Shown here: positions 1 through 64,000 of the stretch, piece after piece
Position numbering within the stretch: position 1 is the first letter of the stretch
Layout of the letters: every line of letters starts with the position of its first letter
Origin: Blattamonas nauphoetae
Lineage: Eukaryota > Preaxostyla > Oxymonadida
Direction of reading: 5' to 3'
Assembly: GCA_033064195.1 (NCBI GenBank)
Contig: JARBJD010000349.1
Span: 1 to 64,000 of the forward strand
Length of the DNA stretch: 64,000 bases
The notes under the pieces: generated by a model
What the model was told of the DNA's origin: nothing
Databases searched by the model: none
The model's input: the letters and a program-made list of their open reading frames with translations, nothing else
Position numbers and translations under genes: made by a program

Positions 1-2105
1 TTCTCCTCCATCTCCATTTCCATCTCTTCTCTTCTTCCCTCCACTGTGTGTCTTCACTGTTCTCCTCCATCTCCATTTCCATCTCTTCTCTTCTTCCCTC
101 CCACGTGTGTCTTGCTGTTCTCCTCCATCTCCATTTCCATCTCTTTCTCTTCTTCCCTCCCACTTTGTTGTCTTCACTGTTCTCCTCCATCTCCATTTCA
201 TCCTCTTCTCTCTTCCCTCCCACTTTGGAGTGTCTTCACTGTTCTCCTCCATCTCCATTTCCATCTCTTTCTCTTCTTCCCTCCCACTTTGGGTGTCTTT
301 ACTGTTCTCCTCCATCTCCATTTCCATCTCTTTCTCTTCTTCCCTCCCACTTTGTTGTCTTCACTGTTCTCCTCCATCTCCATTTCCATCTCTTTCTCTT
401 CTTCCCTCCCACTTTTGGGTGTCTTCACTGTTCTCTCCATCTCCATTTCCATCTCTTTCTCTTCTTCCCTCCACTTTGTGTGTCTTCACTGTTCTCCTCC
501 ATCTCCATTTCCATCTCTTTCTCTTCTTCCCTCCCACTTTGTGTTTCACTGTTCTCTCCATCTCCATTTCCATCTCTTTCTCTTCTTCCCTCCACTTTGT
601 GTGTCTTCACTGTTCTCCTCCATCTCCATTTCCATCTCTTTCTCTTCTTCCCTCCACTTTGTTGTGTCTTCACTGTTCTCCTCCATCTCCATTTCCATCT
701 CTTTCTCTTCTTCCCTCCCACTTTGTCTTCACTGTTCTCCTCCATCTCCATTTCCATCTCTTTCTCTTCCCCTCCCTTTGTGTGTCTTCACTGTTCTCCT
801 CCATCTCCATTTCCATCTCTTTCTCTTCTTCCCTCCCACTTTGTGTGTCTTCACTGTTCTCCTCCATCTCCATTTCCATCTCTTTCTCTTCTTCCCTCCA
901 CTTTGTGTGTCTTCACTGTTCTCCTCCATCTCCATTTCCATCTCTTTCTCTTCTTCCCTCCCACTTTGTGTGTCTTCACTGTTCTCCTCCATCTCCATTT
1001 CCATCTCTTTCTCTTCTTCCTCCCTTTGTGTGTCTTGCATTCTCCTCCATCTCCATTTCCATCTCTTTCTCTTCTTCCCTCCCACTTTTGTGTCTTCACT
1101 GTTCTCCTCCATCTCCATTTCCATCTCTTTCTCTTCTTCCCTCCCACTTTGTGTGTCTTCACTGTTCTCCTCCATCTCCATTTCCATCTCTTTCTCTTCT
1201 TCCCTCCACTTTGTGTGTCTTCACTGTTCTCCTCCATCTCCATTTCCATCTCTTTCTCTTCTTCCCTCCACTTTGTGTGTCTTCACTGTTCTCCTCCATC
1301 TCCATTTCCATCTCTTTCTCTTCTTCCCTCCACTTTGTGTGTCTTCACTGTTCTCCTCCATCTCCATTTCCATCTCTTTCTCTTCTTCCCTCCCACTTTG
1401 TGTCTTCACTGTTCTCCTCCATCTCCATTTCCATCTCTTTCTCTTCTTCCCTCCCACTTTGTCTTCACTGTTCTCCTCCATCTCCATTTCCATCTCTTTC
1501 TTCTTCCCTCCCACTTTGTGTGTCTTCACTGTTCTCCTCCATCTCCATTTCCATCTCTTTCTCTTCTTCCCTCCCACTTTGTGTGTCTTCACTGTTCTCC
1601 TCCATCTCCATTTCCATCTCTTTCTCTTCTTCCCTCCCACTTTGTGTGTCTTCACTGTTCTCCTCCATCTCCATTTCCATCTCTTTCTCTTCTTCCCTCC
1701 CACTTTGTGTGTCTTCACTGTTCTCCTCCATCTCCATTTCCATCTCTTTCTCTTCTTCCCTCCCACTTTGTGTGTCTTCACTGTTCTCCTCCATCTCCAT
1801 TTCCATCTCTTTCTCTTCTTCCCTCCCACTTTGTGTGTCTTCCCTGTTCTCCTCCATCTCCATCTCCATTTCTTTCTCTTCTTCCCTCCCACTTTGTGTG
1901 TCTTCACTGTTCTCCTCCATCTCCATTTCCATCTCTTTCTCTTCTTCCCTCCCACTTTGTGTGTCTTCACTGTTCTCCTCCATCTCCATTTCCATCTCTT
2001 TCTCTTCTTCCCTCCCACTTTGTGTGTCTTCACTGTTCTCCTCCATCTCCATTTCCATCTCTTTCTCTTCTTCCCTCCCACTTTGTGTGTCTTCACTGTT
2101 CTCTT
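1..2105. repeat. 63-bp pyrimidine-rich minisatellite, about 33 copies
   Basis: Tandem 63-bp units (TCTCCTCCATCTCC... ending in CTTCACTGT) run from the window edge to about 2105. Copies from about 1500 onward are nearly identical, while copies in 1-1500 carry small indels, so the array has homogenised at its right end. The unit is 21 codons long, so every frame stays open for long stretches. On the minus strand it reads as an acidic 21-residue repeat (EEEKEMEMEMEE, NSEDTQSGR). The array may continue left of the window. Confidence 0.95.
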
Positions 2106-2295
2106 CCCTTACACTCTCCCTCTCCATCGACGATGTCAGCGCCTCCAGCACCCCACTCCCACTCACTCCCTCCCACCCTTCTTCAGCCTTTCGCAAAACA
2201 TTCAGTTGGAGAGTGTGATAATCGATGAATGAAGAGGAAGTTAGAACTGAGAACGAGCAATTGATGAGAAGGAATCGTTTCAAACGACGACACAA
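1465..2295 (-). CDS. possible gene with acidic 21-aa repeats
   Basis: A minus-strand frame enters the 63-bp array from a non-repetitive leader (contains LRKAEEGWEGVSGSG) and then reads about ten copies of a Glu/Met-rich 21-residue repeat. Indels in older copies close this frame at 1465, but the same repeat reopens further left in other frames. An acidic repeat protein is the most protein-like reading. The plus-strand Ser/Phe/Leu readings look artefactual. It could equally be non-coding satellite, and no function is recognised. Confidence 0.25.
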   Translation of the reverse strand: MCRRLKRFLLINCSFSVLTSSSFIDYHTLQLNVLRKAEEGWEGVSGSGVLEALTSSMERESVREENSEDTQSGREEEKEMEMEMEENSEDTQSGREEEKEMEMEMEENSEDTQSGREEEKEMEMEMEENSEDTQSGREEEKEMEMEMEENREDTQSGREEEKEMEMEMEENSEDTQSGREEEKEMEMEMEENSEDTQSGREEEKEMEMEMEENSEDTQSGREEEKEMEMEMEENSEDTQSGREEEKEMEMEMEENSEDTQSGREEERDGNGDGGEQ

Positions 2296-2648
2296 AGGTG
2301 GAACAGAGTGGATTCGGCATAGATTGTATGGATATCACAGTTTCACTCCGTGGATGGACATAACAAGAAGAATCCCGCCAAACTGACGAAAACAGTGCCT
2401 CGTTTTCGACGCACACGAGGATGTGTCCATCAACTTCTGTCGACTCGTTCCAAACACAACACCATCACGGACGAAGGACGAGGAGACAGGAGGAATGAGA
2501 GAGTTGTTGGAATTTGGTCAGAGATTGTTCTTTTCGTGGCCAAGATCGTTGAAATTCCTGAACAATTGGGTTTGCATATTCTGTGCTTCGAACGACATCC
2601 CATGTGAGGCGTGGAAGAAGAACCGTTGCAGTTCCGGACGTTCATGAC
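2106..2648. other. no recognisable gene
   Basis: Unique sequence between two minisatellites. Short ORFs exist on both strands, but none resembles a known family or is conserved elsewhere in the window. Confidence 0.5.
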
Positions 2649-3316
2649 GAGCTGACGTGATCATCTGGGCAGGGAAGGAGCTGACGTGATCATCTGGGCA
2701 GGGAAGGAGCTGACGTGATCATCTGGGCAGGGAAGGAGCTGACGTGATCATCTGGGCAGGGAAGGAGCTGACGTGATCATCTGGGCAGGGAAGGAGCTGA
2801 CGTGATCATCTGGGCAGGGAAGGAGCTGACGTGATCATCTGGGCAGGGAAGGAGCTCACGTGATCATCTGGGCAGGGAAGGAGCTCACGTGATCATCTGG
2901 GCAGGGAAGGAGCTGACGTGATCATCTGGACAGGGAAGGAGCTCACGTGATCATCTGGGCAGGGAAGGAGCTGACGTGATCATCTGGGCAGGGAAGGAGC
3001 TGACGTGATCATCTGGGCAGGGAAGGAGCTGACGTGATCATCTGGGCAGGGAAGGAGCTGACGTGATCATCTGGGCAGGGAAGGAGCTGACGTGATCATC
3101 TGGGCAGGGAAGGAGCTGACGTGATCATCTGGGCAGGGAAGGAGCTGACGTGATCATCTGGGCAGGGAAGGAGCTGACGTGATCATCTGGACAGGGAAGG
3201 AGCTGACGTGATCATCTGGACAGGGAAGGAGCTGACGTGATCATCTGGGCAGGGAAGGAGCTGACGTGATCATCTGGACAGGGAAGGAGCTGACGTGATC
3301 ATCTGGGCAGGGAAGG
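2649..3316. repeat. 29-bp minisatellite, 23 copies
   Basis: The unit GAGCTGACGTGATCATCTGG plus CAGGGAAG-type sequence repeats every 29 bp. Variants are a G/C change (GAGCTCACG) and a G/A change (CTGGACAGG) scattered through the array. The array starts and stops sharply. It has no spacers, so it is not CRISPR-like. Confidence 0.95.
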
Positions 3317-5340
3317 AGCTGTCGTTGCAATCAAAAGTCTCCCCACACCGAACACAATGCCTGCGCATCACAATCCTGTCCTCAAACACACCCAAATTCT
3401 TCAAGATTGACAGAAGAATGGTTGCCTTGTCGCACAACACACCAATCGTCGACGACAACACGAATGTGACAGCGTGGACGAGAGATGGAAGGGACACCAA
3501 CGCGACGCTTTTGACAGTCACGCCAGCTGTGGAAGCCACTTTCAACTTCTCTGAACTCAGCACGCGAAGATTGAGTGTGGGTGGCCCTCTGAACTCAGCA
3601 CGCGAAGATTGAGAGTGGGTGGCCCTCTGAACTCAGCACGCGAAGATTGAGTGTGGGTGGCGGGGAGTGTGTTGGGATGAAGAGGGCAAGGTCGGTGACT
3701 GATGGTCGGTTGAGAGGGAGTGGATCGCTGCAGATGTGGCCGTTGTGCGTGCAGAACATCTCCTCGTTTGAGTGTGCCCCAGGTGGAACAATCCTTCGCT
3801 CATTGTCATCACTCTCAGAATCTGGTCAACAACTCCCATCCTCCCTTGTCACGTTCAACACGTTCAAATTCATCAGAATCAGAAACGCCAAAATCGTTGA
3901 TCAACACGGAAAGACTGGCTCACTCGCACATGTTGTGGAGGGACCAGAATCACAGAAACTCGAAAAGAAGACAGAGCGAATCCAGCGCTACAAGTTGGCA
4001 GATGATGCTGAAGATCAAATTGACGACGCCGATGGTTGTGACTGTGTCTGACCCATCAACTCGAAGCAATTCCAAATTGAAGCATTCCCTGAACGAATGA
4101 CGATTGGATCACACACAGCTGTTCCACGTGTAGTCCGTGCAGAGAAGACAACGGCACTGACGGAAGACCGAGACGCAGGGTTGATTCAATTTGGGGTGAA
4201 AAGCGTGCACGCTGCCTGTGTCGAGGATCTCCAACCACACACCCAGTTCGAAGACGACATTCGGCAGATGGGCGGAACACACGAAAGATCGGACCCTCTC
4301 CGCTCATCGCTCTGAAGCTACGTCGCTCTGAAGCTACGTCGCTCTGAAGCTACGTCGCTCGCAGAACAGAGTTCATTCCTTCTTCCTTCCACAGCCAGAC
4401 AGAGAATCATTCCCACTTGATTCAGGATGGATTTCTGTCAAACGACATTCCGGTGATGAAGGGTGGGGAGAGATTGCTGTGGATGGTGTGCATTGACTGA
4501 GGAGGGTGGAGTGGATGAGGAGAGGAAGGAAGGGAATGATGAAGGGTGGGGAGAGACTGCTGTGGATAGTGTGCATTGACTGGAGAGTGAGGAGTCAGTT
4601 TGGCTGAGAAGGATCAGATGCACCTTGGATGTCCGTCTTTCGTCTTTCCTCTCAGTTGGAGTCCACAATCGATGCATTGGAGTCAGCAACTTGCAATCTC
4701 GATGCATTTGGGATTGCGAGCATAATGAACAGAGTGTGAACGAAATCCGTCGTTGTGCCCATCAGTACCTCTTCCTCACTTCGCTGCACAGTCACCGAGT
4801 CAATACTGTCCGCTCGGAATCAACACACGCAACCAACTCTCCAGTCCGCAGATCAAGACATCCAAGTCCTGTTTTCGGATTCTTCTGCACACGTCGAGAT
4901 GCTCTGGGAGACGCTGAAGAATCGATCCATCCACCTCTTCGCTTTGCCGAACCTCTTACCCGATTTCAGTGAAGGAAGGAGCGTGGGATGCGGGCACGGT
5001 GCCATCGATCGAATGGATTCCCAAGATTCGATCGGCAACGGGACTGTCTGCATCTTCTTCTTCCGCACTTTCTCGGCATGTTCAGACGTTCCGTGGAGCT
5101 TCTCGCTGACTCGGCGAATGACTTTTTTTTGAGAGACATTGTTTTGAGTGGGTTTTGCTGTCTTTCCGAAGAGTCGAGGACGATGGGCGATGTGTGAGAG
5201 GTTCTGATGCATCGATCGATACGTTCTCTTCATTGACGAGCAGTGTGAGAGTGGCAGCGAAGGAGATGGAGAGTGTGGTGAGCATCGAGCGAGACAGGCG
5301 AGAGAGAAGCCGAATCGTTCCGGCCAATGAAACTATGAGG
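3317..5340. other. no confident gene; small tandem repeats
   Basis: ORFs of 60-130 codons overlap on both strands and none is recognised. Repeats are three 38-bp units (CTCTGAACTCAGCACGCG...) at 3549-3662, three 16-bp units (CGCTCTGAAGCTACGT) at 4307-4355, and an 85-bp-spaced duplication around 4454 and 4539 (GATGAAGGGTGGGGAGAGA). The stretch at about 5245-5340 matches the sequence lying just 3' of other SPFLNW-family genes (near 11950 and 50035), so it is flank of the duplicated gene unit. Confidence 0.5.
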
Positions 5341-5435
5341 TGATGCCAGAGCCTACAAAGAACACACACAAACAGTGTTTGTTGTCCAACAGAAGGCAGA
5401 GACAGTGCGAAAGGATCGCAGGTTCCTGTCAGGCT

Positions 5436-5816
5436 CTATCGACGTCGTGGAAGGTTCATGCCCTGCAGGTTGCTCAATTTGATCGATTCGGCAACACCAT
5501 GACTTCCTGTGGATGGATTTTGACCGTTTTTCAGAAACTTTTCCAACACATCTTCGATGCCCTCCATTCTCAACATTCGATGCACTGCATTCCCCATCTG
5601 TCGCACATCTCCCCTTGTTCTGTTGTATTCCCGTTGGCCATCAATCATTGAATGTAGAAACCAATAGATTGAGTGATTTTCTTCGAAGAATGCGAGACAA
5701 CTTGGGATCGTGAGAAATACTGGCATTTGAAGAATAAATTCCAAGGTTCGTCGATAATAATGTGATATTAGGATGATTTGGGTGAGAAGACCCAGAAAAT
5801 GCAAGGATTGTGTCAC
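5436..5816 (-). pseudogene. SPFLNW-family gene, C-terminal fragment
   Basis: The 126-codon minus-strand frame matches the C-terminal third of the family seen whole at 12136-13200 and 51171-52244. It shows a hydrophobic YY-RTLEFILQMPVFLTIPS block, CLAFFEEN, and the signature HRMLRMEGIEDVLE, ending LQGMNLP. The N-terminal two thirds, including SPFLNW, are absent: the frame stops at a break where an unrelated plus-strand surface-protein fragment begins. Its 3' flank is the common downstream repeat of the family. I infer a truncated relic. Confidence 0.75.
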
Positions 5817-5871
5817 TTCAGATTAATTAAAAGGGTCAGATCTTACCTCCTCAGATACGATTGATAGAACA

Positions 5872-6623
5872 ATGGAGTATCGAATCACGCAAGTCGAGAA
5901 ACTGGAGGACACTGTCAGGAGGAGAGAAGCTGGTCCTCTTATCATCGTCAGTTCTAATGTTCTCAATAATGCTTGTGATTCTTTCTTCGCCTTGTCTCAA
6001 GAGGATCTCCACCATCCAATGACGATCATTTTCAAGAACTCTCCATCACTGTCATCTTTTCCGGATCTTATGACATTTCTCGTCCATGAACTGGCAACTA
6101 AGTTCAAGTTCTGCATTTTCAAGACAGACAATACATCAGGGTCTTTCACTATCCCATATGATCATCCAAAACGAAAACTAGAATTTTAGCACGTACATAT
6201 CGAACAGACTGTTCTTCAACTGCTTGTCAACTCTTACCAAAGTTGATTGGTCCATCCATCTCCTCTGTCGGTCAGACGATCCGAGAGAATGGGGATGGAT
6301 TCGAAATGACACTGTCTTTTGAGGGAGTGTTCACAGTGACGAGCTGGAAATATGATGTGACACTCGAAGATGCGGATGGAACTGTATTCGCGGCAGAGAA
6401 AGTCTCTTTCAGAAAAACAGATGGCACAACAACGTTCGCACTCAGATATCCAAACATTTCTTGTCTCTCGTCTTCAACCACATTTTCGATCGTTGATGTC
6501 AAGAAAATTGCTTCTGAAGCAACTTGCAATGAGTTGGAATTTAAAAGAGAAGCTAACCCAGACCAGAAGTTCGATCATGTCCCCACATCATTTTTTGTCA
6601 TTAGTTCGTTCGGAAATCTCTGA
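5872..6623 (+). pseudogene. surface-protein beta-sandwich fragment
   Basis: Two plus-strand frames lie end to end: 5872-6189 (105 codons) and 6243-6623 (126 codons). The second resembles the beta-sandwich modules that follow pectin-lyase repeats in the receptor gene at 24003-42263 (alternating hydrophobic strands, KYDVTLEDADGTVF, TTFALRYPN). The 53 bp between them could be a small intron or a break. No signal peptide, TM segment or kinase part is present. Probably a partial receptor-like gene. Confidence 0.45.
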
Positions 6624-6779
6624 ATATAAGAGTTAATCGGATTGATTGAAATGATAACGAGTTTCTTTTCACATTTCCACAGAGATAACGTGGATATTCT
6701 CGTCATTGACTCGTTATTCAGTGTGCTTTGGATTCCTCTTCGGAGAAATGGTAACTCTGGAATATGGGTTTGGTTATTT

Positions 6780-6846
6780 CTCCGGTCAGTGACCGTCAGT
6801 GCTTTTCGGCGAAAACTGACCGGTCAGTGCCGGTCAGCCATGCCTA
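6780..6846. mobile_element. hAT-type terminal sequence, solitary end
   Basis: Repeated GTCAGTGACCG-type motifs end in GCCATGCCTA, the same end as the right terminus of the hAT-type element at 16402-19939 (CCCATGCCTA) with similar subterminal motifs. No partner end or duplicated flank was found upstream, so this is either one end of a decayed element or the mate lies outside the readable match. Confidence 0.4.
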
Positions 6847-7415
6847 GTTCCAAGTTTGGGTGGGCATCCTGTGGGAGTGCCCACTACCAAACCAGGGCTC
6901 TCCCACTCCGTATGAGTGATATGGTCAGATAATAAAATGTGATGGGCGGTCCAGTCAGATCTCACCAATGGACAAACATCAAGAGTTTCCATTGACAAAA
7001 ATCAACCATTCGTTGACAAAGGATTATGGTGACGGACGTACCAGTTGATTCGGGCCTTGGTACAGGGAACTCCAAACCCGAAATGAGGACTGCACAGATT
7101 AGCCATCATCCTCACCTCTCTCGCATTCATCGTCACTATCACCTAAAAAGTCACATTTTACAGTCTCACAGTTGATTTGAAAGCGAAATCGTCCCTCCAC
7201 GATAAGTCACTACAAGTTATACTGATTCAGGAGCTGGCAGCTTTTTATCCCGAAATACGGTCAAACAATGTCAATGGAAACAATCTGCACAATCAAAGTC
7301 AAAGAATCCGGAATATCTTTCCGTTGTTTTTCATACACAGCCGTCATTAATGCACTTTGCGTCGTCGGATTTCGAAACGATGCCGAGCCCATCCGATCCC
7401 TACGATCCTCAGTCT

Positions 7416-10310
7416 GCCGATCAAGACATCGGCGGGGCAGAAAGGAGAAGGATAATCCGGCAGAGGAGATCCTTCACCCTTTTCTGGCCCTTCGGAAGAG
7501 CAAGATCATCGAGGGTGGATGTACGATGGGGGATCCAGCACAAGAGGACAAATGAGTCAAAATTTCAACTGCCTCGCTCCAACAAACTGTTTTTCGTTGC
7601 CATGTTTACAAATCAAAATTTGAATTGGGAACGAACCATTCCCGAAGATCGGGCTCACTTCCCCCACCTCGACGCTAATTTCTGGAACAAACAAGCTCAT
7701 TTTCTGCTTTATGTTTGGCATGCTAATCATCCCCGCGCAGGCGTATTCCACTGCTTACGATAGTAAGAACTCTCCGACAATCAGAATTGATGGCCGTCGA
7801 TCAAGCGATCATTTGAAGGTGCAACTCGCTATTCTTCATCAAGTTCCCTCGACTCGGGAAAGGCCGAATCAGCGGAGCCATTAGTTAAGACCCTTGTTGT
7901 CTTAATCTGCGAATATGGATAGCCGTCCGCAGGACTCCTTCCACCGACCAGATTAAGCTCGAAATACTTCAGAACAACCTTGATCAGAATGAAATATTTG
8001 GTTCTTCGAATTATTACCACAAAACTGTCACATGGGAGCATCCACTGGCAAAATCTAAAATCGAATGAAATTCTCTAATCAGCCGGGAAAGTGGGAAAGA
8101 TACTCGCACATTTTGCGTTTCCCGCTCACGTAGACCCACTCCTTCATTTTGAAAATCAAAAACTTCGTGCAAAGCTCTCCTCGACCATCGCGAGACAGGT
8201 CTGCCAGCCGATCAAGACATCGGCGGGGCGGAAGTGGCGAGGATCAGTCCCATGGAGGGGACACCTCAACCACTTCGCGCCCTTCAGAAGTGCGACGTCG
8301 CGAGGGCGGGAGTCAAGCAAAGCCGAATCAAAACGGGGATCATCGAACTCATCCGCTTCATATTCATCCAAATCATCGCATCGAACAAGAAATGACGGAG
8401 AAAGCAATTTGAAGAAGATGAAACATTGCAAAACAGAAAAAGGGAAAAGCGTCCGGACGAATAAGAAGGGTGGAATCGAGTGACTAACCAGTGAAGAGGA
8501 GTTGAGAGAGGAAATCGCCCTCGTTTCCACTTCTCTCTATCAACGTCGACGCCATCACTCCCGACACTGGCCCAGCTGTCCAAGTGTTCAATTCTTACCG
8601 AAAGATCGTCCAGCACCACTATCTACTCCGGCCGCGGACACATTAGCACAAGTTCACTCAGTTTTCGTCGTTCCACAGACAGGTTGGTGCCACTCTCCGC
8701 TGACACTCTCGTAGCTCTGGCTCACTCTCAGAAAAGGTGTGAGTAGAAAAGGGGCGTTCTTGTGTCTGGAAAGAAGAACGTAGATGTCAACCGACATGTC
8801 AAGCTGACTGCAATTTGCGTTTGACAGTGTAAACTTATCGTTGCCGATGCCAGTCAGATTCACATCCTAAAGTACTCAGTTGATCGTCAATCACAGCTCT
8901 CTCCCTTCCCTTTCCTTCGCTCGTATGAATGAGAATTTTGTCAAACCAACAATTGGAGGCGAAATTGTGTCGATGTCGTTCCTCGAAACATCACGAGCTT
9001 CATTGCGGAGGAAGACAAAAGGTTTCACAAAGCAACTCACATCAGATTCACCTCTGGAGCATCGACGTGAGCCTCTTTTGATGGGTAACTAACACTGACA
9101 TCGAGCACGTTTATCTTCTCCTTCCCAACAGCAACAACGAAGTCGTCATCTTTCGTTGTAGTGGTGAACTCTGAACCGCTACAATCTCCAATCACTGAAT
9201 ACAAGTGCATCAGGGCAGTTCTTCCACGCTGGCTTGTCCACATCACGGTCGAAGTGATGGTCATGCAAACTCGAGCAATACATTGGGAGAAGACGGGGAA
9301 GCAGCAAAACACTCTCCAACGCTCTCAAATGTCACTTCTCACTGAACTATCCACCTGCTTGATAGTCAGTTTCCAGTACTTTGCAAGGACAACCCGATTT
9401 GGATGACGAGCTGAAGTCATAGATCAGTTCAGACTCGGTCAACATTATTCGGTGAAAGACTCACCAAATAACAATTGGCTTGCGTGTGTGGTTAACATCG
9501 CTATTCCCAAATAGATCATTCGGTCCATCGGACGCCATCCGTCTATCAGAACAACATTCCCACTCGTTCGGTTCTCTCCTTTTGTTCCGAACGCAACTTC
9601 AAGAAGTCGATGAGACCAATCCTCACAATGACACAGCAAACATCGAAGGCCATTCAAGCATGTTTGCCCAGCACTACTTTAAGCAGAGTCTTATTCGAAG
9701 AAGAAGAAAGTTGGAAACACTTTCAAGGAATCGGTACCAGTTCCGCCATACACAAGTTTCTGAGGGGAGACATCATCATCGTACCGAACATTCTAGACTC
9801 TCACGTGGTAATCCAGCCAGCCGATCAAGACATCGGCGGGATCGAAGTTACGGAGACCTGTCCGATGGAACGGATACTCCGTGGATTTCGGGTCCTTCAA
9901 AAGAGCGGCATCGTCGAGAGCGGGATGCTTTGGAACCGAGAAAAAAAAAACGAACCACTAACTCACTCAACCGGCTCCACTCCATTTAGCTTCAACCATT
10001 TGACCTGTGTTCAACTCTGTCGATGGGACACTCCATCCATCGACTCACAACGGCGTCGAATTCACACAAGATGTCGATCACCACGATTGTTGTTTATTTT
10101 ATGCGGAACAGGGAAATGAATTGCACGACACAATCAAAGAGGTATAAACGAAACAGTTCAAGGCTCTCCTCGACCCTCACGTGGTAGTCCAGCCAGCCGA
10201 TCAAGACATCGGCGGGGCCAAAGTTGCGAAGACCAGTCCGTTGGTTCGGACACTTCGCGTATTTTGGGCCTTTCAAATGAGCGGCATCGTCGAGGGCGGG
10301 AGTCAAGCCA
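7416..10310 (+). repeat. four dispersed SR-rich modules inside the DIRS-like element
   Basis: A module of about 120-150 bp recurs at about 7416, 8207, 9820 and 10196. Each copy begins with GCCGATCAAGACATCGGCGG, which holds a CCGAT/ATCGG inverted repeat, and ends near a GAGGGCGGGAGTCAAGC-type segment. In one frame it reads SRSRHRRG followed by an acidic-polar stretch and RRREGGSQ. The copies have diverged and lie in different frames. Spacing is uneven (roughly 0.8, 1.6 and 0.4 kb). They may derive from a Gag-like basic region, but that link is not proven. Confidence 0.6.
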
Positions 10311-11096
10311 GACAACAGAACAGATTGCAAAGTGTGCAGTTCAGTTGAACAAACCACACACAGCTCTGTTCCAATCTTCGTCAATCTCAAAACGAACACA
10401 TGAACATCGATCAAACAGATCCTCTGAGATTGGAATCCGGGGAGAGATGTGCTGTGACATTCTCTTCATCGGATGAAAGAGAAACAGGGTGATCACGGAT
10501 TGGATTGTCAAGCACTCTCGAATCGGAGAGTGAAGTTTTAGCTGCTGAACATGAAGGAAATCCAAGTGGTTCTCCACTCAGGATGCAAATTGGCAAGCTC
10601 ATGACGCCGGTAAAGCCAGCAGTACGGTTCGACTCGTCTACTATTCTCCATCGAGCTGTCGAAGATATGAAAGGGAGAGACGAGTCTGCTGAGTTTCATG
10701 TTTGCTCAAGAGACACCACCGTCTCTACCAAATCTGAAGGGGACGATGCAACGATCATGAGGAGGAACCACACACCCCTCGTTTGGAGCCCGTCGAAGTT
10801 ACAGAAGTCGTTGCATCCCTCTTGACCTCCACCCACTCCAACAGCATGTAAAACCGGACGGATTTTCCCGGTCTTCTGTCGGAGTGTCTCACACGGACCA
10901 GGTGAGTGCGTGGAGGAAGCCTCTCGATCTGAAGGTCACAGCCAGTCGTGCAGAGACTCCACGACTGTGCGAGCGCCTTTTGTAAGCCTCAGAGAGGGCA
11001 CGGTCCAGCAGAGCAAGCTCTGGAAGAATGAAAAGATATCTCTTCTTTAATTTGTTTATTCTTTGTTGTCTCCCGACTTTAGTAACCTTTCAACTC

Positions 11097-11177
11097 CTCA
11101 TACGGAGTGGGAGAGCCCTGGTTTGGTAGTGGGCACTCCCACAGGATGCCCTGTACAACAAACCAGTGCTCTCCCAC
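11097..11177. repeat. internal complementary region of DIRS-like element
   Basis: Complement of the two element ends joined head to tail (junction GGATGCCC/TGTACAAC). In the DIRS order this region is thought to template formation of the circular intermediate. Confidence 0.8.
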
Positions 11178-11622
11178 GAGTAGCTCTTCTTAAAAAGGGC
11201 GCTCGTGGATTCACATGGGAATGTGATCCAATGATGATCGTGCATTGTCCTTTGAACAAGCACAAGCCAGTTTTTCTCCGCCCGGACGCGCTTTTCTGGT
11301 GCTTGGGGCTGATCCCCCCAAGAGTTATTTTTTTTTTCTTTTTGCTCTCCTTTCTCCCGCCCTTTGGGCTGATTGTCTCATTATGATTTTAAATCTAGTG
11401 AGAAATAATTCAACTTATTTTATGAGATCTGATAATTTTTTGTCCATGGGTTCGGTTCATCACTGGACCACCCATCACATTTTATTATCTGACCATATCA
11501 CTCATACGGAGTGGGAGAGCACTGGTTTGTTGTACATCATTGACTGTCCATCCCAGTTCAGGAAAACGGAACAAGAAAGTGAGCCTGCAGTGGACGAAGT
11601 GCGAGAAAGGAAGAAGGATGGG

Positions 11623-11885
11623 CAGGCACAAATGGAAGGGAGGGCAGGCACAAATGGAAGGGAGGGCAGGCACAAATGGAAGGGAGGGCAGGCACAAATG
11701 GAAGGGAGGGCAGGCACAAACGGAAGGGAGGGCAGGCACAAATGGAAGGGAGGGCAGGCACAAATGGAAGGGAGGGCAGGCACAAATGGAAGGGAGGGCA
11801 GGCACAAATGGAAGGGAGGGCAGGCACAAATGGAAGGGAGGGCAGGCACAAATGGAAGGGAGGGCAGGCACAAAGGGAAGGGAAG
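11623..11885. repeat. 22-bp minisatellite, 12 copies
   Basis: The unit CAGGCACAAATGGAAGGGAG plus GG is repeated 12 times with one C/T variant copy and a variant last copy. It starts about 90 bp beyond the DIRS-like element end. ORFs running through it on both strands are by-products of a repeat with no stop codon. Confidence 0.95.
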
Positions 11886-11939
11886 TCACACAAACTGCAG
11901 CGGATGGTAACAAATGATCGAGTGACCCATGCATTGTCT

Positions 11940-12135
11940 TCCAGAAAGGAGCAGTGCGAGAGTGGCCACGAAGGAGAGTGTGGCAACCATCGAGGGAGAG
12001 TGGGGAGAGAGAATTCGAATTGATGTGGTAAATCATGAGGCGATGCCAGAGTCGGCAAAACCCACACGTAAACAGTATTTGTGGTCCACAAGAAGTCAGA
12101 AACAGTTCGAAACGTTCGCAGGTTCTGTTAAGTCC
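11940..12135 (-). repeat. SPFLNW-family 3' flank repeat
   Basis: Sequence with GCGAGAGTGGC...GAAGGAG, then ATGAGGCGATGCCAGAG, then AAACAGT-TTTGT-GTCC, recurs just downstream of the minus-strand family genes at about 5250-5435, 50035-50115 plus 51058-51170, and partly near 57300. This shows that the family spread as units larger than the coding sequence. Confidence 0.7.
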
Positions 12136-13200
12136 CTACCAAAGTTCCTGTTCCTCTTTCGGAAGGTTCATGCCCGGCTGGTTGCTCCATCTGATCGAAT
12201 TGTCAGCAGTCCATCCTCTGTCAGTTTTGTTTTGGTCATTTTGCAGCTTTTCTTCAATCACATCTTCGATGCCCTCCATTCTCAACATTCGATCCATTTT
12301 CTTCTGTTTCTGTCGTCCTTCTCTCCTTGTTTTGTTCCACTTCTGCCGGGCATGGTCCATTAAATACAGAAAATTCCAGATTGAGTCTTTTTCTTCGAAG
12401 AATGCGAGATAACAAACCAGTGTGAGAAAGACTGGCATATTCAGGACGAAATCCATTGTCTGTCGATAATATGGACATATCAGGAGGATTCTGGTGAGGA
12501 GTTCCAGAAAATCTCCCGAAATGTCCCCATCGATGATCGAATAGCGGTTCGCACACAAATGCCAAATATACCTCTCCGAAGGGGCAAGAATTTGCGTTAA
12601 AACCGTCTCATGAACAGCTTGTTGTTCTTTGTGAGCTTCAATTCCGAGATATGTGAGACCATCTGGAGTTGCGAGAGAGAGAGAATAGGCAATAATTTCC
12701 AAGAGATAGATGTGGGTATCGACTGCTTTGTCAAAAGAAAGAGACATTGGATTGAGAGTTTTGACGAGTTGAGGGATCAGACCAGCTTTGACGAGGGCAA
12801 GTCGGCCTTTGGAGGAACATTTTTCGATCAGTGATTCGAGCATCTCCATTGCTGCTGTTGTGATTGACTGACTGTCTGAGGAAATGAGCACAACAATGCA
12901 CTGTATGAAGTTTGTCGAAGAATCACGAGAGAGCGATGCAAGGCTACTGAGAAAAGCATCTGCGGTTTTTTGAATCTGTGGATTCACGGATTGTAGAAAT
13001 TCCACGGCTTTTGCCTCCAGAGAGACATCAAGTGCAGACTGTGACTGTACTGTGGCAACGAGAGATCGAAATACAACAGCCTTTTTGGATTCAGAGGTCT
13101 GTTTGTCTTCTTCCCAACGAAGGAAAGGAGAACAATCGGTTGAAAATGGTAACCGAGTGGAGGACAAATCAGAGTGCGTTGTACTTGAGGAAATGTCCAT
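12136..13200 (-). CDS. SPFLNW-family protein, complete
   Basis: About 354 residues from the ATG of MDISSSTTHSD. The upstream frame stays open to 13386, but that extension is hydrophobic and not shared by relatives. Order: short Ser/Thr-rich N-terminus; DCSPFLRW; VVFRSLVATV; helical repeats resembling ARM/HEAT pairs (ITTAAMEMLESLIEKC, ALVKAGLIPQLVKTLNP); ETVLTQILAPSE; a hydrophobic PVFLTLVCYLAFFEE segment; DRMLRMEGIEDVIEE; end NQPGMNLPKEE. It belongs to a multigene family with at least five members here. Family function is unknown; an alpha-solenoid fold is my inference. Unlike the paralogues it lacks the 33-nt GT-AG insert before the DCSPF motif. Confidence 0.85.
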   Translation of the reverse strand: MDISSSTTHSDLSSTRLPFSTDCSPFLRWEEDKQTSESKKAVVFRSLVATVQSQSALDVSLEAKAVEFLQSVNPQIQKTADAFLSSLASLSRDSSTNFIQCIVVLISSDSQSITTAAMEMLESLIEKCSSKGRLALVKAGLIPQLVKTLNPMSLSFDKAVDTHIYLLEIIAYSLSLATPDGLTYLGIEAHKEQQAVHETVLTQILAPSERYIWHLCANRYSIIDGDISGDFLELLTRILLICPYYRQTMDFVLNMPVFLTLVCYLAFFEEKDSIWNFLYLMDHARQKWNKTRREGRQKQKKMDRMLRMEGIEDVIEEKLQNDQNKTDRGWTADNSIRWSNQPGMNLPKEEQELW

Positions 13201-13334
13201 TTTATTGATTATATTGCCCATTCTGATTGGGTGAGCGTTGAAACTTTCGTAAAGGGTCAGAATAATGAATGAGAGAAATAGAGTGAGATGGAATAGTCGT
13301 CCAAAAGGGGTAACAAAAGTAAACCAACTCATCC

Positions 13335-13665
13335 ATGTCAGTTGTGCTCGTTCTCCATCACTTTCAGCTTCGCTCAGGCAGTCCAATTCTTCGTCCTTCT
13401 CTCACTCGCAGTCCCGCTTGGAGAGAAGTCTTGGGTGACGAAGGAAGTGAGGAGGGAAGGGTGAGAACTCGACGACGAGTCAAAGAAAGCGAAGGAGGAA
13501 GACAGTCGAGGCGAGCATTGCTTGTGCTTCGAACGAGCAGCCACAAGCACACGCTACACCGAGTGAGGTGAGGGGAGTGGCAGAGGGGAGTGGGAGGGCG
13601 TCGGGAGGGACGGAGCAGGGATCGTGATTTGTCATGAATTGGGGAACGACATCTTCCCATCCTTC
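13335..13665. repeat. dispersed segment, copy 1 (mate at 60190-60510)
   Basis: About 330 bp match 60190-60510 in the same orientation (CATCCATGTC-GTTGTG-TCGTTCTCCA..., GTGACGAAGGAAGTGAGGAGGGAA, CAAGCAC/ATCTGCACGC variants). In both copies a minus-strand frame reads EG-ED-VxQFMT, hinting at a shared coding piece. Confidence 0.8.
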
Positions 13666-13927
13666 ATAATCAGCGTCGGAAGTGTCAGCTGCCCGAGGCT
13701 TTTGGGTAATGAAGGATGAATGCGGAGTGAGAGAGGGGAGAGGGTGGGAGGAGAGCGAGATGCACACAGTTTCCGAAATCAACTGACATGAACAGGAGTG
13801 ACTCGTTGCCATCCACAATCGACGATCCGTTCACACACAGATTTCTATCTAAATCTTCCGACTGATTCAGAATTTGGTTCTCCACTGTTTCAGTCGCCAC
13901 CATCCCTTCAAATCCGTCAATCCTCAA
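13480..13927 (-). pseudogene. unrecognised gene fragment, two frames
   Basis: The minus-strand frame 13685-13927 (VENQILNQSEDLDRNLCVNGSS) hands over near 13690 to the frame 13480-13818 (ADTSDADYEGWEDVVPQFMT). A 60-100 bp pyrimidine-rich gap with a possible acceptor (AAAAG) lies between, so an intron is possible. The QFMT portion recurs in the 60.5-kb copy. No known domain is visible. It may be the tail of a surface receptor or an unknown family gene. Confidence 0.35.
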
Positions 13928-14164
13928 AGAACGATGAAGAGTCGTCCCTCATCAACGAACACGTCCGCTTTGAGCGTTCCTGTCTTCGCAGGGAGAGCAG
14001 ACACATCTCAAAACTCGCAAAGAGGCATCAAAGTCGACAGACGGGAGACAACTGGGCATTGTGAGAACGACTGGCAGATCAACCCTGGGAATCGTTGTTC
14101 GTTCGTCCCTCCAGATCCAATCAATCCCTTCCGCAACTCGTTATCAGTGTGAGGAAGGAGTTGT

Positions 14165-15582
14165 CCATCATCCAGCCGCAGTGTCTTCTGTTGAGTCCAT
14201 TGCGACAGTACGAGTGTAGATGGAGAATGCGAGTTGTTCGTTGTGTGAGAGCGGAGTGGCAGAGGGGAGTGGGAGGGTGTGGGTGGTGAGGGAGAGGCGG
14301 AAAAGGGTGCGAATGATCGAATCTGTAACACACTGCAGACGAGGCAACGTGTTGAGAAGGGGAAGTCCATCGAACCAGTGAAGTTGGGTGCTCATGAAGA
14401 GGTGACGTCACTGACGAGACCTGCGAAGCGATCAGAAGTGGGTGTCGACTCATGCGCCGTCAGTCCTGAACGAAGACAGAACTGCCCCTCCATTCCCTGC
14501 CGTGTTCCAATTCAACAGAAGGTTCGACTCGCTGAGACTGCCCAGCATTCCGTCACAATCAAGAGCCCCACTGCAGCTCCTTCATCCATCCGAGTTCCCA
14601 TCCTCAAACCCCACATTCGACAGCATCCATCCATCTGGAAGATGCATCAAGTGTGTTGTGTCGATCGAATGTGATGACTATGATTTCGAAATGTTCGTTC
14701 TGGTCACTTCCAGATGTGAAGGTGTGATGCAGGAGAGCAAGCTATCGCAACAACCTGAAAAGCACGGATCGAATCTGGAGTTTCTGAGACAGAACGAGAA
14801 CGCCGAGTTTCCCAGAAATAGAATCGCCCCGCCTTGTCACAGACCAGCAGCAAGAGCAGAGCATTCGATCAACGAACACGCGAGAACGGTCAACGATCCC
14901 ACTTCATTCCACCACAGCGCACCTCCGTGTTCGGAGGTCGTGGCTGAGGTCCATCAGCAGTTGATGAAGGTGTGGGAGACCGAGAGGGAAGTGTGGGTCA
15001 TGGATGGATTGGTTGTTCGAGGTTGTGTCGACGGCGTTCGAGAAACACGCAGAGATCGTCGTGTGAGCAACGAAAAATGAGGTCATCAGACTCATCCGAG
15101 CAACAAGTCCACCGATCAGAACATCTTCGCTGTCTTTCACTCATCATCCCACAACACTCACATTCCCAACTCGATGGGAGATGCGGTGGGCAAGCGATGA
15201 GGGGGTTGTCCAGATGTTCCACATTTTCATGTTCAGAAGCGTCACATTCCACACATTTCTGCTGCAACAGAGCCGACCATCGTCGGACACTCCAAATCCG
15301 AAAAAGAACACGAACTGAAAACGACTGCGATTCAGACGACATTGAGGTGGTCAGAGACGGAGTTGTTTGCTTGGAATTCATCAAAGCAAACAAACTGTGC
15401 CAGATGAAGAAATCCAGAGTGGATTCAAGAGGTGAGTCTGTGGAAGGAATCCAGATTTGTGTGAAATGGGACCCAATCTTGATATCATCCAGAATTTTTA
15501 GAACACCTTTAATTACTCTTAATTTATTCGGAAATGGTGTCCGTAAAACCTTAAAATGCTTTAGCATCGAGAAATCGATCAC
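14165..15582 (-). pseudogene. pectin-lyase-like surface protein relic
   Basis: Minus-strand reading from about 15582 down shows surface-protein features in changing frames: ASEHENVEHLDNPL, SCITPSHLEVTRTN, HLPDGWM-SNVGFEDGNSDG, CSGALDCDGMLGSLS, NTAGNGGAVL (the Gly-Gly-Ala turn of pectin-lyase-fold repeats). In-frame stops interrupt several blocks. The stretch 14470-15065 is a near copy of 63410-64000, where the same protein reads in a long open frame. The long plus-strand ORF here (14442-15080) is the antisense of these blocks. I infer a decayed receptor-type gene. Confidence 0.6.
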
Positions 15583-15700
15583 AGCAAATGAGACTCATTC
15601 TCCAGAATACACGCTCGAAAAGACACCATCCCACCAGGCTGTCGAAAGAAAGGTAAAAATTCTTCCAAATTGTTGTGGCCAGGATTGTATTCTATTTCTT

Positions 15701-16401
15701 TGAGGAAATCAATTTCACAAGAAGAGAGTCACTTCTTGAAAAAAGGAGAGAGAGGAGATGAGAAAAGAGTAACAGACTATTGGATTCTAATATAAGGAGT
15801 TGATGTGGTCATCAACACCAATCTTCGGGAGTGAAGTGATTACTGGAGTCGTTTTCTTCCGTGGAAATTTGTCACTAGAAAGTGTCAAATATGGTGTGGA
15901 ACTGATTAATACTGTCAATCGTTATCAATTCAGGAAAATTAGAAACTTCCACTGAAGCGATCGTGAGATAGGGAGGGCTCTTTTCACAAGTGGTATCTAC
16001 ACTTGAGCCCGTTTTTTTCTGACAATATTGGATCAATTACGGAAGAAAAAGTGAATACCGTGTTGATGAAGATGTGTGTTGATCTGGAAGTGCTTGATAC
16101 GGGCATCCGTCCGTGATCTCTTCATCCAAATTTGTCTTTTCCTTATTTCCGGTGATGGTTCAGAAGTTCCTTCAAAGATATTGTTCCTGTAAGTCAGATA
16201 TACGATAAAAGTCTGAAAATGAAGAAAAGTGAGGGAAATTATGAAGATGACAGATCACCCAATGAAACAGGAAAATTTGTCCAGACTACCTTTGATCAGT
16301 CGCGATCTCACTTGAGATCGATTCTATTCTTTCCTCAGCTGTTCAGTCCTCTTCATTTTTGGGTTTCGGTTTGGTAATTCGTGTGTTTTGTGACTCCAAA
16401 C
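15701..16401. other. no gene seen
   Basis: AT-rich, non-repetitive, with no ORF over 60 codons. It is the outer flank of the hAT-type insertion. Confidence 0.6.
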
Positions 16402-19400
16402 TAGGCATGGGCACCAGTCACCTGACTCAGATTTTTTGGACTGACTCATTTTCACCCATTTTTTTCATGATTTGTTTGGTGGACAAAACAAATCGTCGAT
16501 TTTGTGAGATAAACTGATAGAAATATGCTCCAGAAGGTTAATTCGGTCACAATTTCTCTTCGGGACAGGATATTGAGACTCCAACAGTCAACAACACGAG
16601 TTATGGTCTGATCACATCGGCCATTCCACCAAATACATCATTCTGACTGATGAGGACATTAGAAAACAGAATGATCAAGAATGAAATGGAAGTATTTGAT
16701 CTGGTGCAATACAAAGGTGAAGTGAGATGGCCGTGTTGGATGTGAGTGATCCTGTCGCATTTGTGATGAGAGTTGCTGTTGATGCTGTAAATGTGGATGT
16801 TGGTAGTCCGCTGATCAACGCGAGTGTCAGTTCAGAAGATGACGAGGGAGAGGAAGTGGTGGAGAAGGATGTGAACGAGACTGTCCCAACACTGAGAAGA
16901 GTGAACGCGGAGGAAGAGGAGATGGAGACGAAAGAGGTGGGGAGAGTGCCAGTGAAGGAACAAAAATTGAAAGTGACGTCGCCGACAGAGATTGAGGGAG
17001 AGGCGATGCCGATTGCGAGCGACAAGAACGAGATCAGAGTCTGAGCGGTCACGACAGAGCCAGGCGACTTGAAGGAGCACGATTGAAGCATGCAGGAACC
17101 AGTTGAGGTGAAGAGGAGGGGAGTCGACGAGGAGAGAGGTGTTTGGAAGGCAAAGTCGATTGTTTTGACTGTGGTTGTTGTGTCCGTGTTCATCAGACTG
17201 GAAACAGCAGTGATTTGAAGAGTGGCTTGCTTTGATTCGTGTTCCAGCTGGATGGAACTCCCTGCGATGTCCGTCGTCCCCTTCAAACGAGCAGACACCA
17301 TCACGACTACTGTCACCCCAATCAACGACATCTGACTCCCTGCTCACGTCACAGACTGACATGGAGCATCCTGCTGCTGTGAGTGATCCTCCTCTGATTG
17401 TGACCAGCCTGCCGTTCTGTTCTGACCCTGTCCCTTTCAGAATGCAGTTGGTCAGTGCGGCTGATCCCGAGCCATCAATTTCGATCAGATGCCACGTGTC
17501 GGTCGAGTCAGCATTGAGTGTGAGTGACATCGCAGACACGGCGAGGATTCCAGCTGTCACTTTCATGTTGGCTGTTTGGAAAAAAGTTGGTTTGATGAAA
17601 GAGACGCTGGTCGACGATGATCCCGCCCCTTTGATTCGGACTGTCTTCGCGTTGACGAGAATGCACGTCTCCTCTCCATTCTCAGGCGAGTATTCTCCTG
17701 CTGCCACAATCACTTTGTAGTTAGCGGTCACTTTGTTCCCAGCGTATGTCACTGTCTTGCACTGCTTTGATTGATCCCCGCAATCCCACACATTCGATCC
17801 AGAGGTGGCAACATGAATATTGGCTTCCATTGATCCCACTGTTGCCCCAAAAACGTAACCAGATGTGCCCAATTGGACATTCTGAGTGCCTCCCTCAGCG
17901 ACGCTATCGTTGAAACCGGAGACAAAATAGTTATATCCATCGTAATCGTTGACTGGGAATCTTTGACAAGCAATCATCACATTCTTCCCTCCTGATCGAC
18001 CTGATTTGATGGTGGACACTTTGCGAGAGATGAGACTAATGAGAAGATGAAAAGAGACACAAGCAGACCTGTGGTGCCGAGAAATTAGCAATTCACCATT
18101 CTGAAGAAATCCGGAGCTGCACAACCGAACGGCCAGAGAACAAGTCCTCCTCCGAACGACGGGGCAAGGCAGGACTCGATGAGACATGCGCCGAGCAGAT
18201 AATTCGAAGACTGGAGTTCAAATCACATCGCTCCTCCGCCGCCGTTCAGTCTATGGTTTTCTGTCGTCCTTTCGTCAGCATTCGAATTTAGATCTCCCTT
18301 TTTTCTATCCAGGACTCGCAGATGGCCTTGCAACAGTAGAATGCACTGTCAGACACTGTGAACTGTGCTCCGGTGGTTGTAATGGCTCCTCCACAATGTC
18401 GTGTGCATTCTGTGAAGGTCGCTCCGGTGACGACGACCTTGCCATTCGATGCAAAGACGGCTCCTCCGTTGAAGCTGCTGGATGAGGTGCATGTGGTGAA
18501 AGCGCAGTTTGTGACGGAGAGGACGGCAGAGGCATCGGAGGGCTTGAATTGGATCGCTCCTCCTTCCCCATTTCGAGATGGAGGCGAAGACATCCCCGAT
18601 GAGTTGCTTCGTGTCTGAGAGAGTCTGCTGGCCCTCATTTGTCAAAGTTAAGTGGGAGAATGAGCAATCAAGAGTGAAAAGGGTGCGGACACGGCTGCCG
18701 CTGAAGAGAGTGCCTGTGCAGCAGGCATCGCATCGATCAAAGTTCGACGAGGCGATCACGACGGAATCTGTGAAATTATCCGACCAAACATCGTCCGTGT
18801 TGTTTGCGAGGAGGGAGGCCGGAATATTCGAAAAAGTGGACGAGATGAGGTTGAAACGAGAGAACATTCCCGATGAGAGGAAGGGAGTGTCCTGATTCAG
18901 AGAAGTTGAGAGAACTTCAATACGAAACAGCAAGACTGGTGTTTATTCGTGTGTCGACTGAATTAGGAGAGACACATGACCCGAGTGGTCGGATGAGCAA
19001 ATTGAAATGTCAACCAGATTGAGTGTTCCACCACGGCTGACAAATGTGGGTGATAATGGTGTGTCGATGAGCAGGACGCAGTTCTGCATACTCAACGAGC
19101 TGCAGTAGTCCAATATTGTGATAGATTCATTTTCTGTTTATGAGATCGAGACCGTCCAAATCTCGATGGTGGAATTCCGCAGGTCGAAGAGGGTTGGAAA
19201 GAGAATACTGAAGAAATTCAAATGAACTCAGATTCAAGAGCACACAATTGACGGTAGATTCCACGATCCTATCAGTTGTCACTTGGGATGCGATGTTCTG
19301 TCTTGCCGGTCTAGAAGAGATATTGGTGACGTTCTGAGAATCAAGAACGATGAAATCAGATCAATTGTTCATACGGAGATTCTAAAACATGATGATACTC

Positions 19401-19939
19401 TTATTGTATACATCCATAATCTGCAGGGGTGTTCTGCACCTGATGGTCAAAATCAGTTTCCTTTTGTCAAATAGAGTGGAAATGAAAGGAAAATCATAAT
19501 TTAAACCTTGTCGATTCACGCGCTGAGTTACAGGTGAAAAGGAGATCGGACAGTCCAGTTAGTCTGGTGACTATTTGCATGATTGCATGGGCGGATCAGT
19601 GACTCAAAGTGACTCGCGACAAAAGTATGGGGTGTGGTACCGATTTGTGCATGAACACGACTGATTCATCTGAAAATGTGTTTATATCTCAAAAATAGTG
19701 TGAAATGTGAAAGATAAACCAGAAAAGTCAATGGAGAGTGACGTGTGACGAAAGTTGTGCTGTTGAGGAAGAAAAAGGAGGAAGTAAAGGTGATGATCCA
19801 TAATAAAGTGACCTTAGACTGGAATGGGGGTATTCTGGGTCTGCATTCCTCTTGAATTTACCTTGTGGGGTGAGTCACTGACTCGATTTTTTTTTGTGAC
19901 TGGACTCATTGATTCTGGACTGACCGGTGCCCATGCCTA
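16402..19939. mobile_element. hAT-type element with captured gene cargo
   Basis: Terminal inverted repeats start TAGGCATGGGCACC(A/G)GTCA at both ends, the YAGG-type hAT terminus. They are flanked by a perfect 8-bp target duplication CTCCAAAC (16394-16401 and 19940-19947), the length typical of hAT. Subterminal regions repeat GACTGACTCA-like motifs. No transposase is present. Most of the interior is a minus-strand pectin-lyase-like gene in pieces. A non-autonomous hAT that captured host sequence is the simplest reading. Alternatively the gene piece was inserted into the element later. Confidence 0.8.
16675..19130 (-). pseudogene. pectin-lyase-fold surface protein, broken, carried in hAT
   Basis: Read on the minus strand from about 19130: NCVLLIDTPLSPTFVSRGG; 18933-18349 (FNLISSTFSNIPASLLANN); 18638-18288 (NGEGGAIQFKPSDASAVLS, FNGGAVFASNGKVVVTG, HCGGAITTTGAQF); 18187-16832 (NVWDCGDQSKQCKTVTYAGN, GEETCILVNAKTVRIKG, LTNCILKGTG); then 17331-16675 (a Ser/Thr-rich beta-helical tail with a stop). 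These are typical pectin-lyase parallel beta-helix repeats with GGA turns. At least three frame changes and an in-frame stop show that it is broken. Signal peptide and TM/kinase parts are not seen, so it is also partial. Confidence 0.7.
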
Positions 19940-20014
19940 CTCCAAACAATGAAATATGGGGTATATTGGTCAAAAATGTCAAAGGTCAATCAACTAATGG
20001 ACAACGGAAAGTTG

Positions 20015-20426
20015 GGCATGATCCTACCCCGTGCCCCCCTCCAATATTTTAATAGGAGCTTTATTTAATATCATTTCACGATGTATTAGTATTTATTTTT
20101 CGATTTGAGACCGGGTTTTGGAGATATAAATTCATCTACACTTCACCCGATCCTTTTTCCAGACACTTTTTCATAATGTCGGATAGTCTTCACAGCCCCC
20201 CGCTCAAGAGCAGGGGGGGCTGTGAAGACTATTGGTGAATTCTCAAAAGTAACATAGAAAAAAGGATCTTTGTGAAGTGTTGAAACAAATACTGGGCTGG
20301 ATCGGGTCAAAATGGGCAGCTTTTTTTCGCCATCAAAATCACAAAAATTTAACAAAAATGAGTTTAATATTCGAAAACAGTCATATTTGAAATTTTTGGT
20401 CAGGGGGCACGGGGTATGATTAAGCC
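20015..20426. mobile_element. 412-bp MITE, copy 1, with internal hairpin
   Basis: The ends GGCATGATCC-TACCCCGTGCCCCC and the complement of GGGGGCACGGGGTATGATTAAGCC form imperfect TIRs of about 24 bp. A perfect 8-bp TSD GAAAGTTG lies at 20007-20014 and 20427-20434. The centre (20183-20232) is a near-perfect hairpin with about a 23-bp stem (ATAGTCTTCACAGCCCCC). The second copy at 26815-27226 has exactly the same length and the same hairpin. Confidence 0.9.
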
Positions 20427-20804
20427 GAAAGTTGCATGACATAATTTCAGGAGTGTAATTATGGAGGGAACAAAGTTAAGAAATTTGGGTCCCATTTCAC
20501 ACATTTCACTCTCAATTATCTTCACAACGGAAGAGATTCCCACTGTCACTGAACGGATTTCTGACGGGTGGAAACAGAGATGGGAGTGGGTTGTCGTTGA
20601 GTTGATAATATCAATCAGGCTTCCACATGCTGATCCGTCTTCAACAATTCGCGACGGAGTGTCAGATAGATCGTGTATTGAAAAGGTTCTTGAGTGGAAC
20701 AACAGTGTATTCGATTCATATGTCTTCAGTGAGAGGAGTCGTACGACACATTCATCAATAGTCTCCGCATTTGCGATGAAAGAAATGAAGTGATTCTCAG
20801 TCAA
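20427..20804 (-). CDS. unrecognised ORF interrupted near its end by the MITE
   Basis: The minus-strand frame starts just after a stop at about 20806 and runs about 126 codons (ETIDECVVRLLSLKTYESN, SEIRSVTVGISSVVKIIESE, MGPKFLNFVPSIITLLKLCHATF) into the MITE. Without the MITE and one TSD copy, the frame would end seven codons later (CPLVD then stop). The helical hydrophobic pattern resembles the SPFLNW-type proteins, but no signature is present. The 5' end is unclear because no ATG opens the frame. Partial gene or last exon. Confidence 0.4.
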
Positions 20805-21110
20805 TTAAGGCAAAACACTATGGTGCGTTGCCAAAATTTTGAAATGGCTCTCGTTTGAACTGAATTTTCTTTTGGAGACAGAGATAGTGTTTTCAATCGA
20901 TTAGGTTCAGATCATCATTGATTTCATGTTTTCTCGTTGTTTTTGTCAAAACTTTCATTTCGACAGATTTCGTTGAAGGACCACAATTATCGCAAGATAA
21001 ATTAAGTCTAGTGATGAACCATGGGACTTGTCACGATGTGACTTTCTGAATGTATTTACTGTGGAAAGCTCACTGAATTGAACAAATTTCGGTTGTGGTT
21101 TTCATTCACG

Positions 21111-22902
21111 ATGGAAAAAGATACTTCTGTCAATCTCAAAGATATTTCGAGAGATGAACGTTGCGATATAACGAATAGAGCATGGCAAGCCATATGTGGG
21201 CTCTGGCCAGAAAACCCAGACGATCTTGTTCGACACCTCGTTTTGAGTAGCCACAAATGTCCGTCTGTAATTCAAGATATTGAGGCATCACAAAAAAGTA
21301 TGATTCTGATAGCGCATTAATTCATTTTTGATAATCTCGATCAGCGAAGGAGATGAACCTCATCACTGATCTGTTGGACATTCGTCGGAAGTCAACAATA
21401 GCCGCGTTAGACATTGAGTCTGTTTTAGCCAGATACTATACATATGCCGAACTTTGTGATGCCGGCTATGATAAATCGAGGAAACAGTTCATTTCAGCAC
21501 AGGTCCACAGAAATGAAGGACGTCATTGCCGAGACAAAATGACACATCCTCCGGTGCGTTTCACGCCTAGAAATAAAGATGAACCACAATTCAAAGAATA
21601 TATACTGGATCACTCCAATGAATCGTCCAAGGCACAGCAATTTCGAAGGGAAGATCCAGCAAATTGGATGCATGAACGAACCATAAATCGTCCTAAACAT
21701 GACATTTGGGAGAAACTACAAAATGAAACCGACATACGGATGGGCTATAGTACGTTTTGTCGGTTGACAACAGATCTTAAACAAGCCAAGGTCAGGACGG
21801 ATGTGTGTCCAGAGTGTTTAAGACTACAAGGATGAAAAAGAAGAGGAAAAGACACAAATATATCACTATATCTCAGAAGTATTAAACCACAATGCATCGT
21901 ATGTGGTTGAAGCGATGGAACTGCTGTTGTCCGAATCTCTTTTTGATCATGCCCAAGATCTGTATTTTTCTTCTGACTGTGGGCCGCATTTTAGGAACAA
22001 ACAGTTCCAATGTTATTTTTTATCAGATATCCCCGCTCTCAACCCCTCAATTTCAACCTTCATTGTCTACTACTTTGAGCACCACGGTAAGAACGTGTGT
22101 GACTCCGAATTTGGGACGCTGACAAAGGAACTGCATAAACACCCTCCAGACGAACCTATCGCAACATGTTCAGCATTCGTGGCATACTTCACACAGATTC
22201 ATGAATCGAGAGAGACGCGAATGGTGAAGTTCATCGAATTCCATCCCTCTTTTGCGAAAGAATCGCCCGAAATCGAATATGAAGGAGTCACAAAATACTT
22301 ATGTTTGACACTATCAGATTCCAAGCTCTTTGCAAGCGTGTCAGCAGCCATTCCTACATCACAATGGCTTCCGGTTCCATTCAACTACATGAAAGTGAAG
22401 TACGGTTTTGAAATAAAATCCTGGCATCAGGAGGTTGTGTCGTTCAAGCAGACTACTTCTCCTGAGAAGCAAAAGAAGTTCCGAGAGAGAAGAACAATGA
22501 TCACAAAAGGATCCTGTCTTGCTGAAGACAATGACGAATATGGAAGCAATGTTTGACTCAAATGATTTTACTCCTTTTTGTGTGATTTAGGGCGTGGGTA
22601 TTTCAATGTGTCTCACTCATCCCATCGACGGAATGACGAGAGAGAATGACAAGCCACCACCTCGTTCCCATCGAACATCCAGAGTGAGAATTCCCAAAAA
22701 AAGCGAAGATGACGACTTTATCCTTGGGACGGAGAAGGATATTTTTGAAAACGACGATGATCACATCGAAGAAGAAGCGAAACAAAAGACGATAAAGAAA
22801 AACAGGGTAAGACTGGAACCATTTGAATATTTTGCACTCATAACCGGTGGAGTTCTGTATTTGGTTTCTACAATTGGTCAGAAACTGCGTCATTCAAAGT
22901 GA
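21111..22902 (+). pseudogene. DDE-type transposase gene, internally damaged, with introns
   Basis: From ATG 21111: MEKDTSVNLKDISRDERC; a GT-AG intron 21298-21344 (47 bp, phase conserved); then 21345-21835 ending in a CPEC zinc-knuckle-like motif. The coding sense resumes in another frame from about 21850: SSDCGPHFRNKQF, YYFEHHGKNVCDSEFGTL. A 40-bp intron 22551-22590 joins an acidic tail (KSEDDDFILGTEKDIF). Aligned by eye with the transposase at 33327-35303, the region holding the first catalytic-type block (FDFKENW) is missing between the zinc-knuckle and the GPHFR block, so this copy is broken by deletion and frame change. Element ends were not found. Confidence 0.7.
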
Positions 22903-24002
22903 ACATGGCACACCAACGCTTGCCTTCTCCCACACTTCAACCATCAAATCCTTTCATCACATGAGGAATTAATTGTTGAAGGATGAACTCTTCTGATATC
23001 ATCATTGGCGTTTGATTACATCTTTCCTTCCTCATTCAACTCGGGTTCACCCGTTTGAATTGGAGGAGTGGGATTGTTCGATGAACTCTCCTCATTTCTG
23101 TCCTGTCTCACAAATATCTGGAACGTGACTTTGGAGAGTCCACCGATTCATCCACTCTGTTGCACGAACGATTCCACTGACTCGTCAATCACCCGCTGTT
23201 CATTCTGTTGATATTCCACTGGAGCCGCTTGTATCCGAAACGTAAACTTCCTCATCTCGCCCAATTCCCGAATTTGAATGCATGGAGATCTCTGTGTTGT
23301 CATGTGAGACATGGTGAAACAAAGATTGTTCAATTGCGACAGACTTGCGTTTTGTGGTCGAATTGTCAGATTGTGAGACCGATTCGTGTTGACCCACCTC
23401 GTTTATGAGCATTCTGTTGTCGATGACTTCTCAGATATCTCCACACATGAATTCTCACAATTGAATGACACGATCTCGCGTCAAACCGTGACGTCACGAC
23501 CAACTGTTCAACCGGTCTTCTGATGAACGAACAATCCCAGCTAGATAAATTTATCGATTTGTGAGCTTTTGATTCGATGATGCCTCTGAAAATAGGCGAG
23601 AAAAAGTTCTTGGAGAAATAGCCGAACTCACCGACGAAATAAGTCGCAACTCAACAAAGTCGAGGATGCATGTCACACCTCGAATCAAAATCATATGTTG
23701 ACAGGTCTGATATGATTCAGTCTCGCTCAAACTGGCCTGCCCACCACAAATTATTCTCATGCCTTCCCCGAATGTACAATGGGTCAGAACCTCGATTTGA
23801 CTGGGTATATTCTCGAAGATGTTTCAAATTGAACGCTCCTCTCGACAGATCCAGGAGTGACCACAGAATTCTTCAGAAAACGGAACAAATGATTGTGATC
23901 AACATTGACGTGGAAAGTGAGATCTATCTCTCGCCAATACCCTAAAAAAGCAATTGTGCTGACTTCGCATAATGGGACAACATTCGCAGAGATCCACTCG
24001 CA
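22903..24002. other. no confident gene
   Basis: Short minus-strand frames at 23200-23412 (SDNSTTKRKSVAIEQSLFHHVSHDN) and 23551-23760 look weakly protein-like but match nothing recognised. The last 60 bp form the leader of the receptor gene. Confidence 0.4.
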
Positions 24003-26662
24003 ATGATTCGATTGGGACTTCTTTTCGTTTTCAGTTGTCTGAACTGTGCTTGGGATGATTGCAGTGACACAACATTGCAGTCACTGTCACCAATCCTGAC
24101 ATCGTTCACAAACACTGTTGAACATGGAAATGCTGAGCCAGGATGGTTGCTGCTCCCAAGAGGACACTTCTTCGCATCGAATGATGTGGTGGAATCGAGT
24201 GATCTGACGATGAGAGGAAATGAAACTCGGATCAGATTCTGGGATGATTTTCGTGGAAGAGGAGGGAAGAAGACTGGCAAGTTGGATGAGAATGTCGTCG
24301 GATTTGAAACGATGTTCGTGTTCAGGAACAGCTCGGTTTGTCTGTGGTGGTTGGAGTTGGATTGTGGTGTTGAAGGAGTTGGGACAGCTCGTGTGTTGGG
24401 ATCTTGTGTGGTTGTGTCATTGTGCTCGATTCGTTCGAACATGGAATGCTCGCCATTTGTGGTTTGTTGGATGGGAGAGACTGACTGGAACTCGATCACA
24501 GTGACATCGAGTTCTCACGTGTCATCATGCTCTCCTTCTCTTCTTCCTCTGGTTGGGATTTGTGACGGCTCGATTCGCTCTGGCAAGACTGGAACTGCAT
24601 CGCTTGGACGATTGGACCGAACAGACAGAACTGAGGGTTGCACATCGTCTGTTTCGATCACAGGCACTTCGATTGAGCTTCGTGATGGTGATTTGATTTT
24701 GGGGACAGGTCCTCTGATTGGGTCACTGGACTTGGACAGAGCTAGAAATGATGTGGAGAGGAAATCAGTGTCGACATCGTTGGTTGGTTGTGTTCTTGTG
24801 AACATGACATCACGATGCTCATCGGATGGGATTGAAGTTGGGAGTTGGTTTGGTCAGTCGATTGTTGGGAGTGTTGTGTCGTCGTGTTCGAACCATCTTT
24901 ATGGAACATCGATTCGTTCGCTGAATGGTGGAGGGAGTCTTCTGAGTCTGAACTCCTCATTTGTCTCGTGCCTGGTGGACGCCACAAACGAGAACAAGCC
25001 GTTCACCACCACAACAGTCCTCACTGCCGACCATCCTCTCTTTTCATTCAAGCTCTGCACGTTCAAAGGATGCTCTGCATCAAGCGGTGGTGCAATCTGG
25101 TGCGGCTATGTCAATGTCGATATCTCATTCGACTCTTGTTCGTTTGATTCTTGTTCTTCGTCCGGCACTGGTGCAGCTGTCAGCTTCTTTTTTCCGGCGG
25201 AAATGACACACACGGTCACTCTCAAATCATCGTTCTTCAAATTGTGTTCTGCACAAGGAGATACGAATCTGAGAATAGAAAATCCCTGTAGTTTAACCAT
25301 CTCAGAATGTGTCTTCATTGAATCAGAAGCGGAAGTGTATGGAGGAGCGATTGATTTGTCCCGCTGGGATCCTGCTTCGAAAGGAGGCGCCATCTCGAAT
25401 TGTCTCTTCCTGAACTGCAAACAGACCAATGCAACATCTTATTATGGAGGAGGGGCATTGTTTTTACAGTGCTGTTCATCTGTCCAACTCTCTTCCCTCC
25501 TCTTCGATGGATGTTCGGCTGCAACTGGAAAAGGTCATGCAATCTACGTATTATTTACTCCTTATCCAACGTTTACCACAACGACCATCTCAACCTGTGC
25601 ATCGTCTTCGAAGTACTCCTCAAGTCTAATCTTCGTAGCAGATACCGGGGAAGATTTCAGCGATCTCCTCAACCAATCTCCCACCGCAATCACCCTCACA
25701 GCGCTCACTGGAGCTGTCGAAGGAACGGCAGCTGATGTGGAAGTGACTCTGGACAAGGCAGTGTCTGGAACACTGTTGATAGTTATGTCGAATGTTGAAG
25801 GAGAGCGAGTGGAAGTGACAGATGGGATTCCAAACATTGGTCGCGTTTTGAAGTTCTCGATGGTATTGTCGTCGATTGGATCGTGCTTGGTGAGGATTGG
25901 TGAGACTGGTCTTCTTCAGACTCCTCTCTCCGATTATTCCATCGTCGCTGCCTTTCTTCCTGGCCACGTCGTTTCATTCTCAACGTCTCCCATCTTCGAA
26001 AGCCCAAAGATTCCACCTTCACTCATCTCAGCAGTCTGTTCATTGGATGCCAGCCACACAAAAGTGAGAGTTGATTTTGAAGGAAGAGACTTTGAAGATG
26101 GAGAGTATGAAGTGCCATTCCAAGATGGATCATCTCTCACTGTGCAGTTCAGCAAAGCTTCTGATGGAGCATCGACTGGATCGAAGGATTTGGGATTGTT
26201 TGATCCAGATTCTCCGTGGTTCGAAAGAGGAACTTGGAATGTGAAAGAAGTGAAGAGTGTGACAGATTCAACAATGCTGATCGACATCGCCCATCCTGTA
26301 TCGTTCACAATTCCATCGGTGGCTCGATTGTCTGCGATTGAAGTGAGTGAACTGGATGACTCAACGAAAGGGAAAGTAACGCTGTCATTTTCGAGTGTGG
26401 AGTTGGAGAAAGGAGTGGAATACACCCTGACACTGATTGGACAAGACGCAGCTGAAAAGACACTGACGCGCCATGTGACAACAACATCATCTGGAACGAT
26501 TGGAGTGTTGGAAGAGGTGTTGTATCCATTTGCGACAGACCCAGTTGAACGAGCTCAACAGATGAATTTTGGAGTATTGTACAAGGTGACATCACTAAAA
26601 GCGACAGGTCGATCGAATTCGGTTCAAGTTGGATCAGTTGGAGTTCAGATGCCTGTCGAGCC
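24003..26662 (+). CDS. receptor gene, segment 1: signal peptide and pectin-lyase repeats
   Basis: ATG 24003 opens a hydrophobic signal peptide (MIRLGLLFVFSCLNCA). Residues about 280-520 hold parallel beta-helix repeats with the turn motifs SSGGAIW, YGGAIDLS, KGGAISNCLFLNC and YYGGGALFL (pectin-lyase fold). Residues about 560-880 are beta-sandwich modules (VEVTLDKAVSGTLLIVMSN, KVRVDFEGRDFEDGEYEVPF, GVEYTLTLIGQDAAEK). The open frame runs to 26714, but codons after MPVEP belong to the inserted element. The product is probably a cell-surface adhesin/receptor ending in a pseudokinase. The gene continues at 28869, 31402, 36133 and 41823. Confidence 0.85.
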
Positions 26663-26814
26663 GGGAACGACTATATCTCATCAAGCATTCCATCTATATC
26701 TCATCAAGGTTTGATCAAGGGTTTACTCTTTCCCTTAATAGTCTTTTTTCACCGACTGAATCTCCTGTTTTTCAGACTCAACACATCATTCTTATCTTCA
26801 TCTCACTGTAATTC

Positions 26815-27226
26815 GGCATAATCCGACCCCGTGCCCCCCTCCAATATTTTAACAGTTGCTTGATTTAACTCCATTTCACGATATTTTTGCAATTATTTTT
26901 CGATTTGAGACCGGGTTTTGGAGATATAAATTCATCTACACTTCACCCGATCCTTTTTCCAGACACTTTTTCATAATGTCGGATAGTCTTCACAGCCCCC
27001 CGCTCAAGAGCAGGGGGGGCTGTGAAGACTATTGGTGAATTCTCAAAAGTACCATAGAAAAAAGGATCTTTGTGAAGTGTTGAAACAAATAATGGGCTGG
27101 ATCGGGCCAAAATGGGCAGCTTCTTTTCGCCCTCAAAATCACAAAATTTCATCAAAAGTGTGATTATTAATCGAAAATAGGCATATTTGAAATTTTCGGT
27201 GAGGGGGCACGGGGTATGATTTTGCC
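26815..27226. mobile_element. 412-bp MITE, copy 2, nested in the long-TIR element
   Basis: GGCATAATCC-GACCCCGTGCCCCC to GGGGGCACGGGGTATGATTTTGCC, with TSD TGTAATTC at 26807-26814 and 27227-27234 (8 bp, perfect). Hairpin at 26983-27032 identical in design to copy 1. It sits inside the left TIR of the Mutator-like element, so it inserted after that element arrived or travelled with it. Confidence 0.9.
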
Positions 27227-27699
27227 TGTAATTCTCTCTATTTTCAACATTTTTGGTGGAATAAAACTACTTCTGTTGTTTCAAACAAACTGTGTTGATC
27301 GAGCCATTGATTGTTTCATTCTGAACATTAGACATCGTGACAGCTGGTCTCCTATCGGTTGTTTTTGCGGGATTGAAACAATTTTCGTAAAAAAGTTAAA
27401 AATTATTGGTCAAATAGAACAAGACACTCTTCAGGCTCCTTCTCCAATCTCTTTCCTCTCTATCTCGTCTTTCTCCTTCAAATGATCAAAAACCTCCTAG
27501 CAACTCATCTGTCCACTCTGTTTCGACTTCGATGTAGGCTGAATCTGTGTGTGTGTCGTCATCCTCGTCGTACATCCCCGATCGCTCCGTCCAATCTTGT
27601 CCCGTCCGTTAAAATATCCGCAATTCTCTGTCCTGCGACGCCTTGTTCTGCGGAAGCAGCAGAATCCAGTCTTCGGGCAGTGGCTTGCATGTGAAGAAC

Positions 27700-28525
27700 G
27701 AGAGATGGGGGATCAGCACAGAAGTGCAGTGCCACATCGGAACCTCATCCAACTTCTTCGGTGGGAGCGAGAACGAGGATGGGTGAAGACAACTGTCATT
27801 TTGAGTTGCGAGATAGGGTCGTCGCCGATCTTGTTCCTCGTTTGTTTCTCATCGCTGTTTTGGATCGAATCGACATCGACGAGCCAGCTCGTGTGTTGCA
27901 TTGTGGAGTGCCTCTGACGTTTGTGGCGACAGTGCGAGGACGAGTGGGGGTGAGTGGAACGTCGGCCATCTGGTCGTGCATGGCACGTGTCGGGAGAGCT
28001 TGACAAAGAGTGTTGCGGAATTGATGAACGCCTGTCAGACAGACACTTCGGACAGTCTTTGGAGAGAGTGATAGACAACCAGAAAATGAATACGAAGAAA
28101 GACCAGACCCTTTGCGCCTCTGTCAAGAACTCCTTCATCATCGCCTCGTCGGCATACATGGTGTGCAGATGCAGTTTGTCGATCTTCCCAATCGAGATCG
28201 TCTCCTCCGAGTCTGGCAGCAGCAGCGACTGTTCCATCGACTCAGCGCGGAAAAGGACAGCCACAATTGAACCAAGCAGCTGGCAAACAAGCGTATATTC
28301 GCCAGGGGGGAGATTAAAGGTTGTGTGGAGAGCGATCAGGACTCGATACAGCTTCATGTTCGGATGGTCGGCGAAGACGTTCTTAGCGACGGTGTCCAAC
28401 TGGAGAGTGCTGCTTGTGGGTGTCTTCGGACGACGATCGCTGGGCTTTGTGACAACCACTCCTTCAAGACAGTCAGGCTCTGAAAGCATGAAGTCGCCAG
28501 CGTCTATTGTAGACGGTAAAAACAC
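27700..28525 (-). pseudogene. captured gene fragment inside long-TIR element copy 1
   Basis: The minus frame 28525-28120 reads a plausible protein: DFMLSEPDCLEGVVVTKPS, TLQLDTVAKNVFADHPN, MKLYRVLIALHTTFNLPPGE, YTLVCQLLGSIVAVLFRAE, DKLHLHTMYADEAMMKEFLT. After EAQR a GT-starting stretch (GTCTGGTCTTTC) to a ...GACAG acceptor looks like an intron of about 70 bp. The following piece (AFINSATLFVKLSRHVPC) continues in an altered frame to about 27700. Family not recognised. It lacks 5' and 3' context, as expected for captured exons. Confidence 0.5.
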
Positions 28526-28868
28526 GCGTCATTTCACATCGGTATCGAGATGTTGCACATAGAACTAGTCCATAAACTTCGAGAAAACGAAGATGAGACC
28601 ACAGTTCCTGATTCTCGAAGATGGAAAGAAACAATCAATGGTTCGATCAACACAGTTTGTTTGAAACAACAGAAGTAGTTTTATTCCACCAAAAATGTTG
28701 AAAATAGAGAGAATTACAGTGAGATGAAGATAAGAATGATGTGTTGAGTCTGAAAAACAGGAGATTCAGTCGGTGAAAAAAGACTATTAAGGGAAAGAGT
28801 AAACCCTTGATCAAAACTTGAGATATAGATGGAATGCTTGATGAGATTTAGTCGGCCCCTTTCGAGCC

Positions 28869-28971
28869 AGTTCGGTTGACGAAGATCGAAGTGATTGACG
28901 AGACAGAGACATCAATCAGACTTCTGGTGACAGGGTCAGGATTCGTTCCAAAAGAAACATACACTGTTGAA
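28869..28971 (+). CDS. receptor gene, segment 2
   Basis: This 103-nt piece between two insertions reads VRLTKIEVIDETETSIRLL then VTGSGFVPKETYTVE. It completes the CC/A codon left open at 26662 (MPVEP) and joins in frame to VSGVSTGSGS at 31402. It is part of a beta-sandwich module like those in segment 1. The longer open frame (to 29100) continues only into the inserted element. Confidence 0.8.
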
Positions 28972-29141
28972 CGTACTCGATTTAACCCGCAACTCCGGAT
29001 AAACCCACACCCTGGATCTTCGGCCCACGATTCGGACATTTTCCTAGTTTCATCACTACTTCGCAGTTCTTTTATCAAAGGCTGCTCTAGAGAACGCTGA
29101 AACTCATGAAATGAATTCGAAACGATGGAATATGAAGATCA

Positions 29142-29309
29142 TCCCACGCCTTCCTCGTCTTCTCGCTCGTCCCACGCCTTCCTCGTCTTCTCGCTCGTCC
29201 CACGCCTTCCTCGTCTTCTCGCTCGTCCCACGCCTTCCTCGTCTTCTCGCTCGTCCCACGCCTTCCTCGTCTTCTCGCTCGTCTCACGCCTTCCTCGTCT
29301 TCTCGCTCA
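29142..29309. repeat. 28-bp minisatellite, 6 copies
   Basis: The unit TCCCACGCCTTCCTCGTCTT plus CTCGCTCG is repeated six times; the last copy starts TCTCACG. It lies within the inserted TIR element, so it moved with it or arose after insertion. Confidence 0.95.
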
Positions 29310-29374
29310 GTGTCTGTTCAGCCGTGTTGGATATGTGTGTGATGTTTCAGACAGGATGGCTGGAAGTATCTGAG

Positions 29375-29968
29375 TCAACTTGCCCTTCTCACCGGCTTCT
29401 CTCGTCTTTCTCCCTTTTCACTCGTTCCTCCTCTTCTTTCCTCAGTCTCTCCTTCTCTTCCGCTTTCTCTTTTGCGGTTTGTGTTTCTTCCGGCCTCCTC
29501 CACAGCTTCCTGAATACCTGTCCATTCTCTCGCATGCAACTTCCTCATCTCCACTTTCCTCCTCTTCTCTATCGACTCGATCTTCGGTCCACGTTTCTGG
29601 TATTCTTTTCGCTGACGAGCGAATTCGACAAGGTTGGTTTGGGTCGCATTCTGCGTCTTTCCGAAGCGAATTTCCATTTTGTGCTTTTTTCGCTCGAAAC
29701 CTGTCACGTTCTGATGGGCTAGTTTCGTTTCTTTGAGAGAATATTTGTGGAGGGGATCTGGATTGTCATGTGGGCGAGAATAAAACATCAATGATACAGA
29801 AAATGGTTTAAAAAATAAAGATAGAAAAACAACAAACATGGTTTTCTTTTTTCTCTGAGGAGAAGAAAGAGTCAGGAGAGAGAATATCACACTTTTGTGA
29901 TGGCGTGTTCTTCCTCTGCAATTGCGATCAGCTGATGCGTTGTTGTTCTGTTCGGCTGGAAGATCCAA
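29375..29968 (-). pseudogene. captured coding piece, basic coiled-coil-like
   Basis: The 197-codon minus frame has a Lys/Arg/Glu-rich stretch (NLVEFARQRKEYQKRGPKIE, KRRKVEMRKLHAREWTGIQE, AVEEAGRNTNRKRESGREGE) suggesting a charged helix or coiled coil. The N-terminal third (IFSLLTLSS...FVVFLSLFFKPF) looks like intron or linker read through. No family recognised. It lies inside the TIR element at 28972-31394, so it is probably cargo. Confidence 0.4.
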
Positions 29969-30105
29969 TTTCCAAAGAGACGAGTAAAGAAGATCAATCA
30001 GGAGGAAAAGAGAGCAGTATCATGAAACGAAAATGAAAAGATCAAACCTGTGGATGCTCAGACGAAGAATCGGTGGCGCCCTTGGGAGCCTGGTCGAAGA
30101 GGTGA

Positions 30106-30552
30106 CTATCCATGTCGACGACGAATGGAGGCGCGGGAAACCTCGGAATACATGCGAATCGTGGTGATGCTTGTGCAGGAAAGAGGTGAGGAGAGTCCGA
30201 CAGTTACGATGGACTGCGCATTGGAGGCGAGCCTTTCGATATGAGGTGTGATTGTGTCTGAGGCGTCTTCGTTGGCGATTGAGGCGGAATAACGGAGATG
30301 TTGGTTCGTGAAGACATATTTGAGAGCATCTGGTCGATTTCTTCTTGCCTCAGCTGCTTCAGCGGTGATGCATTTCGAAACAACTCGTGAGTGGGTGATT
30401 GACTGCAGAATGGCGGCACTTTCGTGGGGGACTAATAAAACACCGCAATTCCTCGCCGACGAATCGTCCTCGACGAGATCGGGGAAGAAGATCTCGAATG
30501 AGTGTGTTTGGTCGTGATCAAATGATCGGTGTCGATTCTGAGCTTTCCATCA
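30106..30552 (-). pseudogene. captured exon-like ORF without start codon
   Basis: A minus-strand frame of about 149 codons is bounded by stops and has no ATG/GTG near its start: DQTHSFEIFFPDLVEDDSSA, NCGVLLVPHESAAILQ, VVSKCITAEAAEARRNRPDA, LKYVFTNQHLRYSASIANED, TPHIERLASNAQSIVTVGLS, then a stop after RRRHG. Its composition is strongly protein-like. It reads as an internal or last exon of a gene caught in the TIR element, possibly the same gene as the charged piece at 29375-29968. Function unknown. Confidence 0.45.
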
Positions 30553-31401
30553 GCATTTGACTTGTTTCAAAGAGGAGAGGAGGATGTGAAACGGGATGGC
30601 GATGGGAAAGCGGAAGACAGTCACTGAGATCCAGAGAGTATGTCAGTCACCAGGGCTTCGAAAGTGTGGCGTTTGTCTGAAGAAATGACGATAAACCAGG
30701 TGATAGAAAAGATACAATACTTCAGAGTAGAAGAAATTGGATCGACAGGGGATGAAAATTCGAGCATACCGTCTCGTTTCCTCATCGAAACGTCAAGAGG
30801 TTGAGATGTCGAAATCTAATTTATCATCAGTTAGTGTAGGTTGTGAGGTGGATGGAGAGGGGGTGGAAGGGAGTGGATGGGAATGGAAGCTGATGGCTGG
30901 GAGGGGATAGGAGAGAAGATGATCTGCGACAAAAACAGATCGTGAAAAAGATTGAAAGACAACAACGAAAGACAACGAGTTGCGAAATAAAAATCCGAAT
31001 ACCCGTTCTAATTGCGAGTCCATGGTGTCGAATCTTCAATTCCCATTCTCTTTCCGCGATTTCCTGCGTGCATGCTTGACGGAATTCAACTGCATGACGA
31101 GAAAGGGTCGAGGATAGACGGGAGGTGAGGTACTCAGTGATGAGAGGAAGGAATGTTTGGAGGCAACTTGACCCGTGGAGTAACGTCCCAACCTGGTTGA
31201 TACACTTTCTTTTTTAAAATCGTCCCACAATGAGAATGATCGAAATGAAGAAAACATAATTTAGAAGAAATCATGTGGATTTTGGATTCAATAGATGTCC
31301 ACAGTGGATACCGAAGAGGTGAACACTTGAGGTGACTTCGGTTGTTTGAAAGCTGAGTTGCGGGTTTTCCCGAAGTTGCGTGTTTATCCGATGATGTTGA
31401 A

Positions 31402-32721
31402 GTGTCTGGAGTTTCGACAGGAAGTGGATCAGAGAATTCTCACACACGGACGTTCACTGTTGTTTCCTCTGGTGCGACATCTGCATCATCGTCCACACTT
31501 GTTCTCTCCTCCAGCTCTGAGTCAGCATCTCTGCAGTTTGGGCAAACATACAAAGTGACGAAGATTGACAATGGGACAGATGTTGGAATCGTCGCTGGAC
31601 CACACTCGTTCTCAACCCCTGAACATCCTCCACTTCGTCCACTCACCCCTCGCATCACAACAGCAACAGTCGAAGTGAACTCCCAAGGCATTCTGATGTC
31701 GATCGTTCTCACTGGCGAGCACCTCCCTTCAGACTCGGCATTCGATTTGACACTCAACGACACAATCACAATCCCAGTTTCGTTCACCTCGAGCACGAAA
31801 GGAAAGAGTGAAGTTGTGATGTTGGGGTTGGATGGAGGCCTCGATTTTGGTTCAACTTATCTGATCACAGATCTGTCCACGGGAGGACTGAAGATCATTG
31901 CAGATGGCATTTCCATCTCAACACCTCCAAAACCGTCGGAGCTGACCATCAGCGTGTGCTCTGACGATGCTGGTGATTCATCGATGATTCGGAGTGGGGC
32001 AGATGTCTCGACGTGTCTCCGAATCGAACGAGCGTGGGAGATTGCTGAACGACTCTCGATTGCGAACACTATGTTGCGTATTGTGAAACCAGCGTCACTT
32101 TCCACACCACTCCTTGTGTCGTCTCTTCCCTTCAAACTGACATCAGGCAACATGGATCAATCACTCCTCTCTCTTTCCCAACCACCGTCAAACACATATT
32201 TGGAACCTTCGCTCCTCTCAATCACGAATGGTGAATGTGGATTGTCTCTCCTCACAATCACCACTTCCTCGTCATCATCCATTGTGTTCATCTCAGCTCA
32301 ATCCTCCACAATCACAATCCAAACTTGTTCGATTGAAGGAACGCACAGCACAGAATCAAACTCTGAAGGATCGATTTGCGGATGGAACACAGGATTCCTG
32401 CATGTTGTTGAATCGACAACGAACCTGTCGTCAGTGACGATGAAGGGACTTGGATCTGGAGGGATTGTTCAGAAAGGAGGAGAACTGACGATCACGAAAG
32501 GAGAATTCTCTGAGAACGGAGGAACAAACTCGTCGTTCACATTGGCGAGACAGAACATCCACTGCGAAGGAGAAGGGAAACTGACGATCGACTCTCTTTC
32601 GAAGGGAGATGGGACGGAGGAACAGCCGTCAGCGTGGATTGATGCTGATGACTGCACTTTGACAGGAAAGATGACAGTTGTGAGCTCTCCTCTCTTCGTT
32701 CCAACTCTCGACTCTGACACT
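31402..32721 (+). CDS. receptor gene, segment 3: beta-sandwich and second pectin-lyase block
   Basis: Exactly 440 codons in the frame left by segment 2. It begins VSGVSTGSGSENSHTRTFTV with repeated beta-sandwich modules (FGQTYKVTKIDNGTDVGIV, ILMSIVLTGEHLPSDSAFDL, FGSTYLITDLSTGGLK). It then has a new beta-helix region (CLRIERAWEIAERLSIANT, EPSLLSITNGECGLSLL, QSSTITIQTCSIEG, GSGGIVQKGGELTITKGEF). It ends at LDSDT where the 8-bp TSD of the next element lies. The reading frame continues 33 codons into that element before a stop. Confidence 0.85.
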
Positions 32722-33341
32722 CAGGGTTCTAAATCTCCATCGTGCCCAGATCATTTAAATATTCTCGTTTGAATTTTATTATTCTAGGTAAACAGCGGTT
32801 TCTAAGTGGAATAACTAGGTAAGAAGTCTCAAACATTTTGAATTGTGAAGCGGAAGGACCGATCTTTTTGAGTTGCTTGCTTTGTCATGGTCTTCCAGTA
32901 GATCATAAAACTGTGAAAAGAAACAACCTACTGAACTCCTTTTATGCTTGATTTTGCAGTGTTGGAAGAATATGTTTGTTTGTACGACAAGAAAAATGAT
33001 ACTGAAAAATGAGTTTGTTCTGAGGGAGAGATTGGTCCAGATCCCTTCAAAACTGCATAAAAAGGAGAAAAAAAGAACAATTAGTTTGTTCGATCATCAG
33101 ATTATTTGATGAAAACATACAAGAGAGACCATCCTTGAGATCGTCTGAATTTTACGAGATGACGCTGTCAGCCGGAATTTCCGAAGTAGAAAAGTCTTCC
33201 ATGATATTGTAATGAGTTGTTTCCTCATCTGAATAATATCATCATTCCCCATGACGATTGGGAACTCTGCCCATTATTAGTCGTTTTCACCTAGAAATTG
33301 GGCAAGAATCTGGATGATGTCAAAACTTGGGTCTGATCAGA

Positions 33342-35303
33342 ATGAATACCGAATATCGCGTAACACGTAAAACAAGTCAAGCTCGTGCCAGACAGATCAT
33401 CAATAGAGCGAAAGAACTCGATCATCTGAACCCGGAGGCCCTACTCAAGTTTACGATTGAACACACATCAGAAGGAAAGAAAGTGGAAGATGCCCTTCGT
33501 CGCAAACATCTTGGTTTATTTCTGTCATTTCTAACTTCTTATTCTCTTCAAGTAGAATCCTTCGACAGCCTAATGAAACAACTTCGTCTCGCATTCTTAT
33601 CAATGTCCAAGCACTCCAAAGTTCTCCTGCTCACTGCTCTTCTGCAAGTCTTCACCTTTGAAGACTTCAAAAAATACCGATTTGGTATAGATCAAAACAC
33701 TCTACGCCATCCATATCGTTTGAAGCGCCTGAATTTATACCCACCAGAAAGATCACCAATCCAAAACCAATCCAGACATTCAATTCCCGTGGAAACACAG
33801 ATACTGGTCCACACATTCCTTCACAAACATTCAGTGGAATCGTGTACAGCACAAACAAAAAAAACAAAACCTGAATTCGTTGAAGAAGCGGTCCGACAAG
33901 AACAATCAAGGGACCATGACAATCTCCCCAAAAAATTCAATACAGACAGATATAAATGGAAATGGTCGGCTCGAACTCTCAATGATTCTCAAAAAAACCT
34001 ACATCAGTTGTACTGTCAAGAACATCCAGCAAATCGAATCTCGAAATCGTCATTTCGCCGATTTTGCAAGCATCTCTCAAAACCAAGAAGGAGGACGGAT
34101 ATATGCAATCGTTGCGGAAGACTGGATCAACTGAAGCGGCAGGAATCATCACTTCACAGTCAAGGAAGAGAACTCTCGCAAGGAGAGAAAAGAGAGAAAC
34201 AAATTCTCGAAGACCACAAGGAACAAGCGAGAATAACAAGAGACTCGTATCATTCTCAAGTGGAACAACTCCAAAAGGGACAAGGACTGCTCGTCTTTGA
34301 TTTCAAAGAAAATTGGCGCCTGTGCGTCTCCCCTGAACAACATTCCAAAGATTTTTATAAGAAACAGCAAATATCCCATCTTGGTTTTGCTCTGTTCACA
34401 AAACAAGATGATCAAACCCACCAAATTCGATATTTCCACTTCCTCTCGAAAACACTAAATCATGACACACAACATGTCATCCATTGCTTCAGAGATCTCC
34501 TTCTCATGTCTGACTTTCGTTCTCTCACCCACCTATATCTTTGGTCCGATACTGGCCCTCATTTTCGTTCCGGCTCTTTTCTCCATTTTGTTTTCTTTGG
34601 ATTACAGGCCTATCTACCCCAATGCACGGTATCAGTCGCCTTTTTTTGCGAGGGGCATGGGAAGTGCGTCTGCGACGGAGCCTTCGGAGTCCTCGCAAGC
34701 TGTCTCCGATCATCCAAAATTGACAACTCAATTACGACAGTTCAACAACTTATCGACTTTTTTCGTTCACAGATCAAACTGAAACATATTCCGCCTTCAC
34801 ACAGTTTCCATTTGGTGGAAATTGAGTCAACAGAACTCTTTGAGACGTACACCCTCCCACGCATCAAAGATTTTCTGAATTTTAAAGTCGAAAATGGCTG
34901 TGTATACGCTTCGCCATTTGCATGTCTTCCTCTCAACCTGTGGACAATTGTCCAATTTGTGAAGCCAAAATCTACGCCTCCAAGAGTGATCAGATCATAT
35001 CCGGAACAGACTCCCGTCTCAGAATGTCCGACAAAACACGATACGCTATGTCGTGTCGAGCGACGTAATGCTCTCCTCCTAGCCATGAAGACGGACACAT
35101 CCAGTGAGTCGATTTCTCCTGAAGAGATCAACTCAATTCTGAGTAAAATCACCAAATTTAAGAGGCCGCAAAGACGGACAGAGAATGAATCAGAATCTGA
35201 TGATGAAGTACTACTGAATCGACCATATGGTACACGGACTCCAAGCACTCGATTGGTCAAGAAGCTGGGCAACCTTTCTGTCACGAATCTACCTTATCAT
35301 TAA
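33342..35303 (+). CDS. DDE-type transposase, intact ORF, unusual family
   Basis: About 653 residues from ATG 33342 (the open frame extends five codons upstream from a TTG). Order: basic N-terminus; helical region; a DICNRCGRL zinc-knuckle-like motif near residue 250; a charged coil; VFDFKENWRLC near 320; LWSDTGPHFRSGSF near 405; CEGHGKCVCDGAFGVL near 440; acidic C-terminus (ENESESDDEVL). The spaced D (FDFKEN), D (SDTGPHF) and HGK-CD block resemble an RNase-H-fold DDE/D transposase. The damaged relative at 21111-22902 shares the GPHFR and HGK-CD blocks. Family name not assigned. Confidence 0.75.
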   Translation: MNTEYRVTRKTSQARARQIINRAKELDHLNPEALLKFTIEHTSEGKKVEDALRRKHLGLFLSFLTSYSLQVESFDSLMKQLRLAFLSMSKHSKVLLLTALLQVFTFEDFKKYRFGIDQNTLRHPYRLKRLNLYPPERSPIQNQSRHSIPVETQILVHTFLHKHSVESCTAQTKKTKPEFVEEAVRQEQSRDHDNLPKKFNTDRYKWKWSARTLNDSQKNLHQLYCQEHPANRISKSSFRRFCKHLSKPRRRTDICNRCGRLDQLKRQESSLHSQGRELSQGEKREKQILEDHKEQARITRDSYHSQVEQLQKGQGLLVFDFKENWRLCVSPEQHSKDFYKKQQISHLGFALFTKQDDQTHQIRYFHFLSKTLNHDTQHVIHCFRDLLLMSDFRSLTHLYLWSDTGPHFRSGSFLHFVFFGLQAYLPQCTVSVAFFCEGHGKCVCDGAFGVLASCLRSSKIDNSITTVQQLIDFFRSQIKLKHIPPSHSFHLVEIESTELFETYTLPRIKDFLNFKVENGCVYASPFACLPLNLWTIVQFVKPKSTPPRVIRSYPEQTPVSECPTKHDTLCRVERRNALLLAMKTDTSSESISPEEINSILSKITKFKRPQRRTENESESDDEVLLNRPYGTRTPSTRLVKKLGNLSVTNLPYH

Positions 35304-36061
35304 CATGTTTTGACACGTTTCCCTCATGTTTCTGTTTCTCTATTTTTATTCGAAATGTTGTCAGAATATGAGTAAAATTTGAGAGAAGTCATCTCAGGCA
35401 GTTTTCAGTCATGGACAAAAGTTTTCGGTTTTCCTGTCCAGAAACACTGAGTGGTGAGATTTCGTTTTTGTTTAGTCGGACACTTCATCATCCAAAAAGA
35501 ACATTGTGGCGAGAAAACCAGAGCGAACGGTTGTTTCGTAGTGGAGATACAGAGGAACGAAGAGTCTGAAAAAAAGTGACAAAAATAAGTGCTCAACCAC
35601 AATCGACCATTTTTCACACAGTGAGAGGTTGTGAAGAGATTAGATCATTTTTGCCGAAATATACGAGATCCTCCGACTCTTCCGCAAGAAAAAGCGAACA
35701 TTCGCAAAAAAACTTCTACAGTGGAAAGGTTCGCATTTCTCACCCACAAACTGTAGACAAGTCTACCAACCTCGATGCGTGTCGATGTCATGTCACCTCC
35801 ACACATGTGAAGTTTCAGCATCGAACTCCTTTCCTAATTCGTCACACCAGACTTTGAGCTTTTTCCTGCCGACCACTTTTGTCCATGACTGTTTGACTTC
35901 ACTCAGACTCTCACCCAATTGACACTTGTGAAATTAGAAATGTATAACAGTGAAATGAAAAAAATGACAATATTACTCTGAGGAGTGTTGTAGCACCACT
36001 AGGATCCTCTGTGTATACGAACGGAGTGGATCATCGTGAGAACATCGTGCGGGGATCGCGG

Positions 36062-36108
36062 CCTCGTGCGGTTTATCGGAAGACCTGTCCGAAAAAGACC
36101 GCACGAGG
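36062..36108. repeat. subterminal hairpin of the transposase element
   Basis: An 11-bp perfect stem CCTCGTGCGGT/ACCGCACGAGG encloses a second short stem (TCGGA/TCCGA). It lies 16 bp inside the right terminus; a possible transposase-binding or end-recognition structure. Confidence 0.75.
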
Positions 36109-36132
36109 CAGGTTTCGAACCCTGCTGACACT

Positions 36133-36975
36133 TCATCCACGAACTTCGATAAAAAGACGAACACGATTCACTTTTCTCTGAAAGGAGAGATGCTTGTGCC
36201 GTGTGGTCTCGATCTGGAAGTGTTTGAGTGGGATTCAGAGAAGAGTGTGATTGGTGCATCAACTCTTCTCCAACTGGACACCCTCGCAATCACGAAATGG
36301 ACTGAGACTGAGATCGTTGGACAAGTGGATCTCAAAACATCGCTCTTGTCTCTCAAATCCTCTCTCCAATGGCGTGCCAGACTGGTGTTTGGAGACAATC
36401 GAACAACGGTGAATTCCTTCCTTTTCGCTTCAGCGTCATCGACAGGAAAAGGGAACATGTCGCAAGGAGGAACTGCCTCGAAGATGTTGTGGATCATTCC
36501 TGTCGCAGTTGCTGCCCTTCTCGCTGTTGGCTTTCTCGTGATGTTGGTGTGTTTCGTCCGAGTTCGTCGAGACCGAAAACAGAAATCGGATGTTCTTCTT
36601 TCGCACCAAGAGATGGATGCCCAGAATGAAGCTGACATCGAAAAAGTGGAGATCGCCGCTGATCTTCTCCCCAACTCAACTGGCCCTGCTCATCTCTGCT
36701 CCAAGTCGATCAAAAGCGAGTTCTCTGATGGATCCGCAGAAGAGATGTGGACGCTGAAGTGTGAAACTGACCAGACTGGAGAGATGGTTGATGTGATTGA
36801 ACTTGATGGGAAGGAGCACACAACCACGAAAGTGAGAGCGCTGACGACACTTCACTCAATACTGCACAAAGAGAATTCTCTCCTCCATCCGCAACTGATC
36901 CAACGGCAAGTCGCTTTCGGACTGTCGCACGTGCTGTCCACTCTGCAGACGAAGGACGCTCTCACCCAACTGACC
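36133..36975 (+). CDS. receptor gene, segment 4: membrane-proximal, TM and start of pseudokinase
   Basis: 281 codons in frame with segment 3 (LDSDT then SSTNFDKKTNTIHFSL). The last beta-sandwich (MLVPCGLDLEVFEWDSEKS) is followed by one transmembrane helix at about 36484-36555 (LWIIPVAVAALLAVGFLVML) with a basic stop-transfer RVRRDRKQK. The cytoplasmic juxtamembrane part and kinase-like N-lobe follow (EMWTLKCETDQTGEM, HSILHKENSLLHPQLIQRQV, AFGLSHVLSTLQTKDALTQL). No glycine loop or catalytic lysine is obvious. The open frame to 37344 beyond LTQLT is retroelement sequence. Confidence 0.85.
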
Positions 36976-37347
36976 TTTCTACCAAACCAGTGCTTACCAA
37001 CTCCTGAGTCTGGCGAAGTGAAACCATGGGTGGCCGATCCACCTGAACAAACAATGAGAAAACAATTTGTCTGTTCTAGAATAAAAAAGTATCCCGACAA
37101 GGGACTCAAGGGTCACAGTGTCGGTTCTACCCTCGAAAGGGTGGTTGATAAGCAAAAAAGAGAGGAGTTGGGTCTATTGTTCCAGAAATCCCCAACGGGG
37201 AACAAAAACTGGAGGAAACTGAGAAGTCCAAAAGGACAATGTGAAGTGGAACTACATGAAGATGTATTGATAGAGCCGCCTCTACTGCAGCATTCAAACG
37301 AAAACGCAATCCTGATCTTTCCTACTGTTGTGTGGCAGATCTAAATG

Positions 37348-37424
37348 TTGGTAAGCACTGGTTTGGTAGAAAGGTGTTCCTTGCTCTCACACCACTACCA
37401 AACCAGGGTTACCAACTCCTGAGT
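37348..37424. repeat. internal complementary region of the DIRS-like element
   Basis: 37348-37372 is the complement of the element's left end (36976-37000). 37373-37424 is the complement of its right end (41771-41822). The two abut exactly, like a circle junction. Confidence 0.9.
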
Positions 37425-37513
37425 ATTGAAAGGAGAAGAAACAGGAAGGCAAGATAAAAGAAAATGATGAAAACAAAGAAAGATGTCTTCTTCGGCTTGG
37501 TAATTTCGTCAAG

Positions 37514-39000
37514 CTATTTCTTCTGGCCGTGCCCCCTGAGGGGCTGCCACCAACTGTCAGACAGTGGCGGAGCTGTGAGTCCAATGAGGACTGGTGAAGA
37601 GTAATAATCATCGGCGATGGTGGATCTTGCCGACCATCCCACATACCCGTTCAAGAGTTCGAGAGGAACTCTCACCACTCGTCTCAAGTAACTCACTGCG
37701 GCATGTTTGATACTGTACGGTCCGTACTCCTCTGGGACCCCTATCTCTGCCAGAACACTCTTCAGCCCCGCAGCAATTTCTGTCATCTTCAACGGAGAGC
37801 CTGTCTTGAAGCTCTTCCACACTCTTTGTTCGTCAAACGATCCGTTCTGAGGGTTCTTCTGATGCTCGTCGAGCATGTTCTTTCTGTGCAGTGAGAGTGC
37901 GACGAAAGGAGAGAACGACTCATCACCCTCGTCTCTAACAAACCGCAAATCGGCTTCTGTTTGATTCTGTTTTGGGTGGATGGAGATAGTGGCGAAGGAT
38001 TCTGGGATGTGTTCCGACACCTCGACGAAACACACGTCCTTCCAACATAAATTCACGATCTCTTCTCTTCTGCACATCGTTGTGGCGAGTGTGAGGATGA
38101 ATGTTCGCAACTGTTGGAGTGATGTGTCGTTCTTCGCTTGCTCTGCGTTCTTCTGGACCCATGAGAGGATCAGGTCCACATTCCATATCACTGTGTAGTG
38201 GCGCTTTGACTTTCTTTTGGGGTGGTTACGTTCAAAGACCTTCCTGAAAGATTGAAGATGTGATTGTCTGCTGTGTAGACACGGGTGGAACAGACCAAGG
38301 GATTGAACAACCTTGACAACGGCAACGTGTGCAAGTTGATGAGGCGGAGGGAATTGTTGAGAGAGATGCATAACGAAACTACATAATATTGCCTCAATGT
38401 TTGTTTTCCTGTTGATCAACACAGCTGGTGGATGACCTTTGTCTTCGCAAAACAGCTTGAACAGCTTCCAAGCTCGCATCCACGGACCACGGTTCTTATA
38501 TCTGTGTTCCTCCACCTCCCTCACCTTCTGGTCTATTCTTCTAAGATCGCAGAGCTCTCGAAAGTAGAGGAGTCCTGCCAGGTTCTCTTGCCCAGTAAAG
38601 AAGCGCGAACCATCCCTGGGGGCAGACTCGCTTCCGATTCCTGGTCGGTCATCATTGTCATCGTACAATATTCGCCGAGTTCGAAGGCTTCCTCCTCCAA
38701 TTCCTTCAGAAGCTGTGACCATGTCTGATTCTGCCAGTTGGGTGTAATCAGAACCCCCATCGTCACTGGTTCGATCATCAGTTTCCTCAAAACCTGAGGT
38801 ATCACTAAGATCGGAGGATGAATAAGTGGGAAGTTCATCCCCGTCCAATTCACTGTGAGGGCATTCGTTCCTACTGCCCCTTCGTCCTCGTAGAGTGAGA
38901 AGTATCTTTGACATTGAGTATTCCGACTTGAGGCGAAAAGATCGATTTGCGGATCGAAGCACCATCGATCGTGGAGCAGTTGAAGCGCTGTTTTCTGTAG
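37514..39000 (-). CDS. DIRS-like tyrosine recombinase (C-terminal part of a 978-codon open frame)
   Basis: The open frame spans 37514-40450 and overlaps RT in another frame. The recombinase sense lies in its last 450 or so codons (about 37514-39000). Visible motifs are an Arg-containing TTMCRREEIVNLCW box, the SIKHAAVSYLRR box, and a C-terminal GWSARSTIADDYY with the presumed nucleophile Tyr, the R..HxxR..Y pattern of tyrosine recombinases. In the DIRS order this enzyme integrates a circular intermediate. The exact N-terminus is not determined; expression through overlap or alternative start is inference. Confidence 0.85.
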
Positions 39001-40422
39001 CTGGTACTCGGCTTGTGGGTGTAATCGGGAGAGAGCATCCGCTTTGCAGTTCTCCACTCCTGGGATATGTTGGATGTCTGCGACCAATAGACCCACTTCC
39101 TTGATGGTCCGAAGGGTCTTCCGTGTGATGTGACACAACGTTGGTCCTGCTCTCATCTTCTTCAAGTTGTATACGGCTGTCGTGTTGTCGCTCTTGATCA
39201 GAATGGCTGATATGCGATTGTCCTTCAATAGTCGAGACGCCGTGAGAACAGCAAACCGCACTGCAGCTGTTTCTTTCCAATTCGAAGTCTCCTCTCTCTG
39301 TTTCTGTGTCCACTCTCCGTGAAAGTATGTCTCTTCGCCTGAGATCTCGACCACACAGCCCCATCCTGTTGGGCTCGCATCCGTTATGAGACAGGCCTGA
39401 GGTGTGATGACCTCGAACGTCTTCGGTGTGTTCGTGGTGATCCGGGTCGACCAAAAGGTCATCTCCCCGATCAGTGCTGGTGTTAGAATGGCATTGGACA
39501 ACCAACCTCCCTGTCCTACTGCTTCGTCCTTGGTTTTGATCATCTTCAGAAGAAACAAGCTGGCTTCTGGGATCACTGTCCTGAGATGGTTCAGGTTTCC
39601 AATTATCTGCGCGAGATACCGAACAGGAACAACTGATCTGTTGAATGCTTGTGCTTTGGCAACTCTGAGCATATTGAGGAGTCGAGACTGTCTCTTTGGA
39701 GTGATTGATAGTGATTGATTCGTCGAATCGATTCTCCACCCAAGATATTCGATCTGCTGCGATGGAACAATCTGGCACTTGTCGAGAGACATTTGAAACC
39801 CGAGAGTCATCAACATCCTCATTGCGAGCTCTGTTTTCGATTGTGATTCCATCTCGTCCCGACAAATCAGAAGAAGATCGTCCAGATATGCAATTACTGG
39901 AATCTGGAGAGCCTCCCTCAATGATTTCACCGCAATTCGCATTACCTTTGTGAAGGTTCGTGGAGCCGTCGCTAACCCGAACGGCATCCCCACATACTGA
40001 TAGAATTGGTTTTGGAATTGAAAGCACAGGAAGCGGCGGAGATGAGGAGGGACAATGATGTGCTGGTATGCGTTCTTGATGTCGATGCTGGTCAACCAAG
40101 ACGATTGGTTGATGAAATGAACTGCTGTGGAGATATCCTCCATTTTGAAGTGTTCGATGGTCAGTTCGGAGTTCAGGGGAGTGGCATTTAGGATCTTGCG
40201 CCACTTCCCCCCTGGTTTCGGGACCAGGAAGGTGTGTAGGGAGAGGGCGACCTCCGTCAGTTGCACCGGGACAACCACACCCGTCTTTATTTCCTCCTCC
40301 AATAAGATTCGATATGCTTGGGTCTCCACAGCATTGCCCTTGAACTGGGGAGCCCATGGCACTTCCTGTAACCTCTTGACTGATTCCTCGTCTTTCCACT
40401 TCCATTGTGCCCCCTTCTCCAC
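38533..40422 (-). CDS. DIRS-like reverse transcriptase - RNase H
   Basis: 629 codons. RT motifs: HTFLVPKPGGKWRKILNATP, LTSIDIKNAYQHI, YVGMPFGLATAPRTFTKVM, the catalytic box VIAYLDDLLLICRD (YLDD), and LGWRIDS. RNase H follows: LITDASPTGWGCVV, WKETAAVRFAV, ILIKSDNTTAVYNLKK, IPGVENCKADALSR. No protease or DDE integrase is present, matching the DIRS layout with a recombinase in the overlapping frame downstream. Confidence 0.9.
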   Translation of the reverse strand: MEKGAQWKWKDEESVKRLQEVPWAPQFKGNAVETQAYRILLEEEIKTGVVVPVQLTEVALSLHTFLVPKPGGKWRKILNATPLNSELTIEHFKMEDISTAVHFINQSSWLTSIDIKNAYQHIIVPPHLRRFLCFQFQNQFYQYVGMPFGLATAPRTFTKVMRIAVKSLREALQIPVIAYLDDLLLICRDEMESQSKTELAMRMLMTLGFQMSLDKCQIVPSQQIEYLGWRIDSTNQSLSITPKRQSRLLNMLRVAKAQAFNRSVVPVRYLAQIIGNLNHLRTVIPEASLFLLKMIKTKDEAVGQGGWLSNAILTPALIGEMTFWSTRITTNTPKTFEVITPQACLITDASPTGWGCVVEISGEETYFHGEWTQKQREETSNWKETAAVRFAVLTASRLLKDNRISAILIKSDNTTAVYNLKKMRAGPTLCHITRKTLRTIKEVGLLVADIQHIPGVENCKADALSRLHPQAEYQLQKTALQLLHDRWCFDPQIDLFASSRNTQCQRYFSLYEDEGAVGTNALTVNWTGMNFPLIHPPILVIPQVLRKLMIEPVTMGVLITPNWQNQTWSQLLKELEEEAFELGEYCTMTMMTDQESEASLPPGMVRASLLGKRTWQDSSTFESSAILEE

Positions 40423-40496
40423 ACGCTCTCGCCCTCCAATCCTCGTCCACTCCGCGATTGCATTGAGAAGCCGACTCGGCGTCGCACAGTGACTGA

Positions 40497-41735
40497 CTAG
40501 TTGCGTCTTGGTGGCTGCTTGAACGATTGACGGTTGTGGGGGCCCTTTGTTTGAGTCGGGGGGTGGCCCGTCCCCCCTCGTGGGGAGAAAAACCCTTGTG
40601 TTGAAGGGATTGGTTGGTATGAATACGCTTGCTGTGGCGGTGGCAACGAAGATAAAGTTATCGATGGAGGGTATGAATTTGCTTGATTGGGCGGGAGTAG
40701 TAGATCCGAAGCCGTGTTGATCGGCTGCGTCAATCCAAGGATCGTGGAGACGCGATTGTAATTTGCTGGATTCACGTATCGACCGTACTCACAACATGTC
40801 GCCGCGTCCGCTGAGTCGACTATTGATTGTGTGATGAGGTTTAGAATGTGTTTTTCAGGCTCACCTCGACAGACCATGTCGTAGGCTTCAGCCATTCTTG
40901 CGATCGATGACAGGCTTGACTGTGATGATGTCCTTAGGGCCTGATCTTGAATTCTTTGGAATTCTGTAAGAAGGTGGCTGTTTGCTGCGATTTCTGTTGG
41001 TATTCCGAGGATATGTTTCATATGTGACGTGGATGCGTTTGCCACATCCCGTTGCTGTGTTGGTAGAGCAGCTTGTAACCAATTGTCGGAAAATGTTGGT
41101 TCTATCTTCTTAATATCTCGTCTTATCCGCTTTCTAAACTTTTCTTGACTCTGTCTGTTGTAGTGAAGGAGACTGCTGTGATCATGTCTGTCATCACGTC
41201 TGGATGTCACGAACCTCTTTTTTCGTAGTTGATTCCGATCTCTTTTTCTTCTTGAAGTAGTATGCTGCCTTGAAAATGTTCCGCTGCTATCTGAATCGAT
41301 AGATCTTCCCGAAGGTGTGTCCGAGCCGGAGTAATATGATGGTGAAGACGAGTACGAAATTGAACTGTTAGTACCCGAAGTTGATTCGTCTCGCCTCGAT
41401 TGCCGTCCTTTTCGACGACGGGAATGCACGGACTTCGATCTTTTTGGGACCACATGATGATGATGATGAGGTGTCGAATCCGCAGTTTGACGTTTGCTTT
41501 TCTGTATGACAGGCATAGTTTCATAAGAAGGACGACTGTTCGATTCAACTATTGGTGTTGATTGTGATAGTACAGTCCTCGATGACAAATCAGGTGGTGT
41601 CGACGGTTGATTTGCCAGGCTCGGAATAAGATGCGAAATCTGATTCACAACTGCAAGGAGAACGTCTTGGTTCAATTGCCTTGCAGATAGTTCGTCAGTT
41701 TCCGTAGCAATGGTTTTCTCGTTGGAGAGTTCCAT
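40497..41735 (-). CDS. DIRS-like Gag-type ORF
   Basis: About 412 codons from ATG 41735 (MELSNEKTIATETDELS). A His run (HHHHH), then a long Ser/Arg-rich basic stretch (KRSKSVHSRRRKGRQSRRDE, SYSSSPSYYSGSDTPSGRS), a more folded middle (WLQAALPTQQRDVANAS, GIPTEIAANSHLLTEFQRIQ) and a Pro/Gln-rich end. It sits first in the element, upstream of RT, as expected for Gag. Call rests on position and composition. Confidence 0.7.
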   Translation of the reverse strand: MELSNEKTIATETDELSARQLNQDVLLAVVNQISHLIPSLANQPSTPPDLSSRTVLSQSTPIVESNSRPSYETMPVIQKSKRQTADSTPHHHHHVVPKRSKSVHSRRRKGRQSRRDESTSGTNSSISYSSSPSYYSGSDTPSGRSIDSDSSGTFSRQHTTSRRKRDRNQLRKKRFVTSRRDDRHDHSSLLHYNRQSQEKFRKRIRRDIKKIEPTFSDNWLQAALPTQQRDVANASTSHMKHILGIPTEIAANSHLLTEFQRIQDQALRTSSQSSLSSIARMAEAYDMVCRGEPEKHILNLITQSIVDSADAATCCEYGRYVNPANYNRVSTILGLTQPINTASDLLLPPNQANSYPPSITLSSLPPPQQAYSYQPIPSTQGFFSPRGGTGHPPTQTKGPHNRQSFKQPPRRN

Positions 41736-41822
41736 TGATGGATCGGCCACCCATGGTTTCACTTCGCCAGACTCAGGAGTTGGTAACCCTGGTTTGGTAG
41801 TGGTGTGAGAGCAAGGAACACC

Positions 41823-42263
41823 TCCCACTGGGTGTTGTTCGACAGCAAAGACCGGATGTTCCTTCAGATTTCGAGTGGGAGTGGGAAAGGAGTGGGAGTG
41901 AGTGGAGGATGTGAGATGAAAGATGTGAAGCCGTCGAATGAGGGATTGCGATGGGGAGCACCGGAGCAGAAGGAGGAATCCACGCTGTCAGTGTGTGGTG
42001 TTGACGTCGAGAAGGTGTCGGTTTTTCGGCTCGGCCTGTTGTTGTGGGAGATGGAGACGGGAGAGATACCGTTCAAGGAGGTGGATGCTGTGAACGCGCA
42101 TCGGCAGGTTGTGAGTGGAATCCGACCCGACCTCACCAAAGTCGCGAACTCGTCGATGCGAGCACTGATCCAGAACTGTCTCCACCAGACACCAGAACAC
42201 AGGCCAACCCTTTCCACAATTACGCGCCATCTCTGTGACATCACCAAAGATCAACCACAATAG
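41823..42263 (+). CDS. receptor gene, segment 5: pseudokinase C-lobe and stop
   Basis: 146 codons plus stop, in frame with segment 4 (LTQLT then SHWVLFDSKDRMFLQI). Kinase subdomains: the SHWVLFDS...MFLQI strand sits where HRD and DFG would be, and neither is present. Then WGAPEQ (APE motif), VFRLGLLLWEMETGEIPF (subdomain IX-like, but F replaces the usual W and R the usual D), and CLHQTPEHRPTLSTI (the Arg of subdomain XI). Missing VAIK, HRD and DFG mark a pseudokinase, or a strongly divergent one. Ends KDQPQ. Confidence 0.85.
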   Translation, partial: SHWVLFDSKDRMFLQISSGSGKGVGVSGGCEMKDVKPSNEGLRWGAPEQKEESTLSVCGVDVEKVSVFRLGLLLWEMETGEIPFKEVDAVNAHRQVVSGIRPDLTKVANSSMRALIQNCLHQTPEHRPTLSTITRHLCDITKDQPQ

Positions 42264-43034
42264 CATCAAAAGATGAAGCGAGTTTTGTCCATTCTGCTCA
42301 ACAATCGTCTTCAATCGCTCATCCTGTCTGCTTCTCTGATTTCACTGGTCGAGCCAAATCACACACACATCACCAGATATATAGACATCACGTTCATCAT
42401 CCACTTCACAACTGAGTCGAGAAGAGTCGCAATCTGTCTTCATTCTTCTTTCTTTCTTTCCTCACTCAGTTCATTTTTTCTCACCCTTCTTCATTCTCAT
42501 CTTCACACTTCATTTCGTCTTTCTTCCATCGTCATTTGAGGAGTGTTTGAGTTCTTCATTCAATCTTCACGTTTCTCCTCTTCATTCCACCAACCACTGA
42601 TTTAATGTAGATTTCATCAACGTTCCTTTTTTTCTCTGTTGTTCACCTATTTCGAGGTGGTATGTTTCAACAGACTGCTCTGCAGCCCGCTCTCTTGTGT
42701 TCATTTCATCATCTCATCTCGCCAAAGATTCTTTCATCGTCGAGTTGTCTTCCAATCCACAGACAGTGCAACGTTCAACAGTCTGCTCTTCAACAGATCA
42801 TCAAGACTCCTCATGTTGTGCAAACGCTCCTTCAGCTTTTCTGGACCATCATCAGTGAGAAGGTGTGCTTGAGTGACGAACAGCTTCGGAATCGCGACAA
42901 CTTTCACTGGTCTGAGACTGCCATCTTCCCCAACGGGTCAACAGCTTTGGAAATAGTTTAGAGTCATTGAGGATGCAAATGGCAGAAGAAGTGAATTGGT
43001 GAAACGATAAAATACTTGAGATAACCCGTGGATT
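42264..43034. other. no confident gene
   Basis: The pyrimidine-rich 3' flank of the receptor gene, then about 300 bp (42660-42960) with a weakly protein-like plus frame (ALQQIIKTPHVVQTLLQLFW). No recognised family. Confidence 0.4.
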
Positions 43035-44195
43035 TCACCCTTCTTCAATCAACTCTTCCATCTGTCTCGTCCTTTCCTCCATCTCCCTTTGAATAGCTGC
43101 CAAGTCAATCCCAATCGCTCCAATCTTCCTCGTTGATTGAGATTCCATGGATGAAGAGTATGAAGAACCAGAAACACCTGCAAACAAAGAGGATGAATGA
43201 TCACGTTCCTCAGAATGTGTTTATCCCCAACCACATAAAGGGCCATCAGATGAGGTGTTGGGAGGATTAGGGGAAAGAGGTTGGAGGAGAAGAGGGGCAG
43301 TTTGGGGGAAGGCATTCTCGATCATCAAATGTGGAGGAGAGCTCGTCATCCTTCGCAGAGTGGATTGGGTGTGGCTCTCCCGAGACTCGGACAACAGCGA
43401 GGGACACTCCTCGCTCAATCAGCCCTTCTCGAAGTTGAGTTCGTCCCTCGTCGGCTTCGGTGGTTGTTGACTTTGCATTCCAGCGATGGTTTGGTGTCGA
43501 CGTGGGATGGTTCCAGGACGACAATGACCAGATGATCGATGCCAGTCACGCGAAAATGAATGAACAGAATGCAGAGTGGGTTGGGAGAGATGGGAGGGGT
43601 TGGATGGAGTGTGGACAATTGAGAGGGGAGAAATGAGGAGGAGGGGAGGCGAAGGAAGTGAGGACGGAGTGAGCACGAGAGCGAGAGTGAGGAGTGGAGA
43701 GAGGATGAGCTGCCTGGAGTGTCGATGGTGACGCGAGCGTCTGCTGCCACTCTTTCTTTCAAGCGACACACCAGAGTGTCAGGGAAGCACTCAAACAGAG
43801 TCAAAACAGTCCGACGTGTCGCATGCCGAAATAAGGGTACGGCCGACTCGTCTCCGATCCGACGTTCATTTCGTCCAGTTCGCGGACGGCGTAGTCCTCC
43901 TGGTCTTTGTGGAGGAGGACTTCTCGCCTGTCCTCAAATCCTTCTTCCCTCATCTGCACTGCAACGATCTCATCCGACGGATCGGCTGATTGGAAGCTGT
44001 GAACGAGCATCCGTTCAGAGTCGTCGTGTTGTGGGATGCACTCAGGATCGGTCAGCATGAACACAAAACTGAAGAAGCGCGCAAGTCTGCGGACATTCTC
44101 AGACGTCGTGCTTTCGTCCTGAATGGCATACAACACAGCCGAGCGGATGGAGGTCAGAGGGGGACGAAAGCGACGGCACCATGTGTACTCGTCGT
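43035..44195 (-). pseudogene. host gene I, 3' half (unrecognised; frames change)
   Basis: Continues from the segment beyond the 44205-45849 insertion: HDEYTWCRRFRPPLTSIRSA then VLYAIQDESTTSENVRRLAR, FFSFVFMLTDPECIPQHDD, MREEGFEDRREVLLHKDQED to about 43804. It then shifts frame (LFECFPDTLVCRLKERVAAD, VTGIDHLVIVVLEPSHVDTK) and ends NTSSDGPLC / 54-bp GT-AG intron 43178-43231 / GVSGSSYSSSMESQSTRKIG then DLAAIQREMEERTRQMEELI, stop 43035-43037. The final exon is a coiled coil. Frame changes at about 43804 and within 43250-43530 may be introns or damage, so the pseudogene status is tentative. Confidence 0.5.
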
Positions 44196-44204
44196 GAAAG
44201 GATG

Positions 44205-45849
44205 GGGGTTGACTATAATCAATCCGGCAAAGTATCTATAATCAATCCATTTCGATCAATCCCATCAATCCAACATTTTCATCTTCATTGACCGATCACA
44301 CATCATTATTTCTCTTTCATCACTTTTTGAATGCTAAAACGTGAAATGACCCACTAGTACTCGACTAGAACTCATCGAGCCGTGATCGACCCTTTGAGGA
44401 TCGGAAATCCTGAATCGACAATTCAGTGAACATATTCATCCCAAACGCAACTTATCATCAGTGGGATGTTCACATGATGACAGAACAGCATTCCGCTGAT
44501 CTTCAGAAGACGTAAACGGACAGAACAGGCACGGCATGGGCAAAAACGAATTTCCCACTGCAATTCACGGGACATGATCGACAAAGAAGCTGTTACTCAT
44601 TTATCAGAGGCAGAACTGGTGAGTGGTGACGATTCAAAGGAACGGACCATCCGAGTGTTGCGGTTCAGAGCAACTCGCTACTGTCCAAGCTGATGTGGCA
44701 TGAGTCCTCCATCTCCTCCGTGACAATTCTTTCCAATATGTGACTCCATGTCTGATCACTTGGGAATCTGTCTTTCGATACGCCCTTCGGCTGGACGTCA
44801 CCGATATCACAAATCCTGTCGTCAAGCCAAATTTGCGCTTCGGCGACATCTGGACACTTGTTAAAAAGGCATATAACCAAGATACCACGCCAATTGACGA
44901 CTCGCCTCCCTCTCATCTTGCTCCTCATTTTGAAGACATGGAATCTGAGGACAGCCACTTCGACAATTCAAAGATCGAGCAGTCAGTCAAAACAGCAATG
45001 GGCAATGCCAATGTGGGTGCCTACACATCTCTCTCATCTTATTCCCCCGCCATCCAGAGTGGTATTTTCTATACTCCCAACATTGGCCATCTCATCAAAC
45101 CAGAGAAGATGATCGTGTTGACAGAAGGGCAATGTTTCGGGAAAATCGACATTCTTCATCAATCAGATCAAGGAGAAGAACCTGGTGAAGGTTGCGATTT
45201 GTGGAGGACATCCCGTGAAGCAACCGCACCCGATAACACATATTCTTGTGAATATCGGGACAGGAACCGAATTGTATGTTTCAATCTCTTCCACACTTCC
45301 AAACAAAAACGAGATTCCATGCGACTTCATGCAAATGCCACCACACCACGATACCCTTCTACTCACCAACTCTGTTCACTGCAGACGACTTTCAGAAGGT
45401 TTCAAGCGCTGTGGAGCTCGAATTAGGAAAATGTGCATCCGGTCAAGTTCAGATGACCTCGAAATGCCGCGGAGACCCCTCCTCTCCAAGAAAACACCAC
45501 CAATCTGGCCTCTCCACACTCTCAGCTGCAACCGTCGACTATCAGCCATCTGGAGCTTTTTTGAGGTCGAAGATGAAACGAGATCCGTGATTCTGTTGTA
45601 ATTTAGTTCTGTTTTCCACTTCATTGGCTTGTTCTTTCCTTTTTATGTTTCGTGACTTTCTCTCTTTTATGATCGACCATGAGAACGCAATTGATGTGAA
45701 TAATCATTTCTGCACTTTTGAAACGCAACATGCATGAAAATGAATGGGCGATGTGGAATTGGTCACAGACTATGAAAATGTCGGATTGATGGGATTGATC
45801 GAAATGGATTGCTTATAGATACTTTGCCGGATTGATTATAGTCAACCCC
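44205..45849. mobile_element. Mutator-like element, 76-bp TIRs and 9-bp TSD
   Basis: The TIRs start GGGGTTGACTATAATCAATC and match for about 76 bp with two mismatches seen (44205-44280 and 45774-45849). The perfect 9-bp TSD GAAAGGATG lies at 44196-44204 and 45850-45858, the Mutator signature length. No transposase; the interior carries coding-like sequence in several frames. It lies in host gene I, which reads in frame across the empty site (DDTSF/HDEYTW). Confidence 0.9.
44740..45601 (+). pseudogene. cargo gene in the 9-bp-TSD element, frames change
   Basis: Plus strand: 44740-45180 (VFRYALRLDVTDITNPVVKP, NLRFGDIWTLVKKAYNQDTT, NIGHLIKPEKMIVLTEGQCF). Then another frame from 45185 (VKVAICGGHPVKQPHPITHI, LVNIGTGTELYVSISSTLPN), then a third (FQKVSSAVELELGKCASGQV) to 45590. 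The three pieces follow in order without a repeat, so this was one gene with about two frame disruptions or unspotted introns. No family recognised. It may be element-borne or captured. Confidence 0.45.
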
Positions 45850-45858
45850 GAAAGGATG

Positions 45859-46690
45859 TGTCATCGGGAAAAACCAGAGTGAGTCGGTTGACAGTTTTGT
45901 AGAACGAGAAGAGAAGCTGCAAGATGTGCAGAAGATCGGGCTCTCGTTTCGGAGTGCAAAGGGTCTCTCGCGGGATGATTGTGGTGATCGCGGAGTCCAG
46001 TTGTCCAGTGTCGATGGCAGACTCGATCACTCCTCGCTCCCATTCGGCCTGTTCCCCAACGCCCTCCAAGAAGCGAGTCTGCGTCACATTTCGAGTCCCG
46101 CATGCTTCGTCTGTAAGAATCCTCAATCGTTGTTCCAGCTTCTCCAACACTGCTTGCAGAAGAAGGCTCTGTGCGTGTTTTCCTGATCGCTGGAACACTT
46201 GACGGAAGCCGGGAAGAACAGAGCCTGGTTTGTTGCATCGGAAATCGTTGCATCAGCACTTCGAGCGAGATGGTCCAGTGCTGGAAGAGGAAGTCGGAGA
46301 GAGGGAGACTCATTGTGGGCTTGTGGGTCTCGCCCAGAACGGCGATGGGTTGGGAGAGTGCGTGGAACGGGGTGGGGTGTCGCGAGTGGCTGAGGCGAGT
46401 TCTGCGAAGAAGTTGAGCACAGCGCTGATCAGAACTGGCGACGTAGAAGACAGAAACGGTGCCAGAATCGGAGCGAGCGAGAGGGGGTCGGACAGCTGCT
46501 GGTTCTGAACAAGTTGTGTGCATTCTCCAACCATGTCCAGTGTTGTCTGGAGTGCTTCCCCAGACGACCACAACACATGCCCGCGATGGCTGAACACTCC
46601 GAGAGATTGTCGAAGGAAGGCATGAGTATTCCTGAACATCGATGGATGGGGCGAAGACAAGAGCACAGTCATCGAATCCGCAAACAATAC
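45859..46690 (-). pseudogene. host gene I, 5' half (distant SPFLNW second-branch relative)
   Basis: The minus strand starts with MTVLLSSPHPSMFRNTHAFL (46687-46310), resembling ILLSSSHPSIFRDSLSLTRE in the gene at 47827-48890. The sense moves to SGKHAQSLLLQAVLEKLEQR, LRILTDEACGTRNVTQTRF, DLLHILQLLFSFYKTVNRL and ends TLVFPDDTSF at the 9-bp TSD. One frame change lies around 46200-46310. Upstream coding (SPFLNW start) is not seen. With the 3' half this is a single gene split by the 1.6-kb element. Confidence 0.5.
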
Positions 46691-46699
46691 ATATCATCC

Positions 46700-47019
46700 A
46701 TCGCGTGGTCAGCCGCTGTTGTCGCTTCGAGTCACTCGGCGTGGAAAGTGGTTTGCAGTGGCAGGAGAATCAGTCCAATTGGGGGAGGTTCAGCGACACG
46801 TTCCGATGCCCATACTGTCAGCTCGGTGTCTTCAAGACTCGTCGGAAGACAAGCGGACAACGTCCAGACCTGTGCAGTGTCTGTGCGAGAGAGAGCAAGT
46901 GCTGGTGTGGCTGGTGTGTGTGGAGTGTGTGTTCCAAAGAATCATTGGTGGAGAGGCAGCATGCGCAACGAGTGGAGATGGTGGGGGTTTGTCAAAGCGG
47001 AGAGGAAAACATGGAGGAA
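46700..47019. other. no confident gene
   Basis: Overlapping ORFs on both strands with Cys/Val-rich or His/Thr-rich composition; none recognised. Confidence 0.4.
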
Positions 47020-47027
47020 GATGTGAA

Positions 47028-47697
47028 GGCATGTATGTACCCTGTAGGTTGTCGGGAGACTGTAGGTTGTGGAGCGACTGTGTGTGAGAAAGGTACTAGT
47101 AGAGGGGGGAATGTGGAAAATAGTAAACTTTATATAGAGTTACATCATTTCATGATATAATTTGAAAATCGGTTCGGAGGAACTTGTGGATTTTCTCGAA
47201 CTCTTTCGTTTCGATGGACATTTCGCGATCTGCAGTGTGAATTGGTTGAAGACGTGGAACAAACGAATAGAAATAGTGAATATACGCGAACTGAAATGGA
47301 ATTAATGACAATAGTGTCCATTTGATTCGGCAATCTCGGACATTGTTGTTGTGGTCTTGATCATGGATCACAACAAACAAAGATTGAAATAGAAAATGGA
47401 GTTTATGATGGACAGTGATATGTAAAAAGAAACCGAATATGAAATGAAGAATTGCAGAAAAGAGTGTGATTATGAGAAGAGTGAAAAGTCGGGCGATGAA
47501 GGATGAATGAAGCCCGTGTGAGTCTCTTGCATGTTTTCTGTAGCGGAATGAGTCGACAACACAGTGTTGAGTCACAACCTACAGAGGACCAAAACAACCT
47601 ACAGGCTCCCTTTCACAACCTACAGAGTCCCTTTTCGCAACCTACAGGGTCCCTACAACCTACAGTCTCCCGATAACCTACAGGGTACATACATGCC
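47028..47697. mobile_element. 670-bp MITE, GGCATG ends, 8-bp TSD
   Basis: TIRs of about 40 bp start GGCATGTATGTACCCTGTAG, with subterminal copies of ACAACCTACAG (six to seven at the right end, two at the left). The 8-bp TSD GATGTGAA is perfect at 47020-47027 and 47698-47705. No coding capacity. The ends resemble the MITEs at 50123-51049 and 20015-20426 (all GGCAT, 8-bp TSD). Confidence 0.85.
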
Positions 47698-47826
47698 GAT
47701 GTGAATCTCCTCGCGGGAATGGGAAGTGAATAAAGTGGCGTAGATCCAAAAATGTGGAAATTTGGAGCTTTCTTGGACAAATGCGGAATAGATGGCGAGA
47801 ATGACATTTGAGATCCTGTAAGCGAT

Positions 47827-48890
47827 TTATCCAAGTGAACGGCAGTTCATTCCCAAAGAATTCAAGAGTTCGAATGAATAGCCTCTCACCTTCCTTCCGA
47901 GCCTTCGTGACTCCTCGTGAAGCAGTGTGGATTCGAGCTGATTTCTGAACCCTTCCCATTCCAGTGTCTGAAACAATCTTCTCCATCTGCGCCAAAAATT
48001 GGTTCCGGATTCCTTCCATCTGCTGATTGAGCGGGACAGGAGCCAGAATACGCTTTGGTGGGTGTCTACGTGTTCGAGTTTTGAGAGGAGTGACTGAAAG
48101 GCCATTGGGATGTGAGAAGAACATAGAAAATGCAACGACGGTTGGTGGAAGACACAAACATCAAATATCATGAGCAGAAATCGCAAGACGGTGTTGTATT
48201 CAATTGTCCAGGACAAGAGATGAGGATTGCGAGATATCTGGACGAGAGATGGCTCGATTGGGATCAACACTTCATTCAACACAACATCTCGAAGTGATTG
48301 AAGGTGTGGGTAGTCAAGAGTGGTGAGAGAATAAAGCGGGTCGGTGGAGGTGATTTGGATCCCATCACGGAGAATGAAGAGGATGCCGCTCAGGACATCT
48401 TTCTCTGCAATCACAGAAAGATCCCGCAAGAGAGGTATCGAAAGGATTCTGGGATAGAGTTTAGAGGAGAGGAGGGCCTGTTGGCATGACGAAGAGCGAC
48501 GGAGACATTCGCGAGTCAAAGACAGCGAATCTCTGAATATCGATGGATGTGACGACGACAAGAGTATTATTATCAAATCCAAAAACACTGCAGCGGGGTT
48601 AGTGGAGCTCTGTCCAACGGCCTTCAAGAAATCATCGACGTCGATTGAGGGGAAGACACGCGTGGTAACTGAACATAAAAACGATGATTTTTTTTGAACA
48701 AGCTTCTTATCAAACTGGAAGTCATCTCTTCCCATTGAAACAAGAGACACGAAGACTTGTGCAATAGAAGCAACAGAGATTGGATCTTTATGCCTCCAGT
48801 TCAGGAAGGGAGAGTATTTTGGATCTATCAGGCGAGAATGAGGAGGAAAGGAGGGATACCTTCGGAATAGATCATCTGTGTGTTATTCAT
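47827..48890 (-). CDS. SPFLNW-family protein, second branch, one 35-nt intron
   Basis: ATG 48890: MNNTQMIYSE, then an intron 48825-48859 (GTATCCC...GATAG, 35 nt), then DPKYSPFLNWRHKDPISVAS. Splicing is needed to join the start to the long frame. The body has FVSLVSMGRDDFQFDKKLVQ, IILLSSSHPSIFRDSLSLTR, helical pairs (LHFLCSSHIPMAFQSLLSKL) and the end WRRWRRLFQTLEWEGFRNQL, GYSFELLNSLGMNCRSLG. About 330 residues. It shares the FLNW N-terminus and probable alpha-solenoid build with the 12136-13200 group but lacks HRMLRMEG. Function unknown. The only second-branch copy here that reads cleanly. Confidence 0.8.
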
Positions 48891-49106
48891 TTTTCTCGTT
48901 AGGATGGTTGTTATCAATATCACCAATCGATGGGGCGATCTTGATCAACTTTTCACGTGGAGTCCAAGTTTCACGCAATGTGCGGTGAATTGAGACTGTT
49001 AGGCACGGTGCTCTTTCCAAAAAATGTCTCAAATGTTTCAGAAAACCACAAACAATTGGTTATTCAAAGAAAGTGTCTCAATCGGGGATGTCTCACGCCT
49101 CAGTGA

Positions 49107-50015
49107 TTGAGACTGTTTACGAAAGAGTTGAGTGCTGAATCGTTGTTGGGCTTCAGAATCTCAGGCGACTGGCGTGTCCAAGCCAGTCTGGAGAGTCGCT
49201 ATCACTTCTCGCAGCTCGACCATGTCCAGCTCTTCCCAGATCTTCTCCGAGCATTTCGTTGCAAGTTCGATGTTGTATCGCACTGGTCCTGCGAAGAGAG
49301 TGGGGGTTGTGGGATGATTGCGATGGACGATCGGGCACGTCCTCGCTCGACTTCGGAGGTGTCGATTCCATCAATCAACACCTTCCCTTTGTTCGGCTCG
49401 TCGTTGGAGTCAGGATCAACAGGGAATCCAGTCTCAATGTCAATCAGTATTGGCTCAGTTTTGGGTTGAGTTTGATCAGTCTGAACAGAGCGAACAGAAT
49501 CGATGATTGTTCAGCTCCAGTTCGATCGCAGACACCGACCTTCTCCCCACCCTGAATCCGAAAGTCGAGGTTCAACACAAACGGAAGACCTCTGTGAGAT
49601 CGGAAGGACACATCGGAAAACACAACTTCAGCCAGCGATGGCCAGTCGGGAGGGGGACGATGGAGGAGTGTGTCCATTCCTGAGGGCGTCTGGAGGAGTG
49701 TTTGTCTCTTCACACGTCTTTCAGATGGAACGCTCGGATGGTTGACAAGCCAACACCGTTCACGATGTCGGAAGAGAGCGACACTTCCACGAAGTTCGAG
49801 TCTGAAAATGGTTCTTTTGAGATGATGGTGAGGTGTGTGGAGAGAAGGCTGGTGTCGTTGAGAATCTTGAGCTGGAAGGACGAGGCAGAGCAGTGACAAC
49901 AATTAGATTTTGCGACTGTCATCAAGAGGCGGGGCTTCTCCAAGATTTCGAATGGGAACTTGACAAATTGGAGGAACGACCAGGAACAAATGACTGACGC
50001 ACAAACTGCCAGCAA
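49107..50015 (-). pseudogene. ABCC (MRP-type) transporter relic
   Basis: The minus strand keeps pieces of an ABC transporter of the multidrug-resistance-protein group. They are SLAEVVFSDVSFRSHRGLPF then VLNLDFRIQGGEKVGVCDRT-GAEQSSILFALFRL (Walker A context, but GAGKS reads GAEQS). Next, in another frame, is DIETGFPVDPDSNDEPNKGK-VLIDGIDTSEV, then SIAIIPQ and LDMVELREVIA-LQTGLDTPVA. An upstream hydrophobic piece (ICSWSFLQFVKFPFEI) suggests the last membrane domain. The catalytic Lys of Walker A is lost and there are several frame changes, so it is dead. The first half of the transporter is absent. Confidence 0.75.
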
Positions 50016-50122
50016 TCGTCGTGATGGATGCCCTTTCTTTGGGAGCAGTGCGAGAGTGGCAGCGGAGGAGTAGGAAAGTATGGTGACAATCGAGCGAGTC
50101 TGGCGAGAGAGAATCCGACTCG

Positions 50123-51049
50123 GGCATGGGTTCGGTACGTAGGTTGAAGTTCGGCATATAGGTCAAAGGTTCGGAATGTAGGTCTGAGTTCGGCAGGTAG
50201 GTCACAGGGATGAAATGGATTGAGACGCATTTTTGGGTGTTGTGAAGATGAAATTGACGACATGTTTTGCTTTTTGACTCTGATCTACTTGTTTTCAACT
50301 CGTTTTCACAAAAAATGAGAGAGCAACAAATGAAGGAAGAGTGAAAGGGAACATATATTAAACATCGCATCAAAATGGTCGAGATTTGTGTGACTAATGT
50401 TGACGAAATATCCTTGATAGTCAGATCTGTCCACTTTCATGTTGACTCGCTTTTCTATTTCTAGTCGTCAAACTGGATCATAAAACGGAAAATGCAGTTA
50501 ATATGCTATGAATGAGTGACATTGAGGGTGAAAGTTAGGAATCGAGCAAGATATAGTGTCAAATCTGTGGATGATACAATGATCATCGAAACTGCTTCGA
50601 CTATGTTGTACATCTCTTTTTTACATATTACATTCCCTTCAAATTCACCTTTAAGGCGTGATATTTCTATAATTCACATGATGAATTGAAAATGAGAAAG
50701 AAAAACGAAATTTTGACCCATCACAAAAGTGTTTCGTTTTCATTTCTCATCTCTCCAATTTTCACTCATCATGTCGCAATACTCCATTAAATCATCAATT
50801 AAATGTGAATATTTGACGTTTATTGTCAGTATCATCTCATAGGAACAGAAAAGTGACAAACTTTGAATCAGCAGGTTGATCATCTGTTCCATCGAGTTGA
50901 ATTTATGAATGGATGAAATTTTCAAATCGTGTGTATTTTCTCCCTGGTCACTGTATCGTGATCTTTCTGCATTTTGAACTCTTCAATTTAGCATGAAAAA
51001 GGAGAAAGACCTACGATCCGAACTTCGACCTACCATCCGAACCCATGCC
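50123..51049. mobile_element. 927-bp MITE, GGCATG ends, 8-bp TSD
   Basis: TIRs of about 50 bp start GGCATGGGTTCGG, with repeated TAGGT(C/T)...GTTCGG motifs. The TSD CCGACTCG is perfect at 50115-50122 and 51050-51057. The AT-rich interior has no coding sense. It sits in the 3' flank repeat of an SPFLNW gene; removing it restores the flank seen at 11990-12060. Confidence 0.9.
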
Positions 51050-51170
51050 CCGACTCGTTCTGCCAAATCATGAGGTGACGCCAGAGCCGACAAAAATCAC
51101 AAAGAAACAGTGTTTGTTGTCCAAAAGAAGTCAGAAACTGTTCGAAATGTTTGCTGGTTCTTGTATGTTT

Positions 51171-52244
51171 CTACCAACGTTGCGGAATGTTCATGCCCAA
51201 CATGATGTTCCATCTGATCGAATAGGAAACAATCAATGTTCCTCCGCTTTTGTTTTTGTCGTTTTGCAGCTTGTCCTCAAGCACATCTTCGAAGCCCTCC
51301 ATTCTCAACATTCGATGCACTGTCTTCCACATCTGTCGCACTTCCCCGCCTTGTTCGTTCAATTCGTTCCAGGTATCGAAAATTTGAGTCAGAAAGGACC
51401 AGATTGGATAGTCATTTTCGAAGAATGTGAGACAACTGGGGATTGTGAGAAAGACTGGCAGATGAATAACAAAATCCATTGTCTGTTGATAATATGGACA
51501 TATTCGGAGGAGAAGATAAAGAAGACGCATTAATTCACAAGATTGGTCACAATCGACGATCGAGAATCGGTTCACACACAAACGGAGAATATACTTCTCC
51601 GAAGGGACCAGAACTTTCTTCAGAACCGTCTCACGAACAGTCTGTTGTCCATTGTCATCTTCAATTGTGAGATCTTCAAGACCATATGGAGTTGCGAGCC
51701 AGAAAGACCAGTCGACGTTTTTCATGACGTTGATGTGGATATCAACTGCTTCTGACAAGGAGAGAGACAGTGGATTGATGGATGTGACGAGTTGAGGGAT
51801 CAGAGCAGCTTGAACGAGAGTATAGTGGACATGTGTCGAACAGTGCGTGATCAGACGATGGAGCATCTCCAGCGATGCTATGGTAATTGTCTGATTGGGT
51901 GCAGAAAAGAGCACCTCAATGGAGTGTCCGAAGTTTGTCGAAGATTCATCTCTGGTTGGCCCAAAGGCACCAAGGAAAGCATCTGCTGAAACATGATTAT
52001 CCCAATGCATAGATTCCAAAAACTGAACGGCTTTCGATTCCAGAGAGTCATTCAATGCTGGCTGGAACTTCACAGTCGCAACGAGAGACAGAAGGACAAG
52101 GGCCTTTTCGGATTCAGATTCTTTTCGATTGACTTGCCAGTTCAGGAAAGGATAGCAATCTGAAGAATGTGAGAAGCAGTGTGAAGAGATACCAGGACAA
52201 GGGGAATCAGTGGAAGTCAATTTTGTTGTGTCTAAAGCAGTCAT
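51171..52244 (-). CDS. SPFLNW-family protein, complete, 33-nt intron or insert
   Basis: 357 codons if unspliced, 346 if the 33-nt GT-AG stretch at 52160-52192 (GTATCTCTTC...TTCAG) is an intron. Both keep the frame and neither meets a stop. Order: MTALDTTKLTSTDSPCP, DCYPFLNW, LVLLSLVATVKFQPALNDSL, helical pairs (ITIASLEMLHRLITHCSTHV, YTLVQAALIPQLVTSINP), ETVLKKVLVPSEKYILRLCV, PVFLTIPSCLTFFENDY, MWKTVHRMLRMEGFEDVLED, end LGMNIPQRW. Length and order equal the 12136-13200 paralogue. Function unknown; the Ser/Thr-rich start carries no signal peptide, so a cytosolic protein is likely. Confidence 0.85.
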   Translation of the reverse strand: MTALDTTKLTSTDSPCPGISSHCFSHSSDCYPFLNWQVNRKESESEKALVLLSLVATVKFQPALNDSLESKAVQFLESMHWDNHVSADAFLGAFGPTRDESSTNFGHSIEVLFSAPNQTITIASLEMLHRLITHCSTHVHYTLVQAALIPQLVTSINPLSLSLSEAVDIHINVMKNVDWSFWLATPYGLEDLTIEDDNGQQTVRETVLKKVLVPSEKYILRLCVNRFSIVDCDQSCELMRLLYLLLRICPYYQQTMDFVIHLPVFLTIPSCLTFFENDYPIWSFLTQIFDTWNELNEQGGEVRQMWKTVHRMLRMEGFEDVLEDKLQNDKNKSGGTLIVSYSIRWNIMLGMNIPQRW

Positions 52245-54090
52245 TCAGATTGATTCTGAGTTCAATCACTCGTTATGGGTCTGAAAAAAAAGGGAATAAT
52301 GAGATGAAGATGATGTCCAAAAGGAGCAAAAAACAGCAATTAACGAATATTCAGATGATTTATGAGTGAAGAGAAAGTGTGGGAAAGAGAGGAATGGTCC
52401 GAAAGATCAGCAGCGTGAAGCAAAGGAGATCCAGAATGCATCCAAGCAGATGAAGTGTCTGTGGTGCTTCACGTGGATGTTTACGTTTCCACGCCATGTC
52501 ATCCCTTTCTTTTTATCCACCTTGCAGGCTGGCAAGTTGTTTTGTTCTTGTCAGCCATTTTCCTCAAGTTCACTGACAATGCAAAGAAAAGAGAATCGTG
52601 CTGACCAATCCATCGCTTTCAAGATCAACCATCCCAACGCAAAAGAGGCCAGTCGAGACAGTCCAAACAAACACGACAACTCGATCGTGGGTTGGCTCGT
52701 CGTTGCATCTTCCGACTTCAAAAGGGGCAGATGCATCCCTCAGCAAAGTCGGCACGGAAGGCGTTGGCGGCAGAGGACCCGTTCCATCGCTGAGTGTTCG
52801 TCCATTCCATCGCAGAGTGTTCGTCCATTCCATCGCGGAGTGTTCGTCCATTCCATCGATGCTGAGCAATCACGATGGTGGAGTCAATTTTGGAGGAGTG
52901 TGAGTGGGATGGCACACAAAGACGAAGTCGTTGAAATGGTGTGGGATGCACAGGCTTCTGATTTGATCCCAGTGATCCCAGTCGGATCTGATCCCACCAA
53001 ATACCTACAATACCATTTCGTTTCTTTCATTTCAAAAAAGTCTTCTTATATATGATATTTGAATGGAAAAAAAAGTAAAAAGGAAAATGGTCACTTCATA
53101 GATCATGAAAATGCAAACTTTGGGTGCTGCTGTTTCAGTTTGTTCTACAACAATAATTATAAAAACAAGTCGATAATGCGTTATTATGTCTGATGGTTTT
53201 TCTCACTGACTAAAGTCAATGAACATCGAAGAGCTGTCTGGAAGAGCATTATGTGAAAACAAGAAGTGAATTGAACATGATTAATGAAGTGATAATGAGA
53301 AAATCTCAAAGGAAAAGAGTTGAAATTTGATCTCAGTCCAAATTTAGGCACTGACATCAATTGATCCCAGTTTTACCTATTTTGATGGGACTACTCAGAT
53401 GCCTGGGGATGCATCATCGATGGAGTTGAGGTTGGATGGTGTGGAGCAGCTGAGAGTGTCAGAAAAGAGTGGAACGAGCAGATGCAACAGCTTCTCTTTC
53501 TTCTCGTCCTGCCTGTTCTCTTCGTTGTTCCATGTGAGCGACATCAATCAGGATGCTCACTGAATTCCCTCTCCTCTTTTCACTTTCCATCCATCCACGA
53601 CGACTGAAGCAGAAGCTCCCGTGTCCTCTCTCCGCCGATCGTCCCCGCGCGGATGGTGGGATTGGATTGTGGAAGGTGCGCGTAGCATCTGCAGATGTTC
53701 GAGGGCGAAGAGAAGAATGCATTCAATTTGAGATCGGGCGAGAAGGGAGTGACATCAGTGCATGAATGTCGATGGAGCTGGTGTGTGGATTTCCACACCA
53801 ATCCGCAGTCAATCCCCTGACCAAACATCCACACACATATCAAAATGGACAATCCAACCAAAAAAAGAAGATGAGGGTGTGTGTCGAGAGTGGTGGAGAG
53901 TGTTGGGGTCAGTCACACATCAGATCGAGAATCCTTCGTGATTGGTCAATCACTCTTCAAATCAAGAGAGCGAGAGAGGGGTGTTGAAATCGGGAGAAAT
54001 GTGGAATAGAGACGGGAGATGGTTGAGCGAGGAGAGCTAAGCGTGTGGTTCGGTCTCGAAATGTTCGCATGTTCCAACCTGCTTCGATAA
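52245..54090. other. no confident gene; short repeats and duplicated flank
   Basis: Three 22-bp units (GAGTGTTCGTCCATTCCATC GC) lie at about 52793-52860. AT-rich non-coding sequence fills 53060-53340. From about 53620 to 54010 the sequence matches 56760-57150 in the same orientation (ATCTGCAGATGTTCGAGGGCG, GTCGATGGAGCTGGTG, GGGTCAGTC-CACATCAGATC). The shared part ends just 3' of the SPFLNW genes at 54091 and 57240, so it is duplicated gene flank. Confidence 0.5.
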
Positions 54091-55159
54091 TCATTTCGGA
54101 AGGTTCACGCCCAGCTGGTTGTTCAATTGGATCGAGTGGGCAACTACAAACCCTTCGAAGGATCCGTTTCGATCGTTTTGCAGCTGTTCCGCCATCACAT
54201 CTTCGATGCCCTCCATTCTCAACATTCGATGAATAGTCCTCCACAGTTGTCGCACTTCTCCTCTTTTTTGGTTCCATTCTTGCTGGATACTGTTCATGTG
54301 CAACAGAAACCAATTGATTGAGCCTTCTTTTTCGAAGAATGTGAGACAGCTCGGAATCATGAGAATGATTGGCATAAGAAGAACACATTCCATTGTCGGT
54401 TCAAAATATGGACATATTTGGAGGAGTTTGGCGAGGAGTGTCAGTAAATACCTGGATTGCTCACCATCGATGATCGATTTGCGGTTCACGCACAAATGGG
54501 AAATGTACTTCTCTGAAGGTACAATAACTTGCCTGAAAACAGTCTCATGAACAGCTTGTTGTTCATTGAGATCTTCAATTCCGCCTTGTCCGAGACCATA
54601 TGGAGTTGAGAGCCAGAGAGAGTCAAGGATGATTATCATGACGTTGTTGTGGATATCGACTGCATTGTCAAAGGAATGACACAGTACATTTAGAGATGCG
54701 ATGAGTTGATGGATCAGATCCGCTTTTACAAGGCTAAGATGGACATTTGGTGAAATGTAGCTGATCAGACGAAGGAGCATCTTCATTGCTGCTGTGGAAA
54801 TGACCTGGCTGGCTGAAGAAAGGAGTATCCCAATGGACTGGATGAATTCTGTCAATGAATCATCAGAGAACGACGCAAGGCTGTGGAGGAAAGCACCTGC
54901 TGATTCTCGATCATCTGGAACCACAGATTCGAGGAATTCAACTGCTTTTGTTTCCAAGATAGATATCAGGTGCAGGTTTGAATTTCACAGTGGCAACAAG
55001 AGACTGAAATATGTCGGTTGTTTCATCTTCAGATTCATGCATTTCTTTGCTCCAATTCAGGAAACGAGAACAGTCTGGAGAATGTGAAAAGTAGAATGAA
55101 GAGATACCATCGCAAGAAGAATCAGTGGATGATGGTATGTTCGTGTCTAAAGCAGTCAT
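54091..55159 (-). pseudogene. SPFLNW-family gene with one frame disruption
   Basis: From ATG 55159: MTALDTNIPSSTDSSC, the 33-nt GT-AG stretch at 55075-55107, then DCSRFLNWSKEMHESEDETT, FQSLVATVKFKPAPD. Near 54950 the sense moves to another frame (ETKAVEFLESVVPDDRESAG) and runs on to TIHRMLRMEGIEDVMAEQLQ and LGVNLPK. The second frame is open for 288 codons, so only one disruption is seen, at the place where relatives read SLEAKAVEF. It could be a recent frameshift or a sequencing error. Otherwise the protein has normal length and order. Confidence 0.75.
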
Positions 55160-55372
55160 TCTTTCAGATTTCGAGAAATGACACTTGTTATGGGTTAGAG
55201 AAACAGTTGAAAGAAAGAGATCGAATTGAAATTGATGAGAAATCAAGACAAATCAACACATAATTTGGACTGGCCGTTGTTTCAAGTTGAGCAAACATCC
55301 AACACATTCAACAAAAGCGGTTGATCTTGATCCAAATCAGCAACGAAACAAGTATGTTCCCGATGTTTCTGT

Positions 55373-55771
55373 TCAGCACAATCCTCTCCCCTTGCGGTCG
55401 GCCGCGAATACAAGCTCCCTTGCCTGGAAGAATGCTGTCCATCCAATGAACTCAACCATCTTCTCAATCTGAGCCTCCAACCACTCGTCCACAACCGTTC
55501 CGTCTCGCTGCGAGGTCAGTGTGATCTCTGGCACGTTCGTCAGAGGGAACCATGTCATGGATTGTGTGATCGTTCGCATTGTCTTTGGTGACGCTGTCCG
55601 CCAATCGTCCACCACAAGTCCAGACTGCTCTGCGATCGACAAACCGATTGAAGCCATCATCTTTGCTCCGCTTCCAATTTCCGGACTTTTCGAGACAGTT
55701 CCGGACAGAACAAACAGCCAGTGGAGAGTTTGGTGTGGGTTGGCCAAGATTCTTCGAGCAGCGTGAAACAT
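55373..55771 (-). CDS. unrecognised ORF, 132 codons
   Basis: The minus frame has protein-like composition: FHAARRILANPHQTLHWLFV, LSGTVSKSPEIGSGAKMMAS, IGLSIAEQSGLVVDDWRTAS, ITQSMTWFPLTNVPEITLTS, DEWLEAQIEKMVEFIGWTAF. No ATG-led start is certain; upstream (55772-55800) may be an intron. No family recognised. It may be an exon of a larger gene extending towards 56250, where only broken frames are seen. Confidence 0.45.
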   Translation of the reverse strand: MFHAARRILANPHQTLHWLFVLSGTVSKSPEIGSGAKMMASIGLSIAEQSGLVVDDWRTASPKTMRTITQSMTWFPLTNVPEITLTSQRDGTVVDEWLEAQIEKMVEFIGWTAFFQARELVFAADRKGRGLC

Positions 55772-57239
55772 CCAAATTGAGACTGAGCCTTCGTGTCTGT
55801 CGTTTCAGCTGACTTTTGCGTTTGTTTCTTTGGTGATGACTCCGACTTGCGTGAACTGTCGCGAGATTCCTGTTGTTGGTGCTTTGCGTGTCACATCACC
55901 TCAACACCATCACCAATCCTCGTGGAACGGCACACCAATTGCGAACGAGCATGGTGCAGAATTCTGAATCAATAATCGTGCCTGGTTCATTTGATTATTC
56001 GTGTTCAGTTTCAACGAGGCTCGCTGTCATCTTCAGCAGGCAATGCAGATGTGCTCGTTCTTGTTCTGCGTGTCAATCCATGCCAATCAGCTTGAGTCGA
56101 GAAGCGACAAGAATTCCTTCACACTGACTGATCACAACACAGAAGACGAAGAGCGAAGTGTTGAATGATGTGGTTGGAGGCGAGGCTGGGTTCCATTCTC
56201 TGATCGGTCCATCAAGATCGACTGACAGTTAATCTTCCTTGCTTCCAACATTGTGGCCGGTCATGAAGTGATGTGATTGTTGAGTGATCGAGTCGGGTCA
56301 GAACGACAGAAAGGAGACGAAAGGAGAAGCGTCTCCATCTCGATTCTTTTGTGTCAATCGGGTTGGGATCTCTGTGATGTCGTCCGTTCACCTCGTGCTT
56401 TCCTTCTTCTTCTCGTCGCAGGAGGCTTGCTCAGTCACAAGCACCACACACATCACTTCCCCCAAACTGTGTGTGAGTGTGCTGCTTCTGCGATACGCCT
56501 TGTCCGGTCACTTTCAGAACCATCTCTTTCTGTCCCAGTGTCTGGCATGGCTGGGAGGGTGACGAGAGGAGACACTGTTCGAGAAAGCGACGATGTTGGG
56601 ACAAATCAGGAAAGTGGACAGAATCAGACGAGACGAGGAGGTGCATATGCGGGCTTCGGTGTGTGTTGACTTCGAAGCAGTGAGTCTCAGCTCACGCCAC
56701 AGCGAGTGTGGTGAGGGGGGAGCGGAGGCGAGTGGGAGGGTGTGGGTGGTGACGGGGCAGGGCTCGAGAATGGCCATATATGGTGATGTGCTGGTGTGTG
56801 TCGGGATGAAGAAAGTGAATGGCTTGGAAGCATCTGCAGATGTTCGAGGGCGATGAGGAGAATGGACTTAATTTGAGATCGGGTGGGAAGGGAGTGACAT
56901 CGATGTGTGAACGTCGATGGAGCTGGTGAGTGGATTCCCTCACCAATCCGCCCTGCTAATCGCCAGAGCGACCATCCACACACAAATCAAAAGTCACAAT
57001 CCAACCAAGAAAAAGAAGATCAGAGTCTGTATAGTTTGCTGGAGAGTGTAGGGGTCAGTCGCACATCAGATCGAGAATCCATCGTGATTGGTCAGTCACT
57101 CTTCAAATCTTGAGAGCGAGAGAGGGGTGTTGAAATCGAGAGAGAACGAGGAAGAGGGGCGGGAGATGGTTGAGTGAGGAGAGCGAAGGGTGTTGTTCTG
57201 TTCGACTCTGTGCTGGTTCTTGACTTGGTTCATTCCTCT
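55772..57239. other. no confident gene; includes duplicated flank copy
   Basis: Short frames on both strands, none recognised. 56760-57150 is the second copy of the flank at 53620-54010. Confidence 0.5.
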
Positions 57240-57562
57240 TCTGGAAGGTTCATTCCCCGTTCGTGAGTTCTGTTTCGAAGAGGGACATTTGGTCACCTGC
57301 CAGCACCGACAAAGATCGCACACAAACAGTGTTTGTTGTCCAAAAGAAGCCACAAACAGTTCGAAACGCTCGTTCGTTCCTGGAGGTTTCGACCAAGGTT
57401 TTGGGACGTTCATGCCCAGCCAGTTGTTCCATTCAATCGATTCGGCAACAAGCCATCTTCCAACAATAACCCAGAAAACGATGGACTACCTCTAGCAAAA
57501 ACGGACTGCCCCTAGCCCAAAAAACGGACTGCCTCTAGTCATAACGCGGACTGCGCGTTGCA

Positions 57563-57943
57563 TTACCCATCTTCAATGCCCTCCATTCTCAACATCCGCT
57601 GCATAGTCTTCCACATTCGTCGCACCTCGCCCATTGTTTTGTTCATGTGCAACAGAAAAGCCCAGATTGCGTAATCATCCTCGAAGATTGCGAGACAACT
57701 TGGGATCGTGAGAATGACTGGCATATGAAGAATAATTTCCATTGTCGGTTCAACAGGAGGAAAAGGCCAGAAAATTGCGTAATCATCCTCGAAGATTGCG
57801 AGACAACTTGGGATCGTGAGAATGACTGGCATATGAAGAATAATTTCCATTATGTCGGTTCATAATATGGACATATTCGGAGGAGAGAAAGGCGAGGTAG
57901 GTGTCAGAAAATTCCAGGATTTCTCTCCATCGAGGATCGAAAA
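57563..57943 (-). CDS. SPFLNW gene 3' segment, split by a MITE, with internal tandem duplication
   Basis: C-terminal part of the gene that begins at 59480. Next to the element it reads FSILDGEKSW, then PTMEIILHMPVILTIPSCLA and MWKTMQRMLRMEGIEDG. A segment of about 110 bp (57650-57740 and 57765-57855) is duplicated in tandem, so the EIILHMPVILTIPSCLAIFE block occurs twice. The family end (LGMNVPKPW) is found further 3' at about 57410 in another frame. The paralogues have neither feature. Confidence 0.65.
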
Positions 57944-58800
57944 TGTCCCAATAATTTTGAAAAGAGCCAAAACACTATGGATGGTTTCACTTTTTATTTT
58001 TCTCCAAATTCTTAAAATCACTCAAATATGATGGAAAGGGGTTTGTTTCGAAATTGAGCTTCGATCGTGACGAGAAACGACACTTTTTTGAAACGCCAAT
58101 TGAACACATTTATTGTTTCAAAAACAGATGAGAGAAGATCATGAGGTGAGACAATGTGAAAAAGAAGGTTCTACAATGGAGAGTACGGATAAGATGTATT
58201 GTGAAGAAATAGAGGCAAAATACTCAATAGTCTCGAAAATGCTCTATTGCACTTGAATTATCAGTTGAAATTAGATTTCTGCATGAACCCAGGAGTACAA
58301 GTATTTTTCTTGAATTGGACACATGTTTGCACCCATCTGGCAGGATCATCATCGATCGTGTCCTGAACACTCCTTTCCTTTGTCTATCTGAAATTATGAG
58401 AGATAATTGAGAACAAACAGGTTTTATATGTCTGTTTGACACTGGTGAAGAGACATTGGGACATCATTATCTTAATCTCCAAGAGTAACCGTCATGGAAA
58501 AAGAGAATCCGCTTTCAGGTGCTACGAGTTTCAAAGAAAGTGAAAAGAGCACACCCGATCTTCACACATGTGACTTGATGTACATCGATCTGAGTGGAAC
58601 GCAGTTTATCAAAGGTGGAGCAGTGAGGTCACAATGAAGGTTGGAGAGTCAGTGCTTGAAAAGAGGATGTGTAGAAACGAAGTTTTGAGAGAAGATATCC
58701 GTGGAGATTGAGGACTTTAATCTGTTCCTGGAACAAGAATAGACAGAATTTGATAGAAAGACCAGTGAAACGGATGGATTCTTTCAAAATTATTGGGACA
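57944..58800. mobile_element. 857-bp Tc1/mariner-like MITE
   Basis: Perfect TIR TGTCCCAATAATTTTGAAA at both ends, a sequence style known from Tc1/mariner elements. The flanks read CGAAAA/.../AATCGG; with a 2-bp AA duplication the empty site is in frame with the host (SRF/SILDGEK), though the classic TA duplication is not seen. No transposase; the AT-rich interior holds only short frames. Confidence 0.75.
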
Positions 58801-59480
58801 AATCGGCTCATGCACAAATGGCAAATATACTTCTCGGATGGCGCCAGAACTTGCTGAAGAACTGTCTCGTGAACAGCTTGTTGTTCAGTGTCATCTTCAA
58901 TGCCAAGGCGTGTGAGATCAGTCGGAGATGAGAGGCAGAGAGAGTAGGCGATGATTGAAAGAAGACAGGTGTTGATATCGACTGCTTCTGTGAAAGAAAG
59001 AGACTGTGGATTGAGAGATGTGAGGAGTTGAGGGATCAGATCAGCTTTGACAATGGCAAGGCGTAATTTTGGAGAACTGTTCCCGAACAGAAAATTGAGC
59101 ATCTCTACTGTAGCAGCGGTGATGGGTTGACTGGCTGAAGAAATGAGCGCCATCATGGGCTGTATGAAGTCTGTCAAATATTCTTCAGAACTCGAGGCAA
59201 AGTGACTGAGAAAACCATCTGCGGAATGTCGAATCAGTGGATGGACAGATTGTAGAAATTCCACGGCTTTAGCCTCCAGAGAGTCATTCAATGCAGACTG
59301 GAACTTCACAGTGGCAACGAGAGACCGAAGGACAACGACCTTTTTGGGTTCAGATTCATTGCGATTGGACTGCCAATTAAGGAAAGGTGAACAATCTGGA
59401 GAATGTGAAAAGAAGTGGGAAGAGATACCAGGGCAAGGAAAATCAGTGGAGGAGGATATCTTCGAGTCACCAGCACCCAT
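58801..59480 (-). CDS. SPFLNW gene 5' segment, 33-nt intron or insert
   Basis: From ATG 59480: MGAGDSKISSSTDFPCP, the 33-nt GT-AG stretch at 59396-59428, then DCSPFLNWQSNRNESEPKKV, LRSLVATVKFQSALNDSLEA, ITAATVEMLNFLFGNSSPKL, AIVKADLIPQLLTSLNPQSL, ETVLQQVLAPSEKYICHLCM-SRF. After SRF the open frame runs into the MITE; host sense resumes at 57943. Apart from the insertion and the 3' duplication it is a normal family member. Confidence 0.8.
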
Positions 59481-59499
59481 TCCTTCCGGTTTCACAGAT

Positions 59500-60189
59500 G
59501 GATCACTCGTTATGGGTCAGATGAGATGAGGAAGCGCTGATATTGAAATGAAAATCATGTCCAAAAAGGAAGAACAAAAACCAATCAACGATATTTCAGA
59601 CTATTCATGAATGAAGAGGGAGCGGTGGAATGAGACTGAAAGAAAGATTGGAACACCCAATCGAAGAACAAGGAATGAACAAGAGAGGCAATAAATGCAG
59701 ACAGAAGAAGAGAGGCAGGTGGAAAGATTCGTCATTTCTCAGAGTCTTTGATTCTTCCTCTTCACAGCTCTGGCGGGATGTCCGTTTTGGGTGACGAATT
59801 GTGGAGCGAGCGAGTGTGCACAACAATCATTGGAATGTGCAGTCTTCCGGTCGAGTTGAAGAGTCAATTTGGACATCCGATCGATGCGAGACAGACACTC
59901 ATCTTCGCCACTCATCACCTCCCTCCCCAATTGTGAAGGAGGAGCGATGGCGGGACGAGGAGGACAGACAGGACAGATGCCACAGTCGAACGTGTGAGCA
60001 CCGATCCGCTTGGAAACACGAACAGTCCCTTCTGCTCTCCAAAATCATGTCCTCACTTTCCACCCCACACATCCAACCAACAAACCGTCGAATGCACTTC
60101 CGTCCAACACACGCAGAGATCACAGAGAATGTCACAGCCACATCAACAGTCATCGCATACCGAGTCAGGAACATGATGCATTCCAACCC
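59500..60189. other. no confident gene
   Basis: Short ORFs on both strands without recognisable family features. Confidence 0.4.
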
Positions 60190-60510
60190 ATCCATGTCGG
60201 TTGTGTTCGTTCTCCACCACTTTCAGTCTCACTCAGACATTCCACATTCTTCGTCCTTTGTTCTCTCGCAGTCCAGTTTGGAGATATGTTTTGTGTGACG
60301 AAGGAAGTGAGGAGGGAATGGCGAAGAACTCAACCAAGAGTCAGAGAAAGCGAACGAGGAAGATAGTCCAGGCGGGCATTGTTTGTGCTTCGAAGGAGCA
60401 GATATCTGCACGCTTCACAACGAGTGAGGTGAGGGAGAGGTAGAGTGGAGGGTGATGGCGTGGGTGGCGACGGAGCGGGATCGAGAACTGTCATGAATTG
60501 AACGAGGGCA
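60190..60510. repeat. dispersed segment, copy 2 (mate at 13335-13665)
   Basis: Same orientation and similar sequence to 13335-13665, diverged by scattered substitutions and small indels. The minus strand reads CEGSEDALVQFMTVLDPA, matching the QFMT piece of copy 1. Confidence 0.8.
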
Positions 60511-60563
60511 TCTTCCGATCCTTCACAATCACCTCTTCCATCAACAAACGACCACAGTCATCC

Positions 60564-62312
60564 GGGAACGACTATATCTCATCAAGCATTCCATCTATAT
60601 CTCATCAAGTTTTGATCAGACTTTTACTCTGTCCCTTAATAGTCTTTTCTCAGAGAAGGAAGAATCGATTTTCCATCTCTAACACATCATTCCTATCTTC
60701 ATCTCTCTGTAATTCTCTCTTTTGTCACTATTTTTTGTAGAATAAACTCACTTCTGTTGTTTCAAACAAACTACGTTGATCGAGCCATTGATTGTTTCTT
60801 ACAACATCGAGATTCAGTATCAGTGGACTTCTATCAGCTCGATTTGGTTGATCGGATCAACCAGCTTCTCCTCCACTTCGTTCTATCTCGGTTAATCCTT
60901 CGTGTCGCGAACTCTCCTCTTCTTCGGCGAAGATGTTTGTGTCGGCGGGAGTGATGTTTGCGATGCGACGAGCGAGGTTGGCGGAAGACGAGTGATGAGT
61001 GTCCAAAGCGAGAAGCGAGAAACAAGGTCGAGGATGGAGGGAGGAAGTGGAGATCCTTCAGCTGGGGCAGCTGGTTGTTTGATTGGGGAAGGCTGAGGAA
61101 GGCGGATCTTGCCCTTGTTTCGCTTGATTCGCTCCTAAATCGTCGTCGACGAGGGCGATCTTCATTTCAAACATTTCTTTGCTTCGCTGCTTTAGAATCA
61201 GCAGTGACCGGACAACATTCATCCCAACACACGACGAGAACTGTGTCATAGCTGTCTTCGCGTCTGGTCGGTAGGAGTCGGCGATGAGCGAGACGGAAGA
61301 ACACGAGGGGACAGTGCGAGAGGTGCAGCCAAGGCCGACGATACAGTCGACGAGGATGGAGTGGGAGTGGTCTTTGATCCAATCGATGCTGCATTCGCCT
61401 TCAGTCTCCACAATTCCTTCTGAAGATTTGTTTTCTTCTGCGTCTGGCTGTTCAGGAGTGACAGGACGAACGATTGCGACGAGAGAAGAAGGAGCAGTGA
61501 CGAACGGATGAAATTCGAGATGAGTTGAGTGAGTGTGGGCAGCATCGGTCGCTGTCCATCCTGCGAGTGGAGAGGGTTCACACTCGCCTTCCTGTTCAGC
61601 GTGGACATTCTTGTGGAGGGAGAGATCTTTCCACTTCGCCAGTCTGAGCAAGTTGGAGACCCGTACACCCACAGGACGTCGTAAAGGTGGCTAGCCCTCA
61701 TTTTGAGGAGGAATACTGACAAATGTCCTGTCAAACATGGATTGGATTCCGTGAAATGATGGAAGAACGTCACTTTCCGACGACGGCGAGGTGATTGCGG
61801 TTTTGTCTTCGCTTTAGCTGTTGAAGCATGTCAGCCAGCGTTGCTGATAAGAAATGATGTAGTCTGTCGATGTTTTCAATCGAGAATACCTCCACCAAGT
61901 CGACCAGAAGAAACATCAAGAAAAATGGTACAACTCTGCCTGGTAGGCCAAAAGCGGCAACAAACCATCCCAATACATTTACATACAAACATTGACTGAT
62001 GTAGATGAACGTACATGGAAATAGTCGATAAACTGCGAGATAACGAAGATGAGTCCCCTGTTTCTGATTCTCTACAAGAGAAAAACAATCAATGGCTCGA
62101 TCAACGGAGTTTTTGTTTGAAACGACAGAAGTGAGTTTATTCTACATAAAATGGTGAAAAAGAGAGCTACAGTGAGATGAAGAAAAGAATGACATGTTGA
62201 GTCTGAATTCGAGTGAATTCTGAAACTGAAAAAGACTATTAAGGGAAAGAGAAACCCTTGATCAAAACTTGATGAGATATAGATGGAATGCTTGATGAGA
62301 TATAGTCGGCCC
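60564..62312. mobile_element. long-TIR Mutator-like element, copy 2, different cargo
   Basis: The TIRs of about 230 bp (60564-60795 and 62080-62312) match those of the 26663-28859 copy. The left end GGGAACGACTATATCTC is identical and the right end is GATATAGTCGGCCC. A perfect 9-bp TSD CAGTCATCC lies at 60555-60563 and 62313-62321. The interior does not match copy 1, so the two share only their ends, as in Pack-MULEs. Confidence 0.85.
61058..61672 (-). pseudogene. captured coding piece inside long-TIR element copy 2
   Basis: 204 open codons on the minus strand with balanced composition: LLRLAKWKDLSLHKNVHAEQ, THLEFHPFVTAPSSLVAIVR, PVTPEQPDAEENKSSEGIVE, IDWIKDHSHSILVDCIVGLG, FEMKIALVDDDLGANQAKQG. 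No start context, so probably exons of a host gene. The pattern of short beta-rich stretches could suit a WD-like protein, but this is a guess. A second basic piece (60834-61025) follows. Confidence 0.45.
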
Positions 62313-62336
62313 CAGTCATCCACGTCACCAAGCTTG

Positions 62337-62657
62337 TCAGACAGCCATTTCGTCACGGCTGGTCTCGACGTGTTTCTCCTGAAGACGTTCAGGACAGTGT
62401 TGGGTGATGTGAAGGAGGGAGAGCATTGTTGAGTGTGTGACGCTCTGATTGGCAGAGAGAATGAGCACCTCGACGGACGGGATGGAGTCTGTCGAAGATC
62501 CACCTGGGAACGATTCAAGGCGACTGAGAAGAGAGTCGGTCGCAGAGGGATTCCCTGAAACAAGAGAACGATGAAACAGATCGGCTTTGGCGACAGTGCG
62601 AGTGGTCAGCGAGACCGAACTCAAACCATCCCATTTCAGAAGTCTTCCGCTTCCCAC
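62337..62657 (-). pseudogene. SPFLNW-like gene fragment
   Basis: Minus strand: AKADLFHRSLVSGNPSATDS, LLSRLESFPGGSSTDSIPSV, VLILSANQSVTHSTMLSLLH, ITQHCPERL. This order (seven residues around ILxSANQ-xT, then a leucine-rich helix) matches the middle of the SPFLNW proteins (LLSSASQ-ITTAAMKMLL). A frame change near 62400 leads to VTKWLSDKLGDVDD at the transposon TSD. N- and C-terminal signatures are missing. Confidence 0.5.
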
Positions 62658-62699
62658 TTTCAGAGATCAAAAGTGCGTGTTCATCAAAGTCAGAGCCCC

Positions 62700-64000
62700 G
62701 TCGAGATCAGATCAGATCGGAGGTTGTTGCGATCCCATTCTCGCTTCCCATCAACACACAACGTTTCACACCCACTTTCCCTGTTCCGATGTGTTCAATG
62801 ACTGCATCCTCTGCGACGATGAAGGAGAGATATTTCAGAATCGCGTCGAATACACTGGAGATCGTCGTGAATCCTTCCCCAACTGAAAAGATCGACAATC
62901 GCATTCTTGTTTCCAAACGACGTGATCGACACACTTTCTGTGCTCACAACGAACCCCATCCTCTCGAACAACCCCGCCTCAACAAGCACTTCTCCGTCGA
63001 GAATGTCTGTTGGTTCTTTCCTGAAGATCCCAACGTCTTGCAAGCAAGAAAGCAACTCATCCCACAGCCAGCCTCATAATTTCCGTCATCTCGACACTCA
63101 CGACAAGCGAGGGAGATGGAAGAAGAGCTGAGAGAAGCGAGGCGTTCATCGGGAAGCGGATGGCGTGTGTCACATGTTGGCCCAGAGTGTCGACGACGAT
63201 TCGTGGAAGGCCAAATTCGAGAAGCAGTTCCTGAACGATCTCTCGCCAGTGTTTTGTTCCATTCATCTGTGTCGGCATCGAAATACAAATCATTCCCAGC
63301 CAAACAGTTCTTCGCAGGATCATCTGTCATCGGTTTCACAATTCGTGCCGTGTTGTTGAAGAAGATGCAGCTCAACCACGAAATCGTCGATGTCCCGCCA
63401 GCACTGCACGAAAACAGAACTGCCCCTACATTCCCTGCCGTGTTCGAATTCAACAGAAGGCTCGACGGACTGAGACTGCCCAGCATTCCGTCACAATCAA
63501 GAGCCCCACTGCAACTGCTGAGTCCATCCGAGTTCCCATCCTCAAACCCCACATTCGACTGCATCCATCCATCTGGAAGATGCATGAAGTGCGTTGTGGC
63601 GATCGAAAGTGAAGATGCTGATTTCGAAAAGTTCGTTCTGGTCACTTCCAGATGTGAAGGGGTGATGCAGGAGAGCGAGCCAACACAACAGCATAAAAGT
63701 ACGAATCGAATCTGGAGTTCTGAGACAGAACGAGAACGCCGAGTTTCCCAGAAATCGAATCGCCAGTCTTGTGACAGACCAGCCGCAGTCGCAGAGCATT
63801 CCATCAACGAACAGGCGAGAACGGTCAACGATCCCACTTCATTCCACCAGAGCGCACCTCCGTGTTCGGACGTCGTGGCTGAGGTCCATCAACAGTTGAT
63901 GAAGGTGTGGAGGCCGAGAGGGAAGTGTGGGTCATGGATGGATTGGTTGTTCGAGGTTGTGTCGACGGCGTTCGAGAAACACGCAGAGATCGTCGTGTGA
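62700..64000 (-). pseudogene. pectin-lyase-fold surface protein, partial, frame-disrupted
   Basis: Enters from the right window edge on the minus strand: LTVLACSLMECSATAAGLSQ, SCITPSHLEVTRTNFSKSAS, HLPDGWMQSNVGFEDGNSDG, NTAGNVGAVLFSCSAGGTST, SCIFFNNTARIVKPMTDD, NCLAGNDLYFDADTDEWNKT (the cysteine-bearing beta-helix end typical of this protein type). The sense then hops frames at about 63070 (ECRDDGNYEAG) and 62930 (SVSITSFGNKNAIVDLFSVG, FDAILKYLSFIVAEDAVIEH), ending near 62700. About two disruptions, so probably a pseudogene. 63410-64000 is a near copy of 14470-15065. The plus-strand ORF over the same span is antisense. Confidence 0.65.

Follow-up and report, generated by a model that had tools for sequence, protein, structure and literature searches.

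A multiply interrupted receptor-like gene copy in Blattamonas nauphoetae, probably a very young pseudogene carrying at least seven transposon insertions

In the oxymonad Monocercomonoides exilis, repeats make up 46% of the genome and kinases are among the largest gene families, according to excerpted text of PMC8767320. Merlin transposons in metamonads are the topic of PMC8101967, as its summary information indicates, and the one paper pairing Blattamonas with transposons in the literature we searched has, in the excerpt available, M. exilis as its subject. No paper on DIRS elements in oxymonads was found in that literature, and among the available parts of the literature on oxymonad and Blattamonas mobile elements and kinases none was recognised as dealing with the present locus. 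Like the expanded protein tyrosine kinase family of M. exilis, as partly described in PMC8767320, the locus analysed here belongs to a very large kinase family overlapping repeats in an oxymonad genome.

The window, by which we mean the whole 64,000-nucleotide stretch of Blattamonas nauphoetae DNA that was analysed, comprises bases 1-64000 of a 75,409-base contig (C278). The assembly searched holds 88,311,006 bases in 837 contigs.

The interrupted gene and its inserts

The original prediction for this window held that five host segments add up to 1,789 codons including the stop, that no host stop or frameshift has accumulated, and that dropping each insert with one copy of its target duplication (TSD), or with none for the DIRS-like element, keeps the frame. 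Joining the segments of Table 1, with segment 2 taken to its earlier edge of 28971, we obtained 5,367 nt, divisible by 3, with a sole stop at the end, which bears out the length and the clean frame; the joined junctions match the sequence of uninterrupted paralogues. The frame is kept on such removal because insertion was clean, and the information lies only in the absence of later damage. Without joining, a frame read from a host segment into the insert that follows runs for 50, 127, 49 and 367 nt beyond the edge of inserts 1-4, respectively, before reaching a stop.

We place the gene in its family by whole-length similarity to paralogues with an ectodomain and a kinase-like C-lobe. In a Pfam profile scan the host protein matched PF07714 (E 1.5e-11), while the ectodomain matched PF13229 at E 0.0012, below that profile's cut-off. 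The kinase profile is matched over its C-lobe half only, in 41823-42263, as it is in the open paralogue L012 (profile positions 162-258 of 258), and because of this the receptor family may be one of pseudokinases. Catalytic kinase motifs were not recognisable by eye in the host gene.

Table 1. Host segments, inserts and nested elements, in window coordinates
Feature	Positions	Strand	Description
Host segment 1	24003-26662	+	N-terminal part and beta-helix-like ectodomain of receptor
Insert 1	26663-28859	.	Long-TIR element; TSD 26654-26662 / 28860-28868, one mismatch
MITE-like element nested in insert 1	26815-27226	.	412 bp; 8-bp TSD TGTAATTC
Host segment 2	28869-28970	+	Right edge is end of left TSD copy (earlier edge 28971)
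Insert 2	28971-31397	.	Imperfect TIRs; 3-bp TNA duplication, TGA at 28968-28970 / 31398-31400
Host segment 3	31402-32721	+	
Insert 3, outer element	32722-36124	.	~787 bp without nested cargo; TIR CAGGGTTC; 8-bp TSD CTGACACT
Transposase-like element nested in insert 3	33300-35916	+	4-bp TSD AATT
MITE-like element in transposase-like element	35406-35891	.	486 bp; 3-bp TSD TTT
Host segment 4	36133-36975	+	Transmembrane stretch (by eye) and start of kinase-like domain
Insert 4	36976-41822	-	DIRS-like: reverse transcriptase frame 38533-40788, recombinase-like frame from 37514, inverted terminal repeats
Insert 4, internal complementary region	37347-37375		Complements 36973-37001
Insert 4, internal complementary region	37372-37424		Complements 41771-41823
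Host segment 5	41823-42263	+	Kinase C-lobe (PF07714 profile 167-258) and stop

Of the four unrelated insertions originally proposed, the four primary sites in the host gene stand, but the inserts hold at least seven transposons, three of which are nested in earlier inserts. The superfamily names used for them rest on duplication lengths and end motifs that we assume to be characteristic; the DIRS assignment is excepted, having been compared with the literature. Naming the insert frames by Pfam was tried and abandoned, given that four of five frames had no match at E 0.1 and the remaining match (E 0.053), below cut-off, was taken as chance.

The TSD of insert 1, corrected here, is 9 bp long with one mismatch (TGTCGAGCC/TTTCGAGCC), and a copy on contig C190 has the same ends with a 9-bp TSD of its own, CCGTCTTCC. 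Insert 1 has complementary arms of 41, 111 and 96 nt. A 9-bp TSD with long TIRs is what we take to be the signature of MULE-like elements. However, the longest frame of the window copy (271 aa) has no Pfam match at all, including to a MuDR-type transposase; the copy may be non-autonomous, and we did not file insert 1 as a MULE. Elsewhere in the window, 20012-20421 is a relative (92%) of the MITE nested in insert 1.

The boundary first proposed for insert 2 has been revised to the edges in Table 1, which a 3-bp TGA duplication flanks; the same TNA triplet stands on both sides in seven of the eight other copies examined, the exception being on C368. The outer element of insert 3 is flanked at either edge by CTGACACT and has the ends CAGGGTTC/GAACCCTG; an uninterrupted copy on C218 is flanked in like manner by CCTAGGAC. 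It is short, its longest frame in the first 579 bases being 92 aa, and we call it hAT-like from its 8-bp TSD and CAGGG-type TIR, presumably the signature of that superfamily. The open frame of the element nested in it (33318-35303, 661 aa) has no Pfam match and was named transposase-like by eye. A copy of this element on C19 is free of the 486-bp MITE-like insertion.

Beside the relative of the MITE at 20012-20421, a broken frame at 21042-22902 resembles, by eye, the transposase-like frame of insert 3, and its 244-aa part has no Pfam match. Related minus-strand frames, at 71-77% DNA identity, lie at 12136-13401, 51171-52244, 54091-54984 and 58629-59516. By eye, the copy of the transposase-like element on C19 (L031) lies within a relative of this frame family. 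The contig begins with CT-rich tandem repeats (1-300, by eye), and 2649-3325 contains self matches spaced by multiples of 58 bases.

Insert 4 invites comparison with DIRS1-like retrotransposons, which, in the portion of PMC3266345 available, have a reverse transcriptase, a long overlap with a recombinase-like frame, inverted terminal repeats, and two internal complementary regions overlapping at a short junction, and integrate without a duplication longer than 3 bp. Insert 4 has these features in common with them. Its internal complementary regions overlap at 37372-37375, and the ACC found on both sides of the insert falls within this overlap stretch, such that the earlier statement that the DIRS-like element has no TSD is correct in the DIRS sense. 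The reverse transcriptase matched PF00078 (E 9.5e-25). A putative RNase H is indicated by PF17917 (E 0.0096) and by PF17919 (E 0.014), neither of which reaches its curated cut-off. The insert departs from the available description in PMC3266345 in three respects: the tyrosine recombinase match is weak (PF00589, E 0.075), there is no Pfam match to a methyltransferase domain in the three frames scanned, and the left-end triplet is not ACC in four other copies that were read. With its reverse transcriptase, inverted termini and overlapping complementary regions insert 4 is a candidate member of the DIRS order; the missing methyltransferase match in those three frames speaks against the DIRS1-like superfamily in the strict sense. 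Two DIRS-like copies (C118:7861-12704 and C684:8129-12954) have a common right flank and different left flanks.

A genome so rich in near-identical repeats might be misassembled, and the inserts could in principle be artefacts of assembly. The edges of primary and nested elements alike carry clean target duplications, and other copies of the elements have matching patterns, which makes such an artefact scarcely credible.

Empty sites in related copies

Uninterrupted paralogues, for which the original prediction had proposed a genome search, are present at every site. Sites 1-4 are crossed without an insert by 18, 18, 13 and 5 alignment rows from 20 fetched loci, some of which give several rows; in L014, small indels lie no more than 24 nt from site 3. 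In a wider census, joined probes for sites 1 and 2 returned 40 rows, of which three are the window's own, 36 cross both sites and one is other (36 of 37 non-window rows crossing, 40 of 46 candidates scored). That row, C767:46996, ends 8 bases before site 1, where the open frame continues with different sequence. Site 3 gave 45 rows, two of them the window's own, with 26 of the 43 others crossing and 17 not reaching across, and site 4 gave 11, two being the window's own and all nine others crossing. A crossing row is uninterrupted by construction, so the informative point is the absence of splits: among the census rows no paralogue is split at any of the four window sites. These rows should not be read as independent genes, given that several are tandem modules within one gene. 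One paralogue, for example, repeats the module of sites 1 and 2 in tandem with a 984-base period (C230:23625, 24609, 25593). As to whether the pieces might derive from different paralogues, or the junctions occur in no intact relative, the segments fall in one close-paralogue group and the junction sequences are present in uninterrupted relatives.

Counting full or near-full matches to segment 3, the family has at least 23 receptor-like copies including the window's, at 81-90% identity (40 of 58 candidates scored). The paralogue L012 (C248a), 89.9% identical to the window gene, has a stop-to-stop frame of 1,812 codons that spans all four sites, and the frames of L022 (2,158 codons), L024 (1,828) and L025 (2,475) are open over the first three. 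L016 (2,272 codons), L019 (1,789) and L026 (2,015) are also open, their similarity to the window gene stopping before the sites; L026 has, in addition, another copy extending across sites 1 and 2. Other members are broken: L011 by a stop, as well as L009, L010, L013 and, heavily, L014. Alignment extends over the upstream flank in 13 rows (close copies at 82-91%) and over the downstream flank in five loci only (up to 94%), and because both flanks align between copies, at least some of the family appears to have arisen through duplication that included flanks.

Other members of the family, on C342, C175 and C131, carry insertions at sites other than those of the window. Their inserts match the window in two stretches only, one of 134 bases at 73% (in the DIRS-like element) and one of 526 bases at 86% that lies beyond the gene (window 52951-53410). 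The C175 and C131 copies (C175:29247-39810 and C131:93345-104065; L020, L021, L027, L028) are sister paralogues with a common insertion at joined bases 736-744, marked by a 9-bp overlap; within it C175 has ~4.8 kb extra, and C131 has a further insertion at joined bases 948-956.

Such young insertions would be expected to be polymorphic, and the assembly might show only the interrupted haplotype of a locus that also has an intact allele; the main text of PMC10703272 gives no ploidy (neither 'ploid' nor 'heterozyg' occurs in it). However, searches of the assembly turned up no empty copy that is nearly identical (40 of 76, 40 of 58, 40 of 46, 39 of 39 and 11 of 11 candidates scored), the closest relatives being ~91% identical over the gene, and we regard an intact allele as unlikely.

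Age of the insertions and the intact frame

Each element was compared with one fetched copy, perhaps not the nearest, and the identities include divergence from before insertion, such that they set upper bounds on age. In aligned parts they range from 99.1 to 100%: 99.1% and 99.3% by piece for insert 1; 99.1% and 99.4% in two aligned pieces for insert 2; 99.7% and 99.5% for the outer element of insert 3 (207/208 in its right part); 99.8% for both the transposase-like element and the 486-bp MITE-like element; and 99.5% for insert 4. The 412-bp element nested in insert 1 is identical to a copy on C824 over 412/412 bases.

Assuming indel/substitution ratios of 0.05-0.15, the probability of no disabling change in 5,367 nt is 0.40-0.64 at 0.1% divergence, 0.16-0.41 at 0.2% and 0.02-0.17 at 0.4%, and the neutral divergence accumulated since constraint was lost has a 95% upper bound of 0.32-0.67%. 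A clean frame is thus the expected outcome at ~0.1-0.2% neutral divergence and unlikely above ~0.4%. Together with the near-identical element copies, this supports the proposal that all four insertions are extremely young. Two points stand against extreme youth. One is the changed base of nine in the first TSD, and the other is a stretch in insert 2 of ~151 bases (29835-29985), against ~344 in the sampled copy, altered by deletions and mismatches. Because the other listed copies having both pieces break at the same place as the sampled copy, this alteration is private to the window copy, and it may postdate insertion.

Compared with five relatives, the window copy has 106 private substitutions, 39 synonymous and 67 non-synonymous, and one further site where a stop is counted in the consensus codon only. 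The ratio lies weakly below neutrality (p 0.03) and does not differ from that of the intact C248a (33:45, Fisher p 0.54), so most private substitutions of the window copy predate its disruption. The ratio for C342, which is also interrupted, is 31:65 (p 0.21).

The frame around every insert being intact, the original prediction had allowed that a full-length message or DNA is restored, by splicing, precise excision or programmed elimination. A spliceosomal intron was rejected: across the four inserts, 30 offsets would give back the exact sequence, and none of them has GT-AG ends. GT-AG pairs that keep the frame and lie no more than 30 nt from both edges do occur, 12, 4, 3 and 4 of them for inserts 1-4, but their removal would not give back the exact sequence. 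Furthermore, TSD length and ends vary among the four types of insert, a mixture that no single excision machinery would explain, and the nested elements carry duplications of their own. The existence of whole paralogues removes the need for such a mechanism, leaving restoration unsupported and, in our estimation, extremely improbable.

Could intact paralogues instead have kept the frame open by donating sequence through gene conversion, or could the pieces themselves be under selection, for instance segment 1 as the source of a secreted ectodomain, given that it still encodes 886 codons? Window 24902-25802 (joined ~900-1800) has a dS of 0.23-0.34 to close paralogues, compared with 0.01-0.06 for the preceding 900 nt. 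Across nine close copies, mean third-position differences are 3-5% at joined 1-900, 19-22% at 900-1800 and 8-20% beyond, while the upstream flank differs by ~9-18%. The mid-ectodomain thus equals or exceeds that flank in divergence and the 5' coding part falls far below it, a pattern that suggests exchange between copies or unusual constraint. No close donor was found for window 24950-25750 (best match 82%), and the first 744 nt, at 97% to C175/C131, were dropped as a conversion tract given that close copies are all 94-100% alike there. However, segments 3-5 are also open, at a dS to close paralogues of 0.09-0.33, and so are not covered by recent conversion; a short age alone suffices. We therefore hold conversion or selection to be an improbable reason for the open frame. 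A broader proposal is that the interrupted copy forms part of a recombining receptor repertoire, in which a hypervariable ectodomain (joined ~900-1800) would lie between homogenised ends, transposon-silenced copies would serve as sequence reservoirs for intact paralogues, and transposon arrival would outpace disabling point mutation; this we consider doubtful.

Our conclusion, held with high confidence, is that the locus is a pseudogene copy, very young and hit several times, in a receptor-like family with redundant members. It draws on what is directly seen in the assembly: the sites are empty in paralogues, the inserts have target duplications and some are nested, every element has a near-identical copy elsewhere, and the frame of one paralogue is open over the whole set of four sites. 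In this reading a single member of a large family with a beta-helix-like ectodomain, a transmembrane stretch (by eye) and a partial tyrosine-kinase-like domain was hit by transposition at least seven times, with four elements entering the host gene and three landing inside earlier inserts, too recently for a stop or frameshift to have arisen. The first hit would have lifted selection against later ones, and the copy, presumably now non-functional, would be tolerated through the redundancy of its paralogues. A point against this reading is the clustering: at a uniform rate, a single copy would not be expected to take four primary hits, with a rough Poisson P of ~0.0005 for this named copy, the mean of 0.35 being a hand count of seven primary insertions over ~20 copies.

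Implications and comparison with known systems

If the locus is indeed such a young pseudogene, several transposon families would have been active at about the same time in the genome of one gut flagellate. The arrival of at least seven insertions, three of them nested, in one gene before a single disabling point change would help to bound relative rates in an amitochondriate lineage. No hidden restoration mechanism is needed to explain pieces that read cleanly when related copies are whole.

In contrast to the M. exilis kinase family, as partly described in PMC8767320, the host gene here has a Pfam match over the C-lobe only and no catalytic motifs recognisable by eye. The locus also resembles young pseudogenes in multigene families of which one member has taken nested transposon insertions, and has in common with them target duplications, near-identical sister copies, empty sites in paralogues and family redundancy. 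It differs from them in density, with at least seven insertions of seven different element sequences in a 5.4-kb gene ahead of any disabling point change.
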